Shown here: positions 1 to 64,000 of the stretch, piece by piece
Layout of the letters: every line of letters starts with the position of its first letter
Numbering within the stretch: the stretch's first letter is position 1
Translations under genes and position numbers: made by a program
Notes under the pieces: model-generated
The model's input: only the letters and a program-made list of their open reading frames with translations
Database searches by the model: none
What the model was told of the DNA's origin: nothing
IMG/VR virus record: IMGVR_UViG_3300027857_000018
Coordinates: 1-64,000 of that record
Strand: one strand, 5' to 3'
DNA length: 64,000 nt
Source of the DNA: a virus

Positions 1-214
1 CGCCCGCCTGCAGGTCCATGATCACTCGATGATCGCCAAGATCGGCCTCCGCGAACTCCAGCAGCGCCAGTTCCGCGTCGCGCTTGTACGCCGCGTAGAT
101 GACCGCCAGCGGGCGGCTCTCGCGCAGTTCCGCCTCAAAGTCGATGCCGAGACGGACAGCTTGCAGGCGTGCGTCGTTGGCGATCTGTTCGGAGAGGCGT
201 GCGTCGGGGGTCAC
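1..214 (-). CDS. Small phage protein, 3' truncated at window edge
   Basis: First 71 codons of the same gene seen complete at 58305-58631 (108 aa). The protein is helical and charge-rich with no recognised domain. It starts four bases inside the end of the upstream 61-aa gene, so the two are probably translationally coupled. In the virion module it lies between portal and scaffold-like genes. The window edge removes its C-terminus. Function unknown. Confidence 0.75.
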   Translation of the reverse strand, partial: MTPDARLSEQIANDARLQAVRLGIDFEAELRESRPLAVIYAAYKRDAELALLEFAEADLGDHRVIMDLQAG

Positions 215-396
215 AACCGTTCGTTCACAAAATCAATAATGCACCGCCGCAACTCATCCTCGGAGAAGTCCCCGCCTTCGCCCGATGGACGATAGATACG
301 GATCTTGCCCATGCCGAGGTCGGTCATGATGACGCGGCCGGGTCCGTCGCCGAGGACCATGCGCGGGGCGAGGATGGGGATGTCAGGCGGGAACAT
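211..396 (-). CDS. 61-aa conserved hypothetical downstream of portal
   Basis: Start chosen at the Met beginning MFPPDIPILAPRMV, which overlaps the last codons of the portal gene by 14 bases; the longer open frame upstream lies wholly inside portal. The counterpart at 58628-58813 is nearly identical in protein sequence. It has a mixed beta/acidic composition (GRVIMTDLGMGKIRIY) and no recognised domain. A head-associated role is inferred only from position. Confidence 0.7.
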   Translation of the reverse strand: MFPPDIPILAPRMVLGDGPGRVIMTDLGMGKIRIYRPSGEGGDFSEDELRRCIIDFVNERL

Positions 397-2575
397 GCGG
401 CGCCCCCTGCGGCTTCCCCACAACCACCGGCTGCGGGTGCATCACCTCATGCTGCCGCGCTACGTGCTGCCCGAACAGGTCGGCGGTATGGCCAAGCAGC
501 GCTCGGAATGTTTCGGCTTTCTCGCTCATCTGCGTGCGCTGCATCTCCAACTGGTCGCTCCTGGCATCCGCCTGCGCTGCGATCTGCCGCTCCTGGATCT
601 TGCCTTGTGCCGCGATCTGTGCAGCCTGCACCCGTGCCTGCGCCGTCTGCTGGGCAATCTGTGGGTTCTGGCCGCCCTTCTCGCCCTGCTGCATCGCCTG
701 GATCGCTTTCTGGAAGTCGAATCCAGGCACCACGAACCGGTCGCCATCCTTGTAGCCGGCCAGCGCGAACACCTCGTGCAGCACTTCCTCGAAGTTGATG
801 CCCTGAGCCAACACGGGCCCGAAGAACTTTTGTAGCGACTCCGCCGCCATCAGGAAGTTACGCATCTTGATCGCCGGGTTCGTCGCGCCGATCCCGACAT
901 TGACCTTGACCGTCGCGTCCTTATCCAGCAGCGCGTCGGTGACGGCCGAGATGCCGTATTTCTGCTCGATCTTGGCCCGCTTGCCGCAGATGGCGAGTAC
1001 CGTCTGGTCCGTCTCATAGGCTCGGATCAGATGCACCAACTGGCGCAACAGCGGCTCGACGAAGCTCTCGGCGAACACGCGCAGCTCATACTCGTTCATC
1101 CCGGACGCCTGCCCGGACATCAGATGCATGCCGGTCGCCGATTGCTCCTGGATCTGGGTTGCCTGCACCGACGAGTTCGAGAAATCCCCCACCAGTTCGT
1201 CGAAGTCGAGGTTGATGCGGTCCTGTTCGGCGTAGGCTGCCTGCGACGGCTCCGGCGGACGGTCCCACACGATATCCGTCTGCGGGTCCTTCGTGACGAC
1301 AACCTTGCCGGGGATGAACGTCCGAACGTCCACGACCTCGATGCCAACACCCTGCTTGATAAACTGTCTCGGCATCAGCGACATTTTCATCTGATCAAAG
1401 CGCAGGTTCCAGTCGTCGTTGGTCGCCCGCTGTAGGTCGCGCACCAATTCTATCTTGCTCGCCGGATAGGTTTTATGCGTCTCCACCACCACGAAGCCGA
1501 TCGTGAACGGCCGCATGCCGTGGAGGTAGACTTCTTCCAATGGCCGCGGATTGGTCAGCATCGCCGCCTGCCGGCCGAGCGTGTAGAAATGCCAGTCTCG
1601 GCCGGCCCAGCGGATGATGTTCTCGTGCACCCAGACGATATCGAAGTCCTTGGGCTTCCACGCATCGTGGTCCTTGCCCGGCACGCGTCCCGGCTCGCGT
1701 GCCCGTCGCGTTGTGTCATCGTCGATGTCCGTCGCCGATCGCATGGCCGAGTCCGGCATCGGGAACCACTCGCCCTTGTCCATCATCTCGCGCACGTCGG
1801 AGACATACATTGCGATCTGATAGATGAGGTAGGGCGATGCTTCGACGACATTGCGCCAGTCAGCGCCGGGTTCGAAGCGGATATTTTCCATCGGGATCAG
1901 GTCGACAACGGGCTTGTCGTGGACCTTCTCAATGTCGTCCTCTTCGCGGATCTGGATCTGGCCATCCGCGCCGCGCAGCATCGCGCCCGTGTGGGGGTCG
2001 ATCGCCGGCACGATCCGCGGGCCATGGTTGACCTCCTCGTACTTCCAGTAGGCTTTCGCCGCGCACAGGCCCATGACCTCGCCGTCCTGCCGCGCGCCGA
2101 CCAGCGTGAGAAACCATGGGATGCCGCCCTCGCCCGTCGGTTTCGTCAGGCGGTATTGGAGCAGTTCCTGCATCACTGCGGCACTGGCAGCCTGTTCCTT
2201 GTTATCCTCGTCCGCTGGCTGGATGTTGACCACATCCTCGTTCGAGAAGAACGCCGCCGCAGTCTGCGCCTCCGACTTTCGCACCATTGCGCGCGACTTC
2301 GGGCGGAATAGCGTCGTGCGGTGGCCGTATTCGCGCGAGTAGTATTTGCTATCGATCGAGTGCAGGCTCTGGAAGGCGCGGAGGCTTTCGGTCCAGCGGG
2401 CGCGTTTGCCGCTGTTGACCCAGTTCGTCGCCGCGGAATAGCAATCACGCGCAAGTTTCTGCCCTTCTTCCGGCGATAGATAGCCGCGCCGTATTCCTCG
2501 ATCGCCGGGAGCGTCTGGCTCCCACCCTCCAGGGCCATCTTGGATAGATGGGGGCGTAAGTTCTCCATCAGGCAT
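383..2575 (-). CDS. Portal protein (left copy)
   Basis: A 730-aa protein with the length and features of podoviral portal proteins: an N-terminal helical part with a conserved KSRAMVRKSEAQTAAAFF segment around residues 95-115, a central mixed region, and a long Gln/Ala-rich C-terminal coiled coil (about 610-700) like the portal barrel. The portal forms the dodecameric ring at one capsid vertex through which DNA is packaged and ejected. It follows terminase on the same strand. The second copy at 58800-60992 differs at about a dozen residues. In this copy the upstream neighbour is a homing endonuclease gene whose stop overlaps the portal start by eight bases; in the other copy that gene is missing. 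Family call is by pattern and context. Confidence 0.88.
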   Translation of the reverse strand: MPDGELTPPSIQDGPGGWEPDAPGDRGIRRGYLSPEEGQKLARDCYSAATNWVNSGKRARWTESLRAFQSLHSIDSKYYSREYGHRTTLFRPKSRAMVRKSEAQTAAAFFSNEDVVNIQPADEDNKEQAASAAVMQELLQYRLTKPTGEGGIPWFLTLVGARQDGEVMGLCAAKAYWKYEEVNHGPRIVPAIDPHTGAMLRGADGQIQIREEDDIEKVHDKPVVDLIPMENIRFEPGADWRNVVEASPYLIYQIAMYVSDVREMMDKGEWFPMPDSAMRSATDIDDDTTRRAREPGRVPGKDHDAWKPKDFDIVWVHENIIRWAGRDWHFYTLGRQAAMLTNPRPLEEVYLHGMRPFTIGFVVVETHKTYPASKIELVRDLQRATNDDWNLRFDQMKMSLMPRQFIKQGVGIEVVDVRTFIPGKVVVTKDPQTDIVWDRPPEPSQAAYAEQDRINLDFDELVGDFSNSSVQATQIQEQSATGMHLMSGQASGMNEYELRVFAESFVEPLLRQLVHLIRAYETDQTVLAICGKRAKIEQKYGISAVTDALLDKDATVKVNVGIGATNPAIKMRNFLMAAESLQKFFGPVLAQGINFEEVLHEVFALAGYKDGDRFVVPGFDFQKAIQAMQQGEKGGQNPQIAQQTAQARVQAAQIAAQGKIQERQIAAQADARSDQLEMQRTQMSEKAETFRALLGHTADLFGQHVARQHEVMHPQPVVVGKPQGAPHVPA

Positions 2576-3290
2576 GTATGTTCATTTCAGCCTTGCGGCG
2601 TGCCCACGTGGCTTTTAACGATTCCGCCGCTCTTGCTCTTGATTTAGATGACCGTTTTTTCGCTCCTGCGCTAATATTGGCACAATGCGAGTCAGACCGT
2701 TCGCGGCCACTCATTTTAGCTTTCGCCGCATCCGAGTGACGATAGGAGCGGTGCTTTGCGCGACATTCCTCGCTCATTCTCCTTCCGCGTCGCACAACCG
2801 AAAGTTTGGCTCGCGTCTCATCACTAAGGCACTTCCCTTTGCGTTTCGCCGACATTTTAGCCAGCGCTTCATTTGAGAAGCCGTGACCTCTCAGTTTAGC
2901 AGAAATACGAGATCTCGCTTCATCGCTCAAAATGGGGCGGTTTTTTCTCGCCTTAGCCGATGCGGACATCTTCGCTCGCGTATCTCCGCAAGGATCGTAA
3001 ACCCCATCACCGCCAGCGCTTAGATTGTAGCCTCGCTTAGCCAACGTGCTATCTTGAGCGATGAGAATACGCTCCAATTCTAGCAAGTTCTTTAGTCCCG
3101 TTGCGCAGGCGATAACCTCGAAATTGAACGCTGAGCGTCCGTATTTCGCGATGGCACGACCGATGCCGGTCTTCTTCGCATTTATCGGAGCGCAATGCGC
3201 CGACCACCGAAGTGACGGCTTCTGCGTCGTCACACCGATATAAGCCTTCCCACTTTCGATGCGAGTGATCTTATAGGCAACAAACGTCAC
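2568..3290 (-). CDS. Free-standing GIY-YIG homing endonuclease with NUMOD3 repeats
   Basis: A 240-aa protein starting at GTG 3290, which overlaps the upstream stop as GTGA. Residues 5-30 carry a GIY-YIG signature (YKITRIESGKAYIGVTT then RW..H). From about residue 120 there are repeated basic motifs of the NUMOD3 DNA-binding type (SDEARSRISAKLRG, SNEALAKMSAKRKG, SDETRAKLSVVRRG). Such enzymes cut an allele lacking the gene and are copied in during repair. Here the gene fills the junction between the 95-aa gene and portal, keeping both overlaps. The right copy has the two flanking genes about ten bases apart with no endonuclease, i.e. the empty site. No intron core is apparent, so I call it free-standing. 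Confidence 0.9.
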   Translation of the reverse strand: MTFVAYKITRIESGKAYIGVTTQKPSLRWSAHCAPINAKKTGIGRAIAKYGRSAFNFEVIACATGLKNLLELERILIAQDSTLAKRGYNLSAGGDGVYDPCGDTRAKMSASAKARKNRPILSDEARSRISAKLRGHGFSNEALAKMSAKRKGKCLSDETRAKLSVVRRGRRMSEECRAKHRSYRHSDAAKAKMSGRERSDSHCANISAGAKKRSSKSRARAAESLKATWARRKAEMNIHA

Positions 3291-3574
3291 AACCACCCCA
3301 CCACAAACACCCCATCCCCGGGAATCTCGGTCATCAGCACCAGCCCCGTCGCCGAGAAAATGCCGGTCGGATCGCCATCCGTATCCTTCAGCCCGCTGCC
3401 GTCCACGTAATTGGTCGGCCAGAGGTTGTTCATGAGCATGGTCGTGCCTGGCGAGGTCGCGTCGTTGAACCAGAAGTCGTTGAGATACGGCTGCGTCGTC
3501 ACAGAGAAGGAAGTAATCGTCGCGGTTCCCAGCACCACTAGACTTTGGCCAGTGAACGTTCCCGAGCCAGCCAT
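3287..3574 (-). CDS. 95-aa putative virion surface protein, paralogue A
   Basis: Start set at the ATG preceded by an AGGAGG Shine-Dalgarno (MAGSGTFTG); upstream codons lack a ribosome site. It shares a pattern with the 93-aa product of the next gene upstream: TGTATITSFS or LGTATITSFS, then SPG, then WP(T/S)(N/D)YV, indicating tandem duplication. Thr/Gly/Ser-rich beta composition and head-module position suggest a decoration-type protein, but this is inference. The right-copy version is 61002-61289. Confidence 0.8.
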   Translation of the reverse strand: MAGSGTFTGQSLVVLGTATITSFSVTTQPYLNDFWFNDATSPGTTMLMNNLWPTNYVDGSGLKDTDGDPTGIFSATGLVLMTEIPGDGVFVVGWL

Positions 3575-3600
3575 GTCAGCCTCCTGCGTGAAAGGCTGTG

Positions 3601-3882
3601 CTAGGCTCCGCCCACCGTCGCCGTGCCAGTCGTCTGCACCGTGACGCCCACCTTGCACACGAGGCCGACGGGCGTTGCCGGGCCGCCGTACTTGAACCCA
3701 CCCGGCGTCACGTAATCGGAGGGCCAGATACAGTTCGAAAGCTCGGCATCGCCCGGGGATGCGCAGTCATGCACGCTCGCCGGAACCGTGGTCGGCGTCA
3801 CAGTGTGGGAAAAGCTCGTGATAGTCGCTGTTCCGGTCACGATCGTCGATTTCGGACCCTTGGTCGTGCCGTTCCAGGCCAT
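3601..3882 (-). CDS. 93-aa putative virion surface protein, paralogue B
   Basis: Begins MAWNGTTKGPKST; its ATG shares a base with the stop of the upstream 125-aa gene, which fixes the start. The central TGTATITSFS motif and C-terminal WPSDYVTPGG match the neighbouring 95-aa protein, so these two are paralogues. Two to three cysteines distinguish it. Probable small structural protein; function not shown. Right copy: 61316-61597. Confidence 0.8.
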   Translation of the reverse strand: MAWNGTTKGPKSTIVTGTATITSFSHTVTPTTVPASVHDCASPGDAELSNCIWPSDYVTPGGFKYGGPATPVGLVCKVGVTVQTTGTATVGGA

Positions 3883-4259
3883 TAGTGCCGACTCCTTTCC
3901 ACAATCCCCTCCAACCGCACGCCATGCTCGATCGCCCGCAGCCGCCACCGCTCCGGCGCACGATCGCGGGGTAACCCATACCGCTCCAGAATCTCGCCGC
4001 CAGCCTGCATCACGCGCTGATGCGCACCTGGCGCCATGAGCGTCGTCAGGTGTAGCAAGTAGCCGTAACCGTTCACGTCCGGGTCATCCTCGACCATCAG
4101 CCGGATCGTGACCGTGCCGCCGTCGTAGGAGACACCCACCGCCCAGTCGTATCCTGGATAGTGCTTCGCCAGATCCTGTCCCACGGCGAGGCACATGTCC
4201 TGTTCGGTGAGAGCATGCTCGCCGTAGGATTGGAGGTCGATGGAGAGAGTGTCGGTCAC
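3882..4259 (-). CDS. 125-aa conserved hypothetical
   Basis: Acidic alpha/beta protein (MTDTLSIDLQSYGEHALTEQ...) overlapping the upstream gene by ATGA. No domain recognised. Conserved almost unchanged in the right copy (61597-61974) despite many silent changes, so it is under selection. Located in the head-gene cluster between terminase and portal. Confidence 0.75.
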   Translation of the reverse strand: MTDTLSIDLQSYGEHALTEQDMCLAVGQDLAKHYPGYDWAVGVSYDGGTVTIRLMVEDDPDVNGYGYLLHLTTLMAPGAHQRVMQAGGEILERYGLPRDRAPERWRLRAIEHGVRLEGIVERSRH

Positions 4260-4531
4260 GGCATTTCCACCACGCCACGTAGTCGTTCCCGGAGTTTGCG
4301 TGCGATCTTATCCGCCAAATCCACCGTCATGTCGGCGCCGACGGCATCATCCTCTGACATTGTCTCGTAAATGATCTTGGAAATTGCCTGCTCCGACAGA
4401 TCTAATGCCGTCGAATGATAAGGTCTACTTCCCCAATACCACCAGTTTTCGCCGCCTGCGATAAGTCCCTGGTTGCTCTCTGTCACAATGGCAACTGGCT
4501 TCATGAACGATTGGGGTTCGCGCCAGACCAT
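4256..4531 (-). CDS. 91-aa conserved hypothetical
   Basis: Protein beginning MVWREPQSFMKPVAIVTES with a helical C-terminal half (SEQAISKIIYETMSEDD). The start abuts the stop of the 26-aa membrane gene. The right copy at 61971-62246 preserves it with conservative changes. Function unknown. Confidence 0.75.
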   Translation of the reverse strand: MVWREPQSFMKPVAIVTESNQGLIAGGENWWYWGSRPYHSTALDLSEQAISKIIYETMSEDDAVGADMTVDLADKIARKLRERLRGVVEMP

Positions 4532-4612
4532 CTATTTGCCTATCAACGACCAAGCCACCAGCAAAAAGCCGAAGCAGGCTAACCCGCCAATCGCGATTCC
4601 CACGAAATGCAT
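4532..4612 (-). CDS. 26-aa single-pass membrane protein
   Basis: Tiny gene starting at an ATG sharing a base with the upstream stop (TGATG) and ending next to the following ATG. It encodes MHFVGIAIG, a hydrophobic stretch to LLVAWSLIGK, one membrane span. The right copy (62247-62327) keeps the frame and length with mostly third-position changes and two conservative residue changes, strong evidence it is translated. Function unknown. Confidence 0.75.
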   Translation of the reverse strand: MHFVGIAIGGLACFGFLLVAWSLIGK

Positions 4613-4932
4613 CAGTCCCACGCCAGCGAGAACGTGCCGCCACCGCTCGCGAATGACAGTCCGGCGAACAACGGCCAGTCCAACGTCGTCACGGCACCCA
4701 CCGCCATGCCGCCGGACCCCACGCTCCAGATCGTGCCGGACCCCGAGGCCGTTGACGTACTGTCGTTGATGTAGGCGGCTGCCGTATTCGTCGCGACGCA
4801 GACGATCTTGCGGAAATAGCCCAGCGGCATGGACGCAGGCGAGACGCTACCCGGAGCCTTCAGCGCCGCGACATTCGTGGAGACGCTATTTAGTGTCGCA
4901 TTGGCACCGATGACCCGGACATCAGCCGTCAT
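4612..4932 (-). CDS. 106-aa putative structural protein
   Basis: Ala/Gly/Thr/Ser-rich beta-type protein (MTADVRVIGANATLNSVSTN ... FSLAWD). Composition resembles small head or tail decoration proteins. Overlaps its neighbours and is nearly unchanged in the right copy (62327-62647). Assignment is by composition and context only. Confidence 0.75.
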   Translation of the reverse strand: MTADVRVIGANATLNSVSTNVAALKAPGSVSPASMPLGYFRKIVCVATNTAAAYINDSTSTASGSGTIWSVGSGGMAVGAVTTLDWPLFAGLSFASGGGTFSLAWD

Positions 4933-5215
4933 GCTGGGTCTCCGGCGACAGCGTCTCTGCGGTCATGACGGGCTCGGCAGAGGATGGCGTCCCCGCATCC
5001 CCCACTGGCGACAGCGGCTCCTGCGCGAACTGGCTCGGCGCCGCTTCGGGCGCCACCGTTGCTGCGGCGGCGCCAGCCATCGCTCGGAACGTATTACGCC
5101 CCATCTCGACGCCCGCATCTTCGTCCGGGTGCGTGTCCCAATTGCGAATGCGGTTGCCGAGCGAGTGGAGCGCCTCGAACGCGGCACGGGCCATGGCTTC
5201 GATGTCGAGGGTCAC
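4922..5215 (-). CDS. 97-aa hypothetical with length polymorphism between copies
   Basis: Starts MTLDIEAMARAAFEALHSLG; N-terminal helices, then an Ala/Pro/Glu-rich tail. The right-copy protein is 103 aa because of an 18-bp insertion in the tail (around 62700-62720), so the C-terminus tolerates length change. No domain recognised. Confidence 0.7.
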   Translation of the reverse strand: MTLDIEAMARAAFEALHSLGNRIRNWDTHPDEDAGVEMGRNTFRAMAGAAAATVAPEAAPSQFAQEPLSPVGDAGTPSSAEPVMTAETLSPETQHDG

Positions 5216-5511
5216 TTATGCCCCCTAAATCCGAACTCGCCCCGATCCGTCTTCATCTTCGCGACCTTTCCTGGCGGGTGTTTCAGCGGCGACGCAGCAG
5301 GGATGGCTGTGGGTTTGTGCAGCTTGCGGTCCGCCTTGGCGTCGATCTTGTGCTCTTCGGAGGTGGACATGCGGCCGGCTTTCACCGCCTGCGTCGCGCG
5401 TGCCTTCGCGTTGGCTGCGTGACTGGCATCTGGAATTGGGTACGATCTATCAGGGCCGGCGAACGTCGATGCCGGAAGTTTCGCACGCGCCTTGGTGCTG
5501 AGAACTGCCAT
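5212..5511 (-). CDS. 99-aa protein with FAGPDRSYP-type motif
   Basis: Begins MAVLSTKARAKLPASTFAGP. The stretch TFAGPDRSYPIPDASHAANA followed by KARATQ is a motif I recall from many small phage head-region proteins; its function is not established to my knowledge. Basic overall. The true start is the ATG at 5511 rather than the TTG before it. Right copy 62945-63244. Confidence 0.75.
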   Translation of the reverse strand: MAVLSTKARAKLPASTFAGPDRSYPIPDASHAANAKARATQAVKAGRMSTSEEHKIDAKADRKLHKPTAIPAASPLKHPPGKVAKMKTDRGEFGFRGHK

Positions 5512-5515
5512 CAAC

Positions 5516-5737
5516 TTAGATCCTCTCTTGATCGCGGCTCAGAACACTTGCACGTCTTAGCGAACATCTCGCGGCTTCCACTCGTTGAATGACAGGCCAT
5601 TCCGGGTAGGCGGCTTCTCCTAGCCAAAAATAGAAGCTAGGCATCGGGCGCGGCAGCACGATTTCTCTTTTGTTGCCGGACTCATCCCAGCCGGAAACAA
5701 GAAGTGGCCTCTTCCAGGGGTTTAATTCTATGGCCAT
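5516..5737 (-). CDS. 73-aa ORF present only in the left copy
   Basis: Encodes [17 protein letters not shown]... with no recognised domain. It occupies a 226-bp segment absent from the right copy and flanked by the direct repeat GCCATCAA at 5507-5514 and 5732-5739. Its ATG overlaps the upstream stop as TGATG, the same coupling the downstream gene uses in the right copy. It is an inserted small gene, or one lost from the other strain by recombination between the repeats. Confidence 0.55.
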   Translation of the reverse strand: MAIELNPWKRPLLVSGWDESGNKREIVLPRPMPSFYFWLGEAAYPEWPVIQRVEAARCSLRRASVLSRDQERI

Positions 5738-6042
5738 CAATCCGCCCTTCCCTGTCGCACAAACCCATCCCGCATCGGCTCAGCCTTGTGCGCCTTCATG
5801 CGCCGATGCGCCGTGCTCTTGCTCGTGCCGAACTCTTTGGCCACGCTCGCGATCGTCTGGCCTGCGGCGTGCCGCTCGGTCATGTGGTGGCCTTGCGGGG
5901 TAGGCTTGGCCGCCTTCGGCAGCTTCCCGCCGGGATCGGCGTTGGCGAACTCCTGTCCCACCTTCTTCGGAATGCCGAGAATGGAATGTCCGTGCGCGGC
6001 TGCCTCCATGGCGCGGCGCTGCTTCTCAGAGACAGGTGGCAT
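5737..6042 (-). CDS. 101-aa protein: N-terminal SEKQRRAM motif plus helix-turn-helix
   Basis: Start at ATG 6042 behind an AGGAG site. Residues 4-35 ([17 protein letters not shown], then [10 protein letters not shown]) form a motif I recall from small phage proteins, loosely resembling DUF3008. Residues 60-85 ([20 protein letters not shown]) look like a helix-turn-helix. The combination suggests a DNA-binding protein in the packaging region, possibly regulatory; this is inference. Right copy 63244-63549. Confidence 0.75.
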
Positions 6043-6048
6043 CAGCAA

Positions 6049-6195
6049 CTCCTATCCAAACGAGCCTTTTATTGTTTCGCCTCGGACATGCTCAGGTCCG
6101 GCGCGGGCCAAGCTAGGGTCTTAACGCCTATACGGGGCAGCCACGGCTAGCCGCGCATCCCGTTCAGTACTCCCCTGCTGACATAGGCCACACCC
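6049..6195 (-). promoter_or_regulatory. Conserved noncoding spacer ahead of head genes
   Basis: About 150 bp without a credible ORF in a region where genes otherwise overlap. It is almost unchanged in the right copy (63556-63702), so sequence is constrained. It could hold a promoter or RNA leader for the leftward head operon. No confident -35/-10 pair was picked. Confidence 0.35.
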
Positions 6196-6405
6196 CTATG
6201 CCGGTTCGCTGTCCCTCTCGACTCGTCTCATTTCCGCCGCCTCTGGCGTATGTACCGGTCGCAGCATTGCCGCCATCTCGCGCCCATGCTGCATCGCGTC
6301 TCTCTCGTCTGGGAATGCCATCTCCCACCGACTTGCGAAGCCATCATCCCATTCGATGAGGACGCCCCAGCCTCCGCGATCAGGAAAGGTGGTGATTTTG
6401 GTCAT
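6196..6405 (-). CDS. 69-aa conserved hypothetical after terminase
   Basis: Starts inside the terminase stop (ATGA overlap). Sequence MTKITTFPDRGGWGVLIEWD suggests a small beta-rich fold. The C-terminal half is more variable between copies (right copy 63703-63912). Function unknown. Confidence 0.7.
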   Translation of the reverse strand: MTKITTFPDRGGWGVLIEWDDGFASRWEMAFPDERDAMQHGREMAAMLRPVHTPEAAEMRRVERDSEPA

Positions 6406-8117
6406 CGATCCGCATAAACCGGCGGCGTCGTATCCTCGGCGGAGTAGAGTGCTGGCGGAACTATTTCCATATCGTATATTCTCGACGTAGCGTCAATCAG
6501 GTCTTTTCGTTCCCCAAACGGGAACGTCCTGTACTCCTCGATCAGCGCCAGCGTCACGTCATAGATCCGGCCGTCTTGGTCCGTCGAGCGAATCGCCTTC
6601 GCGACGAGGTCTGCCGAGCCGGCCTGCACCGTCGCCATCTGCAGCTTCGTCAGCCCCTCTACCGGGCGAAATTCAATCTCCCCGAACAGCTTCGACTCCT
6701 GGTCCGTCTCAACCCGCCACACCGCAGGCTTGCCATCATGCCACACGGCCAGCGGCAGATAGAAACGCGAATTGCGGAAGTCCGGTTCCAGGCGCTCCAC
6801 CCGCTCCGTCTTGCTCTGCCCAGAGTCCCGCACCCAATTCAGCTCTTTGAGCGTAAACCAAGCCTTGTCGCGCTGCATCTGCTCCTGGAAGTACTCGTCG
6901 TCAGATTGGGCGCCGTATCTTTCGTAGCCCACAGCGATGTGCCCAACGCCAACCGCGCGCGACCACTTACGGTACAACTCCCGCATCCGCACCCAGCGTT
7001 CCGATAACGTCATCCGGTGGCAATGGCCGTCGAGGAAGAATTTGGCGCCGTTCCTCGCCAGCCCTACCACCGCCATCGCCGTGTTGTCTGAGGTCGCCGA
7101 TCGGCCGCGGCTTGGGTCGATCATGATGTAGACGTTCAGCGTCCGCGGACGCACCTCATAGGGTCGTAGCCATTCGGTGCGGAAGGTAGCATCACTGTCG
7201 GCGAGCGGGTTCTGTAGGAGCTGCGCCGCCACAATCGTGCGGGACTGTGTCCGTAGCCGACGCTGCCACTCAGCCACCGAAAAAAGCACCGGGCGACCGT
7301 CCATTCGACCGTTATGCGTAGCAGGATAGATCCGTGGCTTGGCTGCTCCACGCTTGATGATCTCCGCGTAAGTGTCCGCGAGGGAATAACGCGTGCCGAT
7401 ATGCCGAGCGGCGCCCCCATATTCCGGTTGCACGCCCAGGTTGTCACTCAACCCCCATGCCTCCGTCGTCTTCTGCACCTGGTCAGGTGTCGTCACGCTC
7501 TCACGCGTCACCACGTCATCGTAGACTCGCAGGCGGAAGTGCTTGCCAGTGGGCTGTCCGTCCACCAAGCCCCACGCCTCAACCGTCGCCTCTTTCGGGT
7601 TGCCACGGCGCTTGACGATGATGCCGCCGTCCTCGCTCCACTTCGGCGATTCCTTCGCCGGGTCAGCGTAGAAGATATCCGGGTACGTCGCCTTTAGAAC
7701 GTCGTTGATCTCGAGTTCAACCTTGATCTGCTTGAGAAACCCCTTCGCGATCGGCCGTGTATGCGAGAAGATCCCAACCGTTATCTCCGGATCGCGGCAA
7801 ATATCCTGGATCGTCATGCCGAACGTGATTATACTCGACTTGCCGTGCTCTCGTGCCCATAGGTCCAGGTATCCGTCGCGGGCGGTCTCCACTTCCCGGC
7901 AGCGGTCGAACAGCCAGTCTTTGTCGAGGTCCTCCCGGCGCAACAGCACGACCAGCAAAAAGAATAGGTCGCGCCGGCCCAACTTCTGTCGTAGCTTGCC
8001 GACCTGACGGATCTTGCGCGCGTCGGCATGGCAGTCGCGGTAAAACTCCCAGCTAGCCGTCCGCGTCGGCGGGTTTGGCAGCACCCAGTCTTCGAAGCAT
8101 GATTTCGTCTGCCCCAT
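6402..8117 (-). CDS. terL: Terminase large subunit
   Basis: About 571 aa from ATG 8117. An ATPase P-loop variant, AREHGKSS, lies at roughly residues 88-95, typical of phage terminases that use a degenerate Walker A. A C-terminal nuclease start (YIMIDPSRG) lies near residue 335. The enzyme powers DNA translocation into the procapsid through portal and cuts concatemers. The 65-base overlap with the upstream gene is long, so the exact start could be slightly downstream. The 3' end is repeated at 63909-64000. Confidence 0.92.
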   Translation of the reverse strand: MGQTKSCFEDWVLPNPPTRTASWEFYRDCHADARKIRQVGKLRQKLGRRDLFFLLVVLLRREDLDKDWLFDRCREVETARDGYLDLWAREHGKSSIITFGMTIQDICRDPEITVGIFSHTRPIAKGFLKQIKVELEINDVLKATYPDIFYADPAKESPKWSEDGGIIVKRRGNPKEATVEAWGLVDGQPTGKHFRLRVYDDVVTRESVTTPDQVQKTTEAWGLSDNLGVQPEYGGAARHIGTRYSLADTYAEIIKRGAAKPRIYPATHNGRMDGRPVLFSVAEWQRRLRTQSRTIVAAQLLQNPLADSDATFRTEWLRPYEVRPRTLNVYIMIDPSRGRSATSDNTAMAVVGLARNGAKFFLDGHCHRMTLSERWVRMRELYRKWSRAVGVGHIAVGYERYGAQSDDEYFQEQMQRDKAWFTLKELNWVRDSGQSKTERVERLEPDFRNSRFYLPLAVWHDGKPAVWRVETDQESKLFGEIEFRPVEGLTKLQMATVQAGSADLVAKAIRSTDQDGRIYDVTLALIEEYRTFPFGERKDLIDATSRIYDMEIVPPALYSAEDTTPPVYADR

Positions 8118-8469
8118 CCGGCTCCTCGGTCGGCTTTGGCGTCGTATCATTCACGTCCAGCGCCTGCTTCGGCATCCCGTCGAGGCGGTTGAGCACGCTA
8201 TTGGCGGCGTTGAGCGTGAGGAAGTCGAGTGCGTCGCCGCTGCCGTCGGTGCGGTCCATGAGTGCGACCAGCTTGTCCAGCGCGCGACGCTTGAGGCGTT
8301 CCCGTTCCTCGTTTTCGATGCGCATCAGGAATCGGCCTTTCGCGTCACGCTTGCAGACCTCCACACCCGCGCCGGGACGCCAGTTCGAGCGACGGCCGAA
8401 CGCCGCTCCGCCTGTTCCTATTCCTCGCCCGGCTCGGGCAGGGCCGTAATTCGTCCATCCTGCGCCCAT
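8053..8469 (-). CDS. Candidate terminase small subunit
   Basis: A 138-aa basic protein directly before terminase large, the usual place for the small subunit that recognises packaging sites. Residues 45-110 are charged helices (ENEERERLKRRALDKLVALM). No clear DNA-binding motif is visible, so the role rests on synteny. The C-terminal coding part overlaps the large-subunit start. Confidence 0.5.
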   Translation of the reverse strand: MGAGWTNYGPARAGRGIGTGGAAFGRRSNWRPGAGVEVCKRDAKGRFLMRIENEERERLKRRALDKLVALMDRTDGSGDALDFLTLNAANSVLNRLDGMPKQALDVNDTTPKPTEEPDGADEIMLRRLGAAKPADADG

Positions 8470-8521
8470 TTGTTGCTAACCCGGTGCACACGTCATACCG
8501 GCGCACGTAGCCCCAGCGCGA

Positions 8522-8974
8522 TCATACACGCTTTTGTGCCCCAAATCGCGCCAACTGTGCAAGAGGCGATTTCTCGGCCATCGTTTGTGCGATGATGGCG
8601 ATACCCTGGAAATACCAGCGCCGGATCGCCCGATGGTCGGCTTTTACGAGCCTCGCGATACGCTTCCATGTATAGATATGCCGGTAGTTGGTCGGATGGA
8701 TGAGGCTGCGGGCTCGCACCACGCGGCGCAAGACGAATTTGTCATCTGGAATGTAGTGTATCCACGAGAACGCTTCATCCATTCGCGAAATAGTTGCGGC
8801 ATTCGGGATCGCTGCGCGCATTGAGGTGGGGGTATAGCCATAGGCTTCCTCGTAGTCATGCACGGGCTCTGGCCAGCTATTGCCGTATCCCTTGGGCGTA
8901 TATGAGGGGAGATGCATCGCCAACAATGTAGCGCCGGCTTCTTCGAGACGGCCGATAATCTCCTCGGGAGTCAT
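8522..8974 (-). CDS. DUF6362-like DNA-binding protein
   Basis: 150 aa. It matches the pattern I recall for DUF6362: RLEEAGATLLAMHLPSYTPKGY near the start, SWPEPVHDYEEAYGY, AATISRMDEAFSW, and a C-terminal helix-turn-helix-like segment (IYTWKRIARLVKADHRAIRR). The family is common in alphaproteobacterial phages and prophages near packaging genes. A regulatory or packaging-site role is possible. Confidence 0.75.
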   Translation of the reverse strand: MTPEEIIGRLEEAGATLLAMHLPSYTPKGYGNSWPEPVHDYEEAYGYTPTSMRAAIPNAATISRMDEAFSWIHYIPDDKFVLRRVVRARSLIHPTNYRHIYTWKRIARLVKADHRAIRRWYFQGIAIIAQTMAEKSPLAQLARFGAQKRV

Positions 8975-9162
8975 CGATGCTGATTCCTTTCCTGCCCCAC
9001 GGCCTGTGCGCGCCAGAACAGCAGGTCGCGGCGGAGTTCGTCGAGTTCGGAGGAGGGAGGGGCGGTTATCGAAAGATGGCGCTTACCATCGTAGCGGCCC
9101 AAAACGTATCCGGCGGCATAGGCACATGCCATCAAAAGAAATGTTGCGAAAATGCCCATCAT
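8971..9162 (-). CDS. 63-aa membrane protein
   Basis: Start at ATGATG behind GGGGGAG. One N-terminal membrane span (MGIFATFLLMACAYAAGYVLG) followed by a charged cytoplasmic-type helix. Overlaps the next gene by four bases. Function unknown. Confidence 0.6.
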   Translation of the reverse strand: MMGIFATFLLMACAYAAGYVLGRYDGKRHLSITAPPSSELDELRRDLLFWRAQAVGQERNQHR

Positions 9163-9181
9163 GTCTCCCCCGTCCCCTTTC

Positions 9182-9331
9182 CTACGGCACAAGCCGAGAT
9201 GGGCGGCATTGGCGCTGTTCGTCCAGTGGATTTGACGAAGGACGACGACCGCGTTCTACCGCGACACCCGCGAAATAGCCGCCGGCCCAAAGCATGACGC
9301 CAGCCACCAATATCCCGATATCGTTCAACAT
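9182..9331 (-). CDS. 49-aa membrane protein
   Basis: Small ORF behind a strong AGGAGA site, starting MLNDIGILVAGVMLWAGGYF, one membrane span, then a basic tail. Its start overlaps the end of the upstream 70-aa gene. No homologue recognised. Confidence 0.55.
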   Translation of the reverse strand: MLNDIGILVAGVMLWAGGYFAGVAVERGRRPSSNPLDEQRQCRPSRLVP

Positions 9332-9537
9332 TCTCCTGTCCCCTTCACATACCGGAACACACCGTCGTTGCCGCGCCGCCAGAGACCGCCGAGGTTGTCA
9401 AGGAAGGTGGCGTCGTTTGGCCTAGGAGAGCAAGAAACCCGACGCACCTGAGCAATCTCACAGCCTAGCATAGTACCGAAAAGCGCACCGTAACTGACGC
9501 CAAGAAGCCCGGCGACGCTTGCTGGATCAGCAGTCAT
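9325..9537 (-). CDS. 70-aa hypothetical
   Basis: Starts MTADPASVAGLLGVSYGALF with ATGA coupling to the upstream gene. Hydrophobic N-terminal half, CxxR-type C-terminal half. Unknown function in the early leftward operon. Confidence 0.55.
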   Translation of the reverse strand: MTADPASVAGLLGVSYGALFGTMLGCEIAQVRRVSCSPRPNDATFLDNLGGLWRRGNDGVFRYVKGTGEC

Positions 9538-9713
9538 GCCATTTTCCTCCAGCCTCGTTCGACCAACCAGCGAGCTACTCCATGGCGGCTACAATCATCA
9601 GGATCTGATTCCTGCCATCGTTTTATTTCGTCGGCAAGTTCTCCAACGTGGTTCCAGCCTTGCGGATTAGGGTAGCCTACACTAGCGGTCCCGAGTATGC
9701 CCTGAGGGCTCAC
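9534..9713 (-). CDS. 59-aa hypothetical (GTG start)
   Basis: GTG start overlaps the preceding stop (GTGA), which fixes the frame; the longer open frame upstream is inside another gene. Sequence VSPQGILGTASVGYPNPQGW, then a Trp-rich helical end. No domain recognised. Confidence 0.5.
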   Translation of the reverse strand: MSPQGILGTASVGYPNPQGWNHVGELADEIKRWQESDPDDCSRHGVARWLVERGWRKMA

Positions 9714-9868
9714 CGTCCATTCTCCACCCGTTCCCGCGCCCTCTCGACCTCCACCCTCTCGCTTGCGTCGCGGATCGCCTGGGCGACGGTGGGCAAACCG
9801 CGGTCGGAGACGAGGAGCTCGACGGCGCGGCCGAGCCATTGGAGGAGGGCGTATTCGGCTGCAGTCAT
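9710..9868 (-). CDS. 52-aa hypothetical
   Basis: MTAAEYALLQWLGRAVELLV then charged helix. Coupled by ATGA to the upstream gene and GTGA to the next. Possibly a small helical regulator; no evidence beyond composition. Confidence 0.5.
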   Translation of the reverse strand: MTAAEYALLQWLGRAVELLVSDRGLPTVAQAIRDASERVEVERARERVENGR

Positions 9869-10059
9869 TGCAGTCTGTCCAATTCTGCCTTCGTAATGGT
9901 TAGCCATTCCTGGCCAAGCCAATCAATTGCCTTGTACAATTCATCAAGCCTGTCCTCCCATGCCCCAGGATAATCGGGAAATTCCGCCACGCAATCGTGC
10001 AGCCTTTCCACGGCTCGGCGTGCCCTCACAAGCGCGCTGTCGTATCCTGAAGAACTCAT
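9865..10059 (-). CDS. 64-aa helical hypothetical
   Basis: Helical protein (MSSSGYDSALVRARRAVERL) with four-base overlaps on both sides. No recognised domain. Confidence 0.5.
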   Translation of the reverse strand: MSSSGYDSALVRARRAVERLHDCVAEFPDYPGAWEDRLDELYKAIDWLGQEWLTITKAELDRLQ

Positions 10060-10247
10060 TCTTCCCCCAACACATGGTCGATCATGGCGCGCCAGGTTGC
10101 CATTGCCTGGCTAGCCTCCCTCAACGCCCGCAGCACCACCCGCACATCCCGCGCATACGTCTCCACCGTCTCCGTGGTCATCATCTCGGCGTTGTAGCCG
10201 TGGGAGACGGCGAGGGCGCGGGCGGCGCGGGAGAGGTCGGGGGTCAC
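10056..10247 (-). CDS. 63-aa helical hypothetical (GTG start)
   Basis: GTG at 10247 overlaps the upstream TGA. Protein VTPDLSRAARALAVSHGYNA with further helices. Small member of the coupled early operon. Confidence 0.5.
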   Translation of the reverse strand: MTPDLSRAARALAVSHGYNAEMMTTETVETYARDVRVVLRALREASQAMATWRAMIDHVLGEE

Positions 10248-10564
10248 GTCCAATCGCCCTTCATCCGCCCGCTCGCCACCTCAATCCTCTCACCTTCCCC
10301 TTCAACTAGCACAGTCGCCGTATGCTGGTCATCGTCGACCCACAGGAACTCCATAGGGGCTTCCACCAGATCACCCAGCAGCTTCTGCGTGGCTTCCACG
10401 AGGTCAACAAATACCCGGAACTCATGGAGGCATACGTCGCGGCGGTCCTCGGGAACCTTGGCGAAGTCGTGGATGGTGCTGATGTGGTAGGAGCGCCGCC
10501 TGGCGAAATCGTCACGCAGGCTGGCGATGCGGCGGATGATCTTCTCACCTTCCTCCGGGGTCAT
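10244..10564 (-). CDS. 106-aa hypothetical
   Basis: Start placed at MTPEEGEKIIRRIASLRDDF because it couples to the upstream stop; the frame upstream of this Met lies in another gene. Helical N-terminus with HISTIHDFAKVP, then acidic beta C-terminus. Function unknown. Confidence 0.55.
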   Translation of the reverse strand: MTPEEGEKIIRRIASLRDDFARRRSYHISTIHDFAKVPEDRRDVCLHEFRVFVDLVEATQKLLGDLVEAPMEFLWVDDDQHTATVLVEGEGERIEVASGRMKGDWT

Positions 10565-10722
10565 GAACGGACCCACGCTCGCCACATTACAACCACCATC
10601 ATCGCCCCCCCGGTGATCATGCCAGCGGCAGCCGACCATTCGCCGCCAAAGATGCCGGCGCCGAGGCTGGCTAGCATGCCGGTGCTCCAGCCATACCACC
10701 AGCCGGCTTGGCGCTCGGTCAC
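10561..10722 (-). CDS. 53-aa membrane protein (GTG start)
   Basis: VTERQAGWWYGWSTGMLASL followed by a Gly/Ala/Met-rich hydrophobic stretch, giving one or two membrane spans. Coupled to both neighbours. Function unknown. Confidence 0.5.
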   Translation of the reverse strand: MTERQAGWWYGWSTGMLASLGAGIFGGEWSAAAGMITGGAMMVVVMWRAWVRS

Positions 10723-10967
10723 TCCCCGATCTCCTTGCGCACGCGGATGCCTTCTATGGTTAGCGCCCAGCACTTAACCCACCGTTCAGCGCCTTCCACC
10801 CCGCGCATCTCCAACCATTGGCGGCCAGCGATACCACGACGCGTCAAGGCATCGAGCGTGCGCCACAAGGGATTCCCAGGAGAATGGCGCCATCCCCCAT
10901 CCGCCGGCAGCCAGCGCAGGGCCCGGAGCTTGGCGGGAGTGAGGGTGGGAAGCGGAGCGGCGCTCAC
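10719..10967 (-). CDS. 82-aa hypothetical, winged-helix-like
   Basis: GTG start overlapping the upstream stop. Pattern LTPAKLRALRWLPADGG ... TLDALTRRGIAGR ... WALTIEGIRVRKEIGE resembles small phage winged-helix proteins (helix, 'L..L..RGL', then 'LT..G'). DNA binding is plausible. Confidence 0.5.
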   Translation of the reverse strand: MSAAPLPTLTPAKLRALRWLPADGGWRHSPGNPLWRTLDALTRRGIAGRQWLEMRGVEGAERWVKCWALTIEGIRVRKEIGE

Positions 10968-11392
10968 GACACCCCTCCCTCGCCCGAAATCCGGCCCGTG
11001 GAAGGCGGTGAGGCGGCCGGGGCGTAACTGGGGCACGCGGAGGGGGTAGCGGGCTCTGGCGGGCCGTCTGTGGCGTTGAGGGAGCCGAGATACCTCCACG
11101 CCGCATAAGCTTTCGCGTCAGGCTCGGCATCGCGCCCATAGAACACCGCAATGTCCACACCGCCGTCGTCGTCGATCATCTCCACGCGCCAGCCGCCGCT
11201 GATGCCGACGTTACGGGCGACGCTGACCTCGACGAAGATCCTGCTCACTCCACCCTCCACCACCTTCACGCCATCCTCCCAGACGGTCGCATAGCGGAAT
11301 ACGGCGTCCATCTCCCGCCCGATCCGGTGCGCCACACCCTCCCACGATGCCGATCCGATGCATGTGCTACCGGGGGGAAGCGCCGAGAGCAT
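10964..11392 (-). CDS. Hypothetical, start uncertain
   Basis: The frame reads 142 aa from 11392, but no ribosome site precedes that ATG; MDAVFRYATVWEDG at 11311 (115 aa) is an alternative. The middle (RVEMIDDDGGVDIAVFYGRD) looks like a small alpha/beta domain. The end couples to the next gene by GTGA. Confidence 0.5.
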   Translation of the reverse strand: MLSALPPGSTCIGSASWEGVAHRIGREMDAVFRYATVWEDGVKVVEGGVSRIFVEVSVARNVGISGGWRVEMIDDDGGVDIAVFYGRDAEPDAKAYAAWRYLGSLNATDGPPEPATPSACPSYAPAASPPSTGRISGEGGVS

Positions 11393-11468
11393 GACGCTTG
11401 GTCCATCCGGGGCGGGGTAGCGGCCGGTCGAGCGGCCTGGGCGGCGTTGCGGGAGGTCGGGGGGTCAT
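11367..11468 (-). CDS. Possible 33-aa ORF
   Basis: Pro/Arg-rich ORF beginning MTPRPPATPPRPLDR whose ATG overlaps the upstream stop (ATGA), as elsewhere in this operon. Low-complexity composition makes it doubtful. Confidence 0.25.
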   Translation of the reverse strand: MTPRPPATPPRPLDRPLPRPGWTKRHALGASPR

Positions 11469-11686
11469 CGCTCCCTCCAAATCCGCAACCCGTCGCCTTC
11501 CTGGCGCGACACGAACCGCACGTCGGGGTGGGTTTGGCACCAGCGTGTCGCCGCATTGCGGGCGCGGATGCCATCCAAGCCACTCCAATGGCGGCTGGCA
11601 CCGACGGGCCACTCCGCGAACCCGTACCGGCCGTATCGGGGCGGAGAATCGGTTGGTATCGGTATATCGGTCTGATACTCGCTCAT
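11465..11686 (-). CDS. 73-aa hypothetical
   Basis: Starts MSEYQTDIPIPTDSPPRYGR; C-terminal half WCQTHPDVRFVSRQEGDGLR. First gene after a 170-bp spacer below the primase gene, so it may begin a sub-operon. No domain recognised. Confidence 0.5.
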   Translation of the reverse strand: MSEYQTDIPIPTDSPPRYGRYGFAEWPVGASRHWSGLDGIRARNAATRWCQTHPDVRFVSRQEGDGLRIWRER

Positions 11687-11860
11687 GTGAAGTAGCTTAT
11701 CGGATTGCGGGGAAAATGGCAAGGGGTTTTTTGGGTGCATGGAAAACGCGTGGCTCCTGCTTGGGGGAAAGAACCCCAAGCGCTGCATGGCTTGGGTTCT
11801 TCCCCTTTAGGGGCCACATCAAACCCATGCGCTTGGCTTGTGCATGGCTTCCGCATGGGT
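11687..11860 (-). promoter_or_regulatory. Spacer after primase-helicase
   Basis: About 170 bp without a supported gene, containing several CCATGCG/GCATGG-type short repeats and inverted copies. It may hold a promoter for the leftward small-gene operon. A weak TTGCCA / GATAAG pair lies just before 11686 but spacing is short. Confidence 0.25.
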
Positions 11861-13942
11861 TCAGGCTTCCCATTCAATGCCAAAAGGCGTGCCTTCGGGA
11901 GAACGGATGCCCTTGGCAATCACCCGGTTTTTGCGCTTGTACGAGACCTCCTCAAAGCCAGCGTTCGTTAGGTGCGCACTCATCTCCTTTCCCCCGGCGG
12001 CGGTAGAAATCCCATTATCTCGGTATAGATTAATGATGGAGCGCGTCGTACCAGCACGGAACGTATAAGCCTCACCGTCTATCCCACGAGAAATAGCAGC
12101 TTTTATGGTTTCAATAGTATCGAGAGAGATTGCGTCTTGGGGCGGAATCCATGGAACGGCGGCGGCCACGTCCTCCCCGTTATCAAGGGCATACGCATCG
12201 CGTCGGAACCATTCCGCTTCCTCGATCGGAGCGTGATTGATCTTGGCACCATCGAGCCGGAAATAGAATTTCCTCCTTTCTATGGAAATTCCGAGGTTTT
12301 TCGCCTCTTCTTCCGACATTGGACAAACTGTAAATGTCACGCGAGCGGCGCCAACGATTGCGCCAGCCCCGCGTATTCCGTCCGGATCGCCGGGCACGAT
12401 CGCACCTTTGCGGACGTGGTGGGCTAGGATCACCGCTAGTTTGTGGTGCTCGGCCAGCCCACGTAATTGTGCAACAACAGCCCGTAACCCTGTGTTATCG
12501 TTCTCATCAGAGGTGTGAAGCTCCACCATCGGGTCAAGCATGACGATGTCAGGCTTGAATTCCTCGATATGAGCGAGAAGATCCACCATCGCATCCGTCA
12601 GCTTTACGCGGCCGGTCATCGCATCGCGCTCGATCAGGGTGCCGATGTCGTTTGGACCGACCGTGCGAAGGTTGGGAACGAGATCAGCCGGCTTACAGTT
12701 GAACTGCCTCACGGTCGCTGAGAGGCGTCTTCGTTCCTCGCGGAGATCATCCTCCACATTGTACGAGAGCACCCGCATGGGTTTGCATGGGTTGAACCGG
12801 TGGTATCCGACGCCCAAAATCGCAGCCACCGACCATGCCTTGAGCAGCATGGACTTGCCGACCGCGCCAGCTCCGGCCACGACGGTGACGCAGCCGCGCT
12901 CGATGTAGCCTTTCGCTAGCCATTCGCGCGGCGGGATATCGGCTTCGACCCAAGCCTCGTCGGAGTACCAAAGCGCCCGCTTAGGCAGCTTTTGCGGAGC
13001 TATGAAAGCTAGCAGCCGGTCGGCGTCCCACCCATCGCGCACCGCATCGCCAACGTCCCATCCCTCTGGGACACCATCGGGGGGTGTAAGGACAGTAGGA
13101 CGCGCACCATAGTGCGGGAGCTGCTCAGCTATATGGGCCGCTGCTTCTCTGCCTGGCTTATCGGCATCCGGCCAGATCGTGACATCCCGGTTGGAGAGCA
13201 TCGCCCATTGGACGTATTTCCATGAGGCTGCTCCGTTCGGCCATGACAGTGCGATCCAATTATCGGGAAGCGTTTCGTTGGCGAGATCGCATTTTGGTTC
13301 TCCCTCGACTAGAAGGATCGGAGCGTCGGGAAACTGATGCAGGAGTTCAGCACGATAGAGGCTGCGCGGCTTCGGGAGAGATTGCCAACGCCAACTCTCT
13401 TCCCCCGTTTTGGTATTGCGGCAGTAGGTTAACGGGACAACCTGCTTCCCTTTCTCGGGTTCGCACCGGTACACAAATGCGATGATATTGCCTTCCGTGT
13501 CCCGATAGTGGGCGACGTGCTTGGGTGCACCATGCTCGGGATGCCTAGTTGGTGGCGGCGGAGCGTTTGAAGGAATGGGAAATATACCATCCCATTCCAC
13601 CGATTCCCGCGAACGGATTGAAGTAACTTGCGCGGTCCTGGGTGTGATCTGGCTCACACCTCCAAGGATGTCGGACAATTGCTTTGCTGCTTCGATCTGG
13701 TTTATCCGGTGCATAGCGGCAAACAGACTGATGAGGTCGCCACCGCGGTCATCCGTGGAAAAGTCTGCCCAGCGTCCTGTTCGAATATTGATCGAAAGGG
13801 ATTCGCCAGCAGCACCCGACAGGTCCCCAACAACAAATTCCTGGCCGCGGAATTTGCCGGCAGGAAACCACCGTTGCAGCAGATCGTTCGCCTGCGCCAA
13901 TGCAGCGTGCGCTACCGACTCGAAGTCAAACGCCGTGCTCAC
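11861..13942 (-). CDS. Primase-helicase (Toprim-like plus RecA-type ATPase)
   Basis: 693 aa from GTG 13942. Residues 1-95 resemble the N-terminal part of phage/plasmid primases (GRWADFSTDDRGGDLISLFA). About 210-310 is Toprim-like (ILLVEGEPKCDLANE, TIWPDADKPGREAA). From about 340 a RepA/AAA-25-type ATPase follows with Walker A (GAGAVGKSM), Walker B (IVMLDPMVEL) and VILAHHVRKG. These would prime and unwind DNA at the phage fork. It is the only clear replication enzyme in the window; no DNA polymerase is seen, so host polymerase is probably used. Confidence 0.85.
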   Translation of the reverse strand: MSTAFDFESVAHAALAQANDLLQRWFPAGKFRGQEFVVGDLSGAAGESLSINIRTGRWADFSTDDRGGDLISLFAAMHRINQIEAAKQLSDILGGVSQITPRTAQVTSIRSRESVEWDGIFPIPSNAPPPPTRHPEHGAPKHVAHYRDTEGNIIAFVYRCEPEKGKQVVPLTYCRNTKTGEESWRWQSLPKPRSLYRAELLHQFPDAPILLVEGEPKCDLANETLPDNWIALSWPNGAASWKYVQWAMLSNRDVTIWPDADKPGREAAAHIAEQLPHYGARPTVLTPPDGVPEGWDVGDAVRDGWDADRLLAFIAPQKLPKRALWYSDEAWVEADIPPREWLAKGYIERGCVTVVAGAGAVGKSMLLKAWSVAAILGVGYHRFNPCKPMRVLSYNVEDDLREERRRLSATVRQFNCKPADLVPNLRTVGPNDIGTLIERDAMTGRVKLTDAMVDLLAHIEEFKPDIVMLDPMVELHTSDENDNTGLRAVVAQLRGLAEHHKLAVILAHHVRKGAIVPGDPDGIRGAGAIVGAARVTFTVCPMSEEEAKNLGISIERRKFYFRLDGAKINHAPIEEAEWFRRDAYALDNGEDVAAAVPWIPPQDAISLDTIETIKAAISRGIDGEAYTFRAGTTRSIINLYRDNGISTAAGGKEMSAHLTNAGFEEVSYKRKNRVIAKGIRSPEGTPFGIEWEA

Positions 13943-13953
13943 GGCGAAGGGGC

Positions 13954-14172
13954 TTACAGAGGCGCGACAATCACTGTGTCGAGCGCCTCTCGATCGCGCG
14001 TCGAGCCGACGAACCTGCCATCGTCGCGTTCGCGCTCGAAGGTGTCGAGTACGCCGATTGCCATACGGACGACGTCATTGGTCGAAATGTCACGCTTTGT
14101 TGCAATGGCCCGCACGCGAGCTGCTACGGCAGGCGGCAGGTAGACCGACAGGCGCTCCCGGGTGGCTGACAC
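13954..14172 (-). CDS. Ribbon-helix-helix DNA-binding protein
   Basis: 72 aa. RLSVYLPPAVAARVRAIATK, then ISTNDVVRMAIGVL, is a CopG/Arc-type ribbon-helix-helix. It precedes the primase-helicase and is divergent from the moron at 14.3 kb, so it may repress its own promoter or control the replication gene. Confidence 0.7.
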   Translation of the reverse strand: MSATRERLSVYLPPAVAARVRAIATKRDISTNDVVRMAIGVLDTFERERDDGRFVGSTRDREALDTVIVAPL

Positions 14173-14309
14173 GTCGCGGCCTCGTTTCTCGGCAGAGTTA
14201 ACGTCATTTCTGCCACCCTACCACGCTCCGCGAGCGCAACACAACCGCCCGCGCGACGATCGCGGACGAAAAACGCGTGGGGGAAATGCGCCAATGGCCG
14301 ATTTAGGTG

Positions 14310-14338
14310 TTGACGGCGATGGGCCGGTGGCTTATCCT
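14310..14338 (+). promoter_or_regulatory. Sigma-70-like promoter of the DUF6745 moron
   Basis: TTGACG at 14310-14315, exactly 17 bp, then TATCCT at 14333-14338. A strong AGGAGG ribosome site follows at 14353-14358. It faces right, opposite to surrounding genes. Confidence 0.65.
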
Positions 14339-14363
14339 ATTACGGTCAACACAGGAGGCTTAT

Positions 14364-14684
14364 GTGATCCGCCAAGGCGACGTACTTATCGTGCCGGTCG
14401 AGACGATCCCCGAAAACGCGCAGCCCATGGCTTCGAAGGACGGCCGCTTCGTCCTGGCCGAGGGGGAAAGCACAGGTCACGCGCACTCCATCGCGCTCTC
14501 CGACCGTATCGCAATGTTCCGGGAGGACGGCTCCGGTGGCGGCCTCTTCCTCACCGTCTCAGGCGATGCGCCCGCGGTACTCGAGCACCAGGAGCACACA
14601 GCGCTTCCGATCGCGCCCGGGAAGCATCGCGTGGTGATCCAGCGAACGTTCCAAGCGGGAATGGTTCGCCGCGTGGCCGATTGA
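14364..14684 (+). CDS. Small partner protein of DUF6745 module
   Basis: 106 aa from GTG 14364, five bases after AGGAGG (the nearby ATG is followed at once by TGA). Pattern IRQGDVLIVPVETIP, then VLAEGESTGHAHSIAL and a C-terminal LPIAPGKHRVVIQR. I recall proteins of this pattern beside DUF6745 genes in many bacteria; the role is unknown. The TGHAH segment could bind metal. One base separates it from the next gene, indicating an operon. Confidence 0.75.
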   Translation: MIRQGDVLIVPVETIPENAQPMASKDGRFVLAEGESTGHAHSIALSDRIAMFREDGSGGGLFLTVSGDAPAVLEHQEHTALPIAPGKHRVVIQRTFQAGMVRRVAD

Positions 14685-14685
14685 C

Positions 14686-16017
14686 ATGGAAAAAATCACC
14701 GAATTGACGGCCGAACAGGCCGCGATGCTCGCTGCGACGCGGGACGAGCATCTGCGGCATGGACTCTGCTGTGATCCGGCCGATCGCCCGCGCGCAACTT
14801 CAGCCTTCGAGCGAATCTACCAGCGGCTGTCGCTGAAGGCGCCGTGGGTGATCTGGGTCAGCAGCCCTCTCGGCGCGCATTTGGCGCACGCGCTGCTGAC
14901 GGCGACAGGTTTCCGGGCTCAGGTCCGGGCTCAGGTCCGGGCTCAGGTCCGGGCTCAGGTCCGGGCTCAGGTCGGGGCTCAGGTCTGGGATCAGGTCGGG
15001 GCTCAGGTCTGGGATCAGGTCGGGGATCAGGTCGGGGATCAGGTCTGGGATCAGGTCGGGGATCAGGTCTGGGCTCAGGTCTGGGATCAGGTCGGGGATC
15101 AGGTCGGGGATCAGGTCCGGGCTCAGGTCTGGGATCAGGTCCGGGATCAGGTCGGGGATCAGGTCGGGGCTCAGGTCCGGGCTCAGGTCGGGGCTCAGGT
15201 CCGGGCTCAGGTCGGGGCTCAGGTCGGGGCTCAGGTCGGGGCTCAGGTCGGGGCTCAGGTCTGGGATCAGGTCTGGGCTCAGGTCCGGGATCAGGTCTGG
15301 GATCAGAAAATCGACTTCATGCCGGCCACATTATTCGGTCAGCACGACGCCGGCTGGGTTGCCTGGGTCGTGGCGGCCGTCGCGATCGGCGTGAAGCTCC
15401 GAAGCGATACTGCGGACACATTCAGGATTTTTCTGGACCTCTGCCAGTCCTGCATGTGGGCGTACTGCTTCCGGGGTGCCGTCATCGCATGCGACCGGCC
15501 GGCAACGATTCACCGCGACGAAATCGGGCGGCTGCACAACACCTCCGGGCCGGCGATGGCGTTCCGCGACGGGTGGACGATCCATGCCGTCCATGGCGTT
15601 CGGGTGCCGGGCTGGATCATCGAACACACCTCCAGGATCACCGTCGCCACAATCGAAAGCGAGCAGAATTCCGAGATTAAGCGGGTCATGATCGAGCTAT
15701 TCGGCTGGGATCGCTACGCCCAGGAGTCCGGCGCGGAAGTCGTCGACCACGACGAGCGCTGGGGGACGCTCTATCGCCGCGTCGCCGGAACGGAACCCAT
15801 TCTCTGGCTCGGCGTCATAAACCGTTCGCCGGAGCCGGATGGGTCGTTCCGGAGGTATGTGCTGCCGGTGCATCCCGAGCTGCGACTGCTCCCCGATCCA
15901 GCGCTTCCCGGAGACGATTTCGGAGCACCTCAGAAGCTCACCGCGTTCAACGCCGTCGCCAGCACGTTCGGAATGACAGGAGCCGTCTATGCGGCGCAGC
16001 TGAGCGCAGAGAGCTGA
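14686..16017 (+). CDS. DUF6745-type protein with variable tetrapeptide array
   Basis: 443 aa. Residues 1-75 are helical. Residues 78-207 consist of 32 tetrapeptides of form (A/D)QV(R/G/W). Residues 215-440 match the DUF6745 pattern as I know it: [40 protein letters not shown], then IELFGWDRY and a GTLYRR segment. The domain is widespread in bacteria and often carries similar QVWDQV repeats; its biochemical role is not known to me. With the preceding gene it forms a two-gene module, here in a phage with its own promoter and terminator. Confidence 0.75.
14917..15306 (+). repeat. 12-bp coding tandem array, about 32 units
   Basis: Units read G(C/A)T CAG GTC (C/G/T)GG. Only two of twelve positions vary: the second base (Ala or Asp) and the tenth (Arg, Gly or Trp). 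Codons for Gln and Val never change, so the array expanded recently or is homogenised. It is in frame within the DUF6745-type gene. Confidence 0.95.
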
Positions 16018-16248
16018 ATGGCGATGACCACGCAGGACTTCCGCGCCTCACTCCAACGCCTTGGCTTACGCCAGATCGACGCGGCGCCAATCCTCGGCAT
16101 GAGCGCCGGCCACGTCAATCGGTGCGCGCAGGGGAAGCGCCCCGTGGCACCTCCGGTCGAGCGGCTGCTATGGGCGTTGGAGCGGGATCCGGCTCTGGTA
16201 GGCGCCGTGGCGCAGGCGTTCGCCGACGAAAAACGCCGCCCCGGGTGA
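16018..16248 (+). CDS. Small helix-turn-helix protein
   Basis: 76 aa starting right after the preceding stop. FRASLQRLGLRQIDAAPILG, then MSAGHVNRCAQGKRPV, is a Cro/XRE-like helix-turn-helix as found in many alphaproteobacterial small regulators. Third gene of the moron; may regulate its promoter. Confidence 0.7.
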   Translation: MAMTTQDFRASLQRLGLRQIDAAPILGMSAGHVNRCAQGKRPVAPPVERLLWALERDPALVGAVAQAFADEKRRPG

Positions 16249-16262
16249 GGGGCGGCGTTTTT
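16231..16262 (+). terminator. Rho-independent terminator of the moron
   Basis: AAACGCCGCCCC, six-base loop GGGTGA, then the complementary arm ending in a T run: a 12-bp stem. It overlaps the last codons of the helix-turn-helix gene. Confidence 0.9.
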
Positions 16263-16299
16263 CTTGCACAGGGACCAGAGTTTGCCGATGGGAAGGAGG

Positions 16300-16485
16300 T
16301 TAGCGCGGTAGCCGCCCACAGTCAATCACCTCCTGCGCCTCCCGCCACATCCTCTTCAGCTCGCGTCTCGCCTCGGCATCCGGCGCGGGCCAAGCGGGGG
16401 AGTTGGGGTAGTCCACGTAATGGCACGCAAGGCCGTCGCTGCATGCGCAGAAGGGATCGCCAAAGGGGCAGGCGCGGTCGGTCAC
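16300..16485 (-). CDS. 61-aa Cys-rich hypothetical (GTG start)
   Basis: VTDRACPFGDPFCACSDGLA has three closely spaced cysteines, then a charged helix. GTG overlaps the upstream TGA. Could bind metal; function unknown. Confidence 0.5.
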   Translation of the reverse strand: MTDRACPFGDPFCACSDGLACHYVDYPNSPAWPAPDAEARRELKRMWREAQEVIDCGRLPR

Positions 16486-16580
16486 GTCTCCCCCGCCAGT
16501 ATGCAGCGGTCCATGTTGTGCGGGGTCATGCGGAAACGGCCATGCGGGAAAGCTTCGTGGAGGGGGTCGGATCTGATCAT
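16482..16580 (-). CDS. 32-aa ORF
   Basis: MIRSDPLHEAFPHGRFRMTP then a short end. ATGA coupled to the upstream ribbon-helix-helix gene and GTGA to the next. Supported only by this chain. Confidence 0.4.
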   Translation of the reverse strand: MIRSDPLHEAFPHGRFRMTPHNMDRCILAGET

Positions 16581-16771
16581 GGCGCAGGCCCCATCTTGCG
16601 GCGTTCCAGCCGTTCGGCACGGCCCTGCTCGCGTTCTAGCCACATTTCCACCGCCTGCACGATCTGCCCGGCCACCGACCCAGGCCGGCGCCGCAACTCG
16701 TCGTAGAGCGGCTGCGGGAGGCGGACGGGAACCTGGAAGGACTTGCGGGTCTGGCGCTTGGGTTGAGTCAT
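16577..16771 (-). CDS. Ribbon-helix-helix-like protein
   Basis: 64 aa. KSFQVPVRLPQPLYDELRRR, then GSVAGQIVQAVEMWLER, resembles Arc/CopG proteins: strand, then two helices. Possible regulator of this small operon, which has operator-like palindromes upstream. Confidence 0.6.
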   Translation of the reverse strand: MTQPKRQTRKSFQVPVRLPQPLYDELRRRPGSVAGQIVQAVEMWLEREQGRAERLERRKMGPAP

Positions 16772-16920
16772 GGGCGCCGCTCCAGCCAGCAGGGCTTGCC
16801 TTCCTCATATTCCAGCCACTGCTGCCAATAGAATAGCCCCCAGTTTATGGGGTACCATCCGCCGCGCAGCAATTCGCCGAAGCGTGTGAGTACGACCAGA
16901 CGGTGTTTTGGCTTGGCCAT
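16768..16920 (-). CDS. 50-aa Trp-rich hypothetical
   Basis: MAKPKHRLVVLTRFGELLRG then WYPINWGLFYWQQWLEY. Highly aromatic. First gene of a four-gene coupled set running left from the palindromic repeats at 16949-17020. Confidence 0.5.
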   Translation of the reverse strand: MAKPKHRLVVLTRFGELLRGGWYPINWGLFYWQQWLEYEEGKPCWLERRP

Positions 16921-16948
16921 AACCGGATAGTGCCATTGCCATCGGTGG

Positions 16949-17020
16949 AGATGGTATGCATCTAACGCAGGGCAGAGATGCAATGCATCTTCTGATTAAA
17001 TGGTTAGATGGAGTGCATTC
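16949..17020. promoter_or_regulatory. Three operator-like palindromic repeats
   Basis: AGATGCAATGCATCT at 16976-16990 is a 7+1+7 perfect palindrome. Imperfect copies lie at 16949-16963 (AGATGGTATGCATCT) and 17006-17020 (AGATGGAGTGCATTC), spaced 27 and 30 bp. They sit just upstream of the 16920 leftward gene set. A repressor, perhaps the ribbon-helix-helix protein, could bind here. Confidence 0.55.
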
Positions 17021-17210
17021 TTCGCTCGTCAACAACAAGTTGGCCCAGCGCCTCGTGGTTCTGGGGCGGAGACAATAAATGGCTGCAAATCTCATCAAAC
17101 TCGCGAACTGCGAAGGCCGAACATTCGCTCTCGGACAGACTGTCGTCTGCCGCGGCGAATCCGAGGTTCCGAAGGTCGAAGGCACGATAATATTTCCACC
17201 GCCGGCCCAT
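17004..17210 (-). CDS. Doubtful 68-aa ORF
   Basis: Begins MGRRWKYYRAFDLRNLGFAA behind an AAGGGCGG site. Its 3' end runs into the operator-like repeats. No homologue recognised; rightward frames here are equally weak. Confidence 0.35.
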   Translation of the reverse strand: MGRRWKYYRAFDLRNLGFAAADDSLSESECSAFAVREFDEICSHLLSPPQNHEALGQLVVDERRMHSI

Positions 17211-17318
17211 TCCGCCCTTGCTCACCCGTGCCGGACGTGGCATAGTTGCGCAGACGACGGGACTTGGACGTCTCCCTCCCTGGAACTGGCTCGGCTGCCT
17301 TAGGCGCCGGGCCTTATT

Positions 17319-17687
17319 TTACGCCCCCCACCCCCTCGTCCTCGCCACCGCCCCCGACGCCAACACCACCTCCATCTCGATTGCCGACCCCCACTTGCCA
17401 GCCCGCGTCCGGACCATCAGCGCCCCTTCCTCGGTCAGCGACTTCAACGCATGCGAGAGCGTATCGTTGCTCATATCCATCTCCATCGCAAGCGCGGACT
17501 TGTACGGCAGCACGCCGCCCACCGCAGCCTCCAGACGGGCCAGCACGCGCTGGGCGGACGAGCCGTAGCGGGGGCGCTGCGGAGGCGGTGGTGCGGGCTC
17601 CAGTGGCTGTGGTGGCGGGACGGAGGACCAGCCGGGCGGGAGCTGGGGGCGGAGGGATTGGCGGCGGAGCGCTTCAGCGGGCGACAT
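17319..17687 (-). CDS. Winged-helix-like DNA-binding protein
   Basis: 122 aa. A Pro-rich N-terminus is followed from residue 45 by RVLARLEAAVGGVLPYKSAL, then MSNDTLSHALKSLTEEGALM, a helix-turn-helix with wing. TGATG overlap with the preceding gene. Possible regulator. Confidence 0.6.
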   Translation of the reverse strand: MSPAEALRRQSLRPQLPPGWSSVPPPQPLEPAPPPPQRPRYGSSAQRVLARLEAAVGGVLPYKSALAMEMDMSNDTLSHALKSLTEEGALMVRTRAGKWGSAIEMEVVLASGAVARTRGWGA

Positions 17688-18226
17688 CACGCGACCCAAT
17701 CAAAAAGCGGCGTTCCGAGCATAGATCTCGGCCATGCACGCCGCGGCATCGGCATGTCTTCCGGTACCATCTGCAAAGCGAGCAAGCCGCCTTGTGTCTC
17801 TCCACACGGTTTAAATCCTGCCTTCATAAACGTCCATCCCCATACCGGGTTGCCGTGCACCATCGTAGGTTTTACCTTGTCCCGATCAATGAATGTGACC
17901 ATACCAAGATCCGGCCGCGAGCCATAATAAGCCCAGGTCGCAGCGATTGCCCACCGGATCATATCAGACGCAATTCCTGCACCCTCTGACCGAAAAGCGG
18001 AACATACCCGCGCACCGGCCCAGGCGTGTTTGGTGAATTCCGCAAACGGCGCCGAAGTCACCCAGTATGCGTGACCATTGCGCGCCAGTAGGACAAGGCA
18101 CGATCCTGGCGGTACAAACTGCGGTGAATCTGGCGACTGGCGGCTGTAATGGCGATCCGCTAATCGCTTGGCGGCTGGATCGGCACGGTGCGAGAAGCAC
18201 CAGGGTTGGTCTGGATGATAGGTCAC
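17687..18226 (-). CDS. Conserved phage protein of ADRHYSRQ type
   Basis: About 179 aa from GTG 18226, which overlaps the upstream stop. It has LADRHYSRQSPDSPQFVPPG, then RSEGAGIASDMIRWAIAA and LGMVTFIDRDKV, a pattern I recall in many actinobacterial and proteobacterial phages, with an acetyltransferase-like look (WTFMKAGFKPCG). Enzymatic role unproven. Confidence 0.65.
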   Translation of the reverse strand: MTYHPDQPWCFSHRADPAAKRLADRHYSRQSPDSPQFVPPGSCLVLLARNGHAYWVTSAPFAEFTKHAWAGARVCSAFRSEGAGIASDMIRWAIAATWAYYGSRPDLGMVTFIDRDKVKPTMVHGNPVWGWTFMKAGFKPCGETQGGLLALQMVPEDMPMPRRAWPRSMLGTPLFDWVA

Positions 18227-18354
18227 GGCACCCACCTCACCACCTCATAAATCCCCCACCACCCCAGCACTGCCCACGCCACCATCCCGACGACGGGGCG
18301 CCAGTAGAGCAGCGGGAACGCGAGCGCGGCGAGGGGGATGAGGGCGCGAGTCAC
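18223..18354 (-). CDS. 43-aa membrane protein (GTG start)
   Basis: GTG overlaps the upstream TGA and the stop overlaps the next GTG. VTRALIPLAALAFPLLYWRP and VVGMVAWAVLGWWGIY form two hydrophobic segments. The double coupling supports translation. Function unknown. Confidence 0.55.
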   Translation of the reverse strand: MTRALIPLAALAFPLLYWRPVVGMVAWAVLGWWGIYEVVRWVP

Positions 18355-18734
18355 CTGCTCGGCCTCACCCCATACCGCACCCACCCGCCAACCGTCTCCC
18401 TATGCACACCCATCCAGTCGGCGAGCGTGCACAATCGCAGCCCGCACGCCATCCACTGCCGCATGAGGGCCACGTCGCGCATCCCCGGCCCGACGCCGGC
18501 CGCGCGTGCCATGTCCTCTACCATGCGGCGCTGGTGGGCATTGGCCGCAGCGATCGTGGCGGCTCGGGAGGCAGCGGCACGGGCACGTGCCTCTGGTGTG
18601 TTGGCGAGAGGCAACCGCGCCTTCACGGCCGCGATGTCATAGACTTGGCGGCGGCGCTGCTCGGTCAGGCGCATACGGTTGGCGGGGATGGCCCACCAGG
18701 CGCGCATGCCTGGGTGGGAGACGAAGAGGGACAT
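18351..18734 (-). CDS. Helix-turn-helix protein
   Basis: 127 aa. Long Ala/Arg helices, then CTLADWMGVHRETVGGWVRY, a clear C-terminal helix-turn-helix. Probable DNA-binding regulator in the early operon. Confidence 0.55.
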   Translation of the reverse strand: MSLFVSHPGMRAWWAIPANRMRLTEQRRRQVYDIAAVKARLPLANTPEARARAAASRAATIAAANAHQRRMVEDMARAAGVGPGMRDVALMRQWMACGLRLCTLADWMGVHRETVGGWVRYGVRPSR

Positions 18735-18739
18735 GGGGG

Positions 18740-19198
18740 TTATGTCCCGTCGGGTAGGGAGATAGGACGCACATTGCGACCATGGCGCCAGTTCGGGTTG
18801 AGCTCTCCCCGAAAGCTGGGGCGCCGGCCTCGCTCCGTCGAATCGCGCTGATTGTCAACAGGCGTCCCAGGTAAGAGGTGCTCCGGATTTACGCATGGAG
18901 GATTGTCGCAGGCATGCCGAGCCTGTTCGCGTTGCCACTCGTCCATCGTACCATGAACGATCTCGCATACAAGGCGCGAAACCACAATCCGCTTCGGGTT
19001 CCTACGATCGATTGGCTTGCGTGGATCGCAGACGTCGGCATAGCCTCTGGAAGTTTTTGTTCTGGTCCACTCCCAGCAGCCAGACGGGGTTTCCGCCGAA
19101 TAACGGCGCAGAAACGCCACGAAGGCGTCTCTACCTTCCTTTAGGGCAGCGTCCAATTCTCGCGGCAATCCACGCCGGTAACCAGCCGTCCAATGCAT
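18740..19198 (-). CDS. Free-standing HNH endonuclease
   Basis: 152 aa. CWEWT at 41-45, then RLVCEIVHG, then ARHACDNPPCVNPEHLLPGT around 94-112 and VDNQRD, which is the HNH_3-type layout (His, paired Cys, NPEHL). No intron core is apparent around it. Probably a mobile gene placed between two early genes; may also act as a nicking enzyme. Confidence 0.8.
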   Translation of the reverse strand: MHWTAGYRRGLPRELDAALKEGRDAFVAFLRRYSAETPSGCWEWTRTKTSRGYADVCDPRKPIDRRNPKRIVVSRLVCEIVHGTMDEWQREQARHACDNPPCVNPEHLLPGTPVDNQRDSTERGRRPSFRGELNPNWRHGRNVRPISLPDGT

Positions 19199-19201
19199 TG
19201 G

Positions 19202-19591
19202 CTAGTATCCCCCACCAAGAATGACACACTGTATCTTTTCGTTATAGTACCACGCTGCGACGACATCTGGAACATTCTTCTGATTCTTCAGATCGACGCG
19301 CCGGTCGTCCTCAATCGGCAGCCACTTATCTGGGATTCCGCGCGATGGGTCGGGATGCTTAGGGCGTGCCTCTAGTACGTTGCCATGCTGGCGAATCGTA
19401 ACGAACGCAAAGTCCCCTTCGGAGCAGCAGAATCGTCCCATGTGATCATGCTGCTTCGCAATCCATTCCTTCTCCGTCGCGGAGAATGTCGAGAGTTCCT
19501 TAGCATCCGCCGAGCCTGGTGGAGGTGGAACGGCCAATGCCAACGACGGAATTATTGCCGCCACAACGATAAGCCCACGAATCATGTTCAT
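19202..19591 (-). CDS. Secreted protein with CCS motif
   Basis: 129 aa with a Sec signal peptide (MNMIRGLIVVAAIIPSLALA, cleavage near residue 20). Mature part has MGRFCCSEGDFAFV and a C-terminal WYYNEKIQCVILGGG. I recall similar short periplasmic proteins in alphaproteobacteria. Exported early protein; possible envelope effect on the host. Confidence 0.6.
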   Translation of the reverse strand: MNMIRGLIVVAAIIPSLALAVPPPPGSADAKELSTFSATEKEWIAKQHDHMGRFCCSEGDFAFVTIRQHGNVLEARPKHPDPSRGIPDKWLPIEDDRRVDLKNQKNVPDVVAAWYYNEKIQCVILGGGY

Positions 19592-19613
19592 GTCCCATAG
19601 GAGTTAGTGTTGC

Positions 19614-19985
19614 CTAGCCGATAACTGTTGTCATGGATTGCGGAGGTGAAACGCCCTTCTTGAGCCTCCCATACCCGATCCGCGGCTCCAACCCTTCCCG
19701 CGCCCGCTGCTGCACGCAGGCTCGCACGCTGCGGCCGGTCGCGAGGGAGATGGCCTTGTATGAGGCGCCCGTGGGCCACATGCGATGCAGGGTGGCGTTC
19801 TCGGCGACTGTCCACGGCATGCGGCGCTGGGCCTGCTTCAGCAGCGCGGGGTCGAGCTGCCTGGCGCGGCGCTTGGCTGTCTCGACGTGCACGCCGACGC
19901 GCTTCGCGATCGTGTGCCAGTCGGTGTGTGCGGTGCGAAGAGAGATGATGGCGGCATCCATGTCGCGATTGAATTGGATGATCAA
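19614..19985 (-). CDS. Two-domain helix-turn-helix protein (TTG start)
   Basis: TTG 19985 overlaps the upstream stop (TTGA) and has a GGGAGTGG site; ATG 19961 is the alternative. Residues 15-45 (WHTIAKRVGVHVETAKRRAR) and 65-95 (ATLHRMWPTGASYKAISLAT) look like two GcrA/Myb-like DNA-binding units. Likely a transcription regulator. Confidence 0.6.
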   Translation of the reverse strand: MIIQFNRDMDAAIISLRTAHTDWHTIAKRVGVHVETAKRRARQLDPALLKQAQRRMPWTVAENATLHRMWPTGASYKAISLATGRSVRACVQQRAREGLEPRIGYGRLKKGVSPPQSMTTVIG

Positions 19986-20095
19986 TGGACCCACTCCCGG
20001 AGCCCGTGGGTGGAGTCCTGGAAAATCGCCAGATCAGCGCCCAGCACGAACGCGAGGATGCCGCAGAGGAAGAGGAAGACGGCGAGGCGGGTCAT
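19982..20095 (-). CDS. 37-aa membrane protein
   Basis: MTRLAVFLFLCGILAFVLGA then a short acidic tail; ATGA overlap with the PAPS-reductase-like gene. Looks like a single-span membrane peptide. Function unknown. Confidence 0.5.
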   Translation of the reverse strand: MTRLAVFLFLCGILAFVLGADLAIFQDSTHGLREWVH

Positions 20096-21024
20096 TCGCA
20101 CAATCCATAGCTCGACACACAGACTGGGGCAGGCAGCAGCGCCATCATGTCGTACTGGCGACCGCCACGGCGGGTCCTCGCCCAGCGGACACGGCTGTCG
20201 ATCTTCATGCGCTCGAAAATCTCCGCATTGGTCTCCCCATCCTCTGCGCCGTCGCAGAAGAACGTCGTCCAGCCCTGCTTCGAGCATTCCGACACCAGCG
20301 TTTCCCACTCACGCAACCGTGCGATATGACGCGGCCAGCGACGAGCGCAGTTGGCGATCTCATCCTTCTTGGCATTGATGCAAAGCATGCAGCCCACGCG
20401 GGAACAGCCCTGACTGTAGAGCGGATTGAGCCGGCCGCCCTCGGCCTGGATGTAGTCGACTACCTGTTGCGCCGTCCACGACGCGATCGGCCGGCGGATG
20501 AGCCAGCCTTCCGGCGCCCATTCCTCGTCAAGCGCGTCCTTGCGGGCCTCACTCTCGTCGCGGCGCACGCCCTGCCAGACTTCGATCGTCGAGAGGTCGT
20601 TGATCAGCGCCGACACGTAGGCGTCGAGCGGCATGCGCTTCAGAAAAAAGGTGCAGAACTGCGCCATGCGGGACGGGAACCGTCCCTTCATCATGCACAG
20701 GTCCAGGAAGGGGTTGCCTGTCGGTACGAGTAGTTCCAGCGCCCGCGCAATCCGGTCTGGCGGCACGCCGTCCTTCGCCCATTGGCGCTCGATGAAACGT
20801 CGCTTGCGGGCGATGTCCCGGGAGAAATCGGCCCGCACGATGTCAATCTGCATCCCGAGTTGCGCCGGAAGGTCGACGCGAACGAAATGCTCCGTGATCT
20901 CGTGCTCATTGCCAGTGTGGGCGGTGACCAGCCGGACGTTCTCGCGGCCGTGCTGCTTGATGGCGAGGAGGGCCGTGGCGTGGCTGTCCTTGCCGCCAGA
21001 GATGGAACAGACGATGAGAGTCAT
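20092..21024 (-). CDS. PAPS-reductase/ATP-pyrophosphatase family enzyme
   Basis: 310 aa from the ATG of MTLIVCSISGGKDSHATALL, which contains the PP-loop SGGKDS. The C-terminal part carries CSRVGCMLCINAKKDEI (near 220), a cysteine cluster like those in phosphoadenosine-phosphosulfate reductase and DndC-like proteins. Known members act in sulfur transfer, reduction or DNA/tRNA sulfur modification. No dnd-type partners are visible, so the substrate is unknown. Confidence 0.75.
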   Translation of the reverse strand: MTLIVCSISGGKDSHATALLAIKQHGRENVRLVTAHTGNEHEITEHFVRVDLPAQLGMQIDIVRADFSRDIARKRRFIERQWAKDGVPPDRIARALELLVPTGNPFLDLCMMKGRFPSRMAQFCTFFLKRMPLDAYVSALINDLSTIEVWQGVRRDESEARKDALDEEWAPEGWLIRRPIASWTAQQVVDYIQAEGGRLNPLYSQGCSRVGCMLCINAKKDEIANCARRWPRHIARLREWETLVSECSKQGWTTFFCDGAEDGETNAEIFERMKIDSRVRWARTRRGGRQYDMMALLPAPVCVSSYGLCE

Positions 21025-21500
21025 GGCTTTGTCGCTACCCCCCGCACAAACGCGAGGTCGGCCGCGTCGCGCCAAGCACGGGCGGCCATGCATGGCTGTG
21101 CGAATTCATCGTCCGGCGGTGCATCCTTAGCGCGCAATGCCCACAAACTACCAAGGTGCCGCTCGCAAATCGCCATCGCATGGTCGAGGTAAGTGGGGGG
21201 CGGCGCCGCCTTCGCATCGCTGCTGTCGCCGCGTTCGTGGGCGGGTGAGATGTGGCTGTCGCCTGCACGCCATTCGTCACACAATTCCGGGTGCTCGGCA
21301 CAAGAGAATGAGCCGGTCATCAGCCGATCGGCTGCGCACGAACGTTCTTCGCCGGTAGCACAGCGTTGGCTGCCGTCATCAAGCGAAATACAGAACTTCG
21401 GGCGGCACATGCCGTCTGGCTGCAGCACGATGCTCTGCTGCGCCCCCGCCGACCCGGCGAGCGCGAGGGAGGCGACGGCGAGGATGATGGGGCGGATCAT
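21021..21500 (-). CDS. Secreted Cys-rich protein
   Basis: 159 aa with signal peptide MIRPIILAVASLALAGSAGA. The mature part has eight or more cysteines (MCRPKFC, QRCATGEERSC, FSCAEHPELC), suggesting disulfides in the periplasm. ATGA overlap with the downstream gene. Function unknown. Confidence 0.6.
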   Translation of the reverse strand: MIRPIILAVASLALAGSAGAQQSIVLQPDGMCRPKFCISLDDGSQRCATGEERSCAADRLMTGSFSCAEHPELCDEWRAGDSHISPAHERGDSSDAKAAPPPTYLDHAMAICERHLGSLWALRAKDAPPDDEFAQPCMAARAWRDAADLAFVRGVATKP

Positions 21501-21509
21501 GGGTAACTC

Positions 21510-22136
21510 CTAGGGTTTGTAAAACGTCGCCGCAACGCGCAACGCCCGCCCCGTCGCCTTCCCCTGCCGAGCCCGCGCCGGCCTGCGGGGCTTGCCCAGC
21601 GCGTGCTGGCGCGCGGCTTCGGCGAGGAATTGGTCGATCGCTTCTGCGCGGCGCATGGCTCCGGGGCGGAAGGGGACAATACCTGACGCTATCGCAGCCT
21701 TTACGTAGGCAACAGCGCAATCCGCGACGTAGGTTCTGTGGCCGAGGCGATTCAGTTCGTTGATCACGCGGTCTTGGTTTGAGCATTTCTTCACCTGCTT
21801 GCCGCGCGCCTTCAACTCGCAGCGGAAAGTATCGCCGCCCAATAGGCATAATTCAGTATCGGGCCAACCGCTAACGATTCCTCTCGCGGCTTCGAGAATA
21901 TGCTGTGTGTCATTGGTTTTTTTGGTGCGGTCGTGCGCGGCGAACTTATGGGGGATCGCGACGTATTCGCGGACGAGGCCCTTCAGCTCTTTCTGGAGCG
22001 CATGTTCAGGACGCCTGCGCCACTGGCGGGGCGGCTCCAGTCCCTCGCGCTCATAAGCCTCCAGCAGATCCATCACGCTCTCTCCGTGTCCACAGTAGAC
22101 GCTGGGGCTGTCCTCGTAGCCGTCCCACATGCACAT
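21510..22136 (-). CDS. VRR-NUC-like nuclease
   Basis: 208 aa. Residues 45-150 contain VAIPHKFAAHDRTKKTND, LLGGDTFRCELKARGKQVKK and SNQDRVINELNRLGHRTYVA, resembling the VRR-NUC fold with catalytic D/ELK and a Q. Basic Arg/Ala-rich tail. Might process recombination intermediates with the RecT-like protein. Confidence 0.6.
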   Translation of the reverse strand: MCMWDGYEDSPSVYCGHGESVMDLLEAYEREGLEPPRQWRRRPEHALQKELKGLVREYVAIPHKFAAHDRTKKTNDTQHILEAARGIVSGWPDTELCLLGGDTFRCELKARGKQVKKCSNQDRVINELNRLGHRTYVADCAVAYVKAAIASGIVPFRPGAMRRAEAIDQFLAEAARQHALGKPRRPARARQGKATGRALRVAATFYKP

Positions 22137-22147
22137 GCCGGCGGTTC

Positions 22148-22432
22148 CTACGCTGCGTGCCCGACAAGCGACCGCATTTCTTCTACCGACAATTCCGTAA
22201 TTGGCTTCGGTGCCGTGTCCTTCCTCGGCCGCCCCCGCCGAACAGCCGGCGGGACTGGCATGGCGCTAGAGGTGACCAACTCGTAGGACATGGCGACGTT
22301 GCCCTCGCCGACGATGCCAGCGAATTCCTTCTCGGCATGGTCCATGTCCGCCCGCAACGGCGCCAGCATCGGCGCACGTGCGAATTCGTCGTCGTTGAGG
22401 GTGATCTGGTAGGTGACGGTGAGCTTGGCCAC
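22148..22432 (-). CDS. 94-aa hypothetical
   Basis: MAKLTVTYQITLNDDEFARA then a helical middle and an AT-hook-like RRGRPRKD near residue 65. Possible DNA-associated protein. No domain recognised. Confidence 0.5.
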   Translation of the reverse strand: MAKLTVTYQITLNDDEFARAPMLAPLRADMDHAEKEFAGIVGEGNVAMSYELVTSSAMPVPPAVRRGRPRKDTAPKPITELSVEEMRSLVGHAA

Positions 22433-22435
22433 AGT

Positions 22436-22675
22436 CTACTCCTGCAAGGTTGAAGGCAAAGGCGGCAATGTCTCCGCGCCACGCACGCGCCGGATCGGCG
22501 GTGGCTTGGCGGAGGTATGGCGGATGGGCGACGGCAACTCCTGCAGCCCGAGGCGATGGGCTTTGCCGATGACGGCGTTCTTGGACATGCCGAGCTGCAG
22601 CCCGATCTCCGCGGTGGGCATCGTGGCCCAGAGTTTGCGCAGGCGGGCGATCTTGGCTTCGGTCCATGTGGTCAT
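22436..22675 (-). CDS. GcrA-like DNA-binding protein
   Basis: 79 aa. WTEAKIARLRKLWATMPTAE, IGLQLGMSKNAVIGKAHRLG, then SPIR is the N-terminal DNA-binding pattern of GcrA, the alphaproteobacterial cell-cycle regulator that works with CcrM methylation. It is shorter than host GcrA. A phage copy could redirect host promoters at methylated sites. Confidence 0.75.
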   Translation of the reverse strand: MTTWTEAKIARLRKLWATMPTAEIGLQLGMSKNAVIGKAHRLGLQELPSPIRHTSAKPPPIRRVRGAETLPPLPSTLQE

Positions 22676-23070
22676 TGATTGGCACTCTGCGAAAGTTGCT
22701 GCCTAGACAGCCACATTTGCAATGCGATAAGGCTCTTTCCGCTGCAGGGATTCTTGACCCACTTATGGTGCTTGTCGCGAGTAATTTTAGCGATTATCGC
22801 CTTGATATCGGGATCATCATTTATCATTGCCTCGGAAGGCAACCTTACTGTCATCATCTCATCGCAGTAGGAAAACCATTCGCGCACCGCGCGATGTTCC
22901 GAAACATACCAATGCAACCAATATTCTGCGCCTTTTTTGCCTTCTTCGCAGCGCAGCAGGCTCAATGTATGATAATGCGTTGTCTGCATGCATCTCAACC
23001 GTTCTAACGGACGTGTAGTAAACCCTATTTTGACCAACCGGACTTCGTCAGACATTATGAAATAGATCAC
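22672..23070 (-). CDS. GIY-YIG-type (MUG113-like) protein
   Basis: 132 aa; GTG 23070 overlaps the repressor stop. VIYFIMSDEVRLVKIGFTTR and PLERLRCMQTTHYHTLSLLR, then WLHWYVSE, give the GIY-YIG core (YFI...KIG.T..P..RL..MQ..). Probable nuclease; may be host- or self-directed. Confidence 0.65.
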   Translation of the reverse strand: MIYFIMSDEVRLVKIGFTTRPLERLRCMQTTHYHTLSLLRCEEGKKGAEYWLHWYVSEHRAVREWFSYCDEMMTVRLPSEAMINDDPDIKAIIAKITRDKHHKWVKNPCSGKSLIALQMWLSRQQLSQSANQ

Positions 23071-23279
23071 GAATTGCTTCTTTCTTCAACCGCTTTCTCA
23101 AGCACGGATAGCAAACCCGACAGGCTACCCAATGTTGGAGTGCTGTTCCCCCCCTTCCACCTACTGAAAACGGCCGGCGACAGATTGGCCTTACGGCATG
23201 CCTGCGCCATCGTGATGCCGGCTTGCACGGCCATGATCTCAAGGTCTTGCGGGGTTGGTAGCTGCTTCATGGGCATCAT
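23067..23279 (-). CDS. XRE/Cro-type repressor
   Basis: 70 aa from MMPMKQLPTPQDLE. AVQAGITMAQACRKANLSPA, then VFSRWKGGNSTPTLGSL, is a clear helix-turn-helix. It is the first gene leftward and divergent from the rightward early block, the usual place of the genetic switch. Confidence 0.75.
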   Translation of the reverse strand: MMPMKQLPTPQDLEIMAVQAGITMAQACRKANLSPAVFSRWKGGNSTPTLGSLSGLLSVLEKAVEERSNS

Positions 23280-23406
23280 GAATAGCGCACGCTGATACCC
23301 GATGCAAGCGAATTGTGCGCGGCGAGGAATTTTAATCCTTGACAGCGGGTGCGGATCGGCGCAATAGTGCGTCACCCCACACGGCGGGACCGCTCGCCAG
23401 GAGAGA
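23280..23406. promoter_or_regulatory. Divergent early promoter region
   Basis: 127 bp between repressor and rightward genes. TTGACA at about 23338 faces right but its -10 is weak. GTGCGC/GCGCAC half-sites occur several times, including GCGCAATAGTGCG, and may be repressor sites. A strong AGGAGAGA ribosome site precedes 23407. Confidence 0.4.
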
Positions 23407-23790
23407 ATGATGGGAACGAAAAACAACCCCGCCATGTTCGATTGCTACGCCAGCGCTGATCCCGACGAACCAATGTTCGTTCTGCTCGGTCGCGACAAAC
23501 ATGCGCCCACACTGGTCTGGCTGTGGGCGTCGCTCAGGGAGCTGGATGACGAAGATCCTGTGAAGGTGATGGAAGCACGCACCTGCGCGGCAGAGATGAT
23601 GAAATGGGCGCATGACCACAACCGCAAGGTCGTCGGATTCGGTCAGGCCACACTTGCTGGTATCGTGGAACTGATCCGAACGATCAACAGTGCCGCAAAG
23701 CGACTCGGGCAAAATCCGACCAACAACGCGACGGATGTCGAGATCCTGCGCATGTTTCTCGCGGAAACTGAGTTTGAGAAAAGCACATGA
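23407..23790 (+). CDS. 127-aa conserved phage hypothetical
   Basis: Start ATGATG behind AGGAGAGA. Middle MFVLLGRDKHAPTLVWLWAS, then VMEARTCAAEMMKWAHDH, a pattern I recall from uncharacterised proteobacterial phage proteins. First rightward early gene. Confidence 0.6.
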   Translation: MMGTKNNPAMFDCYASADPDEPMFVLLGRDKHAPTLVWLWASLRELDDEDPVKVMEARTCAAEMMKWAHDHNRKVVGFGQATLAGIVELIRTINSAAKRLGQNPTNNATDVEILRMFLAETEFEKST

Positions 23791-23799
23791 TCGACACCC
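23787..23799 (+). repeat. Direct repeat left of L7/L12-like gene
   Basis: ATGATCGACACCC, identical to 24180-24192 where it starts the next real gene. Similarity continues imperfectly for another 15-20 bases. Suggests the intervening gene was inserted with target duplication. Confidence 0.7.
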
Positions 23800-23829
23800 A
23801 CCCAACCCCCCGCTCTCCAGGAGAGAATA

Positions 23830-24183
23830 ATGCCAGCAATCCAGATCAATGACGGCGTTCCGTCAATCAGCCTTCATATCGTTTTGAACTCAGCCGCCGA
23901 TGTCGACTGGCTTATTGGCGCACTCAACGCCGCGAAGCCCATTGCATTCCCGCCAGTGGAAACGCATTCGGTGATCCTGCGCGCGCCTGGCGAAAAGCGG
24001 ATCAATGTCATCAAAGAGATTCGTGAGATCACTAGCCTAGGACTGAAAGAGGCCAAGGATATGACCGAGGGCGATATGCCCAAAACGGTGGCCACGGGGC
24101 TGACTCCGCAGCAGGCCGCCAAGGCGGTGAGTGCTTTGCTCAACAATGGCGCCGATGCATATTCCCAGGCAGTCGCGCCATGA
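23830..24183 (+). CDS. Ribosomal L7/L12 C-terminal-domain-like protein
   Basis: 117 aa. Residues 55-112, RINVIKEIREITSLGLKEAK then DMTEGDMP...AAKAVSALLNNGADA, match the L7/L12 C-terminal domain (VIK.VRE.TGLGLKEAKDLVE...A...L...GA). The N-terminal half is unrelated to L7/L12. That domain recruits translation factors, so interference with host translation is possible but unproven. Same AGGAGAGA leader as the gene before it. Confidence 0.7.
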   Translation: MPAIQINDGVPSISLHIVLNSAADVDWLIGALNAAKPIAFPPVETHSVILRAPGEKRINVIKEIREITSLGLKEAKDMTEGDMPKTVATGLTPQQAAKAVSALLNNGADAYSQAVAP

Positions 24184-24192
24184 TCGACACCC
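24180..24192 (+). repeat. Direct repeat right of L7/L12-like gene
   Basis: Second copy of ATGATCGACACCC; here it begins the 74-aa gene. See 23787-23799. Confidence 0.7.
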
Positions 24193-24404
24193 GCCTAGCC
24201 CCCTGCCTCCCCACGCCGGCCGCCTTCGCGCGCCACGCCGCAGACCAGATCGAGGCGCGGGTCGAGAGCGGGGAGCCGTTGGAGATCGTGGAGATGATGG
24301 ACCTGATGCGCATGCTCCGCCTGCTGGCGCAGCGGATCGAACCGCCGGAGAGGGTGGTGCGATTGCAGCCAGCGCTGACGTTGCTGAACGGGGGATTGTC
24401 GTGA
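24180..24404 (+). CDS. 74-aa helical hypothetical
   Basis: MIDTRLAPCLPTPAAFARHA then charged helices. ATGA overlap with the L7/L12-like gene. No domain recognised. Confidence 0.55.
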   Translation: MIDTRLAPCLPTPAAFARHAADQIEARVESGEPLEIVEMMDLMRMLRLLAQRIEPPERVVRLQPALTLLNGGLS

Positions 24405-24613
24405 CCGAAGCTATCTGGCCATACCTGCCCAATCATGAGGCACCGACGCCCCTCGAATCCTCCGTATTCTACGACCAGCGCGCGCACCTGCTCGCCGCCA
24501 TCAATGCCCTGGAGGACGCCAAATCCCACCTCTCCTACGATGACGAAATCGGCGATATGCTCCGCGCGCTGCAGTCGATGCTGCGGTTGCGGCTGGTGAG
24601 GGTGGGGAAGTGA
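24401..24613 (+). CDS. 70-aa hypothetical (GTG start)
   Basis: GTG overlaps the preceding TGA. VTEAIWPYLPNHEAPTPLES then helices. Function unknown. Confidence 0.5.
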   Translation: MTEAIWPYLPNHEAPTPLESSVFYDQRAHLLAAINALEDAKSHLSYDDEIGDMLRALQSMLRLRLVRVGK

Positions 24614-25113
24614 TGGATTACGACCGCCACCTCCAGCGCCAATACCCCGCCGGCATCGAGGTCATCCCGCAAGCGCGCCACACTGGGTCCAACACCATAT
24701 GGGCAGCCGATGATCTCCCGCAGCCATGCGAGCGGCCCGCGATCGAGCGCGTATACGACTGCACCTATCGCGCCAACGAATACCGTGCGATGGCAGACTC
24801 GTGCCGCGCCGCGAATCGCTGGGGGCGTGCGGCAGAATACGAAGATCTGGCCGAGCAGATTGACGCGGAGGCAGAGGCTTTGCGGGCACAGGCAATCCGC
24901 GATCTAGAATCGGAAGTGCGATCGCAACTCGCGACGCCCGCACCGCCGCCAGAGCAACCAGACCGCGCGGCCCATTATCGCACCTGCGCGCGCCAGCATC
25001 GTTGGTCGGCGGCGCTCTACGAAGAGGGCAACGGTGCCCGCACCACGCACCTCCGCCGGGCCGAGGAATGCGACGCCAAGGCTGATGACATCGAACTTTG
25101 GGGCACGCTATGA
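24610..25113 (+). CDS. 167-aa helical hypothetical
   Basis: Two related helical segments: YRANEYRAMADSCRAANRWG and HYRTCARQHRWSAALYEEGN, suggesting an internal duplication of a TPR-like hairpin. ATGA coupled on both ends. Confidence 0.55.
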   Translation: MMDYDRHLQRQYPAGIEVIPQARHTGSNTIWAADDLPQPCERPAIERVYDCTYRANEYRAMADSCRAANRWGRAAEYEDLAEQIDAEAEALRAQAIRDLESEVRSQLATPAPPPEQPDRAAHYRTCARQHRWSAALYEEGNGARTTHLRRAEECDAKADDIELWGTL

Positions 25114-25370
25114 CGTGGCAGACCGCACGACGCCCACGGAAGTTCGTTAAGGGCCCAAAGGTGCTTGGGATCTGGGAGGCCCTGCAAGCCGTTCAGGAAG
25201 GACGCTACACCCTTTTCCACGACAAGCCTATGCATCATGCCGTGCTACGCAATTGGTCAATCGTCCAGATCGAGAGCGCGTGTCGCAGCGGCCAACTATA
25301 CCACGCTAATCCGAATCCTGCTCATCCCACCAACGTCATCGAAGATGAACCGTCAAAGGTAGAACCATGA
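25110..25370 (+). CDS. 86-aa hypothetical
   Basis: MTWQTARRPRKFVKGPKVLG then WEALQAVQEGRYTLFHDKPM. Basic N-terminus. Coupled to the RecT-like gene by ATGA overlap, so may act with it. Confidence 0.55.
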   Translation: MTWQTARRPRKFVKGPKVLGIWEALQAVQEGRYTLFHDKPMHHAVLRNWSIVQIESACRSGQLYHANPNPAHPTNVIEDEPSKVEP

Positions 25371-26230
25371 GCCAAGCCCTCGCCACACGCGATCAGCCGC
25401 CGTCAGCCAACGCTGGCAGTCTGATCCCGCGCTCGCTACCGGAGGCCATGCGGATGGCGGAGATCATGGCCAACGCGCGCATGGTCCCCAAGCATTTGCA
25501 GGGCGATGTCGGCTCCTGCTTCATGATCGTTGAGCAGGCCCAGCGATGGAACATGTCGCCTTTTCTCGTGGCGCAGTGCACGAGCAACATTGGGGGGAAG
25601 CTCTGTTACGAAGGAAAACTAATCGCCGCTGCTATTACCTCAACTGGCGGCATCATCGGCGAGTTTGACTACGAGTTTATCGGCAGCCAGAAAGACCCTA
25701 AGACGCTCTCCGTCAAGGTTTCCGCCCTCCGCGCCAGTGACCGGCAACGTAAGGAAATCACGCTCTCGTGGGCAGAGGCGAAGACGGAGAACAAGTACTG
25801 GGTAAGCCAACCGGAACAGCAGCTCACCTATGCGGGGGCCCGTGTGTGGGCCCGGCGCTGGACGCCCGGGCCGATGCTGGGTGTCTATGCCCCGGAGGAA
25901 CAGGGGCGCGAGTTTGACGTGGAGGCTGTGGCGGAAGCGGAAGTGGCGGCGCTGCCAGACGAGCCCCATGATGAGCCGCCGCCAATTGAGCGCGAAAAGC
26001 CGCAAGCCCGCCAAACAATCGGCGAATGGCTCGCCGCGTTCAAGGAGGAACTCGCCATTGCGACCGCGCAGGGACAGGATGCGGTGAACGCGTTGTGCGA
26101 CCGAGAGGACGTGAAGAAGGCTGCGGGAATTCTCCGAAACGGAGCAAAGAAGGCGTTCGATGACGCGATCGCAGACGCCTTGGACAGAACGTCCGGGCTC
26201 GACACCCGCTCCGCGCCGATGGAGACGTGA
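25367..26230 (+). CDS. RecT-like single-strand annealing protein
   Basis: 287 aa. LIPRSLPEAMRMAEIMANAR, FMIVEQAQRWNMSPFLVAQC and NIGGKLCYEGKLIAAAI form the core pattern of phage RecT-type proteins in alphaproteobacteria. A C-terminal acidic/helical tail follows residue 185. It would anneal complementary single strands during replication or recombination. No paired exonuclease is adjacent; the VRR-NUC-like protein is the nearest nuclease. Confidence 0.7.
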   Translation: MSQALATRDQPPSANAGSLIPRSLPEAMRMAEIMANARMVPKHLQGDVGSCFMIVEQAQRWNMSPFLVAQCTSNIGGKLCYEGKLIAAAITSTGGIIGEFDYEFIGSQKDPKTLSVKVSALRASDRQRKEITLSWAEAKTENKYWVSQPEQQLTYAGARVWARRWTPGPMLGVYAPEEQGREFDVEAVAEAEVAALPDEPHDEPPPIEREKPQARQTIGEWLAAFKEELAIATAQGQDAVNALCDREDVKKAAGILRNGAKKAFDDAIADALDRTSGLDTRSAPMET

Positions 26231-26233
26231 GAG

Positions 26234-26422
26234 ATGCCAAAAGTAGCCAAGATGCGCTATTGCTTCAACTGCGGCGCGCAACTCGGCGTCTATGCCGATT
26301 ACGACCCGCTTGACGATTGCGGCAAGCGCGAATGCCAGCGCGCCGCTCATGATGCGATTCGTCAGGAACGAGACGAAGCACACGAACAGTTGGACCGCGA
26401 TCGTGGCTGGGAGCACTGGTAA
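26234..26422 (+). CDS. 62-aa zinc-ribbon-like protein
   Basis: YCFNCGAQL then DDCGKRECQRAAHD gives four cysteines in a CxxC...C...C layout, then a charged helix. Likely binds zinc. Overlaps the next start. Confidence 0.6.
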   Translation: MPKVAKMRYCFNCGAQLGVYADYDPLDDCGKRECQRAAHDAIRQERDEAHEQLDRDRGWEHW

Positions 26423-27000
26423 TGTCCATGACCCCAGATCCTAGCATAGCCAAGCGTCATGATAGCGGATGCCGCAACAAGATGCCACTTCCGGTTGGCG
26501 TGAATGGATCTGCGACCTTTCGTGGCGATCGGCACGAGCACCGTATCCACTTAGAGCGCTGGTGGGACGGTAGCACTGAGGGCAACGGGCCGTTCGCGCT
26601 ATGGATCGGCATGAATCCGAGCGCCGCCGAGGCTGATGTTGACGACTTAACCATCCGCAAGGAATGTCACTTCACGAAACTGCTCAACTATAGCCGCTAC
26701 GTGAAGGTCAACGCTGGCAGCTACCGTCTCACGGATAGCGCTGCAATCGATGCCGTTCGCGCGCCGTTGTCGCATCCCGATAACCTGTCGCGTATTCTTT
26801 ACCTTGCCCGGCAGGCCGGCGTGATCGTGCTCGCAACCGGTTCGCCACCTAATGCGCTGGTTCCGTATGCGCGGTCGTTGTTCCGCGAATTGAAGACGAT
26901 CGACGCGCGACCATTGTGCCTTGGAATAACGCGTGACGGCTGGCCGAAGCATTCGAGCCGGCTCGCCTACGCAACGCCGTTCACGGAGTATCGCCTATGA
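26422..27000 (+). CDS. DUF1643-family protein
   Basis: 192 aa. FALWIGMNPSAAEADVDDLT, RKECHFTKLLNY, and a C-terminal LCLGITRDGWPKHSSRL match DUF1643 (WIGMNPS.A....DD.T...C, ending in G.P.H). The family occurs in bacteria and phages; its activity is not established to my knowledge. Confidence 0.75.
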   Translation: MSMTPDPSIAKRHDSGCRNKMPLPVGVNGSATFRGDRHEHRIHLERWWDGSTEGNGPFALWIGMNPSAAEADVDDLTIRKECHFTKLLNYSRYVKVNAGSYRLTDSAAIDAVRAPLSHPDNLSRILYLARQAGVIVLATGSPPNALVPYARSLFRELKTIDARPLCLGITRDGWPKHSSRLAYATPFTEYRL

Positions 27001-27626
27001 CCCACGACCCTCGCCTGGCCAATGCGACGCGGGCGGCGCATGACCCGCAGATAAGCGAAGAGGCGATCGACGCAGCGGTGCAGTTTGCCGGCTTGGCACC
27101 CGCCGAGATGGACGATAGGGAGCTGATCGCTGGCGCCCTCCACGCTGCGCTGCCGTTCCTGCGGGGAAAGGGGGCAGCGGGAGGCGATCCGTGGCAGCCA
27201 ATCAAAACAGCGCCCACCGACGGCTCTCTCATTCTAGTCTACGCATCGCCCAGAGATGATCTGCCGGGATTCATCACCGTATGCGCATATCATGAAGACG
27301 CAGGGTTCTGCGTCGATGAGTTACGATATACTACACATTGGCGACCGCTGCCAGAACCACCGGTCGCTATCGCTGACCCAGATACCCCCACCCCCACCGA
27401 ACTCGCCAAGGCGCAGAGCTTCCGGGAGGGGTATATCGAGGCCCCGACAGAAGGATGGCTCCCCGACACCCCCGACTTCGACCGCCGCCGCGGCGCGCTC
27501 GCCTACTACGCCCGCGTGCCATACGACCCGCGCCAGACCGACGCGTGGCGCGAGGGCTGGCGGCTCTCGGCGAGTGCGGGGTGGCGACCGGAATGGGGGA
27601 ATTCACTAACAGGAGAACGGCCGTGA
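26997..27626 (+). CDS. 209-aa phage hypothetical
   Basis: N-terminal helices, then WQPIKTAPTDGSLILVYASP, the DUF551-like 'IKTAPTDG..ILVY' pattern, then a degenerate W-rich C-terminus (FREGYIEAPTEGWLPDTP). ATGA/GTGA coupled. Confidence 0.6.
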   Translation: MTHDPRLANATRAAHDPQISEEAIDAAVQFAGLAPAEMDDRELIAGALHAALPFLRGKGAAGGDPWQPIKTAPTDGSLILVYASPRDDLPGFITVCAYHEDAGFCVDELRYTTHWRPLPEPPVAIADPDTPTPTELAKAQSFREGYIEAPTEGWLPDTPDFDRRRGALAYYARVPYDPRQTDAWREGWRLSASAGWRPEWGNSLTGERP

Positions 27627-27916
27627 CAGATCAGACAATAGTATCGGCAGTTTCCGTATTGAACGAAATTGCTGCGGAGCGGCAGAGACAACAGACTACA
27701 GAGGGATGGACCGCGCAACACGATGACGCGCATTCACGCGGAGAAATGGCAGATGCAGCGGCATGTTATGCAGCCACTACATATATATTCCACGCGCTTT
27801 GGCCTTGGGGTAATGAATGTTGTAAACCTAAGGATAGGCGCAGTGATCTAATTCTCGCAGGTGCTCTGATCGTCGCTGAGATTGAGCGACTGGATCGGGC
27901 GTCAAATGGTCTCTGA
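27623..27916 (+). CDS. 97-aa phage hypothetical (AERQRQ..EGW type)
   Basis: GTG start overlapping TGA. VLNEIAAERQRQQTTEGWTA, then QHDDAHSRGEMADAAACYA, a very common uncharacterised phage protein pattern with conserved His/Asp residues. Confidence 0.65.
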   Translation: MTDQTIVSAVSVLNEIAAERQRQQTTEGWTAQHDDAHSRGEMADAAACYAATTYIFHALWPWGNECCKPKDRRSDLILAGALIVAEIERLDRASNGL

Positions 27917-28151
27917 CCCCATGACCGCCCCCGCAGCCCCGCAGAGGTTGAGCGACACACCAACCGAGCGCGAGGTCAGGCTGGCGCGGGAGATGTCGTC
28001 AATGGTAGAGCGCTTGGCCGATAGTATCAACACCAAGGTCATCGCGAGCGGCATGCGTGGGCCACTCGTGCGTTCGGTAATCATCGCCGCAGTCGGGCGC
28101 CGGCTGCTCGCGATGGCGGGGGAGATGGAGGGGCCTACCTCATCCCCGTAG
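27906..28151 (+). CDS. 81-aa hypothetical, last rightward early gene
   Basis: MVSDPMTAPAAPQRLSDTPT then helices. Its 3' end overlaps the end of the convergent lysis-side gene by 17 bp. Confidence 0.55.
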   Translation: MVSDPMTAPAAPQRLSDTPTEREVRLAREMSSMVERLADSINTKVIASGMRGPLVRSVIIAAVGRRLLAMAGEMEGPTSSP

Positions 28152-28536
28152 CGCATCGTCCAATCTGCCCGTAGAAAGCGTTGTCAGTCGGCAGCACATC
28201 GCCGAATGTCTTCTTCCACAATACCGCGAATATGCGCAAGTCCCAAGCCGTAATCTGGTTGCGAATACTATCAGACGCGCAAAACTGTGTCTCTATTTCT
28301 ATAAGATCCGCGCCATTTTTAGCTGCGATCGCACGCAATTCGGCGATCTTTTCTTGATCAAAAGTTGACTGTCTCTCCAGCGCTGCGATGTGGACCGCCT
28401 GCGCATCGGCGGTATTCTGAACGGTGTTGATCTTGACGAGCGTGGTGATCAGGCCGCCGAACAGGATCACTGCGATGGCAGCAAACGTTCCGACCGTCTG
28501 CCACCGGGCGTTGCCGTTCGTCGGCTCGCCGCTCAA
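28135..28536 (-). CDS. Membrane-anchored coiled-coil protein (lysis region)
   Basis: 133 aa, apparent TTG start. One N-terminal span (VGTFAAIAVILFGGLITTLV), then a coiled coil (AALERQSTFDQEKIAELRAI) and a periplasmic tail. Topology resembles an inner-membrane spanin or anchored accessory lysis protein, next to two small lipoproteins. Role inferred. Confidence 0.55.
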   Translation of the reverse strand: MSGEPTNGNARWQTVGTFAAIAVILFGGLITTLVKINTVQNTADAQAVHIAALERQSTFDQEKIAELRAIAAKNGADLIEIETQFCASDSIRNQITAWDLRIFAVLWKKTFGDVLPTDNAFYGQIGRCATGMR

Positions 28537-28539
28537 ACG

Positions 28540-28567
28540 TTGACACAGCCGCTCACTCGGCTATCCT
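28540..28567 (+). promoter_or_regulatory. Possible antisense promoter
   Basis: TTGACA at 28540-28545, 16 bp, TATCCT at 28562-28567, facing right against the leftward lysis genes. May be chance. Confidence 0.25.
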
Positions 28568-28650
28568 CTCACGGCTGCGACCAGCACTTTCAGCCATCAT
28601 TCAGCTTTGGCCGGCTGCTCTCGCTGGTATGGAAGCGCCGGCCGCAGCGC

Positions 28651-28986
28651 TCACGCCGCAGGCACAGCCACAGCCTTCGCAGGCACCGTCGTCGCCACGG
28701 TCGGCGGCGCTACCGGCACACCGCCAATGACCGCACACACGTTGGCAACCGTCTGAGCCGCCTTCCCAGTGACCAGGAACGGCTTGCCCGTGGCGGCGTC
28801 CACGACGGCCTGCAGGGTCTGCCCGACGCTGCACAGGAGTTGTCCGTCTGCGAGCGGCGTTGCGACGCCTGGCATCGTGGCGCTAGCGACGGAAACAAGT
28901 GTCTGGCCCGCAGCGGTCTGCGCTGGGGTGAGGGGTTGGGAGCATGCGGCGATAGGGAGAAGAGCGGCGAGAAGGAGGCGGTTCAT
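28651..28986 (-). CDS. Lipoprotein, 111 aa
   Basis: MNRLLLAALLPIAAC is a lipoprotein signal with lipobox IAAC (Cys 15). The mature part is Ala/Val/Thr-rich. Its start overlaps the 36-aa lipoprotein stop. Could be an outer-membrane spanin component with the membrane protein downstream. Confidence 0.65.
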   Translation of the reverse strand: MNRLLLAALLPIAACSQPLTPAQTAAGQTLVSVASATMPGVATPLADGQLLCSVGQTLQAVVDAATGKPFLVTGKAAQTVANVCAVIGGVPVAPPTVATTVPAKAVAVPAA

Positions 28987-29093
28987 GGCGATGTTCCTGT
29001 CATGGGATGATGCCCCGAGCCGCCGCGCCACATCTCCGCGCAGCCGACGATCGCGAGGCAGAGGAGGGAGAGGACGAGGACGGCGCGGGTCAT
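28983..29093 (-). CDS. 36-aa lipoprotein
   Basis: MTRAVLVLSLLCLAIVGC has a lipobox (AIVGC, Cys 18) and an 18-residue mature peptide. ATGA overlaps on both sides support translation. Size resembles small outer-membrane spanins. Confidence 0.6.
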   Translation of the reverse strand: MTRAVLVLSLLCLAIVGCAEMWRGGSGHHPMTGTSP

Positions 29094-29332
29094 GCTGGCT
29101 TGTCCATCGCACCGCCAGCGATGACCATGAGTTTCTTGGTTTTGCGTCGAGAAAGCAGTCTCATGCTGACTTCGGTCACGTCGGCACCGTTATCGATATA
29201 CGTCTCGAAAAATACGACCAGCGAAAACAGTCGCGCTCCGTAAGCTTCGAGCCCACGACCGTGCAGCATTTGTGCAGCGAGCTCTGCTGCTTTGATGCGA
29301 GCGCTGCGTGAGGTGCGGCGTGCGCGGGTCAC
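29090..29332 (-). CDS. 80-aa hypothetical (GTG start)
   Basis: Basic N-terminus, then ARLFSLVVFFETYIDNGADV, a short hydrophobic helix. GTGA coupled to the upstream gene. Unknown lysis-region protein. Confidence 0.5.
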   Translation of the reverse strand: MTRARRTSRSARIKAAELAAQMLHGRGLEAYGARLFSLVVFFETYIDNGADVTEVSMRLLSRRKTKKLMVIAGGAMDKPA

Positions 29333-29502
29333 GTAGTCTGCGGCCGATATGGGGTCACAGGCTGTAAGTCGGCGTGCAAAGACATTTGCTGCCAGCTCAA
29401 TGGATTCAGATACGGCATCTTCTGCATCGCTGCGATTGCCGCCAGCGCCTCAGCAGCCTTTTCCAGCGCCACGATAAGGCGCTCTTCCTGTTCGAGCGTC
29501 AC
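29329..29502 (-). CDS. 57-aa helical hypothetical (GTG start)
   Basis: VTLEQEERLIVALEKAAEAL then a Pro/Gln-rich end. GTG overlaps the holin-like stop. Amphipathic helix; unknown role. Confidence 0.5.
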   Translation of the reverse strand: MTLEQEERLIVALEKAAEALAAIAAMQKMPYLNPLSWQQMSLHADLQPVTPYRPQTT

Positions 29503-29852
29503 GGCTGCGCGGCCGGCGCCGCCGGAGCCGGAGAAACCGGCGGCGTAATCGTCGTGGTCGTCGAAGCCGCCCCCGGCGGCACAGGCGGCGTCATCGTCGC
29601 CATCTTCGCATCCTTGGCCGTGCTTCCGGCGCTCGACCCGACCCAATAGTAGACGACAGCCGCAGTCAGGGTGCCGAGAGTGTTGACCATGTAGCCTGTC
29701 GTTTGGGACTCGGCGACGGCTTTGGTCATGACGAGGGCCAGCGTCAGCAGAAACGAGAGCACGATGACCGCGCTGACGACGACGCGGCCCCAGGTGTTGA
29801 TGGTATCGGCTCGGGTCTCGGCCGGCGTTAGCGGAGTGGTGGTGCCGCTCAT
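29499..29852 (-). CDS. Holin-like two-span membrane protein
   Basis: 117 aa from MSGTTTPLTPAETRADTINT. Span 1 VVVSAVIVLSFLLTLALVMT and span 2 TLGTLTAAVVYYWVGSSAGS; Pro/Ala-rich C-terminal tail. Resembles small holins that permeabilise the membrane for endolysin release; it lies beside the endolysin gene. Confidence 0.65.
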   Translation of the reverse strand: MSGTTTPLTPAETRADTINTWGRVVVSAVIVLSFLLTLALVMTKAVAESQTTGYMVNTLGTLTAAVVYYWVGSSAGSTAKDAKMATMTPPVPPGAASTTTTITPPVSPAPAAPAAQP

Positions 29853-29926
29853 CGGTGTGCCTCGGAAATGTTCTGCTGCGCCTAGCATAACGCCGTGGTT
29901 TCTGCTATGGGGAAATGACCGCGTTA

Positions 29927-29932
29927 TAATCG
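29927..29932 (+). promoter_or_regulatory. TATAAT -10 box of single-gene moron
   Basis: Consensus TATAAT about 34 bases before the ATG at 29961; no good -35. An SD (TAGGAG) follows. Facing opposite to lysis genes. Confidence 0.45.
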
Positions 29933-29960
29933 CCCTCGCGGGGGCTTAGGAGACGTGACC

Positions 29961-30263
29961 ATGGCTTATCATGAAATCCGGGTGCGCCCGGTGGTTCGCT
30001 ATATCGTGACCGAATTCTCGTGCGATGACGAGATGAGAAATGGCAAGTCGATTGAGTTCGGCGAGTTCGACAATGTGCACCGCGCGAATGTCGTTGCCTA
30101 CGCACTCTCGGAAGCCGACGCGACATCGAACGGTTCGGCGGAATGTCAAGTCGAACCTGCAAGGGCGCTTCGTATCGACTGGCTGCGCGGTCCCGGAGAA
30201 CCTCAGGAAGCTATTCGATGGGAACTGCGAGAAGTCGAAAACGCAGCAGGCTCGAGCAACTAG
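29961..30263 (+). CDS. Single-gene moron in lysis region
   Basis: About 100 aa (MAYHEIRVRPVVRYIVTEFS), the only rightward gene among leftward lysis genes, with its own -10 and ribosome site. Beta-rich acidic protein. The minus-strand frame here lacks a ribosome site. Function unknown. Confidence 0.6.
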   Translation: MAYHEIRVRPVVRYIVTEFSCDDEMRNGKSIEFGEFDNVHRANVVAYALSEADATSNGSAECQVEPARALRIDWLRGPGEPQEAIRWELREVENAAGSSN

Positions 30264-30388
30264 CGAAAGCCGCCGGGTTAGGCTATGACGAAGGCGCTGC
30301 GGCAGCCGAGTGAGGATTACATCCCCTGCAGGGGACGGCCGTTCGATACGGCTAGGCTAATGCCGGGGACGCCTGGCAGCTGCAGCGC
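30264..30388. other. Short intergenic stretch with palindrome
   Basis: About 125 bp with no supported gene. It contains CCCCTGCAGGGG near 30322. It may serve as a bidirectional terminator or a site. Confidence 0.3.
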
Positions 30389-30919
30389 CTATCCCATCCC
30401 CGCCGCCGCCCGCGCCGCCGCGTCCCGAGCATCACACCGATTGAGCCACCCGCGCTCGAACACCGGATTCGCCAGCGCGATATAATCCGCCTGCTGTGCC
30501 GCGTAGAGCTGCGCGAGGAGCACGCCCGCGTCCGGATAGGCGAACACCGTCACGGCGGCGAGCGTGAGCGGCCCGATGATGCCGTCCTCGGCAGCGCCGA
30601 CGACGTGCTGCAGGATGCGCGCCGAGGTGCGGACGCCGCGGTTGACTCCGTGATCGAACACCGAAAGCCCGACGCCCACCGGAAGTCGCTGCCCGCAGAC
30701 CGGCGTCCAGCAGAGTGCCCGATAAATTGGCGCCGCAGTCTCCGGTGTCAACGCGCGCACGTCGTCCGTGGTCGCCGTGTGCCCGAGCCAGCGGCGCATG
30801 TCGGCGAGCGTGAGGCCGAGATTGGTTAATCCGCCCGGATCGGCGGGGTTGTTCGACAGACCGCCCTCGGCCGAGAGGGTGAAGGCGAAGGCCGCGGGGA
30901 AGGGATCGGTTCCGCTCAT
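30389..30919 (-). CDS. Endolysin (glycoside hydrolase 108 type)
   Basis: 176 aa from MSGTDPFPAAFAFTLSAEGG; catalytic Glu at residue 18 in the SAEGGLSNNPADPGGLTNLG motif of GH108 muramidases. A C-terminal peptidoglycan-binding half (AAEDGIIGPLTLAAV) matches PG_binding_3. No signal peptide, so holin-dependent. ATGA overlap with the upstream membrane gene. Confidence 0.88.
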   Translation of the reverse strand: MSGTDPFPAAFAFTLSAEGGLSNNPADPGGLTNLGLTLADMRRWLGHTATTDDVRALTPETAAPIYRALCWTPVCGQRLPVGVGLSVFDHGVNRGVRTSARILQHVVGAAEDGIIGPLTLAAVTVFAYPDAGVLLAQLYAAQQADYIALANPVFERGWLNRCDARDAAARAAAGMG

Positions 30920-31242
30920 TCCATACCCCAATGTTTCATGAGCGCCTTGCCAACTTCAGGACCAAAGGCAAGAGCAAGTAACGACGCCATGCTGCCGAGC
31001 ACCCAATACGCCGTCTTCCGGAATCCACGCCATGTCGAAAGGTCTTCGCTTTGCGATTTTTGGATCCGTACCATTTCTTCTATCTGGCGTCCTTGCGCCT
31101 CCGAACGCTCTTTAAGCGTGCCCATCCCCTCGATTAATTGCGCGAGCTGTTCTTGCACGACTCGCGCCTCAGCGTGCGTCGTTGGGAAGCCCGGCGGCAG
31201 ATCCGGCGGACGGTTCAAGGGAATGACCTTTGCGGCGCTCAC
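30916..31242 (-). CDS. Membrane-tethered coiled-coil protein (possible holin/antiholin)
   Basis: 108 aa from GTG 31242. Residues 25-75 form a coiled coil (QEQLAQLIEGMGTLKERSEA), then one span (AYWVLGSMASLLALAFGPEV) and a short tail. Similar C-tail-anchored proteins occur beside endolysins. Coupled to the endolysin. Confidence 0.6.
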   Translation of the reverse strand: MSAAKVIPLNRPPDLPPGFPTTHAEARVVQEQLAQLIEGMGTLKERSEAQGRQIEEMVRIQKSQSEDLSTWRGFRKTAYWVLGSMASLLALAFGPEVGKALMKHWGME

Positions 31243-31334
31243 GGAGCATACTCCACGGCATGGCCTACTCCCGCGATCACAAAGTTCGTGATCGTTGATT
31301 TAGCACGGTTTTGGGACGAAATGTCACAGGTCAT
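31239..31334 (-). CDS. 31-aa ORF ahead of lysis genes
   Basis: MTCDISSQNRAKSTITNFVI then AGVGHAVEYAP. A GAGG site lies upstream, and the stop overlaps the next GTG (GTGA). Could be a leader peptide or small membrane peptide. Confidence 0.45.
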   Translation of the reverse strand: MTCDISSQNRAKSTITNFVIAGVGHAVEYAP

Positions 31335-31391
31335 ACCGTGAAATCCTCGTAAATTATTCATCAAACCCCATCACAATCGTAATCGAACTTG

Positions 31392-31757
31392 TCAGATGTG
31401 ATCGACGTGCCTGTGATCGTGATCGTTGTCAGGTTGTATCGGAATGCCAGTGCCGGTGATCGGCATCCCGGGCTGTAGGGCCGTGGCGGTCGTGAGCGCC
31501 AGCAACGTGCTCGCCGTCGGCTGCGCGAGATCTACCGTGATCGCTACTGGCGTCGCAGCGGCAGCGTTGACGCTGACCGAAGTTGGGTTGGCCAGCCAAG
31601 TCCTCATGACGAGGAACGGCGGCTGGCCACCCTGCGGATTCTCGATGTTCCCCCATGACAGGTTCGTGCCGCGCATGGTCTCGGGTGACAGTTCCGCGCG
31701 GGCGGACATCGCCGCCAGCACAGTCGCCGAGACAGTCGCGAGACAGATCTTGCGCAT
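31392..31757 (-). CDS. Secreted truncated fibre paralogue
   Basis: 121 aa with signal peptide (MRKICLATVSATVLAAMSARA, cut before E). The next 45 residues, ELSPETMRGTNLSWGNIENP, closely match the N-terminus of the 695-aa fibre upstream. The rest is short and Thr/Ala-rich. Probably a partial duplicate of the fibre, or a stand-alone copy of its N-terminal domain. Confidence 0.65.
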   Translation of the reverse strand: MRKICLATVSATVLAAMSARAELSPETMRGTNLSWGNIENPQGGQPPFLVMRTWLANPTSVSVNAAAATPVAITVDLAQPTASTLLALTTATALQPGMPITGTGIPIQPDNDHDHRHVDHI

Positions 31758-31804
31758 GGAGGAAGTCCTTATTGGTGAGGACGGGGCTATCTTTTTTGCT
31801 GGTA

Positions 31805-33892
31805 TTACGGTGACACGTTGGTATTGCCCGATGCATTCGTACCCGGGTCCTGACATGTCCACGTGATAGTTCCGCTACTCGTCAAGGTATTCGTGAAGGT
31901 GATTCCAGTCGTGGATGCGACGCCTGTCAGAGCAGCTAGACCGGACTGGGAGTTATAGGTGCAATCTGGGACAGCGCTATGCGTATGATTCCATGCCATT
32001 GTGCAACCTGTCGCGCTGGTCCCTTCCGTGAGAGTGCCATGCGCATCAGTCGCACCAAACGATACTGAAGGTGTGCCACCGCCGCAACTGGTCAGGGCAC
32101 CGACAGCAGGCCCAACGAGGATGTGCGAGCCCTTGATGTACTCGTCAATGTTGACATCTGGCACAGTCGAGACCACGACCATGGCAGCGGTTGTATAGTC
32201 GCCAGGATATTGGTTGCCGGATATGGAATAGTGGTTACCGCCTCCGACCAATATGTCATACAGTGGATGATTTTGGGCTGGGCCGCCGAATATAACGCCA
32301 TGGACCGATCCATAGTTGAGACCGCCTGTCAATTGGATATTGGCGTATCCACCGCCGCTAGTGGTATTATTAATATATAATCCACTTAACGACACCAAAG
32401 TGCCACCAGTAATATATGCCCCAACTCTGCTATTAGTCGTCACCCAGGTATCAAAATTAGCCCCTAGCAGGTGTGTATCGGATATGAGAATTCCATCGTA
32501 ATCTCCATCTTCGATAGCACCACCCTTGTATATCCAACCTCCTTCCTTGGCCGTGACGGCCAGTGTCAAGGTCGTACCATTGGTGACGCTGGCAGCACTG
32601 TCCGCATTTCCCGTGGTAGCATCGACGATGCTGATACTGGTATTCGTGATGAACGAGCCAACCACTGCGTTGCTCGGCACGTTGGTACCTGTTACCGTCT
32701 CACCGACGATTACCCCCGTCGTGCTCGCGACCGGGATTACGCCGCTGGAATTGCCATTGCCACTGGCTGCCACGGTGAAGCTATCGGATGTCCAGCCAGC
32801 TATTTGGAACGAATTCCATGCGCCGGCAACGTGGTCGGTCGTTCCTGTGCCGTAGAAGCCGCCTTCATCGGTGGTGAAGCCGTCGAAATATAGACCGGTG
32901 AGTTGCGAGTTTGCATATTGCAGTTGCGTGCACACTGATCCAAGACCGCCGCGGAAAGCGTGTCCGCCGGCAAACCCGATGCCATCGGACGACTGTATCA
33001 TAAATATGCAGGAATAAGTTTCCCCTGCGCCACCCGCTCCGCCGTCTGCTTCCAGACCCATGAAGTTGTTTTGAGATGGAGTCTGACTAGCGATGCTAGT
33101 ATTGTGGACATATAGCATGTAGGAGCCAGCGGAAGTGTTATCACCATCCAAATACGTTTTCGTTGAAAACGTATTGACACAACTGCTGCATTCGAGATTG
33201 CGATAGCCGCCGGTCAGTTCGATCTCGTCCATGGCGAACACGTTCGTGCGATCTAGAAGAACTGCCGCACCAGAACTTGAATTTGCTACCTGTGGGAATA
33301 CTCGTAGCTTCGCAATCGAGTCACCGTGCGCGTTCGGCTGGCCATTTGCCGGCTGAAAATGGAATAGATTATTCCCGCCAGCTGTCCAGAAGATTACGGT
33401 AGACCCAATACCAAGTCCCTCTATGCGGACTCCGCCGCATGGAATCGAGATTTCCCCCGCAGTCGTGTCAATCTGCAGACTGCCTCCGGGGAGCCTGATA
33501 ACAGAATCAGTTGGCGACGCCGCGCATACCGTGGCCACAAGGCTCGTAAGGACGGCCTGATTTTGCGCGCCTGTTTTTGAGGCACCCATACCATAGTCTG
33601 CTGCATTATAGATTGTGCAGTTAGATCCAGACGCATCGCACCCAGCAAACCGCTGTGCCAATGTGAGTGCGGCTGTACCTCCAAGAACCTTAACAGTTGA
33701 TGAAGATACATTACCGGTTGGATTTGTAAGCCAATCCCGCAATACCAAAAAGGATGGAGGGCCGCCATTCGGATTTTCGATATTCCCCCACGACAAATCG
33801 GTGCCACGCATGGTTTCTGGAGAAATCTCCGCACGGGCGTGGGCAGCAGCCAATGCGACTATGAAGCCTATTGCAATCCATACGTGGCGCAT
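31805..33892 (-). CDS. Beta-helix tail fibre/spike with signal peptide
   Basis: 695 aa starting MRHVWIAIGFIVALAAAHARA, a typical Sec signal. Then EISPETMRGTDLSWGNIENP (N-terminal domain), a pectate-lyase-like beta-helix from about residue 90 to 560 (VIRLPGGSLQIDTTAGEISI), and a Cys/Thr/Ser-rich C-terminal domain. Length and helix repeats fit tailspikes that bind or cleave surface polysaccharide. The signal peptide is odd for a virion protein. Confidence 0.75.
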   Translation of the reverse strand: MRHVWIAIGFIVALAAAHARAEISPETMRGTDLSWGNIENPNGGPPSFLVLRDWLTNPTGNVSSSTVKVLGGTAALTLAQRFAGCDASGSNCTIYNAADYGMGASKTGAQNQAVLTSLVATVCAASPTDSVIRLPGGSLQIDTTAGEISIPCGGVRIEGLGIGSTVIFWTAGGNNLFHFQPANGQPNAHGDSIAKLRVFPQVANSSSGAAVLLDRTNVFAMDEIELTGGYRNLECSSCVNTFSTKTYLDGDNTSAGSYMLYVHNTSIASQTPSQNNFMGLEADGGAGGAGETYSCIFMIQSSDGIGFAGGHAFRGGLGSVCTQLQYANSQLTGLYFDGFTTDEGGFYGTGTTDHVAGAWNSFQIAGWTSDSFTVAASGNGNSSGVIPVASTTGVIVGETVTGTNVPSNAVVGSFITNTSISIVDATTGNADSAASVTNGTTLTLAVTAKEGGWIYKGGAIEDGDYDGILISDTHLLGANFDTWVTTNSRVGAYITGGTLVSLSGLYINNTTSGGGYANIQLTGGLNYGSVHGVIFGGPAQNHPLYDILVGGGNHYSISGNQYPGDYTTAAMVVVSTVPDVNIDEYIKGSHILVGPAVGALTSCGGGTPSVSFGATDAHGTLTEGTSATGCTMAWNHTHSAVPDCTYNSQSGLAALTGVASTTGITFTNTLTSSGTITWTCQDPGTNASGNTNVSP

Positions 33893-33903
33893 AGGAAGTC
33901 CCT

Positions 33904-34188
33904 TTAGTGAGGAATGGCAGCCTTTGCAGGTGGTTCGGAAGCAACCGTCGCCGCCCGTTTCTCCGCCTCGGCGAGCTTCTGCGAGAACTCGGAGATCGAC
34001 TTCTGCAGGTTCGCGACCTCCTGGTCGGCACTTTCGCTGCGCTCGTCGGCGAGCGCGCGCTGCAGCGCACACTCGTTGAGTTGCCGCGACATGGAGGCGA
34101 TGATCTTGTTCGGATCTGGGTTGCGCTGCTGCGCGAAGGCAGGAGCGGCGGCGAGGATGGCGGCGGTGGCGAGAAGGGAAAGGCGCAT
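33904..34188 (-). CDS. Periplasmic coiled-coil protein
   Basis: 94 aa with signal peptide MRLSLLATAAILAAAPAFA. The mature part is a coiled coil (VANLQKSISEFSQKLAEAEK). It sits between the two large fibres and also carries a secretion signal. Confidence 0.65.
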   Translation of the reverse strand: MRLSLLATAAILAAAPAFAQQRNPDPNKIIASMSRQLNECALQRALADERSESADQEVANLQKSISEFSQKLAEAEKRAATVASEPPAKAAIPH

Positions 34189-34210
34189 AGAATCTCCTGT
34201 TGATGGTCGG

Positions 34211-37200
34211 TCAGTAACCTGTGCATTGGAAAGCGATGACATCGGTAGCGCCCGCACCTGCAGGAATTGAGAGAGTCGCGGTCGTTTGGTTGCTAGCTGA
34301 TTGCGAGATAAGCACCGTGGGCGCGGTCTGATCGGATGCGGAGCATGCCCAGCCATTGGTCGCCGTTGCGCCCGTGGCGCCTGCGATGGTGATCACAGCC
34401 GAGCACGCGCTGGCTCCGAGCGTGAATTTGCCGGCGCGAGCACCGCCAGTGGTCGAAGAAATGGAGCACCCGGAAGTGGTGAACTTGGTACCTGCGTCTA
34501 GGATCGGGCCAGTGAAAGCATTAAGACCAGCGCCTTTGGTGATATAGCTGACGCCGATGTTCGAGTCCGTTCCTGTGGCGTTAAGCGACACATTATGCGT
34601 AGCCGTATTCGAGTTGAACTTGAGGAAGTTCGCTTGCGTACCTGCGGTTCCGACGCCAAACTGTGCCATGACGACACCGCCGGAATCCGTAAGGCTGAAC
34701 ACAGGGCTTGACGCGCCTGCGACAGAATTTAGGAACGAGACCGACCCGGCACCGCCCGACACCGTTACGGACTGCGTCGATCCGGTTCCCAGCAAAGCCG
34801 ATCCGCTGACATTCAGCGCCGAAAGTGTCGCCGTGCTGGTAATTGAACCCGTGATCGCGGCGGGAGCGAGCGTGCCTCCTGTCATCGTGCCGAAGAAGGT
34901 ACTTGGCCCGATCTGGCCCTGATACGTCCCCAATGTCCCCGGCGCCGTGAATGTGAAGGTCGCACCGCCTCCACCATTCGTGCCTACATTCATGATATAA
35001 TCGCGCGCATCATCGGTAGCCATCGACACGATTGCGGCATTCGAGGCAGAACCGCCGAGAACGACATCATCATACATGTCGAGAACGCCAAGCGTCTCTT
35101 GGATGTATGGCACTGTCGTGGTTTGCCCGATCGCGAGCAGCGTCGTGTTTGAGATGTTCGTCACTGCAGCCGACCCGTTCGTCAACACCATCGTCGTGGC
35201 CGGGTTGTTCATCGTGAGAGAGCCACCCATGATCGACAATTGGGCGCCAGTGTTCACGATCGCCGCAGAAGCGGAGCCGCTATATGGCAGATAGAGATTG
35301 GAGAAATAGAGACGCCCACTTGTGGCTTGAAGGGCCGGGGTTGCCGCGCCGTTCACCACGCCTGCGCCAGGAAGATAGACATTCCCGAATTGGGTCCATT
35401 GGGTACTGGAACCGTTTGCGACCAGACCACCTGTCGTATCCATCTGCAATGAATTGAAATGCCCGAATGTCCAATTGCTCGTGAGCGTCCCAGGCTGGGC
35501 AAAGCACTGCATGATATTGAAGTCAGCAGCGTCAACGCGGTCAAATTTGAAGCATTGGCCACCGTTGTAGAAGTTTTGCAAGAACGCAGCGCCTCCGCCA
35601 AGATATGGTGCGAACATCCCGAATGGCCATGATTCGAAGACACCGATCTGCGCGAAGTTGGCCGTGAGGCCCGCTTGGATTGCAGAGTTGATCGCCCCTA
35701 CATGCGTCGTGCCGATGCGCCAGCTTTGCGTCGCACCACCGCTGCCGTAGATGCTGTAGCCCTGCCAGACATTGTCCATGTCCACATTATCGATGTAGAC
35801 GAGTCCGGCGCCACTCGCGTAGATGACAGGCGGATAGATGCACGGCGCCGAGCCCGCCGTCAACGAACACGACCCCAGCGCTACGGCTGCGGACTGCGGC
35901 ATGGCAGCATGGATCGAATCCCCGACATGAATGCTGCCAGCGGCCACCACAGCGGGACTGAACGTGACGACGTTGCCGACGATATTGGTGATCGTCGTGC
36001 TCGCCGTCTGCTGCGGCCACTGGGAGAGCGCGCCAGTCCGCGACGCATCAACGAGGTAGTCGCCGATGGTGAAACCAGCCACCGAGTTGAGCGTTACGCT
36101 AGTTCCGCCAGCCGCCACGCCACTGGTAACCACCGTCGTTACCGCATCCGGCGGCTGGTGCTCCTGAATCTTCATGTTCATGACGCAGGGCTGCGTCTGT
36201 AACCCAGAGTTCAGCCCATTGCCGTTCAGGATGATGACGCCGTTCTGCCCGGCCTGGAAATCCGTCGAGATATCCAGCGTCGTCGCATTCTGAACGCCCG
36301 AGATGCATTGCGAGGTCGGGCCGATGCCTACCGTGATCGGCGATTTGAGGTGGTACGTGCCAGCGGGGAGATTGACGCTGCGAATGATGCCGAAGGATGT
36401 CGCCGCGAGCGCCTGATTGATGCCTGGCGCGCTGTCCAGAGCCCCAGTCGGATCGACACTAGAGAACTGCGTCGCATCCACAGCATCGAGCGAGAGCGTG
36501 CCGAAGTTGCGCGCGATGCCACCCGTGGCCGGGGGCGTCACCGTCGCGAGCGAAATGTCGGAGTTAAGCGTGCCGCCGTTGACGGTGCCGATAAGGTTGA
36601 CGGTGCCGCCGGCCGTGCCGACGTTGACGACGGTTGCCCGTGTCGAGGTCATGCCGAGCGAGATGTGGCCGCCTGTGCTGTCTCCCGTCGTTGCCTGCGT
36701 GCCAGTCAATGATGCAGTGCTGATATCCGGCGAAAGGACGGAAACCGTAAGTGCGCCCATGCCGACCGGCACCGTCGCCCCGACCACGCCACAGTTGCTC
36801 GTGACCGGCACTTCCGCCCAGTTCTGCCCGAACGGATTGCCGCCTGCGACATTGTAGACGCCAGCATTCGTGATCGAAAGTGCGCCGAAGAGCGTGCCAC
36901 CGCTGCTCACTGTCCCGGCAAGTTGGAATGGCGTGACACCGACGCCGGAAGCATCCGTCAGCGTGCACGACCCAGGCGTGCCGCCGGAGCCGCCATTGTC
37001 CACGGTGTTCGTCGAGATGACGAGAGTCTGCGTAACTTGGTACTGGCCGGTCGAGATGTTGCCAGGGCCATAGAGGATGTCGCCCGGGAAAGAGTTGTCC
37101 TGCCCGAGCTGCGCATTGATGCTGTCGCCATTGACGGCGATGGAAGGCGTGCCAGTGACGGTAAAATAGCTCGGCGCGATCGTGAGGCCGGATGATGACG

Positions 37201-38545
37201 GTGCCAGCGTTGTGGCGCCAAGGGCGATCGTGCCCATGCCATCGACGGAGAAGTTTGGCGAAATGAACGGATGGCCGCTTTGCAGCGTGAAATTTGCCCA
37301 ATGGGCATCGACGAAACTGGTCAGCAGTTCGGGGCGAAACTGGCAGCAGTTGCCTTGCGAACCGACGTTCTGCTGCGGATCTGTGGTGAGAATGACGCCG
37401 GAAGGGGGGAGAGGCAGATACGAACCCGGCCCCCCCACAACGAAAGCCTTCTGGATCGTCGGCACCGCTCCATTCTGGACAGCCAGCCGCAACCCATCAT
37501 TCGTGCGCGTGCCGCCAGTCGTGTGCGAGTTCAGCAGCACCCAGGACTGCTGGATTTCATCAAGCGGCGCGCTGTTGACACCTGGAGGCGCCTGCACGCT
37601 CATATCCCATTCGCCGGCTGTCTCCACGAGGATGAAGCCAGTTGCTCCCGGCGTCAGCACCGTCTGACCTGATATGCCGTAAGCAAGCCCGGCCGGGCAC
37701 GACGTGCCGCCTCCCGTGCTACTTGTGCAATGCGAGTGATTGTATGTCAGGCTGAAATATGCTGGTCCATCCTGCTCCGTCTTATTGAGCATATTGCCGG
37801 TATCGAACAGCGTCACGGCAAGCGGGGTGCTGGCACCAAGACCATCTGCCGTGCCAAGGTTTTCCTGGATTTTTAGGACGCCAACACCGCCTGCGCCATG
37901 CAGCGTCCCACTATTGTAAAACGTCGTATTGGCATTCAGAGCCATTGTATGCGGAAAAAACGACGTGAGATTACTGGCGCCGCTATCCGAATATGTCTCC
38001 ACGAATTCATTATATTGCGAAGTCAGTGTCGGAGGCGTATAGGTAGCCCCGCCGAAAGCAATCGTCGGCAACCCAGCCATTGAGAGATTGCCGTTGCGGA
38101 AACTGAGCGTCCCGGAAAATCCCAGCCCGTTCGTGCCGTTGACGGCGATCGTCGCGCAGCCTCCCGAGAGGCAGTTCCCCGAGGTGGATGATCCTGGCGT
38201 GAGTGTAACGGCGGCTTGTCCGCCGCTTCCGACCGCCACGGCCCCGGTAAACGTGTCCCCAGCCCGGTTGGCTGGCGTGTAGCCAAGGATCGACGCCACC
38301 TGCGCCGATGTGATCGTGTTCGTGATCTGCAGCAGGGAGATCGACCCTTGGCCACCCTGCGCGAGCGATGGCCGAAACCCAAGTACGAGGTCGGTCGGTT
38401 GCGCTGTGATGATCGGCGATGTCTGGCAGCCCCAGTACGACGGCGACGCGGGGAAACTGCACGGCTGCGCCTTGGCCATCGAGGGCAGCGCGCAAAGAAG
38501 CGCCGTCGCAAGGCCCGTGCTGAGCAGCAATCCGTTGCGTGTCAT
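34211..38545 (-). CDS. Giant beta-helix fibre with signal peptide
   Basis: 1444 aa from MTRNGLLLSTGLATALLCAL (signal to AKA|Q). Middle beta-helix around residues 690-1150 with a pectate-lyase start (FSSVDPTGALDSAPGINQAL and SVNLPAGTYHLKSPI). The C-terminal 250 residues are Ser/Thr/Gly repeats ending in a Cys-containing domain. Likely receptor-binding or depolymerase fibre. The export signal is unusual. Confidence 0.75.
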   Translation of the reverse strand: MTRNGLLLSTGLATALLCALPSMAKAQPCSFPASPSYWGCQTSPIITAQPTDLVLGFRPSLAQGGQGSISLLQITNTITSAQVASILGYTPANRAGDTFTGAVAVGSGGQAAVTLTPGSSTSGNCLSGGCATIAVNGTNGLGFSGTLSFRNGNLSMAGLPTIAFGGATYTPPTLTSQYNEFVETYSDSGASNLTSFFPHTMALNANTTFYNSGTLHGAGGVGVLKIQENLGTADGLGASTPLAVTLFDTGNMLNKTEQDGPAYFSLTYNHSHCTSSTGGGTSCPAGLAYGISGQTVLTPGATGFILVETAGEWDMSVQAPPGVNSAPLDEIQQSWVLLNSHTTGGTRTNDGLRLAVQNGAVPTIQKAFVVGGPGSYLPLPPSGVILTTDPQQNVGSQGNCCQFRPELLTSFVDAHWANFTLQSGHPFISPNFSVDGMGTIALGATTLAPSSSGLTIAPSYFTVTGTPSIAVNGDSINAQLGQDNSFPGDILYGPGNISTGQYQVTQTLVISTNTVDNGGSGGTPGSCTLTDASGVGVTPFQLAGTVSSGGTLFGALSITNAGVYNVAGGNPFGQNWAEVPVTSNCGVVGATVPVGMGALTVSVLSPDISTASLTGTQATTGDSTGGHISLGMTSTRATVVNVGTAGGTVNLIGTVNGGTLNSDISLATVTPPATGGIARNFGTLSLDAVDATQFSSVDPTGALDSAPGINQALAATSFGIIRSVNLPAGTYHLKSPITVGIGPTSQCISGVQNATTLDISTDFQAGQNGVIILNGNGLNSGLQTQPCVMNMKIQEHQPPDAVTTVVTSGVAAGGTSVTLNSVAGFTIGDYLVDASRTGALSQWPQQTASTTITNIVGNVVTFSPAVVAAGSIHVGDSIHAAMPQSAAVALGSCSLTAGSAPCIYPPVIYASGAGLVYIDNVDMDNVWQGYSIYGSGGATQSWRIGTTHVGAINSAIQAGLTANFAQIGVFESWPFGMFAPYLGGGAAFLQNFYNGGQCFKFDRVDAADFNIMQCFAQPGTLTSNWTFGHFNSLQMDTTGGLVANGSSTQWTQFGNVYLPGAGVVNGAATPALQATSGRLYFSNLYLPYSGSASAAIVNTGAQLSIMGGSLTMNNPATTMVLTNGSAAVTNISNTTLLAIGQTTTVPYIQETLGVLDMYDDVVLGGSASNAAIVSMATDDARDYIMNVGTNGGGGATFTFTAPGTLGTYQGQIGPSTFFGTMTGGTLAPAAITGSITSTATLSALNVSGSALLGTGSTQSVTVSGGAGSVSFLNSVAGASSPVFSLTDSGGVVMAQFGVGTAGTQANFLKFNSNTATHNVSLNATGTDSNIGVSYITKGAGLNAFTGPILDAGTKFTTSGCSISSTTGGARAGKFTLGASACSAVITIAGATGATATNGWACSASDQTAPTVLISQSASNQTTATLSIPAGAGATDVIAFQCTGY

Positions 38546-38561
38546 GTGCTGTTCTCTTTTC

Positions 38562-38816
38562 TTACGGGCCGAGGGTGTAGATCGGATTGCCGAACGGATC
38601 GAACATGAGGTTTCCGTACGGGTCGCGAAGCTGCTCCAGGACGATATCGTAATCCTGGTAATAGGGCACCGGGTTGACGAAGCACCGCCCGTTGGAAAAC
38701 TCATAGATGATCGGTTGCAGAAGACGCCGATAGAAATCCGGATCGGCCTCCTGAACGAGTCCCGTCCAACTGATGATGCGCGTCGGCGGCGGCGAAGGCC
38801 ATGTCGAGCCGCTCAT
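38562..38816 (-). CDS. 84-aa fibre-associated hypothetical
   Basis: MSGSTWPSPPPTRIISWTGL then a Tyr/Pro-rich end (DPYGNLMFDPFGNPIYTLGP). Coupled by ATGA to the ejection-protein gene. Possibly a tail adaptor peptide. Confidence 0.6.
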   Translation of the reverse strand: MSGSTWPSPPPTRIISWTGLVQEADPDFYRRLLQPIIYEFSNGRCFVNPVPYYQDYDIVLEQLRDPYGNLMFDPFGNPIYTLGP

Positions 38817-41800
38817 TGGGGTTCGTCCTTTCTACCGCCGAGTTGGTTGGCGAGCAGCGTCGTTTGCAGCCGCGCCGCGAGGCGGCGCATCAGCACGGGT
38901 CCGGGCTTGTCGTTGGCGACGCGCTCCATGAGGACGCGGGCGAGATCGGGATGGAGAAAGGCTTCGCGGCGCAGAGCATTCACCGTATCGATTCCATGTT
39001 GCCGCAGCGCGCTCACGACCACGCCACCGACACCGCCAAGCGCTTCGCCGAGGATCGGCAGGTTTAGCGCATGGCCCGCTGCTGTGCCTGCTGCCTCGCC
39101 AGCGATGAACGAGAACAGCGACTTGCCATGGCCGCCAAACATCCCCGTCTTGTGGCCTGCAGCCACGTCCGTGGACGTGCGCGAGCCCGGGACGGCCTGC
39201 GTGCGTTGTGCCTGCCGCCGGAGGTCCGCCCCAATCATTTCGAAGTTCTGCAGCCCCTGGCCGCCGAACAGGATCTTGAGCGGCTGTTTGTTGCGCTCGA
39301 TCCATGTGCGGAAGACATTGGCCTTCATGAAATCTTCCGTCTCGGTTGCCGCTGTCGACGAGGAGACTTTCTGATCCAGCCAATCCACCACGGCACGCTT
39401 CAATCCCTCGCGCGCATCGGCATTACCCGCAACCGCGCGAGCCAGAGCCGTGAACTTGGTCGGATCATTGGCGGCAAGCGTGCGACTGATCGCCTGCACC
39501 GGATCTTGGCCGAGGAAGGATTTGGCAACGCCGTTCTGATAGTCCTTAATTGCCGCTTCATGCTGTGCAACGGTCTGGTCGTAGAATTCCTGCGCTGTCC
39601 GCGCATTGGCCAGCTTTGGTGCGAGCGCCTCTCCGCTGGCCGCGTCAAGCTGCTGGATCGCCGGCTGTCGTTGGCGTGCCCATGCGTCGAAGTCGGAGAC
39701 GTTCATCGCCCCGGTTTTGGGGTCAATGATTCCCGCATGGCGCAATTCGCTGACCAGATAGTCCTTGGCGAGTTCGACAGCGCTAGTATTGCTCCCCGCG
39801 GCTTTGATATAGGCGCCCACTGCCGCTGGATCGACATCGCCGCGACGGAAGAATTTTGCAGGAAGCATGAGGTCGGAGGTTTTGCGATTCTTGTTGGCAT
39901 CAGTTGCCAGTGCTTCGCCGACCGGACCTTGGCGATAAGTCCCCTTATAATCGGCCCATCCCGCCACGGCCGTCTTATATGCCTGCGCGCCTTCTGGCGT
40001 TATCCGTTCCTCAAGCGGGGGTCGTCCTGCTCCAGCATTTCGCGCAGAATTTGTAGCTCCCGGAGGCATTGGAAGTCCGCCTTGCGCCGAAATGCCTGCT
40101 CCAGTTGGGCCAGACGGACCTTCACCAATTCCCGCGGCAGAATTTTGAGATGAAGCCACAGCTCCATTCTCGGCAGCGGCGCGGTCGCTAATGGCGGAAA
40201 GTTCTGTGACAAGGGCTTTCCCGACCGTTGACTGCGGGGCAATTGCGCGGTTGACAGCATCCTGAATGGACTGATCGACGCCGCGCTTGAGGTCAGTTAC
40301 TTGCCGCATGGCGACGCTTTCGGCGCCTACCTGCGGATCGCCTGCGATCTTTCTGGAAGCTTCGCTGAGCTGGGACCGAATGTCGCGGAAGACATCAAAC
40401 GGCACGACATCAGGCCACTTGGAAATCGTGGTTGCGATCTTCTCGACAGAGGGATGCAGTTCGGCACCCGTCTCAATCCCTTGGATTGGCCCAACGCTTG
40501 CGAGCACTTTTGCTGCTGCATCTTTGGCGGGATTCGCGGCTGCGGTCATATCTCTTGGAACGAGATCGAAGAGGCTGCTGCGAGCGGCTTTCACCGTTGC
40601 TTGTTCGGTCGAAAGGCCCTCATGCATCCCCGCGCCATATTCCTCCGTGCGTTGCAGGCCGCCGAGCGGAGGACCGGCAGCAGCGGTGCGGGCAGCCCCC
40701 GCAGCGCCCGCTTGCGTCGCCTTCTGCGTCTCCAGCGCGTCCAGCCCGCGCGTGAACATCTGCCCAACGGATTGCGGCGAGGCATTGGTATCCGCCTGTC
40801 CCTGGATCGCCGCCAGCCGCGCCGAGTTCTGCTCGGCCTCGCGGGCGATGAACGGCCCGGGATTGGCGACGCGTGCGTCCTTCTCCATGCCGGCAACGCG
40901 GGCCAGCGCATCAGGCGCGAGCGGTTCCCCGCCGGGCGTGAAGGCTGCCTGTGCGAGCGTCGGCTTGGAACCGGGGACGAGTTCCTGCGTGTCCTCGGTG
41001 GCGCGGAGTTTCGGCAGTAGTCCCGGAACCGCGTTCAGTTCCTCGCCGACCTGGCGCGCCTGGGAGCCGGTGACAGCGACGCCGCCGAGGGATTGCTTGG
41101 GGCCGATGCCCATACGGCCCGCGGCATTGGCTGCCGCGCGGCCAACAGAGAGCGCGCCCTCTTGTCCAATCGCTGCTGCACCCCCGCCAATGAGATTGCC
41201 AACGATGTTGGCATAGGGCTTGGCCCAATCGGGCGCTACGTCTTCCGCCACCTGCCCCGTGGCGGCACCAGCGGCAACTGGCAAAGCACTCCTAGCGATC
41301 GGTGTTTCGCGGAGGGTCTGGCCGACACCGCGCGTAATCGCCGCTGTCGTAGGCGCGAGGAATGGTGCGGCTGCTTCCAGTCCGGCACCTCCGAGCGCCA
41401 TACCGCCGAGCTGGCCAGGAACCTGCCCAACCGCGCGAGCGACGCGCTCCGGCTCTCCGTGCGGCTGCACCTCGGTCGGAGAAAATCCCCCCGTCGCCCG
41501 TGCCAGCGCCCGCGATGCCTCGCCGCCGACGTCCGTGTTGAACTGCGGAATCTGCGTACCCGCCACAGCATTGAGCCCGCGGATGCCGAGATTCGTGACG
41601 GCGTTCGCCGCGTTCGGCAGCATCGCGGCGGCGTTCCAGCCACCCTCTGCGAGTCCGGCGCCGAGGTTACGACCGATGCCGCCGAGGGTAGAGCCTTGCT
41701 CGGGAGGGGCCTTGATGCCCAACTTCTGCGCGGTCGCAGGATCGATCCACTTCGTCTGCTCGGGCGCGGCGGCGGGGAACTGATCCCAAACGGTGGCTGC

Positions 41801-41998
41801 CTTCACCGTCTGTGCGACCGCCTTCGGTGCAGCTTCGTCTCCTTCGCCACCAGTCGCCCATGCTGGCAGCGTCGCAGGCGTCATCCGCGCCTGAGATTGT
41901 CGCAACGCCGCATCCTGCGCAGCCTGAGGCGCCATCCACTGTTGCTGTTCCGGCGTGGCCGGCGGAAACTGATCCCAGACGCTATTGTCCAGAGGCAC
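38813..41998 (-). CDS. Large internal virion / DNA-ejection protein
   Basis: 1061 aa from GTG 41998, spaced after AGGAGG. Two N-terminal repeats NSVWDQFPPATPEQQQW and TVWDQFPAAAPEQTKW (residues 6-23 and 70-87), Gly/Ala hydrophobic stretches (130-260), then a long helical region to the end. Size and position after the transglycosylase-like protein fit podoviral ejection proteins that form the channel across the envelope. Confidence 0.7.
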   Translation of the reverse strand: MPLDNSVWDQFPPATPEQQQWMAPQAAQDAALRQSQARMTPATLPAWATGGEGDEAAPKAVAQTVKAATVWDQFPAAAPEQTKWIDPATAQKLGIKAPPEQGSTLGGIGRNLGAGLAEGGWNAAAMLPNAANAVTNLGIRGLNAVAGTQIPQFNTDVGGEASRALARATGGFSPTEVQPHGEPERVARAVGQVPGQLGGMALGGAGLEAAAPFLAPTTAAITRGVGQTLRETPIARSALPVAAGAATGQVAEDVAPDWAKPYANIVGNLIGGGAAAIGQEGALSVGRAAANAAGRMGIGPKQSLGGVAVTGSQARQVGEELNAVPGLLPKLRATEDTQELVPGSKPTLAQAAFTPGGEPLAPDALARVAGMEKDARVANPGPFIAREAEQNSARLAAIQGQADTNASPQSVGQMFTRGLDALETQKATQAGAAGAARTAAAGPPLGGLQRTEEYGAGMHEGLSTEQATVKAARSSLFDLVPRDMTAAANPAKDAAAKVLASVGPIQGIETGAELHPSVEKIATTISKWPDVVPFDVFRDIRSQLSEASRKIAGDPQVGAESVAMRQVTDLKRGVDQSIQDAVNRAIAPQSTVGKALVTELSAISDRAAAENGAVASSQNSAAGIGEGPSGPTGAGISAQGGLPMPPGATNSARNAGAGRPPLEERITPEGAQAYKTAVAGWADYKGTYRQGPVGEALATDANKNRKTSDLMLPAKFFRRGDVDPAAVGAYIKAAGSNTSAVELAKDYLVSELRHAGIIDPKTGAMNVSDFDAWARQRQPAIQQLDAASGEALAPKLANARTAQEFYDQTVAQHEAAIKDYQNGVAKSFLGQDPVQAISRTLAANDPTKFTALARAVAGNADAREGLKRAVVDWLDQKVSSSTAATETEDFMKANVFRTWIERNKQPLKILFGGQGLQNFEMIGADLRRQAQRTQAVPGSRTSTDVAAGHKTGMFGGHGKSLFSFIAGEAAGTAAGHALNLPILGEALGGVGGVVVSALRQHGIDTVNALRREAFLHPDLARVLMERVANDKPGPVLMRRLAARLQTTLLANQLGGRKDEPQ

Positions 41999-43907
41999 CT
42001 GCACCTCCTGGAACGACGCGGGGGATGCCGTCGGGCCCGACGAACATGGTCCCTGGGAGCATATTTTTTACCGCCCCGGGCGTGTTGACCCGGATCGGAT
42101 GCACCTGAGAAATTGCCCGGTCGGCATACATTTTCGGCGTATACTGCGTGTTGAATGCCGTCTCCGCGCCGATCAGGTTCCCTTGGCGCTGCTGCATCCA
42201 ATTCGTCTCGAAATTCCGCAGATCCACCTCGCGCTGATTCATTTCGCGATAGCCGCCTGAGATGAGTTTGTAACCCTGTGGCGTGTTCTCCGTGCCAGGC
42301 GTTGCGGCAGCCGACATGTGAATGATCTGCGCCGCCTCGCGCGAGCCAAGTTGCCGCGCCTGCGCAAACGCAAGCTGGGTTTGAAGCTTATTCGCATCTT
42401 CCCACGACGCCACCTTCGTGGGATCGACGGCCGGTGCGATGCCGAGCGGTGTCAGGAGGCCGTTGACCTGCTTCGCGAGCCCGAGGCGGAAATTGTTCCC
42501 TGCGCCCGTGACCGACCAGCCGCCGCCGGAATTGAGTGTGGCAATGTTCTGGTCCTGCTGCTCCAACTGGAACAGCGAATTGATCGCGCCTTCGTATTTG
42601 GCCTTATTCTCGTTGGCGTACTGATCGGAGAGATGCTTGATTGTCTCTTCCTGTCCCGGCGCCATCTTAACGACGGGGCCTTCCGAGCCGGGTGTGAAGC
42701 CGCCAGTTACGGCGACGCCGCCCTGGTCGTTCGGCGCGATGAAGCCGCCGCGTTCTTGGCCGGTCACAGGATCTGTGAACTCGTGGTATTCCGGCTGGCG
42801 GTAGATTTCCTTGTTTGTGCGTGGATCGTAGACGCCGGCACGGGTGACGACCGGCTTCTGCCACGAAGCCGCCGCCTCAGCGCCGGCCGTTGCCGCCGCC
42901 TTCTGCCCCGCAGTCGCTAGGTCGAAGTACTTCCCTGCTTGCTCCAATTCCACCTTTGCGAGCTCGGGATTTACGAATGCAAATTGGTTCGCGCGCGCGT
43001 AATGCTGCTGCGCTTGCGCCATGGCGCCTTGGTCTATGCCATTTTGCAGAACGCTTTGCGACGGGGCCACTCTTCCGATATAGGCTGGAATCGTCGTGCC
43101 ATTCTCATCGGCAGGACTGTTCTTGCCGCCGCTTTTCAACCAGTTCGCCATGCCTGTCGGGCCGGCTAGATGCATGCCGGCGAGGATTGCCTCATGCGTC
43201 ATGGGCATGCCGCCGATGGTCTGACCCTCATATTGATCAAGGCCCATCGTCTTCGCCTGCGTCTCCAGATTGCTCGCATGAGCGCGAAACGCAGCATCCT
43301 GCGCCTGCGGATTTTGTAGCCAGTCCCCAATCGTCATCGGCTTGTATGGAGCGATGTTGAACGTACCCTTCCATTGATTTTTGGAAAGGTCCTCTCCCGG
43401 CGCCGGCTTATAGACGCCAGCATCGGCAAGGTCCGCCGCCCCAAGCTGGTACTTCCCGGCGAAGCCGAGGTTATTCATCGCGGAATAATTGTTGCTGCTC
43501 TCGACCTGCCCGAGACGATCGGCGAATGGTGCCGCAGGCGTCGCCTGTCCACCGAACGGCAACGGGACGCTGGTCTGTTGCTGTCCTCCTGGAAGCGATG
43601 CGATTTGGGCTTTCGCTAATGCTTGCGCATATGGGAGTTGTGCAGCGGCAACTTGGTTCTGCAGCCCGAGTCCCTGGTTCTGCAGATTCGCCTTCTCCAG
43701 TTCCGCCCGCATGAATGGCTGCTTCTGCTGCCATTCCTGATTAGCCAGCACCGCCGGCCCGAGTGCGCCGAGTCCCCCGCCGTATTTCAACTCCCCCATC
43801 GGCCCGCGCGCATTGGCGGCAACCGAGAGATTGCCTCCGAAATTGGCTAGATTTGACCAGAAATTCGGCGATTGCCCAAGGAAGTTGCTGTCGTCGGTGC
43901 CGCTCAT
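41982..43907 (-). CDS. Virion protein with lytic-transglycosylase-like domain
   Basis: 641 aa. Residues 125-285 contain ADRLGQVESSNNYSAMNNLG, then FAGKYQLGAADLADAG and NPQAQDAAFRAHASNLE, the pattern of phage SLT-type domains (E of VESS catalytic). The rest is helical. It would open peptidoglycan for DNA entry as part of the ejection set. Confidence 0.75.
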   Translation of the reverse strand: MSGTDDSNFLGQSPNFWSNLANFGGNLSVAANARGPMGELKYGGGLGALGPAVLANQEWQQKQPFMRAELEKANLQNQGLGLQNQVAAAQLPYAQALAKAQIASLPGGQQQTSVPLPFGGQATPAAPFADRLGQVESSNNYSAMNNLGFAGKYQLGAADLADAGVYKPAPGEDLSKNQWKGTFNIAPYKPMTIGDWLQNPQAQDAAFRAHASNLETQAKTMGLDQYEGQTIGGMPMTHEAILAGMHLAGPTGMANWLKSGGKNSPADENGTTIPAYIGRVAPSQSVLQNGIDQGAMAQAQQHYARANQFAFVNPELAKVELEQAGKYFDLATAGQKAAATAGAEAAASWQKPVVTRAGVYDPRTNKEIYRQPEYHEFTDPVTGQERGGFIAPNDQGGVAVTGGFTPGSEGPVVKMAPGQEETIKHLSDQYANENKAKYEGAINSLFQLEQQDQNIATLNSGGGWSVTGAGNNFRLGLAKQVNGLLTPLGIAPAVDPTKVASWEDANKLQTQLAFAQARQLGSREAAQIIHMSAAATPGTENTPQGYKLISGGYREMNQREVDLRNFETNWMQQRQGNLIGAETAFNTQYTPKMYADRAISQVHPIRVNTPGAVKNMLPGTMFVGPDGIPRVVPGGAGASGQ

Positions 43908-43912
43908 CTACA

Positions 43913-44914
43913 TCATCCGAACGGGTTCGAAGACGGGTTGCCACCGCCTGGCCCAAGCAATGACCCAAGGCCGCCGGCCAGCGACGAGAACGACCCAAGG
44001 CCCGAGAGCAGCGGACTCGTGCCGGGAAGCTGGATATTGTTCGTCAGCGAATAGGGATTGTTCGTGATCGAGGACTCCTGCACGCCGAGCATCTGGAACG
44101 GATATTGCGTCTGGTTAAGGTATTGCTGATATGCCGTGTTGAGTTGCTGCTGTAGGTTCGTCTGCTGCAACTGGCCGGCATCCTCCAGCGCATTAGCACC
44201 CGTCAATCCCATCTGCTGATACTGGCCGGCAAGATTGGCCAACTGGTTGCCGCCCTGCAAGAGCGTATTCTGCTCGTTCAGTCCCAAATTCTGCTGCTGC
44301 TGCTGGACGCCCTGCTCCTGCAAACCAAGGTTCTGCTCGCCCTGCGCGGTTGCGAGCGCCGTATTGTACCCCGTGTTTAGTCCCTGCGCCTCGATGCCGG
44401 CCATGGTCTGGCCGCCGTAGTAATTGTTGAGTGCATTCTCCACACCCTGCCGTGCATCCCCGAATGCTCCCGCCGAAGTGGCCTGCGCATTCGTCTGGTT
44501 CTGCTGGTTATTGAGATTGAGTTGCGCCTGCTGCAACTGCGGCTGCAAGGATTGCTGAATATAGGGCGACATGTATCGCCCTATATTCTCATTGCTTAGC
44601 GCCAAGTTCTGATTGAACGGATCGGTGGCATTCGTCGCGCCACCGTTGATCGGATTGGCGTTGATCGCGTTTGTGTCGAGATTCGCAGCATTCGTCAGCG
44701 CGGGCGCATACGCCCCGGCCGCGTTCGTTGCCGCTTGAATGCCCTGATTCTGCAGCGATGTCAGGGGCTGGACAAGCTGCCCCTGATATTGCGGGAACGG
44801 TTGGGAGGCGAGGTAATTCGCCGTCCCCATGTTCTGCTCGGCCTGGGTCTGCACGTACTGCGGCGGCTGGTTCGTGACCGTCTGCGCAGCCGGAGCACTA
44901 GGAGCGCCGCCCAT
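43913..44914 (-). CDS. Gln/Asn-rich ejection protein
   Basis: 333 aa, strongly Gln/Asn/Ala-rich (LQQAQLNLNNQQNQTNAQAT) with a Gly/Ser/Leu end. Composition and place beside the other internal proteins resemble P22 gp7-type ejection proteins. GGAGAGG site before ATG. Confidence 0.65.
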   Translation of the reverse strand: MGGAPSAPAAQTVTNQPPQYVQTQAEQNMGTANYLASQPFPQYQGQLVQPLTSLQNQGIQAATNAAGAYAPALTNAANLDTNAINANPINGGATNATDPFNQNLALSNENIGRYMSPYIQQSLQPQLQQAQLNLNNQQNQTNAQATSAGAFGDARQGVENALNNYYGGQTMAGIEAQGLNTGYNTALATAQGEQNLGLQEQGVQQQQQNLGLNEQNTLLQGGNQLANLAGQYQQMGLTGANALEDAGQLQQTNLQQQLNTAYQQYLNQTQYPFQMLGVQESSITNNPYSLTNNIQLPGTSPLLSGLGSFSSLAGGLGSLLGPGGGNPSSNPFG

Positions 44915-45319
44915 CTACCTCTCCGTCCATCGCAACATGATCCCTTCGAGCTTTGCCTGCGGGAACAATTTCGCCCACCCGGCGCGGCCGATGCATTCGA
45001 AGCCACGGCAGCCGTTCACGTCGCGCCATTTCTCCAGTTCCGAGAGAAAGCCATGATGATCCTGCCGGCAGTCCTTGCGTGCTCCGTCCAGCCAGATCCG
45101 CACCCAGCAGCCGCGCGGGTAGGTCGCAAACTCCGTGACGATCGCCGCCTCGACGGTCGGTTCCTGCCACTGCACCCAGAGTTGCCCCGCGCCGCCCATG
45201 CACAGAAGCCGCGCATCCTCATCCGAATACGTCGGCCGTTCTGCCAGAAGGGGAGCGAAGAGCGGCGAAACCTGAGGCCAGAGACGTGCGATGTTTTCCG
45301 GAAAGACGCGGAAGATCAT
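44915..45319 (-). CDS. Acetyltransferase-like virion-region protein
   Basis: 134 aa: ENIARLWPQVSPLFAPLLAE, then AIVTEFATYPRGCWVRIWLD, and CRGFECIGRAGWAKLFPQ. The strand-helix order resembles small GNAT-like proteins found among podoviral structural genes. Catalysis unproven. ATGA coupling upstream. Confidence 0.55.
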   Translation of the reverse strand: MIFRVFPENIARLWPQVSPLFAPLLAERPTYSDEDARLLCMGGAGQLWVQWQEPTVEAAIVTEFATYPRGCWVRIWLDGARKDCRQDHHGFLSELEKWRDVNGCRGFECIGRAGWAKLFPQAKLEGIMLRWTER

Positions 45320-46533
45320 CCCGGCGGCGGATAGAAGTTGTACGGCTGGCCGGTTACGGCTGTGAACGGATTATAATTCGTGAACGTCGGCCGTCCCGGA
45401 GCGCCGCTCTGCGGGTTCGGGCCGGCCGGATTATGGTAGGGGATCGAGCCCTGCGGCAGTGACAGGTTCGGCGTGGCTGGTGAGAGCGCCTGTCCAGCGA
45501 GGCCGCCCAATGCCGAGCCGGCGCCGCGGAGGGCCATCTGGCCGCCCGTGAGATCGCCACCGCCGCCGCCGCCGAAGATGCTGCCAAGTCCCCCGCCGCC
45601 TCCGATCGTCCCCGGGTTCGGGCCCGGCGGATTGACGCCGCTTGGCTGTGCGCCGGCCAGCATGGAGCCCCCAAGTCCTGTGCTCGCCCCCGGATTGCCT
45701 TGGATACCGTACTGCGTCGCAAGTGTGGCGTTCGCCGGATTGCCAAATGGTGTCGTGGTCGGAGAGGCAAAGTTTGAGGCATCCGTTGTCGGCGTAGACG
45801 ACCCGCCGCCAAGCCCTCCCGCCAGCGCATTCCCCGCGGCACTCCCAAGGCCGGCCGTCAGCGCCTGCCCGGTATTGCCGCCACCGAGGAGAGATCCGGC
45901 CGCCGAGCCGATGCCGCCCCCGATCGAAGACGCGGCGCCAGCCCCGAGAGTATCGGCAAGCCCCAGCGGCCCGAGGAGTTCCGGCGCAGCAATGGCCCCC
46001 CCGATGCCGAGCAGCATCGGCAGGATTGAGGAGAAAATGCCGTTATGCTCCTCGACGCCGGTCTGCGGGTTGTGGGGCGCGGCAGGACTGCCGACGATCA
46101 TGGAGCGCGGATCGACGCCGGCCTGCTGGAATGCCTGCATGATCGTCTGCATGAGCTGCGGCGGCAGCATGCGCGGATTGATGACGATCTCACCCGGGGT
46201 GAGATGTCCTAGCACCGTGTCTCCGAACCGACCCATCGACGCCGCTTCCTGCGGTCGCAGCCCCATCTGCTGGCCCTGTGGCGCGCCCATTGCGCCGGGC
46301 TGCGCCTGCGCCGCGCGGCCGAACGCTGCAAGCCCTGGCGACGCGCCCTGCGGCGGCGGGATGGGCGCAGGAGGAGGGCCTTGGGGGCGTTGCATCTGTT
46401 GCGGCGGCATCTGCCCCTGCGGCATAGCCTGGCGCTGCTGCTGCAGCCGTTGCATGAGCATGGCCGCGAGTTGCGGAGGGATCTGCGGCTGGCCCTGAGG
46501 CTGCGCCTGCGGCTGCATCATCGCGCCGGACAT
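45316..46533 (-). CDS. Structural protein with HLTPGEIVINPR motif
   Basis: 405 aa. N-terminal Gln/Pro-rich low complexity (1-75), then GDTVLGHLTPGEIVINPRML (about 103-122), a motif I recall from phage structural/ejection proteins, and a Gly/Ala/Ser-rich C-terminal half. Likely internal virion protein. Confidence 0.65.
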   Translation of the reverse strand: MSGAMMQPQAQPQGQPQIPPQLAAMLMQRLQQQRQAMPQGQMPPQQMQRPQGPPPAPIPPPQGASPGLAAFGRAAQAQPGAMGAPQGQQMGLRPQEAASMGRFGDTVLGHLTPGEIVINPRMLPPQLMQTIMQAFQQAGVDPRSMIVGSPAAPHNPQTGVEEHNGIFSSILPMLLGIGGAIAAPELLGPLGLADTLGAGAASSIGGGIGSAAGSLLGGGNTGQALTAGLGSAAGNALAGGLGGGSSTPTTDASNFASPTTTPFGNPANATLATQYGIQGNPGASTGLGGSMLAGAQPSGVNPPGPNPGTIGGGGGLGSIFGGGGGGDLTGGQMALRGAGSALGGLAGQALSPATPNLSLPQGSIPYHNPAGPNPQSGAPGRPTFTNYNPFTAVTGQPYNFYPPPG

Positions 46534-46542
46534 GGTGTCTTC

Positions 46543-46830
46543 CTATTCATTGCTCTGCCGTGTCACGGTCGGCGACACGATGCCCTTATTCGTCAGCGCG
46601 GTCACAAACGTTGCCACATAGTTCGCCACGTCCGCGAGCGTGGATGTCCCCGTGATCACGGTGTTGGTCGTGAAGTTGGACGCCAGCAACTGCTGCCCGG
46701 CGGGCGCCGACTGCACGCGCGAATAATCCTCCAGCAGCCGCTTTGCCGAGCGAATCCAAATGCACACATCCCGCAGCGTGGCCTTCTCCGGATCAGGCGC
46801 GCCCGGCAGGATGAGCCGCTGGATAGTCAC
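46543..46830 (-). CDS. 95-aa hypothetical
   Basis: MTIQRLILPGAPDPEKATLR; helical then Thr-rich. ATGA coupled to the tail-hub gene. Probable small tail component by position. Confidence 0.6.
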   Translation of the reverse strand: MTIQRLILPGAPDPEKATLRDVCIWIRSAKRLLEDYSRVQSAPAGQQLLASNFTTNTVITGTSTLADVANYVATFVTALTNKGIVSPTVTRQSNE

Positions 46831-48824
46831 TTGCGCGCACTCTGCGGCGTGATCTCGGCGCGCAGCATGCCGAGGCGGAAGGTCGCGCCGGGTGTCGAGG
46901 TAAAGTTGAGGTTGAACATCTTCCCATCGTCGCGCACGTCAATGCGCTCGCTCGTGCTGGTCAGCGCCGCCTGCGCGTCCACCGTCGGCACGTCCTGCGG
47001 ATAGTAGGCTGATCCGAACGCAAAATCGATCGTGCCGCTGATATGCGACATGTCCACTACCAACCCCGTAATGGCGATATTCACGTCTCCGTTCTGCACG
47101 TCCATGAACGAGCCGAGCAGATTGACCGTCGCGCCCTCGGCGAAGGTCGATCCGATTTCCTGCTGGTACATCGAGCCGGTGATGTCGATGGAATAGGGGT
47201 TTGTCAGTAAATCCGCATCTGTCCACGCCGTGCGCGAAATCCCCTCGCCAGGGTCCGGCACCGACCAGCATGCCTGATCGATCTGGTAGATGGCGTGGCG
47301 ATCGATCTCGTTGCTGAGACTCGACACGTCGAAAAACCAGATCTCGTTTTTGAGCTTGTTGGAGCCTGCGATAGCCTTGTTGAAATATGTCTTGTTCGGT
47401 CCCGCTTCTGGGTTCGTGTTCGGACTGCCGAAGATGAAATCGTGGATGTCGTCCTGTGGCAGCCGCACGACGCTGCCATTATACGACCAGAACGCCGAGG
47501 TGTCGCGCCAGTAGGCCGCTTCACCCATCTCGCACACCGCCCATTGCGAGCAGCATCCCGCATTGTCGGCGATCCGAGGCGTCGAATAGATTTCGTTGTC
47601 TCCAGTGTAGGACATCAGGAACGCGCTTTTGTCGGTAAACGCGAGACTGATGCCGTTCACCACCGGAATGCCGGCTGTGAAGTAGGCGCCTCCGATCAGA
47701 TTGCGTCCTGAGTTCGCCGTGTTGTTCGGTAGCGATGTCCATTGCGTCGGCACCGCCTGGTCGCACCACGCCATCTGCAGCGGGCTCGACGAGGTGCCTA
47801 GCGCCACGATGAATCGCTCCGGCGTCACGAAATGCGCATTTACCTTCGTCGGCGCATTGGCGATCGGATAGGCCGTGCCACCGGCCACAGGATCGTAGAA
47901 GTAAAGCGTATCTCCTGTGTTACATACCGACATCAGGCCGCCATAGGGCGCCAGTGTCCACCCGGGCTGCAGATAGGAAGGATTGTTGGCGTTCGACACG
48001 TTGAACGTCACGACCACCGCGCTGCCGCCGCCAGTCGCGCCGCTAAGTGCCGGAATGGTCGAATGCACCTGCACGATGTTGAGGCTCGCGGCCGTGACCG
48101 CGTAGGCGCCGTTCAGCAGAATCCCGCCCACCGACGATGCGCCAGAGATGTAGATGATATCGCCGACATTCGGAATGTAGGAGAATGGCACCGCGATTGA
48201 GACCGTCTGCGAGCCGCCGATGGTCGTAATCGGGTTCGAGGATAGCGTCGTACGCGGCAGGTTGAGCGTCGAGGTTGCGGCGCCCGAGGTACCAGAGGTC
48301 GCAGCAGTCGGCGACGTGACCGTGAAGTTGCCAGAGCCGATAGCCGTCACCGGAACCCAGCCGTTGAGTTGAATGCCTCCCACGGGCGTTGCCATGGAGA
48401 TGAACACCCAATCGCCGACCGCGACCGGGCTGCCGTTGGTCACCACCACCGACGTGGAGTTGTTCGTCGTCGTGTAGGTAATTGACCCTCCGCCCATCGT
48501 CAGCGTCGTGAGCGGCGTCACCTCCGTCGTCGTCGTGCCATCCCAGACATAGAGCCCGTTGGCCGTGCCGACCATAGTGCGGATCTTGTTGTCCACGCCG
48601 AGCCACTGCTTCATCGAGCGCGCGATGGCGCGGATGCCCGCGAAGTTCGTCTTGACATCGCCAGCAAGCTGTTCCGGCCAGCCGTCGGTAAACCGGATAT
48701 TGTTCGTCGTCGTCCAGCGCCCGCGGGCCATGCGCTCGGCATTGAAGGACAGCGTCTTGCCGGCGGCATAGGCGCTCTGGTTCTTGGTGACGCCAGGCTC
48801 GAAGAAGATCGGCGTGAGTGCCAT
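46827..48824 (-). CDS. Tail hub/stabilisation protein (P22 gp10-like)
   Basis: 665 aa from ATG 48824 (TGATG overlap). N-terminus ALTPIFFEPGVTKNQSAYAA, then RGRWTTTNNIRFTDGWPEQL, the 'GRW...N.RF..G.PE' signature of podoviral tail hub/DNA-stabilisation proteins. Beta-rich throughout. It would plug the portal and join fibres. Confidence 0.7.
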   Translation of the reverse strand: MALTPIFFEPGVTKNQSAYAAGKTLSFNAERMARGRWTTTNNIRFTDGWPEQLAGDVKTNFAGIRAIARSMKQWLGVDNKIRTMVGTANGLYVWDGTTTTEVTPLTTLTMGGGSITYTTTNNSTSVVVTNGSPVAVGDWVFISMATPVGGIQLNGWVPVTAIGSGNFTVTSPTAATSGTSGAATSTLNLPRTTLSSNPITTIGGSQTVSIAVPFSYIPNVGDIIYISGASSVGGILLNGAYAVTAASLNIVQVHSTIPALSGATGGGSAVVVTFNVSNANNPSYLQPGWTLAPYGGLMSVCNTGDTLYFYDPVAGGTAYPIANAPTKVNAHFVTPERFIVALGTSSSPLQMAWCDQAVPTQWTSLPNNTANSGRNLIGGAYFTAGIPVVNGISLAFTDKSAFLMSYTGDNEIYSTPRIADNAGCCSQWAVCEMGEAAYWRDTSAFWSYNGSVVRLPQDDIHDFIFGSPNTNPEAGPNKTYFNKAIAGSNKLKNEIWFFDVSSLSNEIDRHAIYQIDQACWSVPDPGEGISRTAWTDADLLTNPYSIDITGSMYQQEIGSTFAEGATVNLLGSFMDVQNGDVNIAITGLVVDMSHISGTIDFAFGSAYYPQDVPTVDAQAALTSTSERIDVRDDGKMFNLNFTSTPGATFRLGMLRAEITPQSARK

Positions 48825-49507
48825 CAGTACGGCCACCCTGTATCCGTCGACAGACCCGTACCGTCGATCCAGCCACCGCCGATGGCACGCCGCGCGCGGT
48901 CGCTGTTGGCCTGAACCTTGTTCAGTTCGTCCATCGCCGCTTGCTCATAGTAAGTGCGATCGAACTGCCCCTGTCCGATCTCCTTCGTCCATTCGCACGC
49001 ATGCATCATGATCACGACGCGCATCAGCCGCGTGCAGTTGTTTGTGAGGAAGTTCGTCGGGTTGCCGCTGCTCAGTCGCGCTGGCATCTGGTAATAGAGC
49101 AGCGAGTACGGGTACGCTTGATCTGGGACGCTGTCAAAGTTGAAGTTGGTGTTGTCGAACGAGTAGCGCCACGGCTGTTGCGGCACGAGGTTGCCGTTGC
49201 CATCGTATTGCCACGCCGCCATCACCTCCTGCGGCGTCACTTGCCGGATGACGCGGCGGTTCACGCCCGTAATCAGAAAAAAATCCGGTTCCAGCATGTC
49301 GGACGGATAGGCCAGCGAAAGTGTTGTTGTCGGTAGCGTTCCGATCACGGCAGGCGGCATCATCCGCCAGTGGCGCAGGCGCTGATAGATCCAGTCTTGC
49401 GTTTCGTCCACGATCGTTGGAGCGGAAACGGAAATCCTTCCGTCATTGCACCAATCTGCAATGGAGCCAGGAGTGCCCTTATTGGCAACGAGTGTGTTGT
49501 AGTCCAA
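48824..49507 (-). CDS. Head-tail adaptor (gp4-like), TTG start
   Basis: 227 aa; no ATG near the conserved start, so TTG 49507 is used. Helical N-terminus (ADWCNDGRISVSAPTIVDET, QDWIYQRLRHWRM) and a C-terminal helix (YYEQAAMDELNKVQANSDRA) fit portal-adaptor proteins of podoviruses. Confidence 0.65.
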   Translation of the reverse strand: MDYNTLVANKGTPGSIADWCNDGRISVSAPTIVDETQDWIYQRLRHWRMMPPAVIGTLPTTTLSLAYPSDMLEPDFFLITGVNRRVIRQVTPQEVMAAWQYDGNGNLVPQQPWRYSFDNTNFNFDSVPDQAYPYSLLYYQMPARLSSGNPTNFLTNNCTRLMRVVIMMHACEWTKEIGQGQFDRTYYEQAAMDELNKVQANSDRARRAIGGGWIDGTGLSTDTGWPY

Positions 49508-49508
49508 G

Positions 49509-50324
49509 TCAATCGTCCTCGTTCAGCCGATCCGGAACCGCGATCTGCACCGGCCCGAACGACTCGTGCTGGCATAGCCAGCCCAGCGCGAAGTCGCCGC
49601 GCACATAATGCGCGCGGTCGAGCTCCGCGATGATGCGCTCGTCGGACGCCTTGCCACGCTCCACGAAGATCATCGGCCGGAAGCGTTCGATGATCTGCCG
49701 CGCCCCACGGAGTGCCTCGGCCTCCATGCCCTCCACGTCGATCTTGATGAAATCGCAGCGCGTCAACCCGAGATCATCAATCGCGATCATTGGCGTGCGG
49801 ATCGTCAGCTTCTCATAATCGATCGGCTGCCCGATGTCCTCCGTCTTGCCGTCGGCGCGTGGCCGGAGCTCGAAAGAGCCGAGCGAGCCGGCCTTTGAGT
49901 AGTCGATCTCCGGTATGCTCATCGTGCCACTGCGGTTTGCGATGGCACCGTAGAAGGCCGTCACGTTGAACAGGTTGTTGAGCGCGATGTTGCCGCAGAG
50001 TGCATAGAATAGCCGCAACTGCGCCTCGACTGCGACGACGCTGCCCCACTTCGTCATCGCCCGCGCCATGACCGTCGTCATGATGCCGATGTTCGCGCCG
50101 CAGTCCACCACCACCACGCCGTTGCCGTTGCGCTTGCGCAAGCCGCGCAGCATCTCGACGACAATCTCCATCTCCTTCGCGTCGCATTCCCCGGTGTAGA
50201 GCACCTGAAACCCGACGCCGAAGCCGTAGTCTTCCTCGATTTCCTTCATGTCGAGATGGGAGACGATGAACGTGCCCTGGTTTGTGGCGGCGAGGACGAA
50301 GGGAAGGGAGCGCTGGGGAGGCAT
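49509..50324 (-). CDS. FkbM-family methyltransferase
   Basis: 271 aa from MPPQRSLPFVLAATNQGTFI. SAM motif I VVVDCGANIGIMTTVMARAM (near 68) and FkbM signature FIKIDVEGMEAEALRGARQI (near 195). FkbM enzymes O-methylate sugars or other small groups. Its start overlaps the stop of the bifunctional gene upstream; the pair likely modifies glycans. Confidence 0.85.
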   Translation of the reverse strand: MPPQRSLPFVLAATNQGTFIVSHLDMKEIEEDYGFGVGFQVLYTGECDAKEMEIVVEMLRGLRKRNGNGVVVVDCGANIGIMTTVMARAMTKWGSVVAVEAQLRLFYALCGNIALNNLFNVTAFYGAIANRSGTMSIPEIDYSKAGSLGSFELRPRADGKTEDIGQPIDYEKLTIRTPMIAIDDLGLTRCDFIKIDVEGMEAEALRGARQIIERFRPMIFVERGKASDERIIAELDRAHYVRGDFALGWLCQHESFGPVQIAVPDRLNEDD

Positions 50325-51922
50325 TAGTCGGCGGCCTCGGCCACGATCTTCTTCTCCCTCTCCACCCGCGCCAGCACCTTCCCGATTACGTCCAGCATCA
50401 GCTTCGGCGCTACCCCCGACGCGCACAGCGCCGCTTTCGTCTCCGCATGCTGGTTGCAACGCGACCAATCGTAATGCAGCCGATGGCATGGATAGCACGG
50501 CGCCATCTCGGGATCAGGCTGCAGCACAAGCGTCCGCTTCCAGTGCTTCGTGAGGTTCTCGTGCGATGAGTGCGAAAGGTAGATGACCTTCCACACATTC
50601 TCAAAGGCCATTGCGTTGAGGATGCCTGTTTCGGGACCGACAACCACGTCCGCCATCAGCCCGAAGGTGAGACTCTCCCGCACCGTCTGCTGGCCGCAGA
50701 GCCCGTGCAGCCGAGATGTGTCGAAGCCGTCCGCACGGATGCGTTTCAGCAGCCCTTCCTGAATCGGCAGGCTTTGGATCTTGTCGCCGCAGAGCACGAC
50801 ATGGACATCGCCGCGCTCCATCAGCCACGCAATGACGGCTTGCGGATAACCGTAGATCTTGTGGGGACTCGATCCATTGATCGCCCAATAGACCACGTAC
50901 CCATCCATCGTGTCTCGGAGCGCCCGGGCCGAGGCCAGTTCCTCGGCGGTCGGATAGAATTTCGGCGCGAAATCATGCGGAACACCCGCCAGGTCATGCG
51001 TGCGTTCCAGGTAGTTGACGGTCCCCATCACCTTGCGCCGCACCAGCGGCGGCATCATGTCCTCGCGCCGTGTCGGCAGCGCCAGCAGCGATCCCTCGAT
51101 GCTTTCGCAAAGATTGATGAACAGGTCATAGCGCTGCGACAGCGCATGCCAGTAGGGGCCGAGCTGCTCGTTGGGCACGTAGCCCGTCGCCTGGATCACC
51201 CACTCGTCGATGTGCGGGTCATGCCGCAGGATGTCCTGACCGCTTGGCGTGGTATTGTAAGTGACGTGGTAGCCCTGCGCCTTGAGCGCCGGCAGGATGG
51301 ACGATGCGATGATCTGGTCGCCGATGGCGCCGTACCGCACGATGATGGCGCGTTTCTTGCCGTCTGGGTTGCGTTGCCAGAGATTTTCTGACCAACCAGC
51401 CTCCGTCTTACGCGCGACGATGAACAGGCTGTATTCGTCGCGTTCTTCGCGTTCCTCGGATTCGATGAGTTCCCAGCCAAGGCCCGTCATCCCACGCAGG
51501 ATCTTATCGATCTCCCCCGGAAAGATATCCCACTGATGCGCCGTGTTCGCGCCTTCTTCCCCGATACGCGGATAGAGATTGGCGCTCGGCACATAGAGCA
51601 CGAGATACCCGCCGACCTTGAGCACGCGCGCCCATTCCGCCAGCACAGCCGGCACGCGTTCGCGCTCGATGTCCTCCAGCGCATGCGACGAGAACACCGC
51701 GTCCATCGTCCCGTCCTGGAACAGCGACAGGTCGGTGATGTCGCCGCGGATGCCCTGTGTGTTTTCTCCGAACGCCGAGCCGTTGTCGATGCCGATCACA
51801 TTCGGCCAGACGGGCGCCATACCGCAGCCGAGATCGAGGACGCGACCTTGCAGGTAGTGGATGGCTGCCGCGGCAATTTTTGCCGATTCGAAGCCCTTGG
51901 ATGTCTCGACCGACCAGACCAC
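50324..51922 (-). CDS. Fusion: SAM methyltransferase plus GT9 heptosyltransferase-like
   Basis: 532 aa from GTG 51922. Residues 1-170 are a class I methyltransferase (GRVLDLGCGMAPVWPNVIGI, MDAVFSSHALEDIERERVPA). From about 188 a glycosyltransferase family 9 domain (KKRAIIVRYGAIGDQIIASS ... VGPETGILNAMAFENVW) ends with a Cys-rich C-terminus (CYPCHRLHYDWSRC). GT9 enzymes transfer heptose-like sugars to LPS. The location inside the tail operon suggests late modification of host envelope or virion glycans. Confidence 0.85.
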   Translation of the reverse strand: MVWSVETSKGFESAKIAAAAIHYLQGRVLDLGCGMAPVWPNVIGIDNGSAFGENTQGIRGDITDLSLFQDGTMDAVFSSHALEDIERERVPAVLAEWARVLKVGGYLVLYVPSANLYPRIGEEGANTAHQWDIFPGEIDKILRGMTGLGWELIESEEREERDEYSLFIVARKTEAGWSENLWQRNPDGKKRAIIVRYGAIGDQIIASSILPALKAQGYHVTYNTTPSGQDILRHDPHIDEWVIQATGYVPNEQLGPYWHALSQRYDLFINLCESIEGSLLALPTRREDMMPPLVRRKVMGTVNYLERTHDLAGVPHDFAPKFYPTAEELASARALRDTMDGYVVYWAINGSSPHKIYGYPQAVIAWLMERGDVHVVLCGDKIQSLPIQEGLLKRIRADGFDTSRLHGLCGQQTVRESLTFGLMADVVVGPETGILNAMAFENVWKVIYLSHSSHENLTKHWKRTLVLQPDPEMAPCYPCHRLHYDWSRCNQHAETKAALCASGVAPKLMLDVIGKVLARVEREKKIVAEAAD

Positions 51923-52218
51923 TATCGCTGCCCCCGCAGAAACTTCTTCGCCGCTTCAACGCCATGCCACGTCTCGCCGTAGCTCTCGACCAGCGCCCGC
52001 AAGGCATTCCCGTCCATGGCCTTGAGTTCATCCTCCGCCGCTTCCTGGGGAACCGGCTCTTCCTCCACCTCCATCGCATCGAGCGGCTCGCCGTGCATGT
52101 TATAGGCGATGCCGTCCTGTTCGAGCGTCGTCGCAGGACCGCCATAGGTCGTGGCATAGTCCCGTGAGAAGTCGAGGCGGCGATTGCTCGCCGCCCCCTG
52201 CTTGAGTGCCAGCGCCAT
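51922..52218 (-). CDS. 98-aa hypothetical
   Basis: MALALKQGAASNRRLDFSRD, then an acidic C-terminal helix. TGATG and TAGTG overlaps join it to neighbours. May be a small virion or accessory protein. Confidence 0.6.
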   Translation of the reverse strand: MALALKQGAASNRRLDFSRDYATTYGGPATTLEQDGIAYNMHGEPLDAMEVEEEPVPQEAAEDELKAMDGNALRALVESYGETWHGVEAAKKFLRGQR

Positions 52219-52469
52219 CAGTCGCGCTCTCCGATCACCCGTCCATACGTGCAGTACCCCCGGAGCAAGTCAGCCTTCGATACGTCGGTCCCGCCATCCG
52301 AGAGCGTCGTGTCAAGCGGATAGCCCGGATCGTAGGACGCGTCGGCCACGCGGCAGGCCATGCCTTGGCCTCCGCGCATGTCGATGGGACGCTCGCCCTC
52401 CACGTCGCCTCCCTGTGGCCGCCCCGGCGGGCAGCACATGGAGTCTTCCCGTTCCTCGCGCCGGCTCAT
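52218..52469 (-). CDS. 83-aa hypothetical
   Basis: Polar protein ending KADLLRGYCTYGRVIGERD. The segment resembles EADVIRGYCDPGI in the 152-aa product at 52806-53264, suggesting distant paralogy. Function unknown. Confidence 0.55.
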   Translation of the reverse strand: MSRREEREDSMCCPPGRPQGGDVEGERPIDMRGGQGMACRVADASYDPGYPLDTTLSDGGTDVSKADLLRGYCTYGRVIGERD

Positions 52470-52804
52470 TCGCGAGCCTCCCGACGCGAGCGTGCCGGCG
52501 CTGGAGGCGCCGCGGGCTTCTCGCGCCCGGCCTCCATCGCCGATTTGGCCCGCGGGCGCGTGCTGATCTCGTCGCGCTCCACTTCGTCCTCGGGACCGCC
52601 ATGAGCGGACAGATGACCCTTCTCGCCGGTCACATAGCCGCCATCACCGAACTGCATCGTGTACGGATCCCAGTCCGGGCCGCCGCTGTCGTCCCGCGCA
52701 ATCAGCTCATCATCGGGAATCAGCTTCGGCTTGATGTAGGCGGCATCTCCGCCGGCCCGGTAGCCATCCTGGTTGCGGAGGCTTCTCCGCTCTTCGCGTG
52801 CCAT
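52466..52804 (-). CDS. 112-aa polar hypothetical
   Basis: MAREERRSLRNQDGYRAGGD, acidic middle with WDPYTMQFGDGGYVTGEKG, basic Pro/Ala end. Probably disordered. ATGA coupled. Confidence 0.55.
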   Translation of the reverse strand: MAREERRSLRNQDGYRAGGDAAYIKPKLIPDDELIARDDSGGPDWDPYTMQFGDGGYVTGEKGHLSAHGGPEDEVERDEISTRPRAKSAMEAGREKPAAPPAPARSRREARE

Positions 52805-52805
52805 T

Positions 52806-53264
52806 CTAGCCCCTTTCGGTTGGAATACGCGGCCGGGTCAGAAACCCGCGCGCTTCCCGGTTGCGGGAGCGGAACTCCCAATCGCGCTTCAGACGATCGG
52901 CATTCCCCAAGTCCTCATCGGGATGCCGCGGCTGGCTGCTGCGCTCGACGTAGTTGCCCTTGTCATAAGCCGGATCTTCCGTGATGCCAGGGTCGCAATA
53001 TCCCCGGATCACGTCCGCTTCGTCGATCCCGAACCCGTGCGCCTGGCGTTCGATGGCGGGGTTGTACCCGCCATCATACTCGGTTACGACCCCGCGGGGA
53101 TTCGGGTACTGCTTGTCGTCGGACGTGTAGCTGCCCAGCAGGCCTTTGTCCCCGTAGCCGCGGTTGCCGCGATCGCCGCGCGGCACCTGTCGGAAGGTGC
53201 TCCGCTCCTCGTCCCGTTCGATCGGGCCGAAGATCGGAATCTGGCCGATGAACGCAACCATCAC
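52806..53264 (-). CDS. 152-aa polar hypothetical
   Basis: Gly/Arg/Asp-rich; GIDEADVIRGYCDPGITEDP near residue 76. Likely flexible; shares a short motif with the 83-aa protein downstream. Function unknown. Confidence 0.6.
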   Translation of the reverse strand: MMVAFIGQIPIFGPIERDEERSTFRQVPRGDRGNRGYGDKGLLGSYTSDDKQYPNPRGVVTEYDGGYNPAIERQAHGFGIDEADVIRGYCDPGITEDPAYDKGNYVERSSQPRHPDEDLGNADRLKRDWEFRSRNREARGFLTRPRIPTERG

Positions 53265-53659
53265 GGATTCCCCGAGAACGTCGCTGCCGGATCAACGTGC
53301 GCTTCGAAGATGATCACCTCCTGGCCCGCTGCATCCGCGCCCGACACCACGCCGAACGTCGAACCCGCCGCAAGCGTCAGATTCAGGTCGGCAATGTTCA
53401 CGATCGAGCCGACCGCGAGGGCCGACGTGATCGTGTATTTGCCGATCGATGTGGTGCCGCTGTAGTACGTATACGTGCCGGCGGCCGTGCTGACTTTCGT
53501 CACCAGCACGCTCGCCGAACGCAGCCGCATCGCCGACACGCCGGAAGGGGGCGCGTAGGCATAGTACGTCGTCGTCGCAGCCCCACCGATCAGCGGCGAT
53601 GTGATCGACATCCGCTGCAGGTAGGCGGGGTGGCCATAGTCGCCTTGTGCCGTTGCCAT
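53261..53659 (-). CDS. Putative capsid decoration protein
   Basis: 132 aa beta-type Ala/Thr/Ser/Tyr-rich protein (MATAQGDYGHPAYLQRMSIT) directly after the capsid gene. Composition and position fit decoration or head-fibre proteins. Confidence 0.6.
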   Translation of the reverse strand: MATAQGDYGHPAYLQRMSITSPLIGGAATTTYYAYAPPSGVSAMRLRSASVLVTKVSTAAGTYTYYSGTTSIGKYTITSALAVGSIVNIADLNLTLAAGSTFGVVSGADAAGQEVIIFEAHVDPAATFSGNP

Positions 53660-53671
53660 GTCCGTGTCCCC

Positions 53672-53748
53672 TTATGCCGCGCTCGCCCACTGCACGATAC
53701 GGGCCTGCTTGGCCTGTGTCTGCGTGAGGGCAAACCCACCCAAATAGT
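53672..53748 (-). CDS. Capsid exon 6 (C-terminus)
   Basis: (Y)YLGGFALTQTQAKQARIVQ then WASAA and TAA. Could begin at 53760 instead. Confidence 0.78.
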
Positions 53749-56700
53749 TGATATTGTTCACTAAAGCTCGCTAGGCTCTAGCCGCCGTTGCCAGCAGCTC
53801 ATGGTTTCCCATGAGTCCAGACCATATCATCACCGGTTGCCCAGTGCTGTGCGCTTCCGGCCGCTTGGCCGTACTCCCCGAAGGGATGGTCGTTGCTCCT
53901 TCCCTCTTGCGAGGGCTCGGATCAGGATTGCCGGCGGCCTTACCCGCTGCGGTGTTCCCTGAGTTCACACAGTTTATAACGCGAGGCCTACTTAGGTTAA
54001 CCACGCGATACCTTTGTTCCGACCATAGTCGGATGGGATAGCCTGTTTATTCACCGCTCTTCGCTGCGTAGCGGCCGTGCTTGAAGTTTCCGTGCCGTGT
54101 ATTCGTCGGGCCGCCGGCAGCTTGCCTGCGGATTCCTTTGACGATCCGTCCCACCTGAGCCCGGGACAGGCCGAACATCTTCGCGACCACATATTGCTGG
54201 TGCCCGTTCGCGACGAAGTGGCGGATTTCTGCCACGGTCTCGTCGGTCACTTTGCATTGGCCGTTTCGTTCGCCGGGGCAATGCCGGTCCTTGGCAACCA
54301 TATCGGCCAAGTTATCGGCATGCGTTCCGAGGAACAGATGTTTCGGGCGCACACATGCATGGTTATCGCAGGTATGGCAGACTTCCAACCCACGAGGAAT
54401 GACGCCTTTGGCGAGAAGGTAGGAAACGCGATGAGCATACACTGGCATGGAACCCCATACCGCATGCACCCTCAACTGTCCGTATCCGTGACTCTTGCCT
54501 TTGGTCCATTCCCAGCAATCGTCGTCCTCCTCTGACGATCTGCTGAAACCAGATTCAAACACCTCAAGCACCGCTGCGGCTTTCACCGCAGATTGGACTA
54601 TATCTTCACCCCAGATCGCTTTGGGGGCTGGGCGCTTCCGCGGGGCTTCCCGCGTACTCGCTTGCGCGATAGTCTCTGAACCTTCCGGCATATCCGAACC
54701 GGCTTGGCTGCTGATTGCCATATCGTGATTACCTCCGAAGACTGAGGCAACTTACCACGACTTAGGGTTTCCAGCAATTCACCCAGTGAATTCCCTAGCT
54801 CGAAGGCTAGGCTGCGAGGCGCCATCCACCACGCATCTCTTCAGGCACGACCAGTGCTTCGGCGACCGTGTCTTCCATAATCTTCGCGCCGGATCGCAAC
54901 TCCGACACCGCTTTCGCTGCTTACGGTTTCCCGTAAGATGGGACTATATCATGATCTCTGCGGAACGTCCACGGAGACCCTTCGCGCTTCGGGGGAGCAT
55001 TCCCCCTACGGCCTTTCGGCCTAGTCTCTGGACCTTCCCCTTGCGGGGCTTGGCTGCTGATTGGCATAGGCCCGGTCAAAGCCCTTAGCTTTCCAGCAAT
55101 TCACGAAGTTTTCAGTGCATCGTCGCCGATGCATGCGGCAAAGTTTTACCGAAGAAGAAAGCATTATCGCTTAGTCCATTCGTCCAGGCCGTAAAGTTAG
55201 TCGCGACCTGATAGGCACCGGAGCCGTAGTTTCCTTTCGGCACGTTCGTCTGTTCGATGAACCGCACGCCTTCGAACTTGCCGATTTCGCCGTTGTAGAT
55301 CATCTGGAAGCCTTCGTCGCGGTATTGGTAGACGCTTTCCAGATCGTTCTTGACAGGACGCCACGTCGACGGCCACGCAATTCCGAAATACTCATCCCCT
55401 GCATACGGGGGTATGTTCCTTTCTTTCATTGCGTCCACGATACTTTTGATATGGTTCTTGCGAAGATTGACGTTGTTCGTCGAGGTCGCAGTCCCATTGG
55501 TCGTCAGCGTGATCAGCGTCGTGTCGGTGCCGGCGGATGCCACCACCTTGAGCGGGGTGCTGTAGAACTGGTACCATGCTTGGCTGTCGAGGGCCTTTTT
55601 GGCGTCGTTCTTGAGCACTTTGTTGATTATTTCCTGTACTGGATGTTTGGACAAGTTGTCCAAGAAGCCAGTGTAAGGAACGGCGTTGCCCAACTCAAGA
55701 ACAGTTCCAGTTCCTTGAGCTATCGTGAAATTCGTTTGGGGCAGCGTCGAAGTCTCGGTAAGCGTCGTGCCTCCTGTTGCTACGTCGTTGTAGACGTTCC
55801 AGGTGAACAACTGCGTCATGTTCATGCAGGATCGCTAATCCTGCACCGCTTTTAGCAGCTCACGGTTTCCCGCGAGACCAGATCATATCATGACCCCATG
55901 AGGGCCCGGTGCGCTTCGGGGCGCTTGCCCCTACTCCCTTCCGGGATGATCGTTGAACCACTCGCCTGTCGGCCAAATGGCTGCTGATTGCCCAATCCTC
56001 ACACTTTTCAGGCCATCGCGGCCGCCGTTGCCGGCCACGCTGTGGCAGTGAGGCTCTAAGGGTTTCCCAGCAATTCACACCGTTTGCACCGTGTCTTTCA
56101 ACGCGGTGGGGCTAGATGTTAACCCTTGTGAAGTCCCTTGTCGGTGAAGTCTTTCGCATCCGTTGCTGTTACTTCGCCGCGTCACCTACGCGGGTCCAGA
56201 CCCTTCCGGGCGGGGCGGCATTTCTGCCGCCCTCTCATACTCTCGCATGAGACCAGAGCACATCATGGCGCGATCGGTTCGAGCGCTTTGCGTGCGCTCT
56301 TGCCTCTCTCACCTCTCGCGTATGCTCGTTGAGGAACTCGGCGAGGCGATCGACTGTCTTGGATTTGGTAAGCCGTAGGAACTCCAGGATCAGATCGACG
56401 TCTGCTTGCGTGTAGCACGTATTGTTGCGCTTTCCCTCGGTGCGGGAGCGCTCCATGCGGAGTTCGATCAGCCGAAGGAGGATCTTCCCTCTCTCGACCT
56501 TCTCTGTGCTGGCCAGCCTCGGCAGCATGATCGTCAGGAAGCGTTGCAGGTTGGTTGTCGTCGAAACGTGGATGAGTTTGATCATCCGGCCCGTCTCGCA
56601 GCCATACCGCTTGCTGACTTGCTGCTGCACGTGGAAGCCAACTCCGATTTCCTGCATCGTAGTGATGATCCGCTCGACGATTCCCTCGTCGGTATTGCCG

Positions 56701-57040
56701 ATCGTCGCACGCGCCTGAAGCCGGAACCCTCCGCGCTTTCGCTGCGGGAACACCATGAGAGCGATACAGCCCTCGCCGTCCATGATGCCTGCAAGCCACG
56801 AAAGCCTAGCTACTAAGCCGATTTCCTGCTGGTTGTCTGTATTCACCGGATTGTTCCTTATCAGGACCGGGACCTTACCAGATGTTCCAGCATATAGCGA
56901 GATTTTAGTTCTGCCTTGCGATGTTAACAGAACTGGCGAAACTTGCAGAGCGGCTGCACCGCCGTCCGCAAAATATCTGACAATTCGAGACTGTACATGT
57001 AGCCGCCAAGACTATTGACGGCCCAGAGTTGGCCAGCCAT
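53672..57040 (-). CDS. Major capsid protein (N4-gp56 type), split into six exons
   Basis: Exons on the minus strand: 57040-56927, 56160-56122, 55813-55148, 54875-54828, 54042-54000 and 53748-53672. Joined they give about 328 aa with no internal stop. The product starts MAGQLWAVNSLGGYMYSLEL and ends QARIVQWASAA, and runs in the order I know for N4-gp56-type capsid proteins (KFRQFC, GLHKG, FTWNVY, PYTG, MKERNIPPY, FFFGEDTVAEA, DYGR). Each 5' junction follows a U and the first four introns end in G, as group I introns require. Unspliced RNA meets stops at once after exons 1 and 2. An AAAGGG site precedes the ATG, 12 bases after the scaffold gene. The protein builds the icosahedral shell. The junction into exon 6 is uncertain: 53761|53760 also stays in frame (332 aa). 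Confidence 0.88.
53749..53999 (-). ncRNA. Group I intron 5 (about 251 nt), no ORF
   Basis: Core nearly matches intron 2: GGCAATCCTGATCCGAGCC, CAACGACCATCCCTTCGGG, GATGATATGGTC (53820-53831) and GGGAAACCATGAGC. The 3' end is uncertain. Family fit (WYYLGGF) and spacing from the last hairpin favour 53749, where the intron would end in A. The alternative is the G at 53761. Confidence 0.78.
54000..54042 (-). CDS. Capsid exon 5 (43 nt)
   Basis: AIPSDYGRNKGIAW plus one T. It follows PEEMRG and continues to Y(Y/N)LGGF. Ends TGGT|TAACC. Confidence 0.82.
54043..54827 (-). ncRNA. Group I intron 4 (785 nt) with HNH ORF
   Basis: Contains GTGAATTGCTGGAAACC, GGCAATCAGCAGCCAAGCC (54701-54720), TTCAGAGACTATCGCG and GAAGATATAGTCC (54595-54607). 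Ends AAACAG|GCTATC. The HNH frame starts in the P4 element and stops four bases before the 3' splice site. Confidence 0.85.
54047..54721 (-). CDS. HNH homing endonuclease in intron 4
   Basis: Up to 224 aa. CWEWT at 69-73, AHRVSYLLAKG at 96-106, CHTCDNHACVRPKHLFLGTH (115-134), NLADM, then a C-terminal helix-turn-helix (VVAKMFGLSRAQVGRIVKG). The first 50 residues are encoded by the ribozyme core and may be untranslated: GTG near residue 51 (VLEVFESGF) is an alternative start. HNH_3 family. Confidence 0.88.
   Translation of the reverse strand: MAISSQAGSDMPEGSETIAQASTREAPRKRPAPKAIWGEDIVQSAVKAAAVLEVFESGFSRSSEEDDDCWEWTKGKSHGYGQLRVHAVWGSMPVYAHRVSYLLAKGVIPRGLEVCHTCDNHACVRPKHLFLGTHADNLADMVAKDRHCPGERNGQCKVTDETVAEIRHFVANGHQQYVVAKMFGLSRAQVGRIVKGIRRQAAGGPTNTRHGNFKHGRYAAKSGE
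54828..54875 (-). CDS. Capsid exon 4 (16 codons)
   Basis: EDTVAEALVVPEEMRG, continuing FFFG of exon 3 as in family members. Confidence 0.85.
54876..55147 (-). ncRNA. Group I intron 3 (272 nt), no ORF
   Basis: Contains GTGAATTGCTGGAAAGC, CCAATCAGCAGCCAAGCC (55048-55065 region), TCCAGAGACTAGG and GATCATGATATAGTCC (54941-54956). Starts AAAACTTT after GGT; ends ATTATG|GAAGAC. Confidence 0.85.
55148..55813 (-). CDS. Capsid exon 3 (222 codons)
   Basis: From QLFTWNVYNDVATGG to NAFFFG. The ATG at 55825 in the same frame is in the intron and is not the gene start. Confidence 0.88.
55814..56121 (-). ncRNA. Group I intron 2 (308 nt), no ORF
   Basis: Contains GTGAATTGCTGGGAAACC (P4 region), GGCAATCAGCAGCC (55979-55992), TTCAACGATCATCCCGG (P7 5' strand, about 55941-55957) and ATGATATGATC (P7 3' strand, 55881-55895), then GGGAAACCGTGAGC and a hairpin. 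Ends ACG|CAG. Confidence 0.82.
56122..56160 (-). CDS. Capsid micro-exon 2 (13 codons)
   Basis: GAT...GGT encodes DAKDFTDKGLHKG, which is exactly the segment missing between FRQFC and QLFTWNVY. The next codon is TAA. Too short for gene finders. Confidence 0.82.
56161..56926 (-). ncRNA. Group I intron 1 (766 nt) with LAGLIDADG ORF
   Basis: Begins TAACATCGC, ends in G at 56161. Core-like GACAACCAGCAGGAAATC opens the ORF and CATGATGTGCTC (P7 region, about 56256-56267) closes it, so the endonuclease frame runs through the catalytic core. Sense orientation. Subgroup not assigned. Confidence 0.75.
56235..56846 (-). CDS. LAGLIDADG homing endonuclease in intron 1
   Basis: 203 aa from GTG 56846. A LAGIMDGEG motif lies at residues 18-26; only one motif copy is clear, so it probably acts as a homodimer. 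The C-terminal half is helical and basic. The first and last codons overlap ribozyme core elements. It would cut intronless capsid genes at the exon 1/2 site and could also assist splicing as a maturase. Confidence 0.88.
   Translation of the reverse strand: MNTDNQQEIGLVARLSWLAGIMDGEGCIALMVFPQRKRGGFRLQARATIGNTDEGIVERIITTMQEIGVGFHVQQQVSKRYGCETGRMIKLIHVSTTTNLQRFLTIMLPRLASTEKVERGKILLRLIELRMERSRTEGKRNNTCYTQADVDLILEFLRLTKSKTVDRLAEFLNEHTREVREARAHAKRSNRSRHDVLWSHARV
56927..57040 (-). CDS. Capsid exon 1 (38 codons)
   Basis: MAGQLWAVNSLGGYMYSLEL ... VQPLCKFRQFC. Ends TTC TGT; the next codon is TAA inside intron 1. Confidence 0.85.
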
Positions 57041-57051
57041 TACTTAGCCCT

Positions 57052-58128
57052 TTATCTCATAGGCGCCAGTCCCCTCGCCTTCCGCATCTGCTCGACAATC
57101 TCCGAACTGGTCGGATACTGCCGGGTCGGTGCTGAGACGGCGCGACGATCGGCGGCCTGTGGGAGCGATGGAGCCGCACGCTTGCGTTCCAGCCGCGAGG
57201 GCTGCGCTGCCTGTGGGGCGGGTGTACCGTCCGGTGCCGGCTGAGACTGCGGTGGGACGAGACCGAGCTCGTCGCGCACGGTGCGTGCAGCCTCCCGATA
57301 CAAATCCAGGTCGGATCGGAATACGCCCATCGCCGCGTCGCGCTTGCGCAGGTCGCCGAGGGCGAGCGCTGCAAGCTGGGAGCGGCGGTTATGGGCGGGT
57401 GTGAAGTCGTCGGGGCTGCCGAAGATCTCGGGGAACTCGGCGCCGACGGTCGCGAGGTTGTTCTGCAGGTCGATAGCCTGCCGCGTCTGCTGGACGGCGG
57501 CGCGGATGATGGCGTTGGGATCGACCTGCGGCGTGGGAGCGACGCGGGAGACCGCCGTCTCAACGATACGCTGGATGGCCTTGGCGTTGGTTGTCTCATC
57601 GCCGTAGACGAGATCGCGCGCAAGGGCCTTAGCCTCGTCTTCGGCGAGGATCGGGCCGCGGGGTGGGGGCTGCGGGACGGGCGGGGGCGTCTGACGGGGC
57701 TGCGTCTGCTGCCGCTGGAACTCCTGCACTGCCTTGCGGGCCACCAACCCATCGCGAGCGAGCTGGGCGGCCTGCTCGGGCGTGAAGTGGATGCCGTCGA
57801 TGACGATGGTCTGCGGGGCTGCTGGTGTAGGCTTCGGTGGCTCAACCGCAGGCTTGGGGGCATCTGCGGGAGCTGCCGTTTCCAGCGCCCTCCGCGCCTC
57901 TTCTGTCGCGCGCTCTTCGGCCGCTGCGGCTTCTTCGGGGTCTGGCGTCGTCGCTTCCTGACCGTAGGCCAGTTCCAGCGCCCGGGCGCGCTCGCGGTTC
58001 TCGACGATCGACATCATCGCCTGTTCGCGCGCGGAAAGCTGGCGCTCGGCGGGGGCTTCGGTTGTCTCGGCCGGCGGCGCAGGCGGCAGGGTCGTGTCGG
58101 GAGGCAATTCCAGGACGGTGTCACTCAT
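57052..58128 (-). CDS. Scaffold-like protein
   Basis: 358 aa, Ala/Pro/Glu/Arg/Gln-rich and helical, with a Pro/Ala linker (PKPAVEPPKPTPAAPQ), then DGIHFTPEQAAQLARDGLVA and a helical C-terminus ending PTSSEIVEQMRKARGLAPMR. It lies between portal and capsid, the normal scaffold position. No protease motif seen. Confidence 0.7.
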   Translation of the reverse strand: MSDTVLELPPDTTLPPAPPAETTEAPAERQLSAREQAMMSIVENRERARALELAYGQEATTPDPEEAAAAEERATEEARRALETAAPADAPKPAVEPPKPTPAAPQTIVIDGIHFTPEQAAQLARDGLVARKAVQEFQRQQTQPRQTPPPVPQPPPRGPILAEDEAKALARDLVYGDETTNAKAIQRIVETAVSRVAPTPQVDPNAIIRAAVQQTRQAIDLQNNLATVGAEFPEIFGSPDDFTPAHNRRSQLAALALGDLRKRDAAMGVFRSDLDLYREAARTVRDELGLVPPQSQPAPDGTPAPQAAQPSRLERKRAAPSLPQAADRRAVSAPTRQYPTSSEIVEQMRKARGLAPMR

Positions 58129-58312
58129 TCGGCAGTTTCCTCAACGTCTCGCGCAGAATGAACCAATGGTTCTGAATGCCGCGCTTTGCATTCCCGATCT
58201 GTTCGGCGTCGGCCATGTCAGGGAAGTGCGGCGCAGAAAGCTTGATGACGCATTCCTTAATGATATCCATCGCCTCTTCGAGATTCTGACGCTCCGTTCG
58301 CGTCTCACTCAT
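58121..58312 (-). CDS. 63-aa hypothetical
   Basis: MSETRTERQNLEEAMDIIKE; helical, with eight-base overlaps to neighbours. Function unknown; head-module position. Confidence 0.65.
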   Translation of the reverse strand: MSETRTERQNLEEAMDIIKECVIKLSAPHFPDMADAEQIGNAKRGIQNHWFILRETLRKLPNE

Positions 58313-58631
58313 GTTCAGCGCGCTCGCTCATCTGTTCCGCCAGCAAGTCCGTCTCGGCAGCCGCTGCCGACTGGCGTACGGCCTCAATCGTCCGTATCGC
58401 CTTCACACTGCGATAGACCCGCGCCTGCAGGTCCATGATCACTCGATGATCGCCAAGATCGGCCTCCGCGAACTCCAGCAGCGCCAGTTCCGCGTCGCGC
58501 TTGTACGCCGCGTAGATGACCGCCAGCGGACGGCTCTCGCGCAGTTCCGCCTCGAAATCGATGCCGAGGCGGACGGCTTGTAGGCGCGCATCGTTGGCGA
58601 TCTGTTCGGAGAGGCGTGCGTCGGGGGTCAC
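58305..58631 (-). CDS. 108-aa helical hypothetical (complete)
   Basis: MTPDARLSEQIANDARLQAV; helices throughout, acidic end. The complete version of the gene cut off at position 1. No domain recognised. Confidence 0.7.
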   Translation of the reverse strand: MTPDARLSEQIANDARLQAVRLGIDFEAELRESRPLAVIYAAYKRDAELALLEFAEADLGDHRVIMDLQARVYRSVKAIRTIEAVRQSAAAAETDLLAEQMSERAEHE

Positions 58632-58813
58632 AACCGTTCGTTCACAAAATCAATAATGCACCGCCGCAACTCATCCTCGGAGAAATCCCCGCCTTCGCCC
58701 GACGGCCGATAGATGCGAATCTTGCCCATGCCGAGGTCGGTCATGATGACGCGGCCGGGGCCGTCGCCAAGGACCATGCGCGGTGCAAGGATGGGAATGT
58801 CAGGCGGGAACAT
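58628..58813 (-). CDS. 61-aa hypothetical (right copy)
   Basis: Same as 211-396; MFPPDIPILAPRMVLGDGPG. The protein is practically unchanged. Confidence 0.7.
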   Translation of the reverse strand: MFPPDIPILAPRMVLGDGPGRVIMTDLGMGKIRIYRPSGEGGDFSEDELRRCIIDFVNERL

Positions 58814-60992
58814 GCGGCGCCCCCTGCGGCTTTCCAACCACCACCGGCTGCGGATGCATGGCCTCATGCTGCCGCGCCACATGCTGCCCGAACAGATCGG
58901 CAGTATGGCCCAGCAGCGCGCGGAATGTCTCGGCTTTCTCGCTCATCTGCGTGCGCTGCATTTCCAACTGGTCGCTCCTGGCATCCGCCTGTGCCGCGAT
59001 CTGCCTCTCCTGGATCTTGCCCTGTGCCGCGATCTGGGCTGCCTGTACGCGTGCCTGCGCTGTTTGCTGGGCAATCTGCGGGTTTTGGCCGCCTTTCTCT
59101 CCCTGCTGCATCGCCTGGATCGCCTTCTGGAAGTCGAACCCAGGCACCACGAACCGATCGCCATCCTTGTAGCCTGCCAGCGCGAACACCTCGTGCAGTA
59201 CTTCCTCGAAGTTGATGCCCTGCGCCAGCACGGGCCCGAAGAACTTCTGCAGGGATTCAGCTGCCATCAGGAAGTTGCGCATCTTGATCGCCGGGTTGGT
59301 CGCGCCGATCCCGACATTCACCTTGACCGTCGCGTCCTCATCCAGCAACGCATCGGTGACAGCCGAGATGCCGTACTTTTGCTCGATCTTGGCGCGTTTG
59401 CCGCAGATGGCGAGCACCGTCTGGTCTGTCTCATAGGCCCGGATCAGATGCACCAACTGCCGCAACAATGGCTCAACGAAACTCTCGGCGAATACCCGCA
59501 GTTCGTACTCGTTCATCCCGGACGCCTGCCCCGACATCAGGTGCATGCCAGTCGCCGACTGTTCCTGGATCTGGGTCGATTGGACGGATGAGTTCGAGAA
59601 ATCCCCCACCAGTTCGTCAAAGTCGAGATTGATCCGATCCTGTTCGGCGTATGCCGCTTGCGATGGCTCCGGCGGACGGTCCCACACGATGTCCGTCTGC
59701 GGGTCCTTGGTGACGACGACCTTCCCAGGGATGAACGTCCGCACGTCCACGACCTCGATGCCGACGCCCTGCTTGATGAACTGCCGCGGCATCAGCGACA
59801 TTTTCATCTGATCAAAGCGCAGGTTCCAGTCGTCATTCGTCGCCCGCTGCAGATCGCGCACGAGCTCGATCTTGCTCGCTGGGTATGTCTTGTGCGTCTC
59901 CACCACCACGAAGCCGATCGTGAATGGCCGCATGCCGTGGAGGTAGACTTCCTCCAATGGCCGCGGATTGGTCAGCATCGCCGCCTGCCGGCCAAGCGTG
60001 TAGAAATGCCAGTCCCGTCCGCCCCAGCGGATGATGTTCTCGTGCACCCAGACGATATCGAAGTCCTTGGGCTTCCACGCGTCGTGGTCCTTGCCCGGCA
60101 CGCGTCCCGGCTCGCGTGCCCGTCGCGTTGTGTCATCGTCGATGTCCGTCGCCGATCGCATGGCGGAGTCCGGCATCGGGAACCACTCGCCCTTGTCCAT
60201 CATCTCGCGCACGTCGGAGACATACATTGCGATCTGATAGATGAGGTAGGGCGATGCTTCGACGACATTGCGCCAGTCAGCGCCGGGTTCGAAGCGGATA
60301 TTTTCCATCGGGATCAGGTCGACAACGGGCTTGTCGTGGACCTTCTCAATGTCGTCCTCTTCGCGGATCTGGATCTGGCCATCCGCGCCGCGCAGCATCG
60401 CGCCCGTGTGGGGGTCGATCGCCGGCACGATCCGCGGGCCATGGTTGACCTCCTCGTACTTCCAGTAGGCTTTCGCCGCACACAAACCCATGACCTCGCC
60501 ATCCTGGCGCGCACCGACCAGGGTGAGGAACCACGGAATACCGCCCTCGCCCGTCGGCTTGGTCAGGCGGTATTGGAGCAGTTCTTGAAGGACGGCGGCG
60601 CTTGCGACCTGTTCCTTGTTATCCTCGTCAGCGGGCTGGATGTTGACGACGTCCTCGTTAGAAAAGAACGCCGCCGCCGTCTGCGCCTCCGACTTCCGCA
60701 CCATGGCTCTCGACTTCGGCCGGAACAGCGTCGTGCGATGGCCGTATTCGCGCGAGTAGTACTTGCTGTCGATCGAATGCAAGGATTGGAAGGCGCGGAG
60801 GCTTTCGGTCCAGCGGGCGCGTTTGCCACTGTTGACCCAGTTGGTTGACGCTTCGTAGCAGTCGCGCGCGAGCTTCTGTCCTTCCTCGGGGGAAAGATAG
60901 CCACGGCGCGCGCCTCGATCGCCAGGAGCATCGGGTTCCCACCCTCCCGGACCATCCTGGATAGAGGGAGGCGTGAGTTCGCCGTCAGGCAT
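58800..60992 (-). CDS. Portal protein (right copy)
   Basis: 730 aa, about 98 percent identical to the left copy by eye. Differences include A for I near residue 29 and E for K near residue 552. Its ATG lies nine bases after the upstream stop: this is the empty homing site. Confidence 0.88.
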   Translation of the reverse strand: MPDGELTPPSIQDGPGGWEPDAPGDRGARRGYLSPEEGQKLARDCYEASTNWVNSGKRARWTESLRAFQSLHSIDSKYYSREYGHRTTLFRPKSRAMVRKSEAQTAAAFFSNEDVVNIQPADEDNKEQVASAAVLQELLQYRLTKPTGEGGIPWFLTLVGARQDGEVMGLCAAKAYWKYEEVNHGPRIVPAIDPHTGAMLRGADGQIQIREEDDIEKVHDKPVVDLIPMENIRFEPGADWRNVVEASPYLIYQIAMYVSDVREMMDKGEWFPMPDSAMRSATDIDDDTTRRAREPGRVPGKDHDAWKPKDFDIVWVHENIIRWGGRDWHFYTLGRQAAMLTNPRPLEEVYLHGMRPFTIGFVVVETHKTYPASKIELVRDLQRATNDDWNLRFDQMKMSLMPRQFIKQGVGIEVVDVRTFIPGKVVVTKDPQTDIVWDRPPEPSQAAYAEQDRINLDFDELVGDFSNSSVQSTQIQEQSATGMHLMSGQASGMNEYELRVFAESFVEPLLRQLVHLIRAYETDQTVLAICGKRAKIEQKYGISAVTDALLDEDATVKVNVGIGATNPAIKMRNFLMAAESLQKFFGPVLAQGINFEEVLHEVFALAGYKDGDRFVVPGFDFQKAIQAMQQGEKGGQNPQIAQQTAQARVQAAQIAAQGKIQERQIAAQADARSDQLEMQRTQMSEKAETFRALLGHTADLFGQHVARQHEAMHPQPVVVGKPQGAPHVPA

Positions 60993-61001
60993 TTGCCACC
61001 G

Positions 61002-61289
61002 TCACAGCCACCCCACAACAAATACCCCATCCCCTGGAATCTCGGTCATCAGCACCAACCCCGTCGCCGAGAAAATGCCCGTCGGATCGCCGTCCGTGTC
61101 CTTCAATCCGCTACCGTCCACATAATTGGTCGGCCACAGATTGTTCATGAGCATGGTCGTGCCAGGCGAGGTCGCGTCGTTGAACCAAAAGTCGTTGAGG
61201 TACGGCTGCGTGGTCACCGAAAACGAGGTAATCGTCGCGGTTCCCAACACGACCAGACTTTGACCTGTGAATGTCCCGGAACCAGCCAT
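61002..61289 (-). CDS. 95-aa paralogue A (right copy)
   Basis: MAGSGTFTGQSLVVLGTATI, identical in protein to 3287-3574 as far as compared. AGGAGG site before ATG. Confidence 0.8.
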   Translation of the reverse strand: MAGSGTFTGQSLVVLGTATITSFSVTTQPYLNDFWFNDATSPGTTMLMNNLWPTNYVDGSGLKDTDGDPTGIFSATGLVLMTEIPGDGVFVVGWL

Positions 61290-61315
61290 GTCAGCCTCCT
61301 GCGTGAAAGGCTGTG

Positions 61316-61597
61316 CTAGGCCCCGCCCACCGTCGCCGTGCCTGTCGTCTGCACCGTGACGCCAACCCTGCACACGAGCCCGACGGGCGTTGCCGGGCCG
61401 CCGTACTTGAAGCCGCCCGGCGTCACGTAATCGGACGGCCAGATGCAGTTCGAGAGCTCAGCATCCCCGGGCGATGCACAGTCATGCACGCTCGCCGGAA
61501 CCGTCGTTGGCGTCACCGTGTGCGAGAAACTGGTGATCGTCGCGGTGCCGGTCACGATCGTCGATTTCGGACCTTTGGTCGTGCCATTCCAGGCCAT
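61316..61597 (-). CDS. 93-aa paralogue B (right copy)
   Basis: MAWNGTTKGPKSTIVTGTAT; one residue (K to R) differs from the left copy in the C-terminal part. Confidence 0.8.
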   Translation of the reverse strand: MAWNGTTKGPKSTIVTGTATITSFSHTVTPTTVPASVHDCASPGDAELSNCIWPSDYVTPGGFKYGGPATPVGLVCRVGVTVQTTGTATVGGA

Positions 61598-61974
61598 TAG
61601 TGTCGGCTCCTTTCCACAATCCCCTCCAGCCGCACGCCATGCTCGATCGCCAACATGCGCCAGCGCTCAGGCGCTCGATCCCGCGGGAGCCCATAGCGCT
61701 CGAGGATCTCGCCGCCAGCCTGCATCACGCGCTGATGCGCACCTGGCGCCATGAGCGTCGCCAAGTGCAGCAGGTAGCCGTACCCATTCACGTCCGGATC
61801 ATCCTCGACCATCAGCCGAATCGTGACCGTGCCGCCGTCGTATGAAACGCCCACCGCCCAGTCATAGCCAGGGTAGTGCTTGGTCAGGTCCTGCCCGACG
61901 GCGAGGCACATGTCCTGCTCGGTGAGGGCGTGTTCGCCGTAGGATTGGAGGTCGATGGAGAGGGTGTCGGTCAC
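61597..61974 (-). CDS. 125-aa hypothetical (right copy)
   Basis: Counterpart of 3882-4259 with few residue changes. Confidence 0.75.
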   Translation of the reverse strand: MTDTLSIDLQSYGEHALTEQDMCLAVGQDLTKHYPGYDWAVGVSYDGGTVTIRLMVEDDPDVNGYGYLLHLATLMAPGAHQRVMQAGGEILERYGLPRDRAPERWRMLAIEHGVRLEGIVERSRH

Positions 61975-62246
61975 GGCATTTCCACCACGCCACGCAGCCG
62001 TTGCCGGAGCCTGCTAGCGATCTTGTCTGCCATCTCCACCGTCATGTCGGCGCCGATGGCATCGTCCTCCGACATCATCTCGTAAATGATCTTGGAAATT
62101 GCCTGTTCCGACAGATCAAGCGCTGTCGAATGATAAGGCTTGCCTCCCCAATACCACCAGTTTTCACCGCCAGCAATGAGTCCTTGGCTGCTCTCCGTTA
62201 CGATGGCAACCGGCTTCATCAAGGATTGCGGTTCGCGCCAGACCAT
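61971..62246 (-). CDS. 91-aa hypothetical (right copy)
   Basis: Counterpart of 4256-4531; conservative changes such as SRP to GKP. Confidence 0.75.
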   Translation of the reverse strand: MVWREPQSLMKPVAIVTESSQGLIAGGENWWYWGGKPYHSTALDLSEQAISKIIYEMMSEDDAIGADMTVEMADKIASRLRQRLRGVVEMP

Positions 62247-62327
62247 CTATTTGCCTATCAGCGACCAAGCCACCAGCAAAAAGCCGAAGCAGGCCATTGC
62301 GCCAATCGCTATTCCCACAAAGTGCAT
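62247..62327 (-). CDS. 26-aa membrane protein (right copy)
   Basis: Counterpart of 4532-4612; same length, GL to AM change in the membrane span, other differences silent. Confidence 0.75.
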   Translation of the reverse strand: MHFVGIAIGAMACFGFLLVAWSLIGK

Positions 62328-62647
62328 CAGTCCCACGCCAGCGAGAACGTGCCGCCGCCGCTCGCGAACGACAGCCCAGCGAACAGCGGCCAATCCAACG
62401 TCGTCACGGCGCCTACCGCCATGCCGCCAGAACCCACGCTCCAGATCGTACCGGACCCCGAGGCCGTGGACGTGCTGTCGTTGATGTAGGCGGCGGCCGT
62501 GTTGGTCGCGACGCAGACGATCTTGCGGAAGTAGCCCAGCGGCATGGACGCAGGCGAAACGCTGCCCGGGGCCTTCAGCGCCGCAACGTTCGTGGAGACA
62601 CTGTTGAGCGTCGCATTGGCGCCTATAACCCGGACATCAGCCGTCAT
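62327..62647 (-). CDS. 106-aa putative structural protein (right copy)
   Basis: Protein identical to 4612-4932 despite many nucleotide differences, indicating purifying selection. Confidence 0.75.
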   Translation of the reverse strand: MTADVRVIGANATLNSVSTNVAALKAPGSVSPASMPLGYFRKIVCVATNTAAAYINDSTSTASGSGTIWSVGSGGMAVGAVTTLDWPLFAGLSFASGGGTFSLAWD

Positions 62648-62948
62648 GCCGTGTCTCCGGCGAAAGTGTTCCGGCGGTCGTGACAGGTTCGGCAGAGGAT
62701 GGAGGCTCTGTCGGCACTACCATCCCCGCATCCCCCACTGGGGACAGCGGCTCCTGCGCGAACTGGCTCGGCGCCGGTTCGGGCGCTACGGTGGCCGCAG
62801 CAGCGCCAGCCATCGCGCGGAACGTGTTGCGCCCCATCTCGACGCCCGCGTCTTCGTCTGGGTGCGTGTCCCAGTTGCGAATACGATTGCCGAGCGAGTG
62901 GAGCGCCTCAAACGCGGCGCGGGCCATGGCTTCGATGTCGAGGGTCAC
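62637..62948 (-). CDS. 103-aa hypothetical (right copy)
   Basis: Counterpart of 4922-5215 with six extra residues (VVPTEP-like) in the tail. Confidence 0.7.
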   Translation of the reverse strand: MTLDIEAMARAAFEALHSLGNRIRNWDTHPDEDAGVEMGRNTFRAMAGAAAATVAPEPAPSQFAQEPLSPVGDAGMVVPTEPPSSAEPVTTAGTLSPETRHDG

Positions 62949-63244
62949 TTATGCCCCCTGAACCCGAACTCGCCCCGATCCGTCTTCATCTTCGCGACCT
63001 TTCCTGGCGGGTGTTTCAGCGGCGACGCGGCTGGGATGGCGGTGAGCTTGTGCAGCTTGCGATCCGCCTTGGCGTCGATCTTGTGCTCTTCGGCGGTGGA
63101 CATGCGGCCGGCTTTCACCGCCTGCGTGGCGCGTGCCTTCGCATTGGCTGCATGGCTGGCGTCGGGTATCGGGTACGAGCGGTCGGGCCCGGCGAATGTC
63201 GAGGCCGGAAGCTTCGCCCGCGCCTTGGTGGTGAGAACTGCCAT
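62945..63244 (-). CDS. 99-aa FAGPDRSYP protein (right copy)
   Basis: Counterpart of 5212-5511. Here its ATG couples directly (TAATG) to the 101-aa gene, with no 73-aa ORF between. Confidence 0.75.
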   Translation of the reverse strand: MAVLTTKARAKLPASTFAGPDRSYPIPDASHAANAKARATQAVKAGRMSTAEEHKIDAKADRKLHKLTAIPAASPLKHPPGKVAKMKTDRGEFGFRGHK

Positions 63245-63549
63245 TAATCCGCCCTTCCCTGCCGCACAAACCCATCCCGCATCGGCTCGGCCTTGTGCGC
63301 CTTCATGCGCCGATGCGCCGTGCTCTTGCTCGTGCCGAATTCTTTGGCCACGCTCGCGATCGTCTGGCCTGCCGCATGGCGTTCGGTCATGTGGTGGCCT
63401 TGCGGGGTGGGCTTGGCCGCCTTCGGCAGTTTCCCCCCCGGATCGGCGTTGGCGAATTCCTGTCCCACCTTCTTCGGAATGCCTAGCGTCGAATGGCCAT
63501 GCGCTGCTGCCTCCATGGCGCGGCGCTGCTTCTCGGAGACGGGTGGCAT
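63244..63549 (-). CDS. 101-aa [11 protein letters not shown] protein (right copy)
   Basis: Counterpart of 5737-6042, one or two residue changes (I to T). AGGAG site before ATG. Confidence 0.75.
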
Positions 63550-63555
63550 CGGCAA

Positions 63556-63702
63556 CTCCTATCCAAACGAGCCTTTTATTGTTTCGCCTCGGACATGCTC
63601 GGGTCCGGCGAGGGCCAAGCTAGGGTCTTAACGCCTATACGGGGCAGCCACGGCTTGCCGCGCATCCCGTTCAGTACTCCCCTGCTGACATAGGCCACAC
63701 CC
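63556..63702 (-). promoter_or_regulatory. Conserved noncoding spacer (right copy)
   Basis: Nearly identical to 6049-6195, including the part with no ORF. Supports a conserved signal. Confidence 0.35.
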
Positions 63703-63912
63703 CTATGCCGATTCGCTGTCCCTCTCGACTCGTCGCCGTGCCGCAGCTGTAGGCGTATGCACCGGCCGTAGCGTTGCTGCCATCTCGCGCCCATGCTGCA
63801 GCGCGCCTCTCTCGTCCGGAAACGCCATCTCCCAGAGGCTTGAGAAGCCGTCATCCCACTCGATAAGGACGCCCCAGCCGCCACGATCGTGGAAGGTGGT
63901 GATCTTGGTCAT
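63703..63912 (-). CDS. 69-aa hypothetical (right copy)
   Basis: Counterpart of 6196-6405; the C-terminal third differs at several residues. Confidence 0.7.
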   Translation of the reverse strand: MTKITTFHDRGGWGVLIEWDDGFSSLWEMAFPDERGALQHGREMAATLRPVHTPTAAARRRVERDSESA

Positions 63913-64000
63913 CGATCCGCATAAACTGGCGGCGTCGTATCCTCGGCCGAATAGAGCGCCGGGGGTACGATCTCCATGTCGTAGATCCGGGACGTAGCGT
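63909..64000 (-). CDS. terL: Terminase large subunit, C-terminal fragment at window edge
   Basis: Last 30 codons, matching 6402-6493 (RIYDMEIVPPALYSAEDTTP). The rest lies outside the window. Confidence 0.85.
   Translation of the reverse strand, partial: ATSRIYDMEIVPPALYSAEDTTPPVYADR

Follow-up and report, generated by a model that had tools for sequence, protein, structure and literature searches.

A phage major capsid gene in six exons separated by five group I introns

Intron-bearing genes, including capsid genes, have been described in several viral systems. The capsid gene of the zeta crAss-like phage OLRF01000054 was predicted to lie in five fragments, with group I assignments for three of the four insertions (Yutin et al. 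2021, PMC7886860). In the Staphylococcus phage Twort, three group I introns interrupt orf142 (Landthaler and Shub 1999, described in PMC10136302). The polymerase and terminase genes of the Bastillevirinae have up to three such introns per gene (PMC11878797), terL of the Jug phages comes in two to three fragments (PMC12363816), and the capsid gene of mycobacteriophage LittleE contains a single intron whose splicing has been proven (PMC3706429). Mirusvirus capsid genes have many introns, the positions of which vary among relatives (PMC12768974).

Here, we analyze a 64,000-nt window that makes up nearly the whole of a 64,293-base IMG/VR virus record and contains a major capsid gene divided by five group I introns. 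Like OLRF01000054, it comes from an uncultured phage and has a fragmented capsid gene with group I insertions, with a structure predicted from sequence; it differs in having five insertions rather than four and belongs to an unrelated phage lineage. With Twort orf142 it shares multiple group I introns in one gene, short exons and similarity between neighboring introns, although orf142 has three introns and its splicing and exon skipping have been shown experimentally. The Bastillevirinae likewise have several group I introns within a single gene, but in replication and packaging genes rather than the capsid gene, and fewer per gene. LittleE offers a capsid-gene intron with an endonuclease ORF, but this is a lone intron of proven splicing, with the ORF on the opposite strand. 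The mirusviruses match the window in having a capsid gene with many introns at variable positions, whereas their introns are spliceosomal and thus depend on a different splicing system, in viruses of unicellular eukaryotes. The initial annotation of the window had placed five introns far beyond precedent, a claim that the crAss-like gene predicted in 2021 does not allow. We found no report of five introns in one phage gene in the open-licence literature; the present count is one above the highest we found described for a phage gene, which makes it an extreme case of a kind already known. The new features of most use are an intron with a terminal A, a guide common to introns 4 and 5, and the way intron positions are scattered within one capsid family. 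We estimate a probability of about 85% that this is one functional N4-gp56-like major capsid gene in which five self-removing group I introns arrived separately at highly conserved codons.

The capsid frame and its setting

All six exons lie on the minus strand: exon 1 (56927-57040, codons 1-38), exon 2 (56122-56160, 39 nt, codons 39-51), exon 3 (55148-55813, 666 nt, codons 52-273), exon 4 (54828-54875, 48 nt, codons 274-289), exon 5 (54000-54042, 43 nt) and exon 6 (53672-53748, 77 nt with the stop codon). They were delimited by the joined frame and by alignment with relatives, and, when re-joined, yield a 987-nt open frame (stop codon counted) that encodes 328 amino acids, with no stop or frameshift inside any exon; the exon coordinates and product length in the initial annotation are thus correct.

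Relatives of the joined protein are encoded at 31 IMG/VR loci (hereafter, loci are given as L numbers). Around 20 of these have an unsplit gene with 80-87% identity, and alignment with these intron-less versions shows zero indels at all five junctions. Among isolates, the nearest homologs are from Vibrio phages (51% identity) and the E. coli phages HelliStehle and PTXU04 (46-48%), with full or near-full coverage and, in several cases, a capsid annotation. The protein aligns end to end with the capsid family of Vibrio phage 431E45.1 and E. coli phage PTXU04 (46-51% identity over 99-100%) and matches the "major head protein" family phrog_1357 (E 1e-20). It had earlier been described as an N4-gp56-type capsid protein; against TIGR04387 (N4-gp56) itself it scores 41.4 bits, under the cutoff of 60, so we treat it as a remote N4-gp56-like relative rather than a filed member of that family. 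No solved structure gave a credible match to the capsid profile.

The small exons are under purifying selection. Compared with eleven relatives, exons 1, 2, 4, 5 and 6 pooled have a pN/pS of 0.06-0.14, below the 0.18-0.29 of exon 3, values with which a very recent loss of function would still be compatible because synonymous sites are saturated. A rival reading is that the capsid gene is decaying, with introns piled up in a phage unable to splice them all, or that the genome is dead or defective. While five insertions look costly in a highly expressed gene, and the conserved terminal G is missing from intron 5, we consider decay very improbable in view of the low pN/pS of the small exons, the freedom of all exons from stops and frameshifts, and the intactness of all five intron cores and P1 helices (see below).

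The gene sits in a normal neighborhood, with an ORF in the scaffold position and a portal gene upstream, and is single-copy, as no other capsid match was found within the record. The record ends are inexact repeats (window 5-6493 and 58422-64000), in which 5-2575 is 91.8% identical to 58422-60992, 3285-5511 is 89.0% identical to 61000-63244, and 5733-6493 is 90.6% identical to 63240-64000. As a consequence, the portal gene occurs twice (383-2575 and 58800-60992). One possibility is that the genome, ~58.4 kb long, is circular or permuted and that its assembly continued into a sibling strain. Adjoining the portal gene, one end copy has a GIY-YIG/NUMOD3 ORF (2568-3296, minus strand), likely a mobile endonuclease gene, that is missing from the other copy. 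Elsewhere in the window, a tandem array with a period of ~36 nt (14912-15306) lies inside an ORF (14686-16017) that matches DUF6745. The non-identity of the ends (~90% over ~5.5 kb) means that sibling strains may be mixed in the record, raising the possibility that introns belonging to different strains, one or two in each, were merged into a single contig. However, there is a single capsid gene, its exons are in order and in one consistent frame, and three other loci (L029, L043 and L213) each independently have two introns in this gene; we consider such an artefact very improbable as well.

Five ribozyme cores and two endonuclease genes

Each of the five gaps contains a group I core, bearing out the intron class and gene structure proposed at the outset. 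Four of them are recognized by the Rfam group I covariance model RF00028, with matches that are sense-oriented and span the full model: intron 3 (54876-55147, 272 nt; 92.5 bits), intron 4 (54043-54827, 785 nt; 83.0 bits), intron 5 (53749-53999, 251 nt; 54.5 bits, with a fold z-score of -3.2) and intron 2 (55814-56121, 308 nt; 46.8 bits, E 4.8e-10). The first three are above gathering and intron 2 is just short of the 50-bit gathering score. Introns 2, 3 and 5 have no ORF of their own. The 5' half of intron 2 is 86% identical to intron A of the L029 capsid gene and its 3' half is nearer to intron 5 and to intron B of L029; judged by these similarities, intron 2 is a mosaic.

Intron 1 (56161-56926, 766 nt) gave no match in the Rfam scan, probably because its LAGLIDADG ORF overlaps and stretches the core; homology and covariation identify it instead. 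A 90-nt stretch within its first ~105 nt is 75.6% identical to the LAGLIDADG intron of the L043 capsid gene (E 3e-10), and alignment with that intron places P3 (UCUCGC/GCGAGA, 56902-56897 with 56319-56314), P4 (CUGG/CCAG) and P7 (GAGCA/UGCUC, 56327-56323 with 56260-56256). The P7 is two compensatory pairs away from the common form (GACUA/UAGUC). A single placement in intron 1 fits the template, and any such placement was found in 47 of 3000 shuffles. Over ten introns (intron 1 and nine relatives), 99.3% of P3/P4/P7 cells are paired and eight of the 15 pairs are altered on both sides, an alignment that is biased towards structure in that its segments were hand-picked; shuffles and slid alignments all fell far below the observed covariation.

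The ORF inside intron 1 (56235-56846, minus strand, 203 amino acids) specifies a LAGLIDADG-type homing endonuclease with the motif LAGIMDGEG. By itself it scores 15.4 bits in Pfam, below the 23.1 cutoff, but LAGLIDADG_3/_1 are found in its relatives, and a profile of three homologs matches I-CreI, I-CvuI and I-OnuI chains (best E 5.5e-10); the PHROG label for this family is HNH. It has no match in isolate phages. At L044 (2851-3860), a related LAGLIDADG ORF adjoins a group I match (59.1 bits) and is located between ORFs perhaps from a different capsid-like gene, with further endonuclease-like ORFs after it. The ORF inside intron 4 (54047-54721, minus strand, 224 amino acids) is an HNH homing endonuclease (HNH_3, 41.6 bits against a cutoff of 24.8, E 9.7e-11) that is 49% identical to an ORF in a capsid intron of L045.

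Other kinds of insertion are ruled out. Inteins and in-frame insertions are incompatible with the in-frame stops and ribozyme core found in every gap, UAA being the first codon of introns 1 and 2, and programmed bypassing or frameshifting is excluded by the gap sizes and the cores.

Splice sites and the guide common to introns 4 and 5

All five 5' exons end in U, as had been proposed, and a guide shortly downstream of each can form a P1 with it, placing a U.G at the splice site (in intron 1, UUCUGU/GCAGAA); the pairing is short for introns 2 and 3. Under the reading that we prefer, each intron would fold independently within the late transcript, its P1 guide would recognize the end of its own 5' exon, and two group I transesterifications would excise it, to leave the continuous 987-nt coding frame. 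Ribosomes would be kept off the ribozymes by in-frame stops that lie no more than a few codons from the 5' splice sites.

Introns 1-4 end in G, whereas intron 5 ends in A (53749) in place of the almost universal G, in agreement with the initial annotation, which had four of the five ending in G; G is terminal in all the other introns that we examined. The tail of intron 5 (GAACAAUAUCA) aligns with those of intron 2 (GAACAUGACG) and of intron B of L029 (GAACAUUUCG), so the A fills the usual G position. We retain intron 5 as a group I intron on its core, with splicing at the A end being uncertain. A junction at this A restores WYYLGG, a motif invariant among the relatives. An upstream in-frame G (UUUAG/UGAAC, with the slash marking the junction) is less likely to be the 3' end because it falls in a predicted terminal hairpin and its use would break this motif through extra residues, giving WLNNINYLGG. 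A group I intron in the 23S rRNA gene of Coxiella burnetii with a terminal A reportedly still splices.

Introns 4 and 5 have an identical guide, GCCUCGC, and their 5' exons both end in the same seven nucleotides, GCGUGGU, such that crossed pairing is as stable as matched pairing (-7.1 kcal/mol). We predict from these pairings that the intron 5 ribozyme could react at the 5' site of intron 4, in which case the 43-nt exon 5 would be skipped. Precedents for skipping given in PMC10136302 are exons of 23 nt (Twort orf142) and 34 nt (Coxiella 23S rRNA). The guide fits GCGAGGU better than GCGUGGU, and some relatives (L005, L007 and L011) have CGAGG at site 4; we suggest that this fit is a legacy of the past and not an adaptation to site 5.

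These peculiarities raise the possibility that the gene is intact but its introns are not all spliced as drawn, intron 5 being excised poorly or at the upstream G and some RNA lacking exon 5. The unusual terminal A, the interchangeable guides and the skipping precedents speak for it; the position of the alternative G within a hairpin, the recovery of WYYLGG with the A junction and the Coxiella case speak against it, and on balance we find it possible but rather unlikely. Capsid output would depend on five splicing events, as the initial annotation had it, though clean removal of introns 4 and 5 is uncertain because of the terminal A and the common guide. A further step from here—that the capsid gene acts as a general trap for introns in this podophage lineage, and that the guide of introns 4 and 5 together with the 3' end of intron 5 provide alternative splicing, with exon 5 in or out, setting the amount of full-length capsid protein—strikes us as distinctly unlikely.

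Intron positions across the capsid family

Searches with the endonucleases and with exon 3 as queries recovered split copies of the same capsid gene at 13 other loci, in a set of ~200 loci in which some contigs are represented more than once. Removing the insertions restores the capsid frame in L029, L043, L156, L158, L161, L217 and L250, and in L213 the two introns are at codons 12 and 55. Altogether there are ~15 insertion points, at codons 12, 35, 38, 51, 55, 93, 96, 183, 186, 190, 273, 289, 304, 305 and 307 in the numbering of the window. Two of the five window sites are common to other loci: site 3 (codon 273) also holds the L156 intron, and site 4 (codon 289) also holds intron B of L043. 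An RF00028 scan of thirty records (the window and relatives) found matches in the window and L029 alone, both confined to the capsid gene. As this model misses introns like intron 1, the window was also searched with the other introns found, which yielded no additional match beyond the capsid gene. From these comparisons, the capsid gene emerges as one that introns have entered repeatedly, each by a separate acquisition, while most relatives are intron-free.

Two of the split relatives have further peculiarities. In L029 (5574-6818), two introns flank a 12-nt micro-exon of four codons, CCGTATATGGGT. In L045, the HNH intron does not occupy site 4 or 5 of the window, since its P1 and the restored frame put the insertion one codon further. 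Near site 4, the same gene has a core-less insertion of ~57 nt (2038-2097) with an in-frame stop that resembles the start of intron 4 alone (GGCGCCTCGC...) and ends in ATG before AAGCTC; the L045 frame is restored only when it is also removed.

The data do not support multiplication of one intron within the gene as an overall explanation: introns 3 and 4 each have a relative at the identical site in a distant phage, intron 2 is mosaic, and intron 1 belongs to a different type. Under our preferred reading, the introns would have been acquired one by one and not together, with the LAGLIDADG and HNH endonucleases of introns 1 and 4 copying them into conserved positions in the capsid genes of co-infecting phages; in introns 2, 3 and 5, an endonuclease may never have been present or may have been lost. 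With ~15 scattered positions in one capsid family, the spread of introns between phages becomes traceable. The gene also offers natural tests of how cross-splicing is avoided when one RNA holds several similar ribozymes, and of whether an intron with a terminal A is functional. Finally, ordinary gene finders miss this capsid gene, and phages of this kind can therefore be undercounted in virome studies based on capsid markers.
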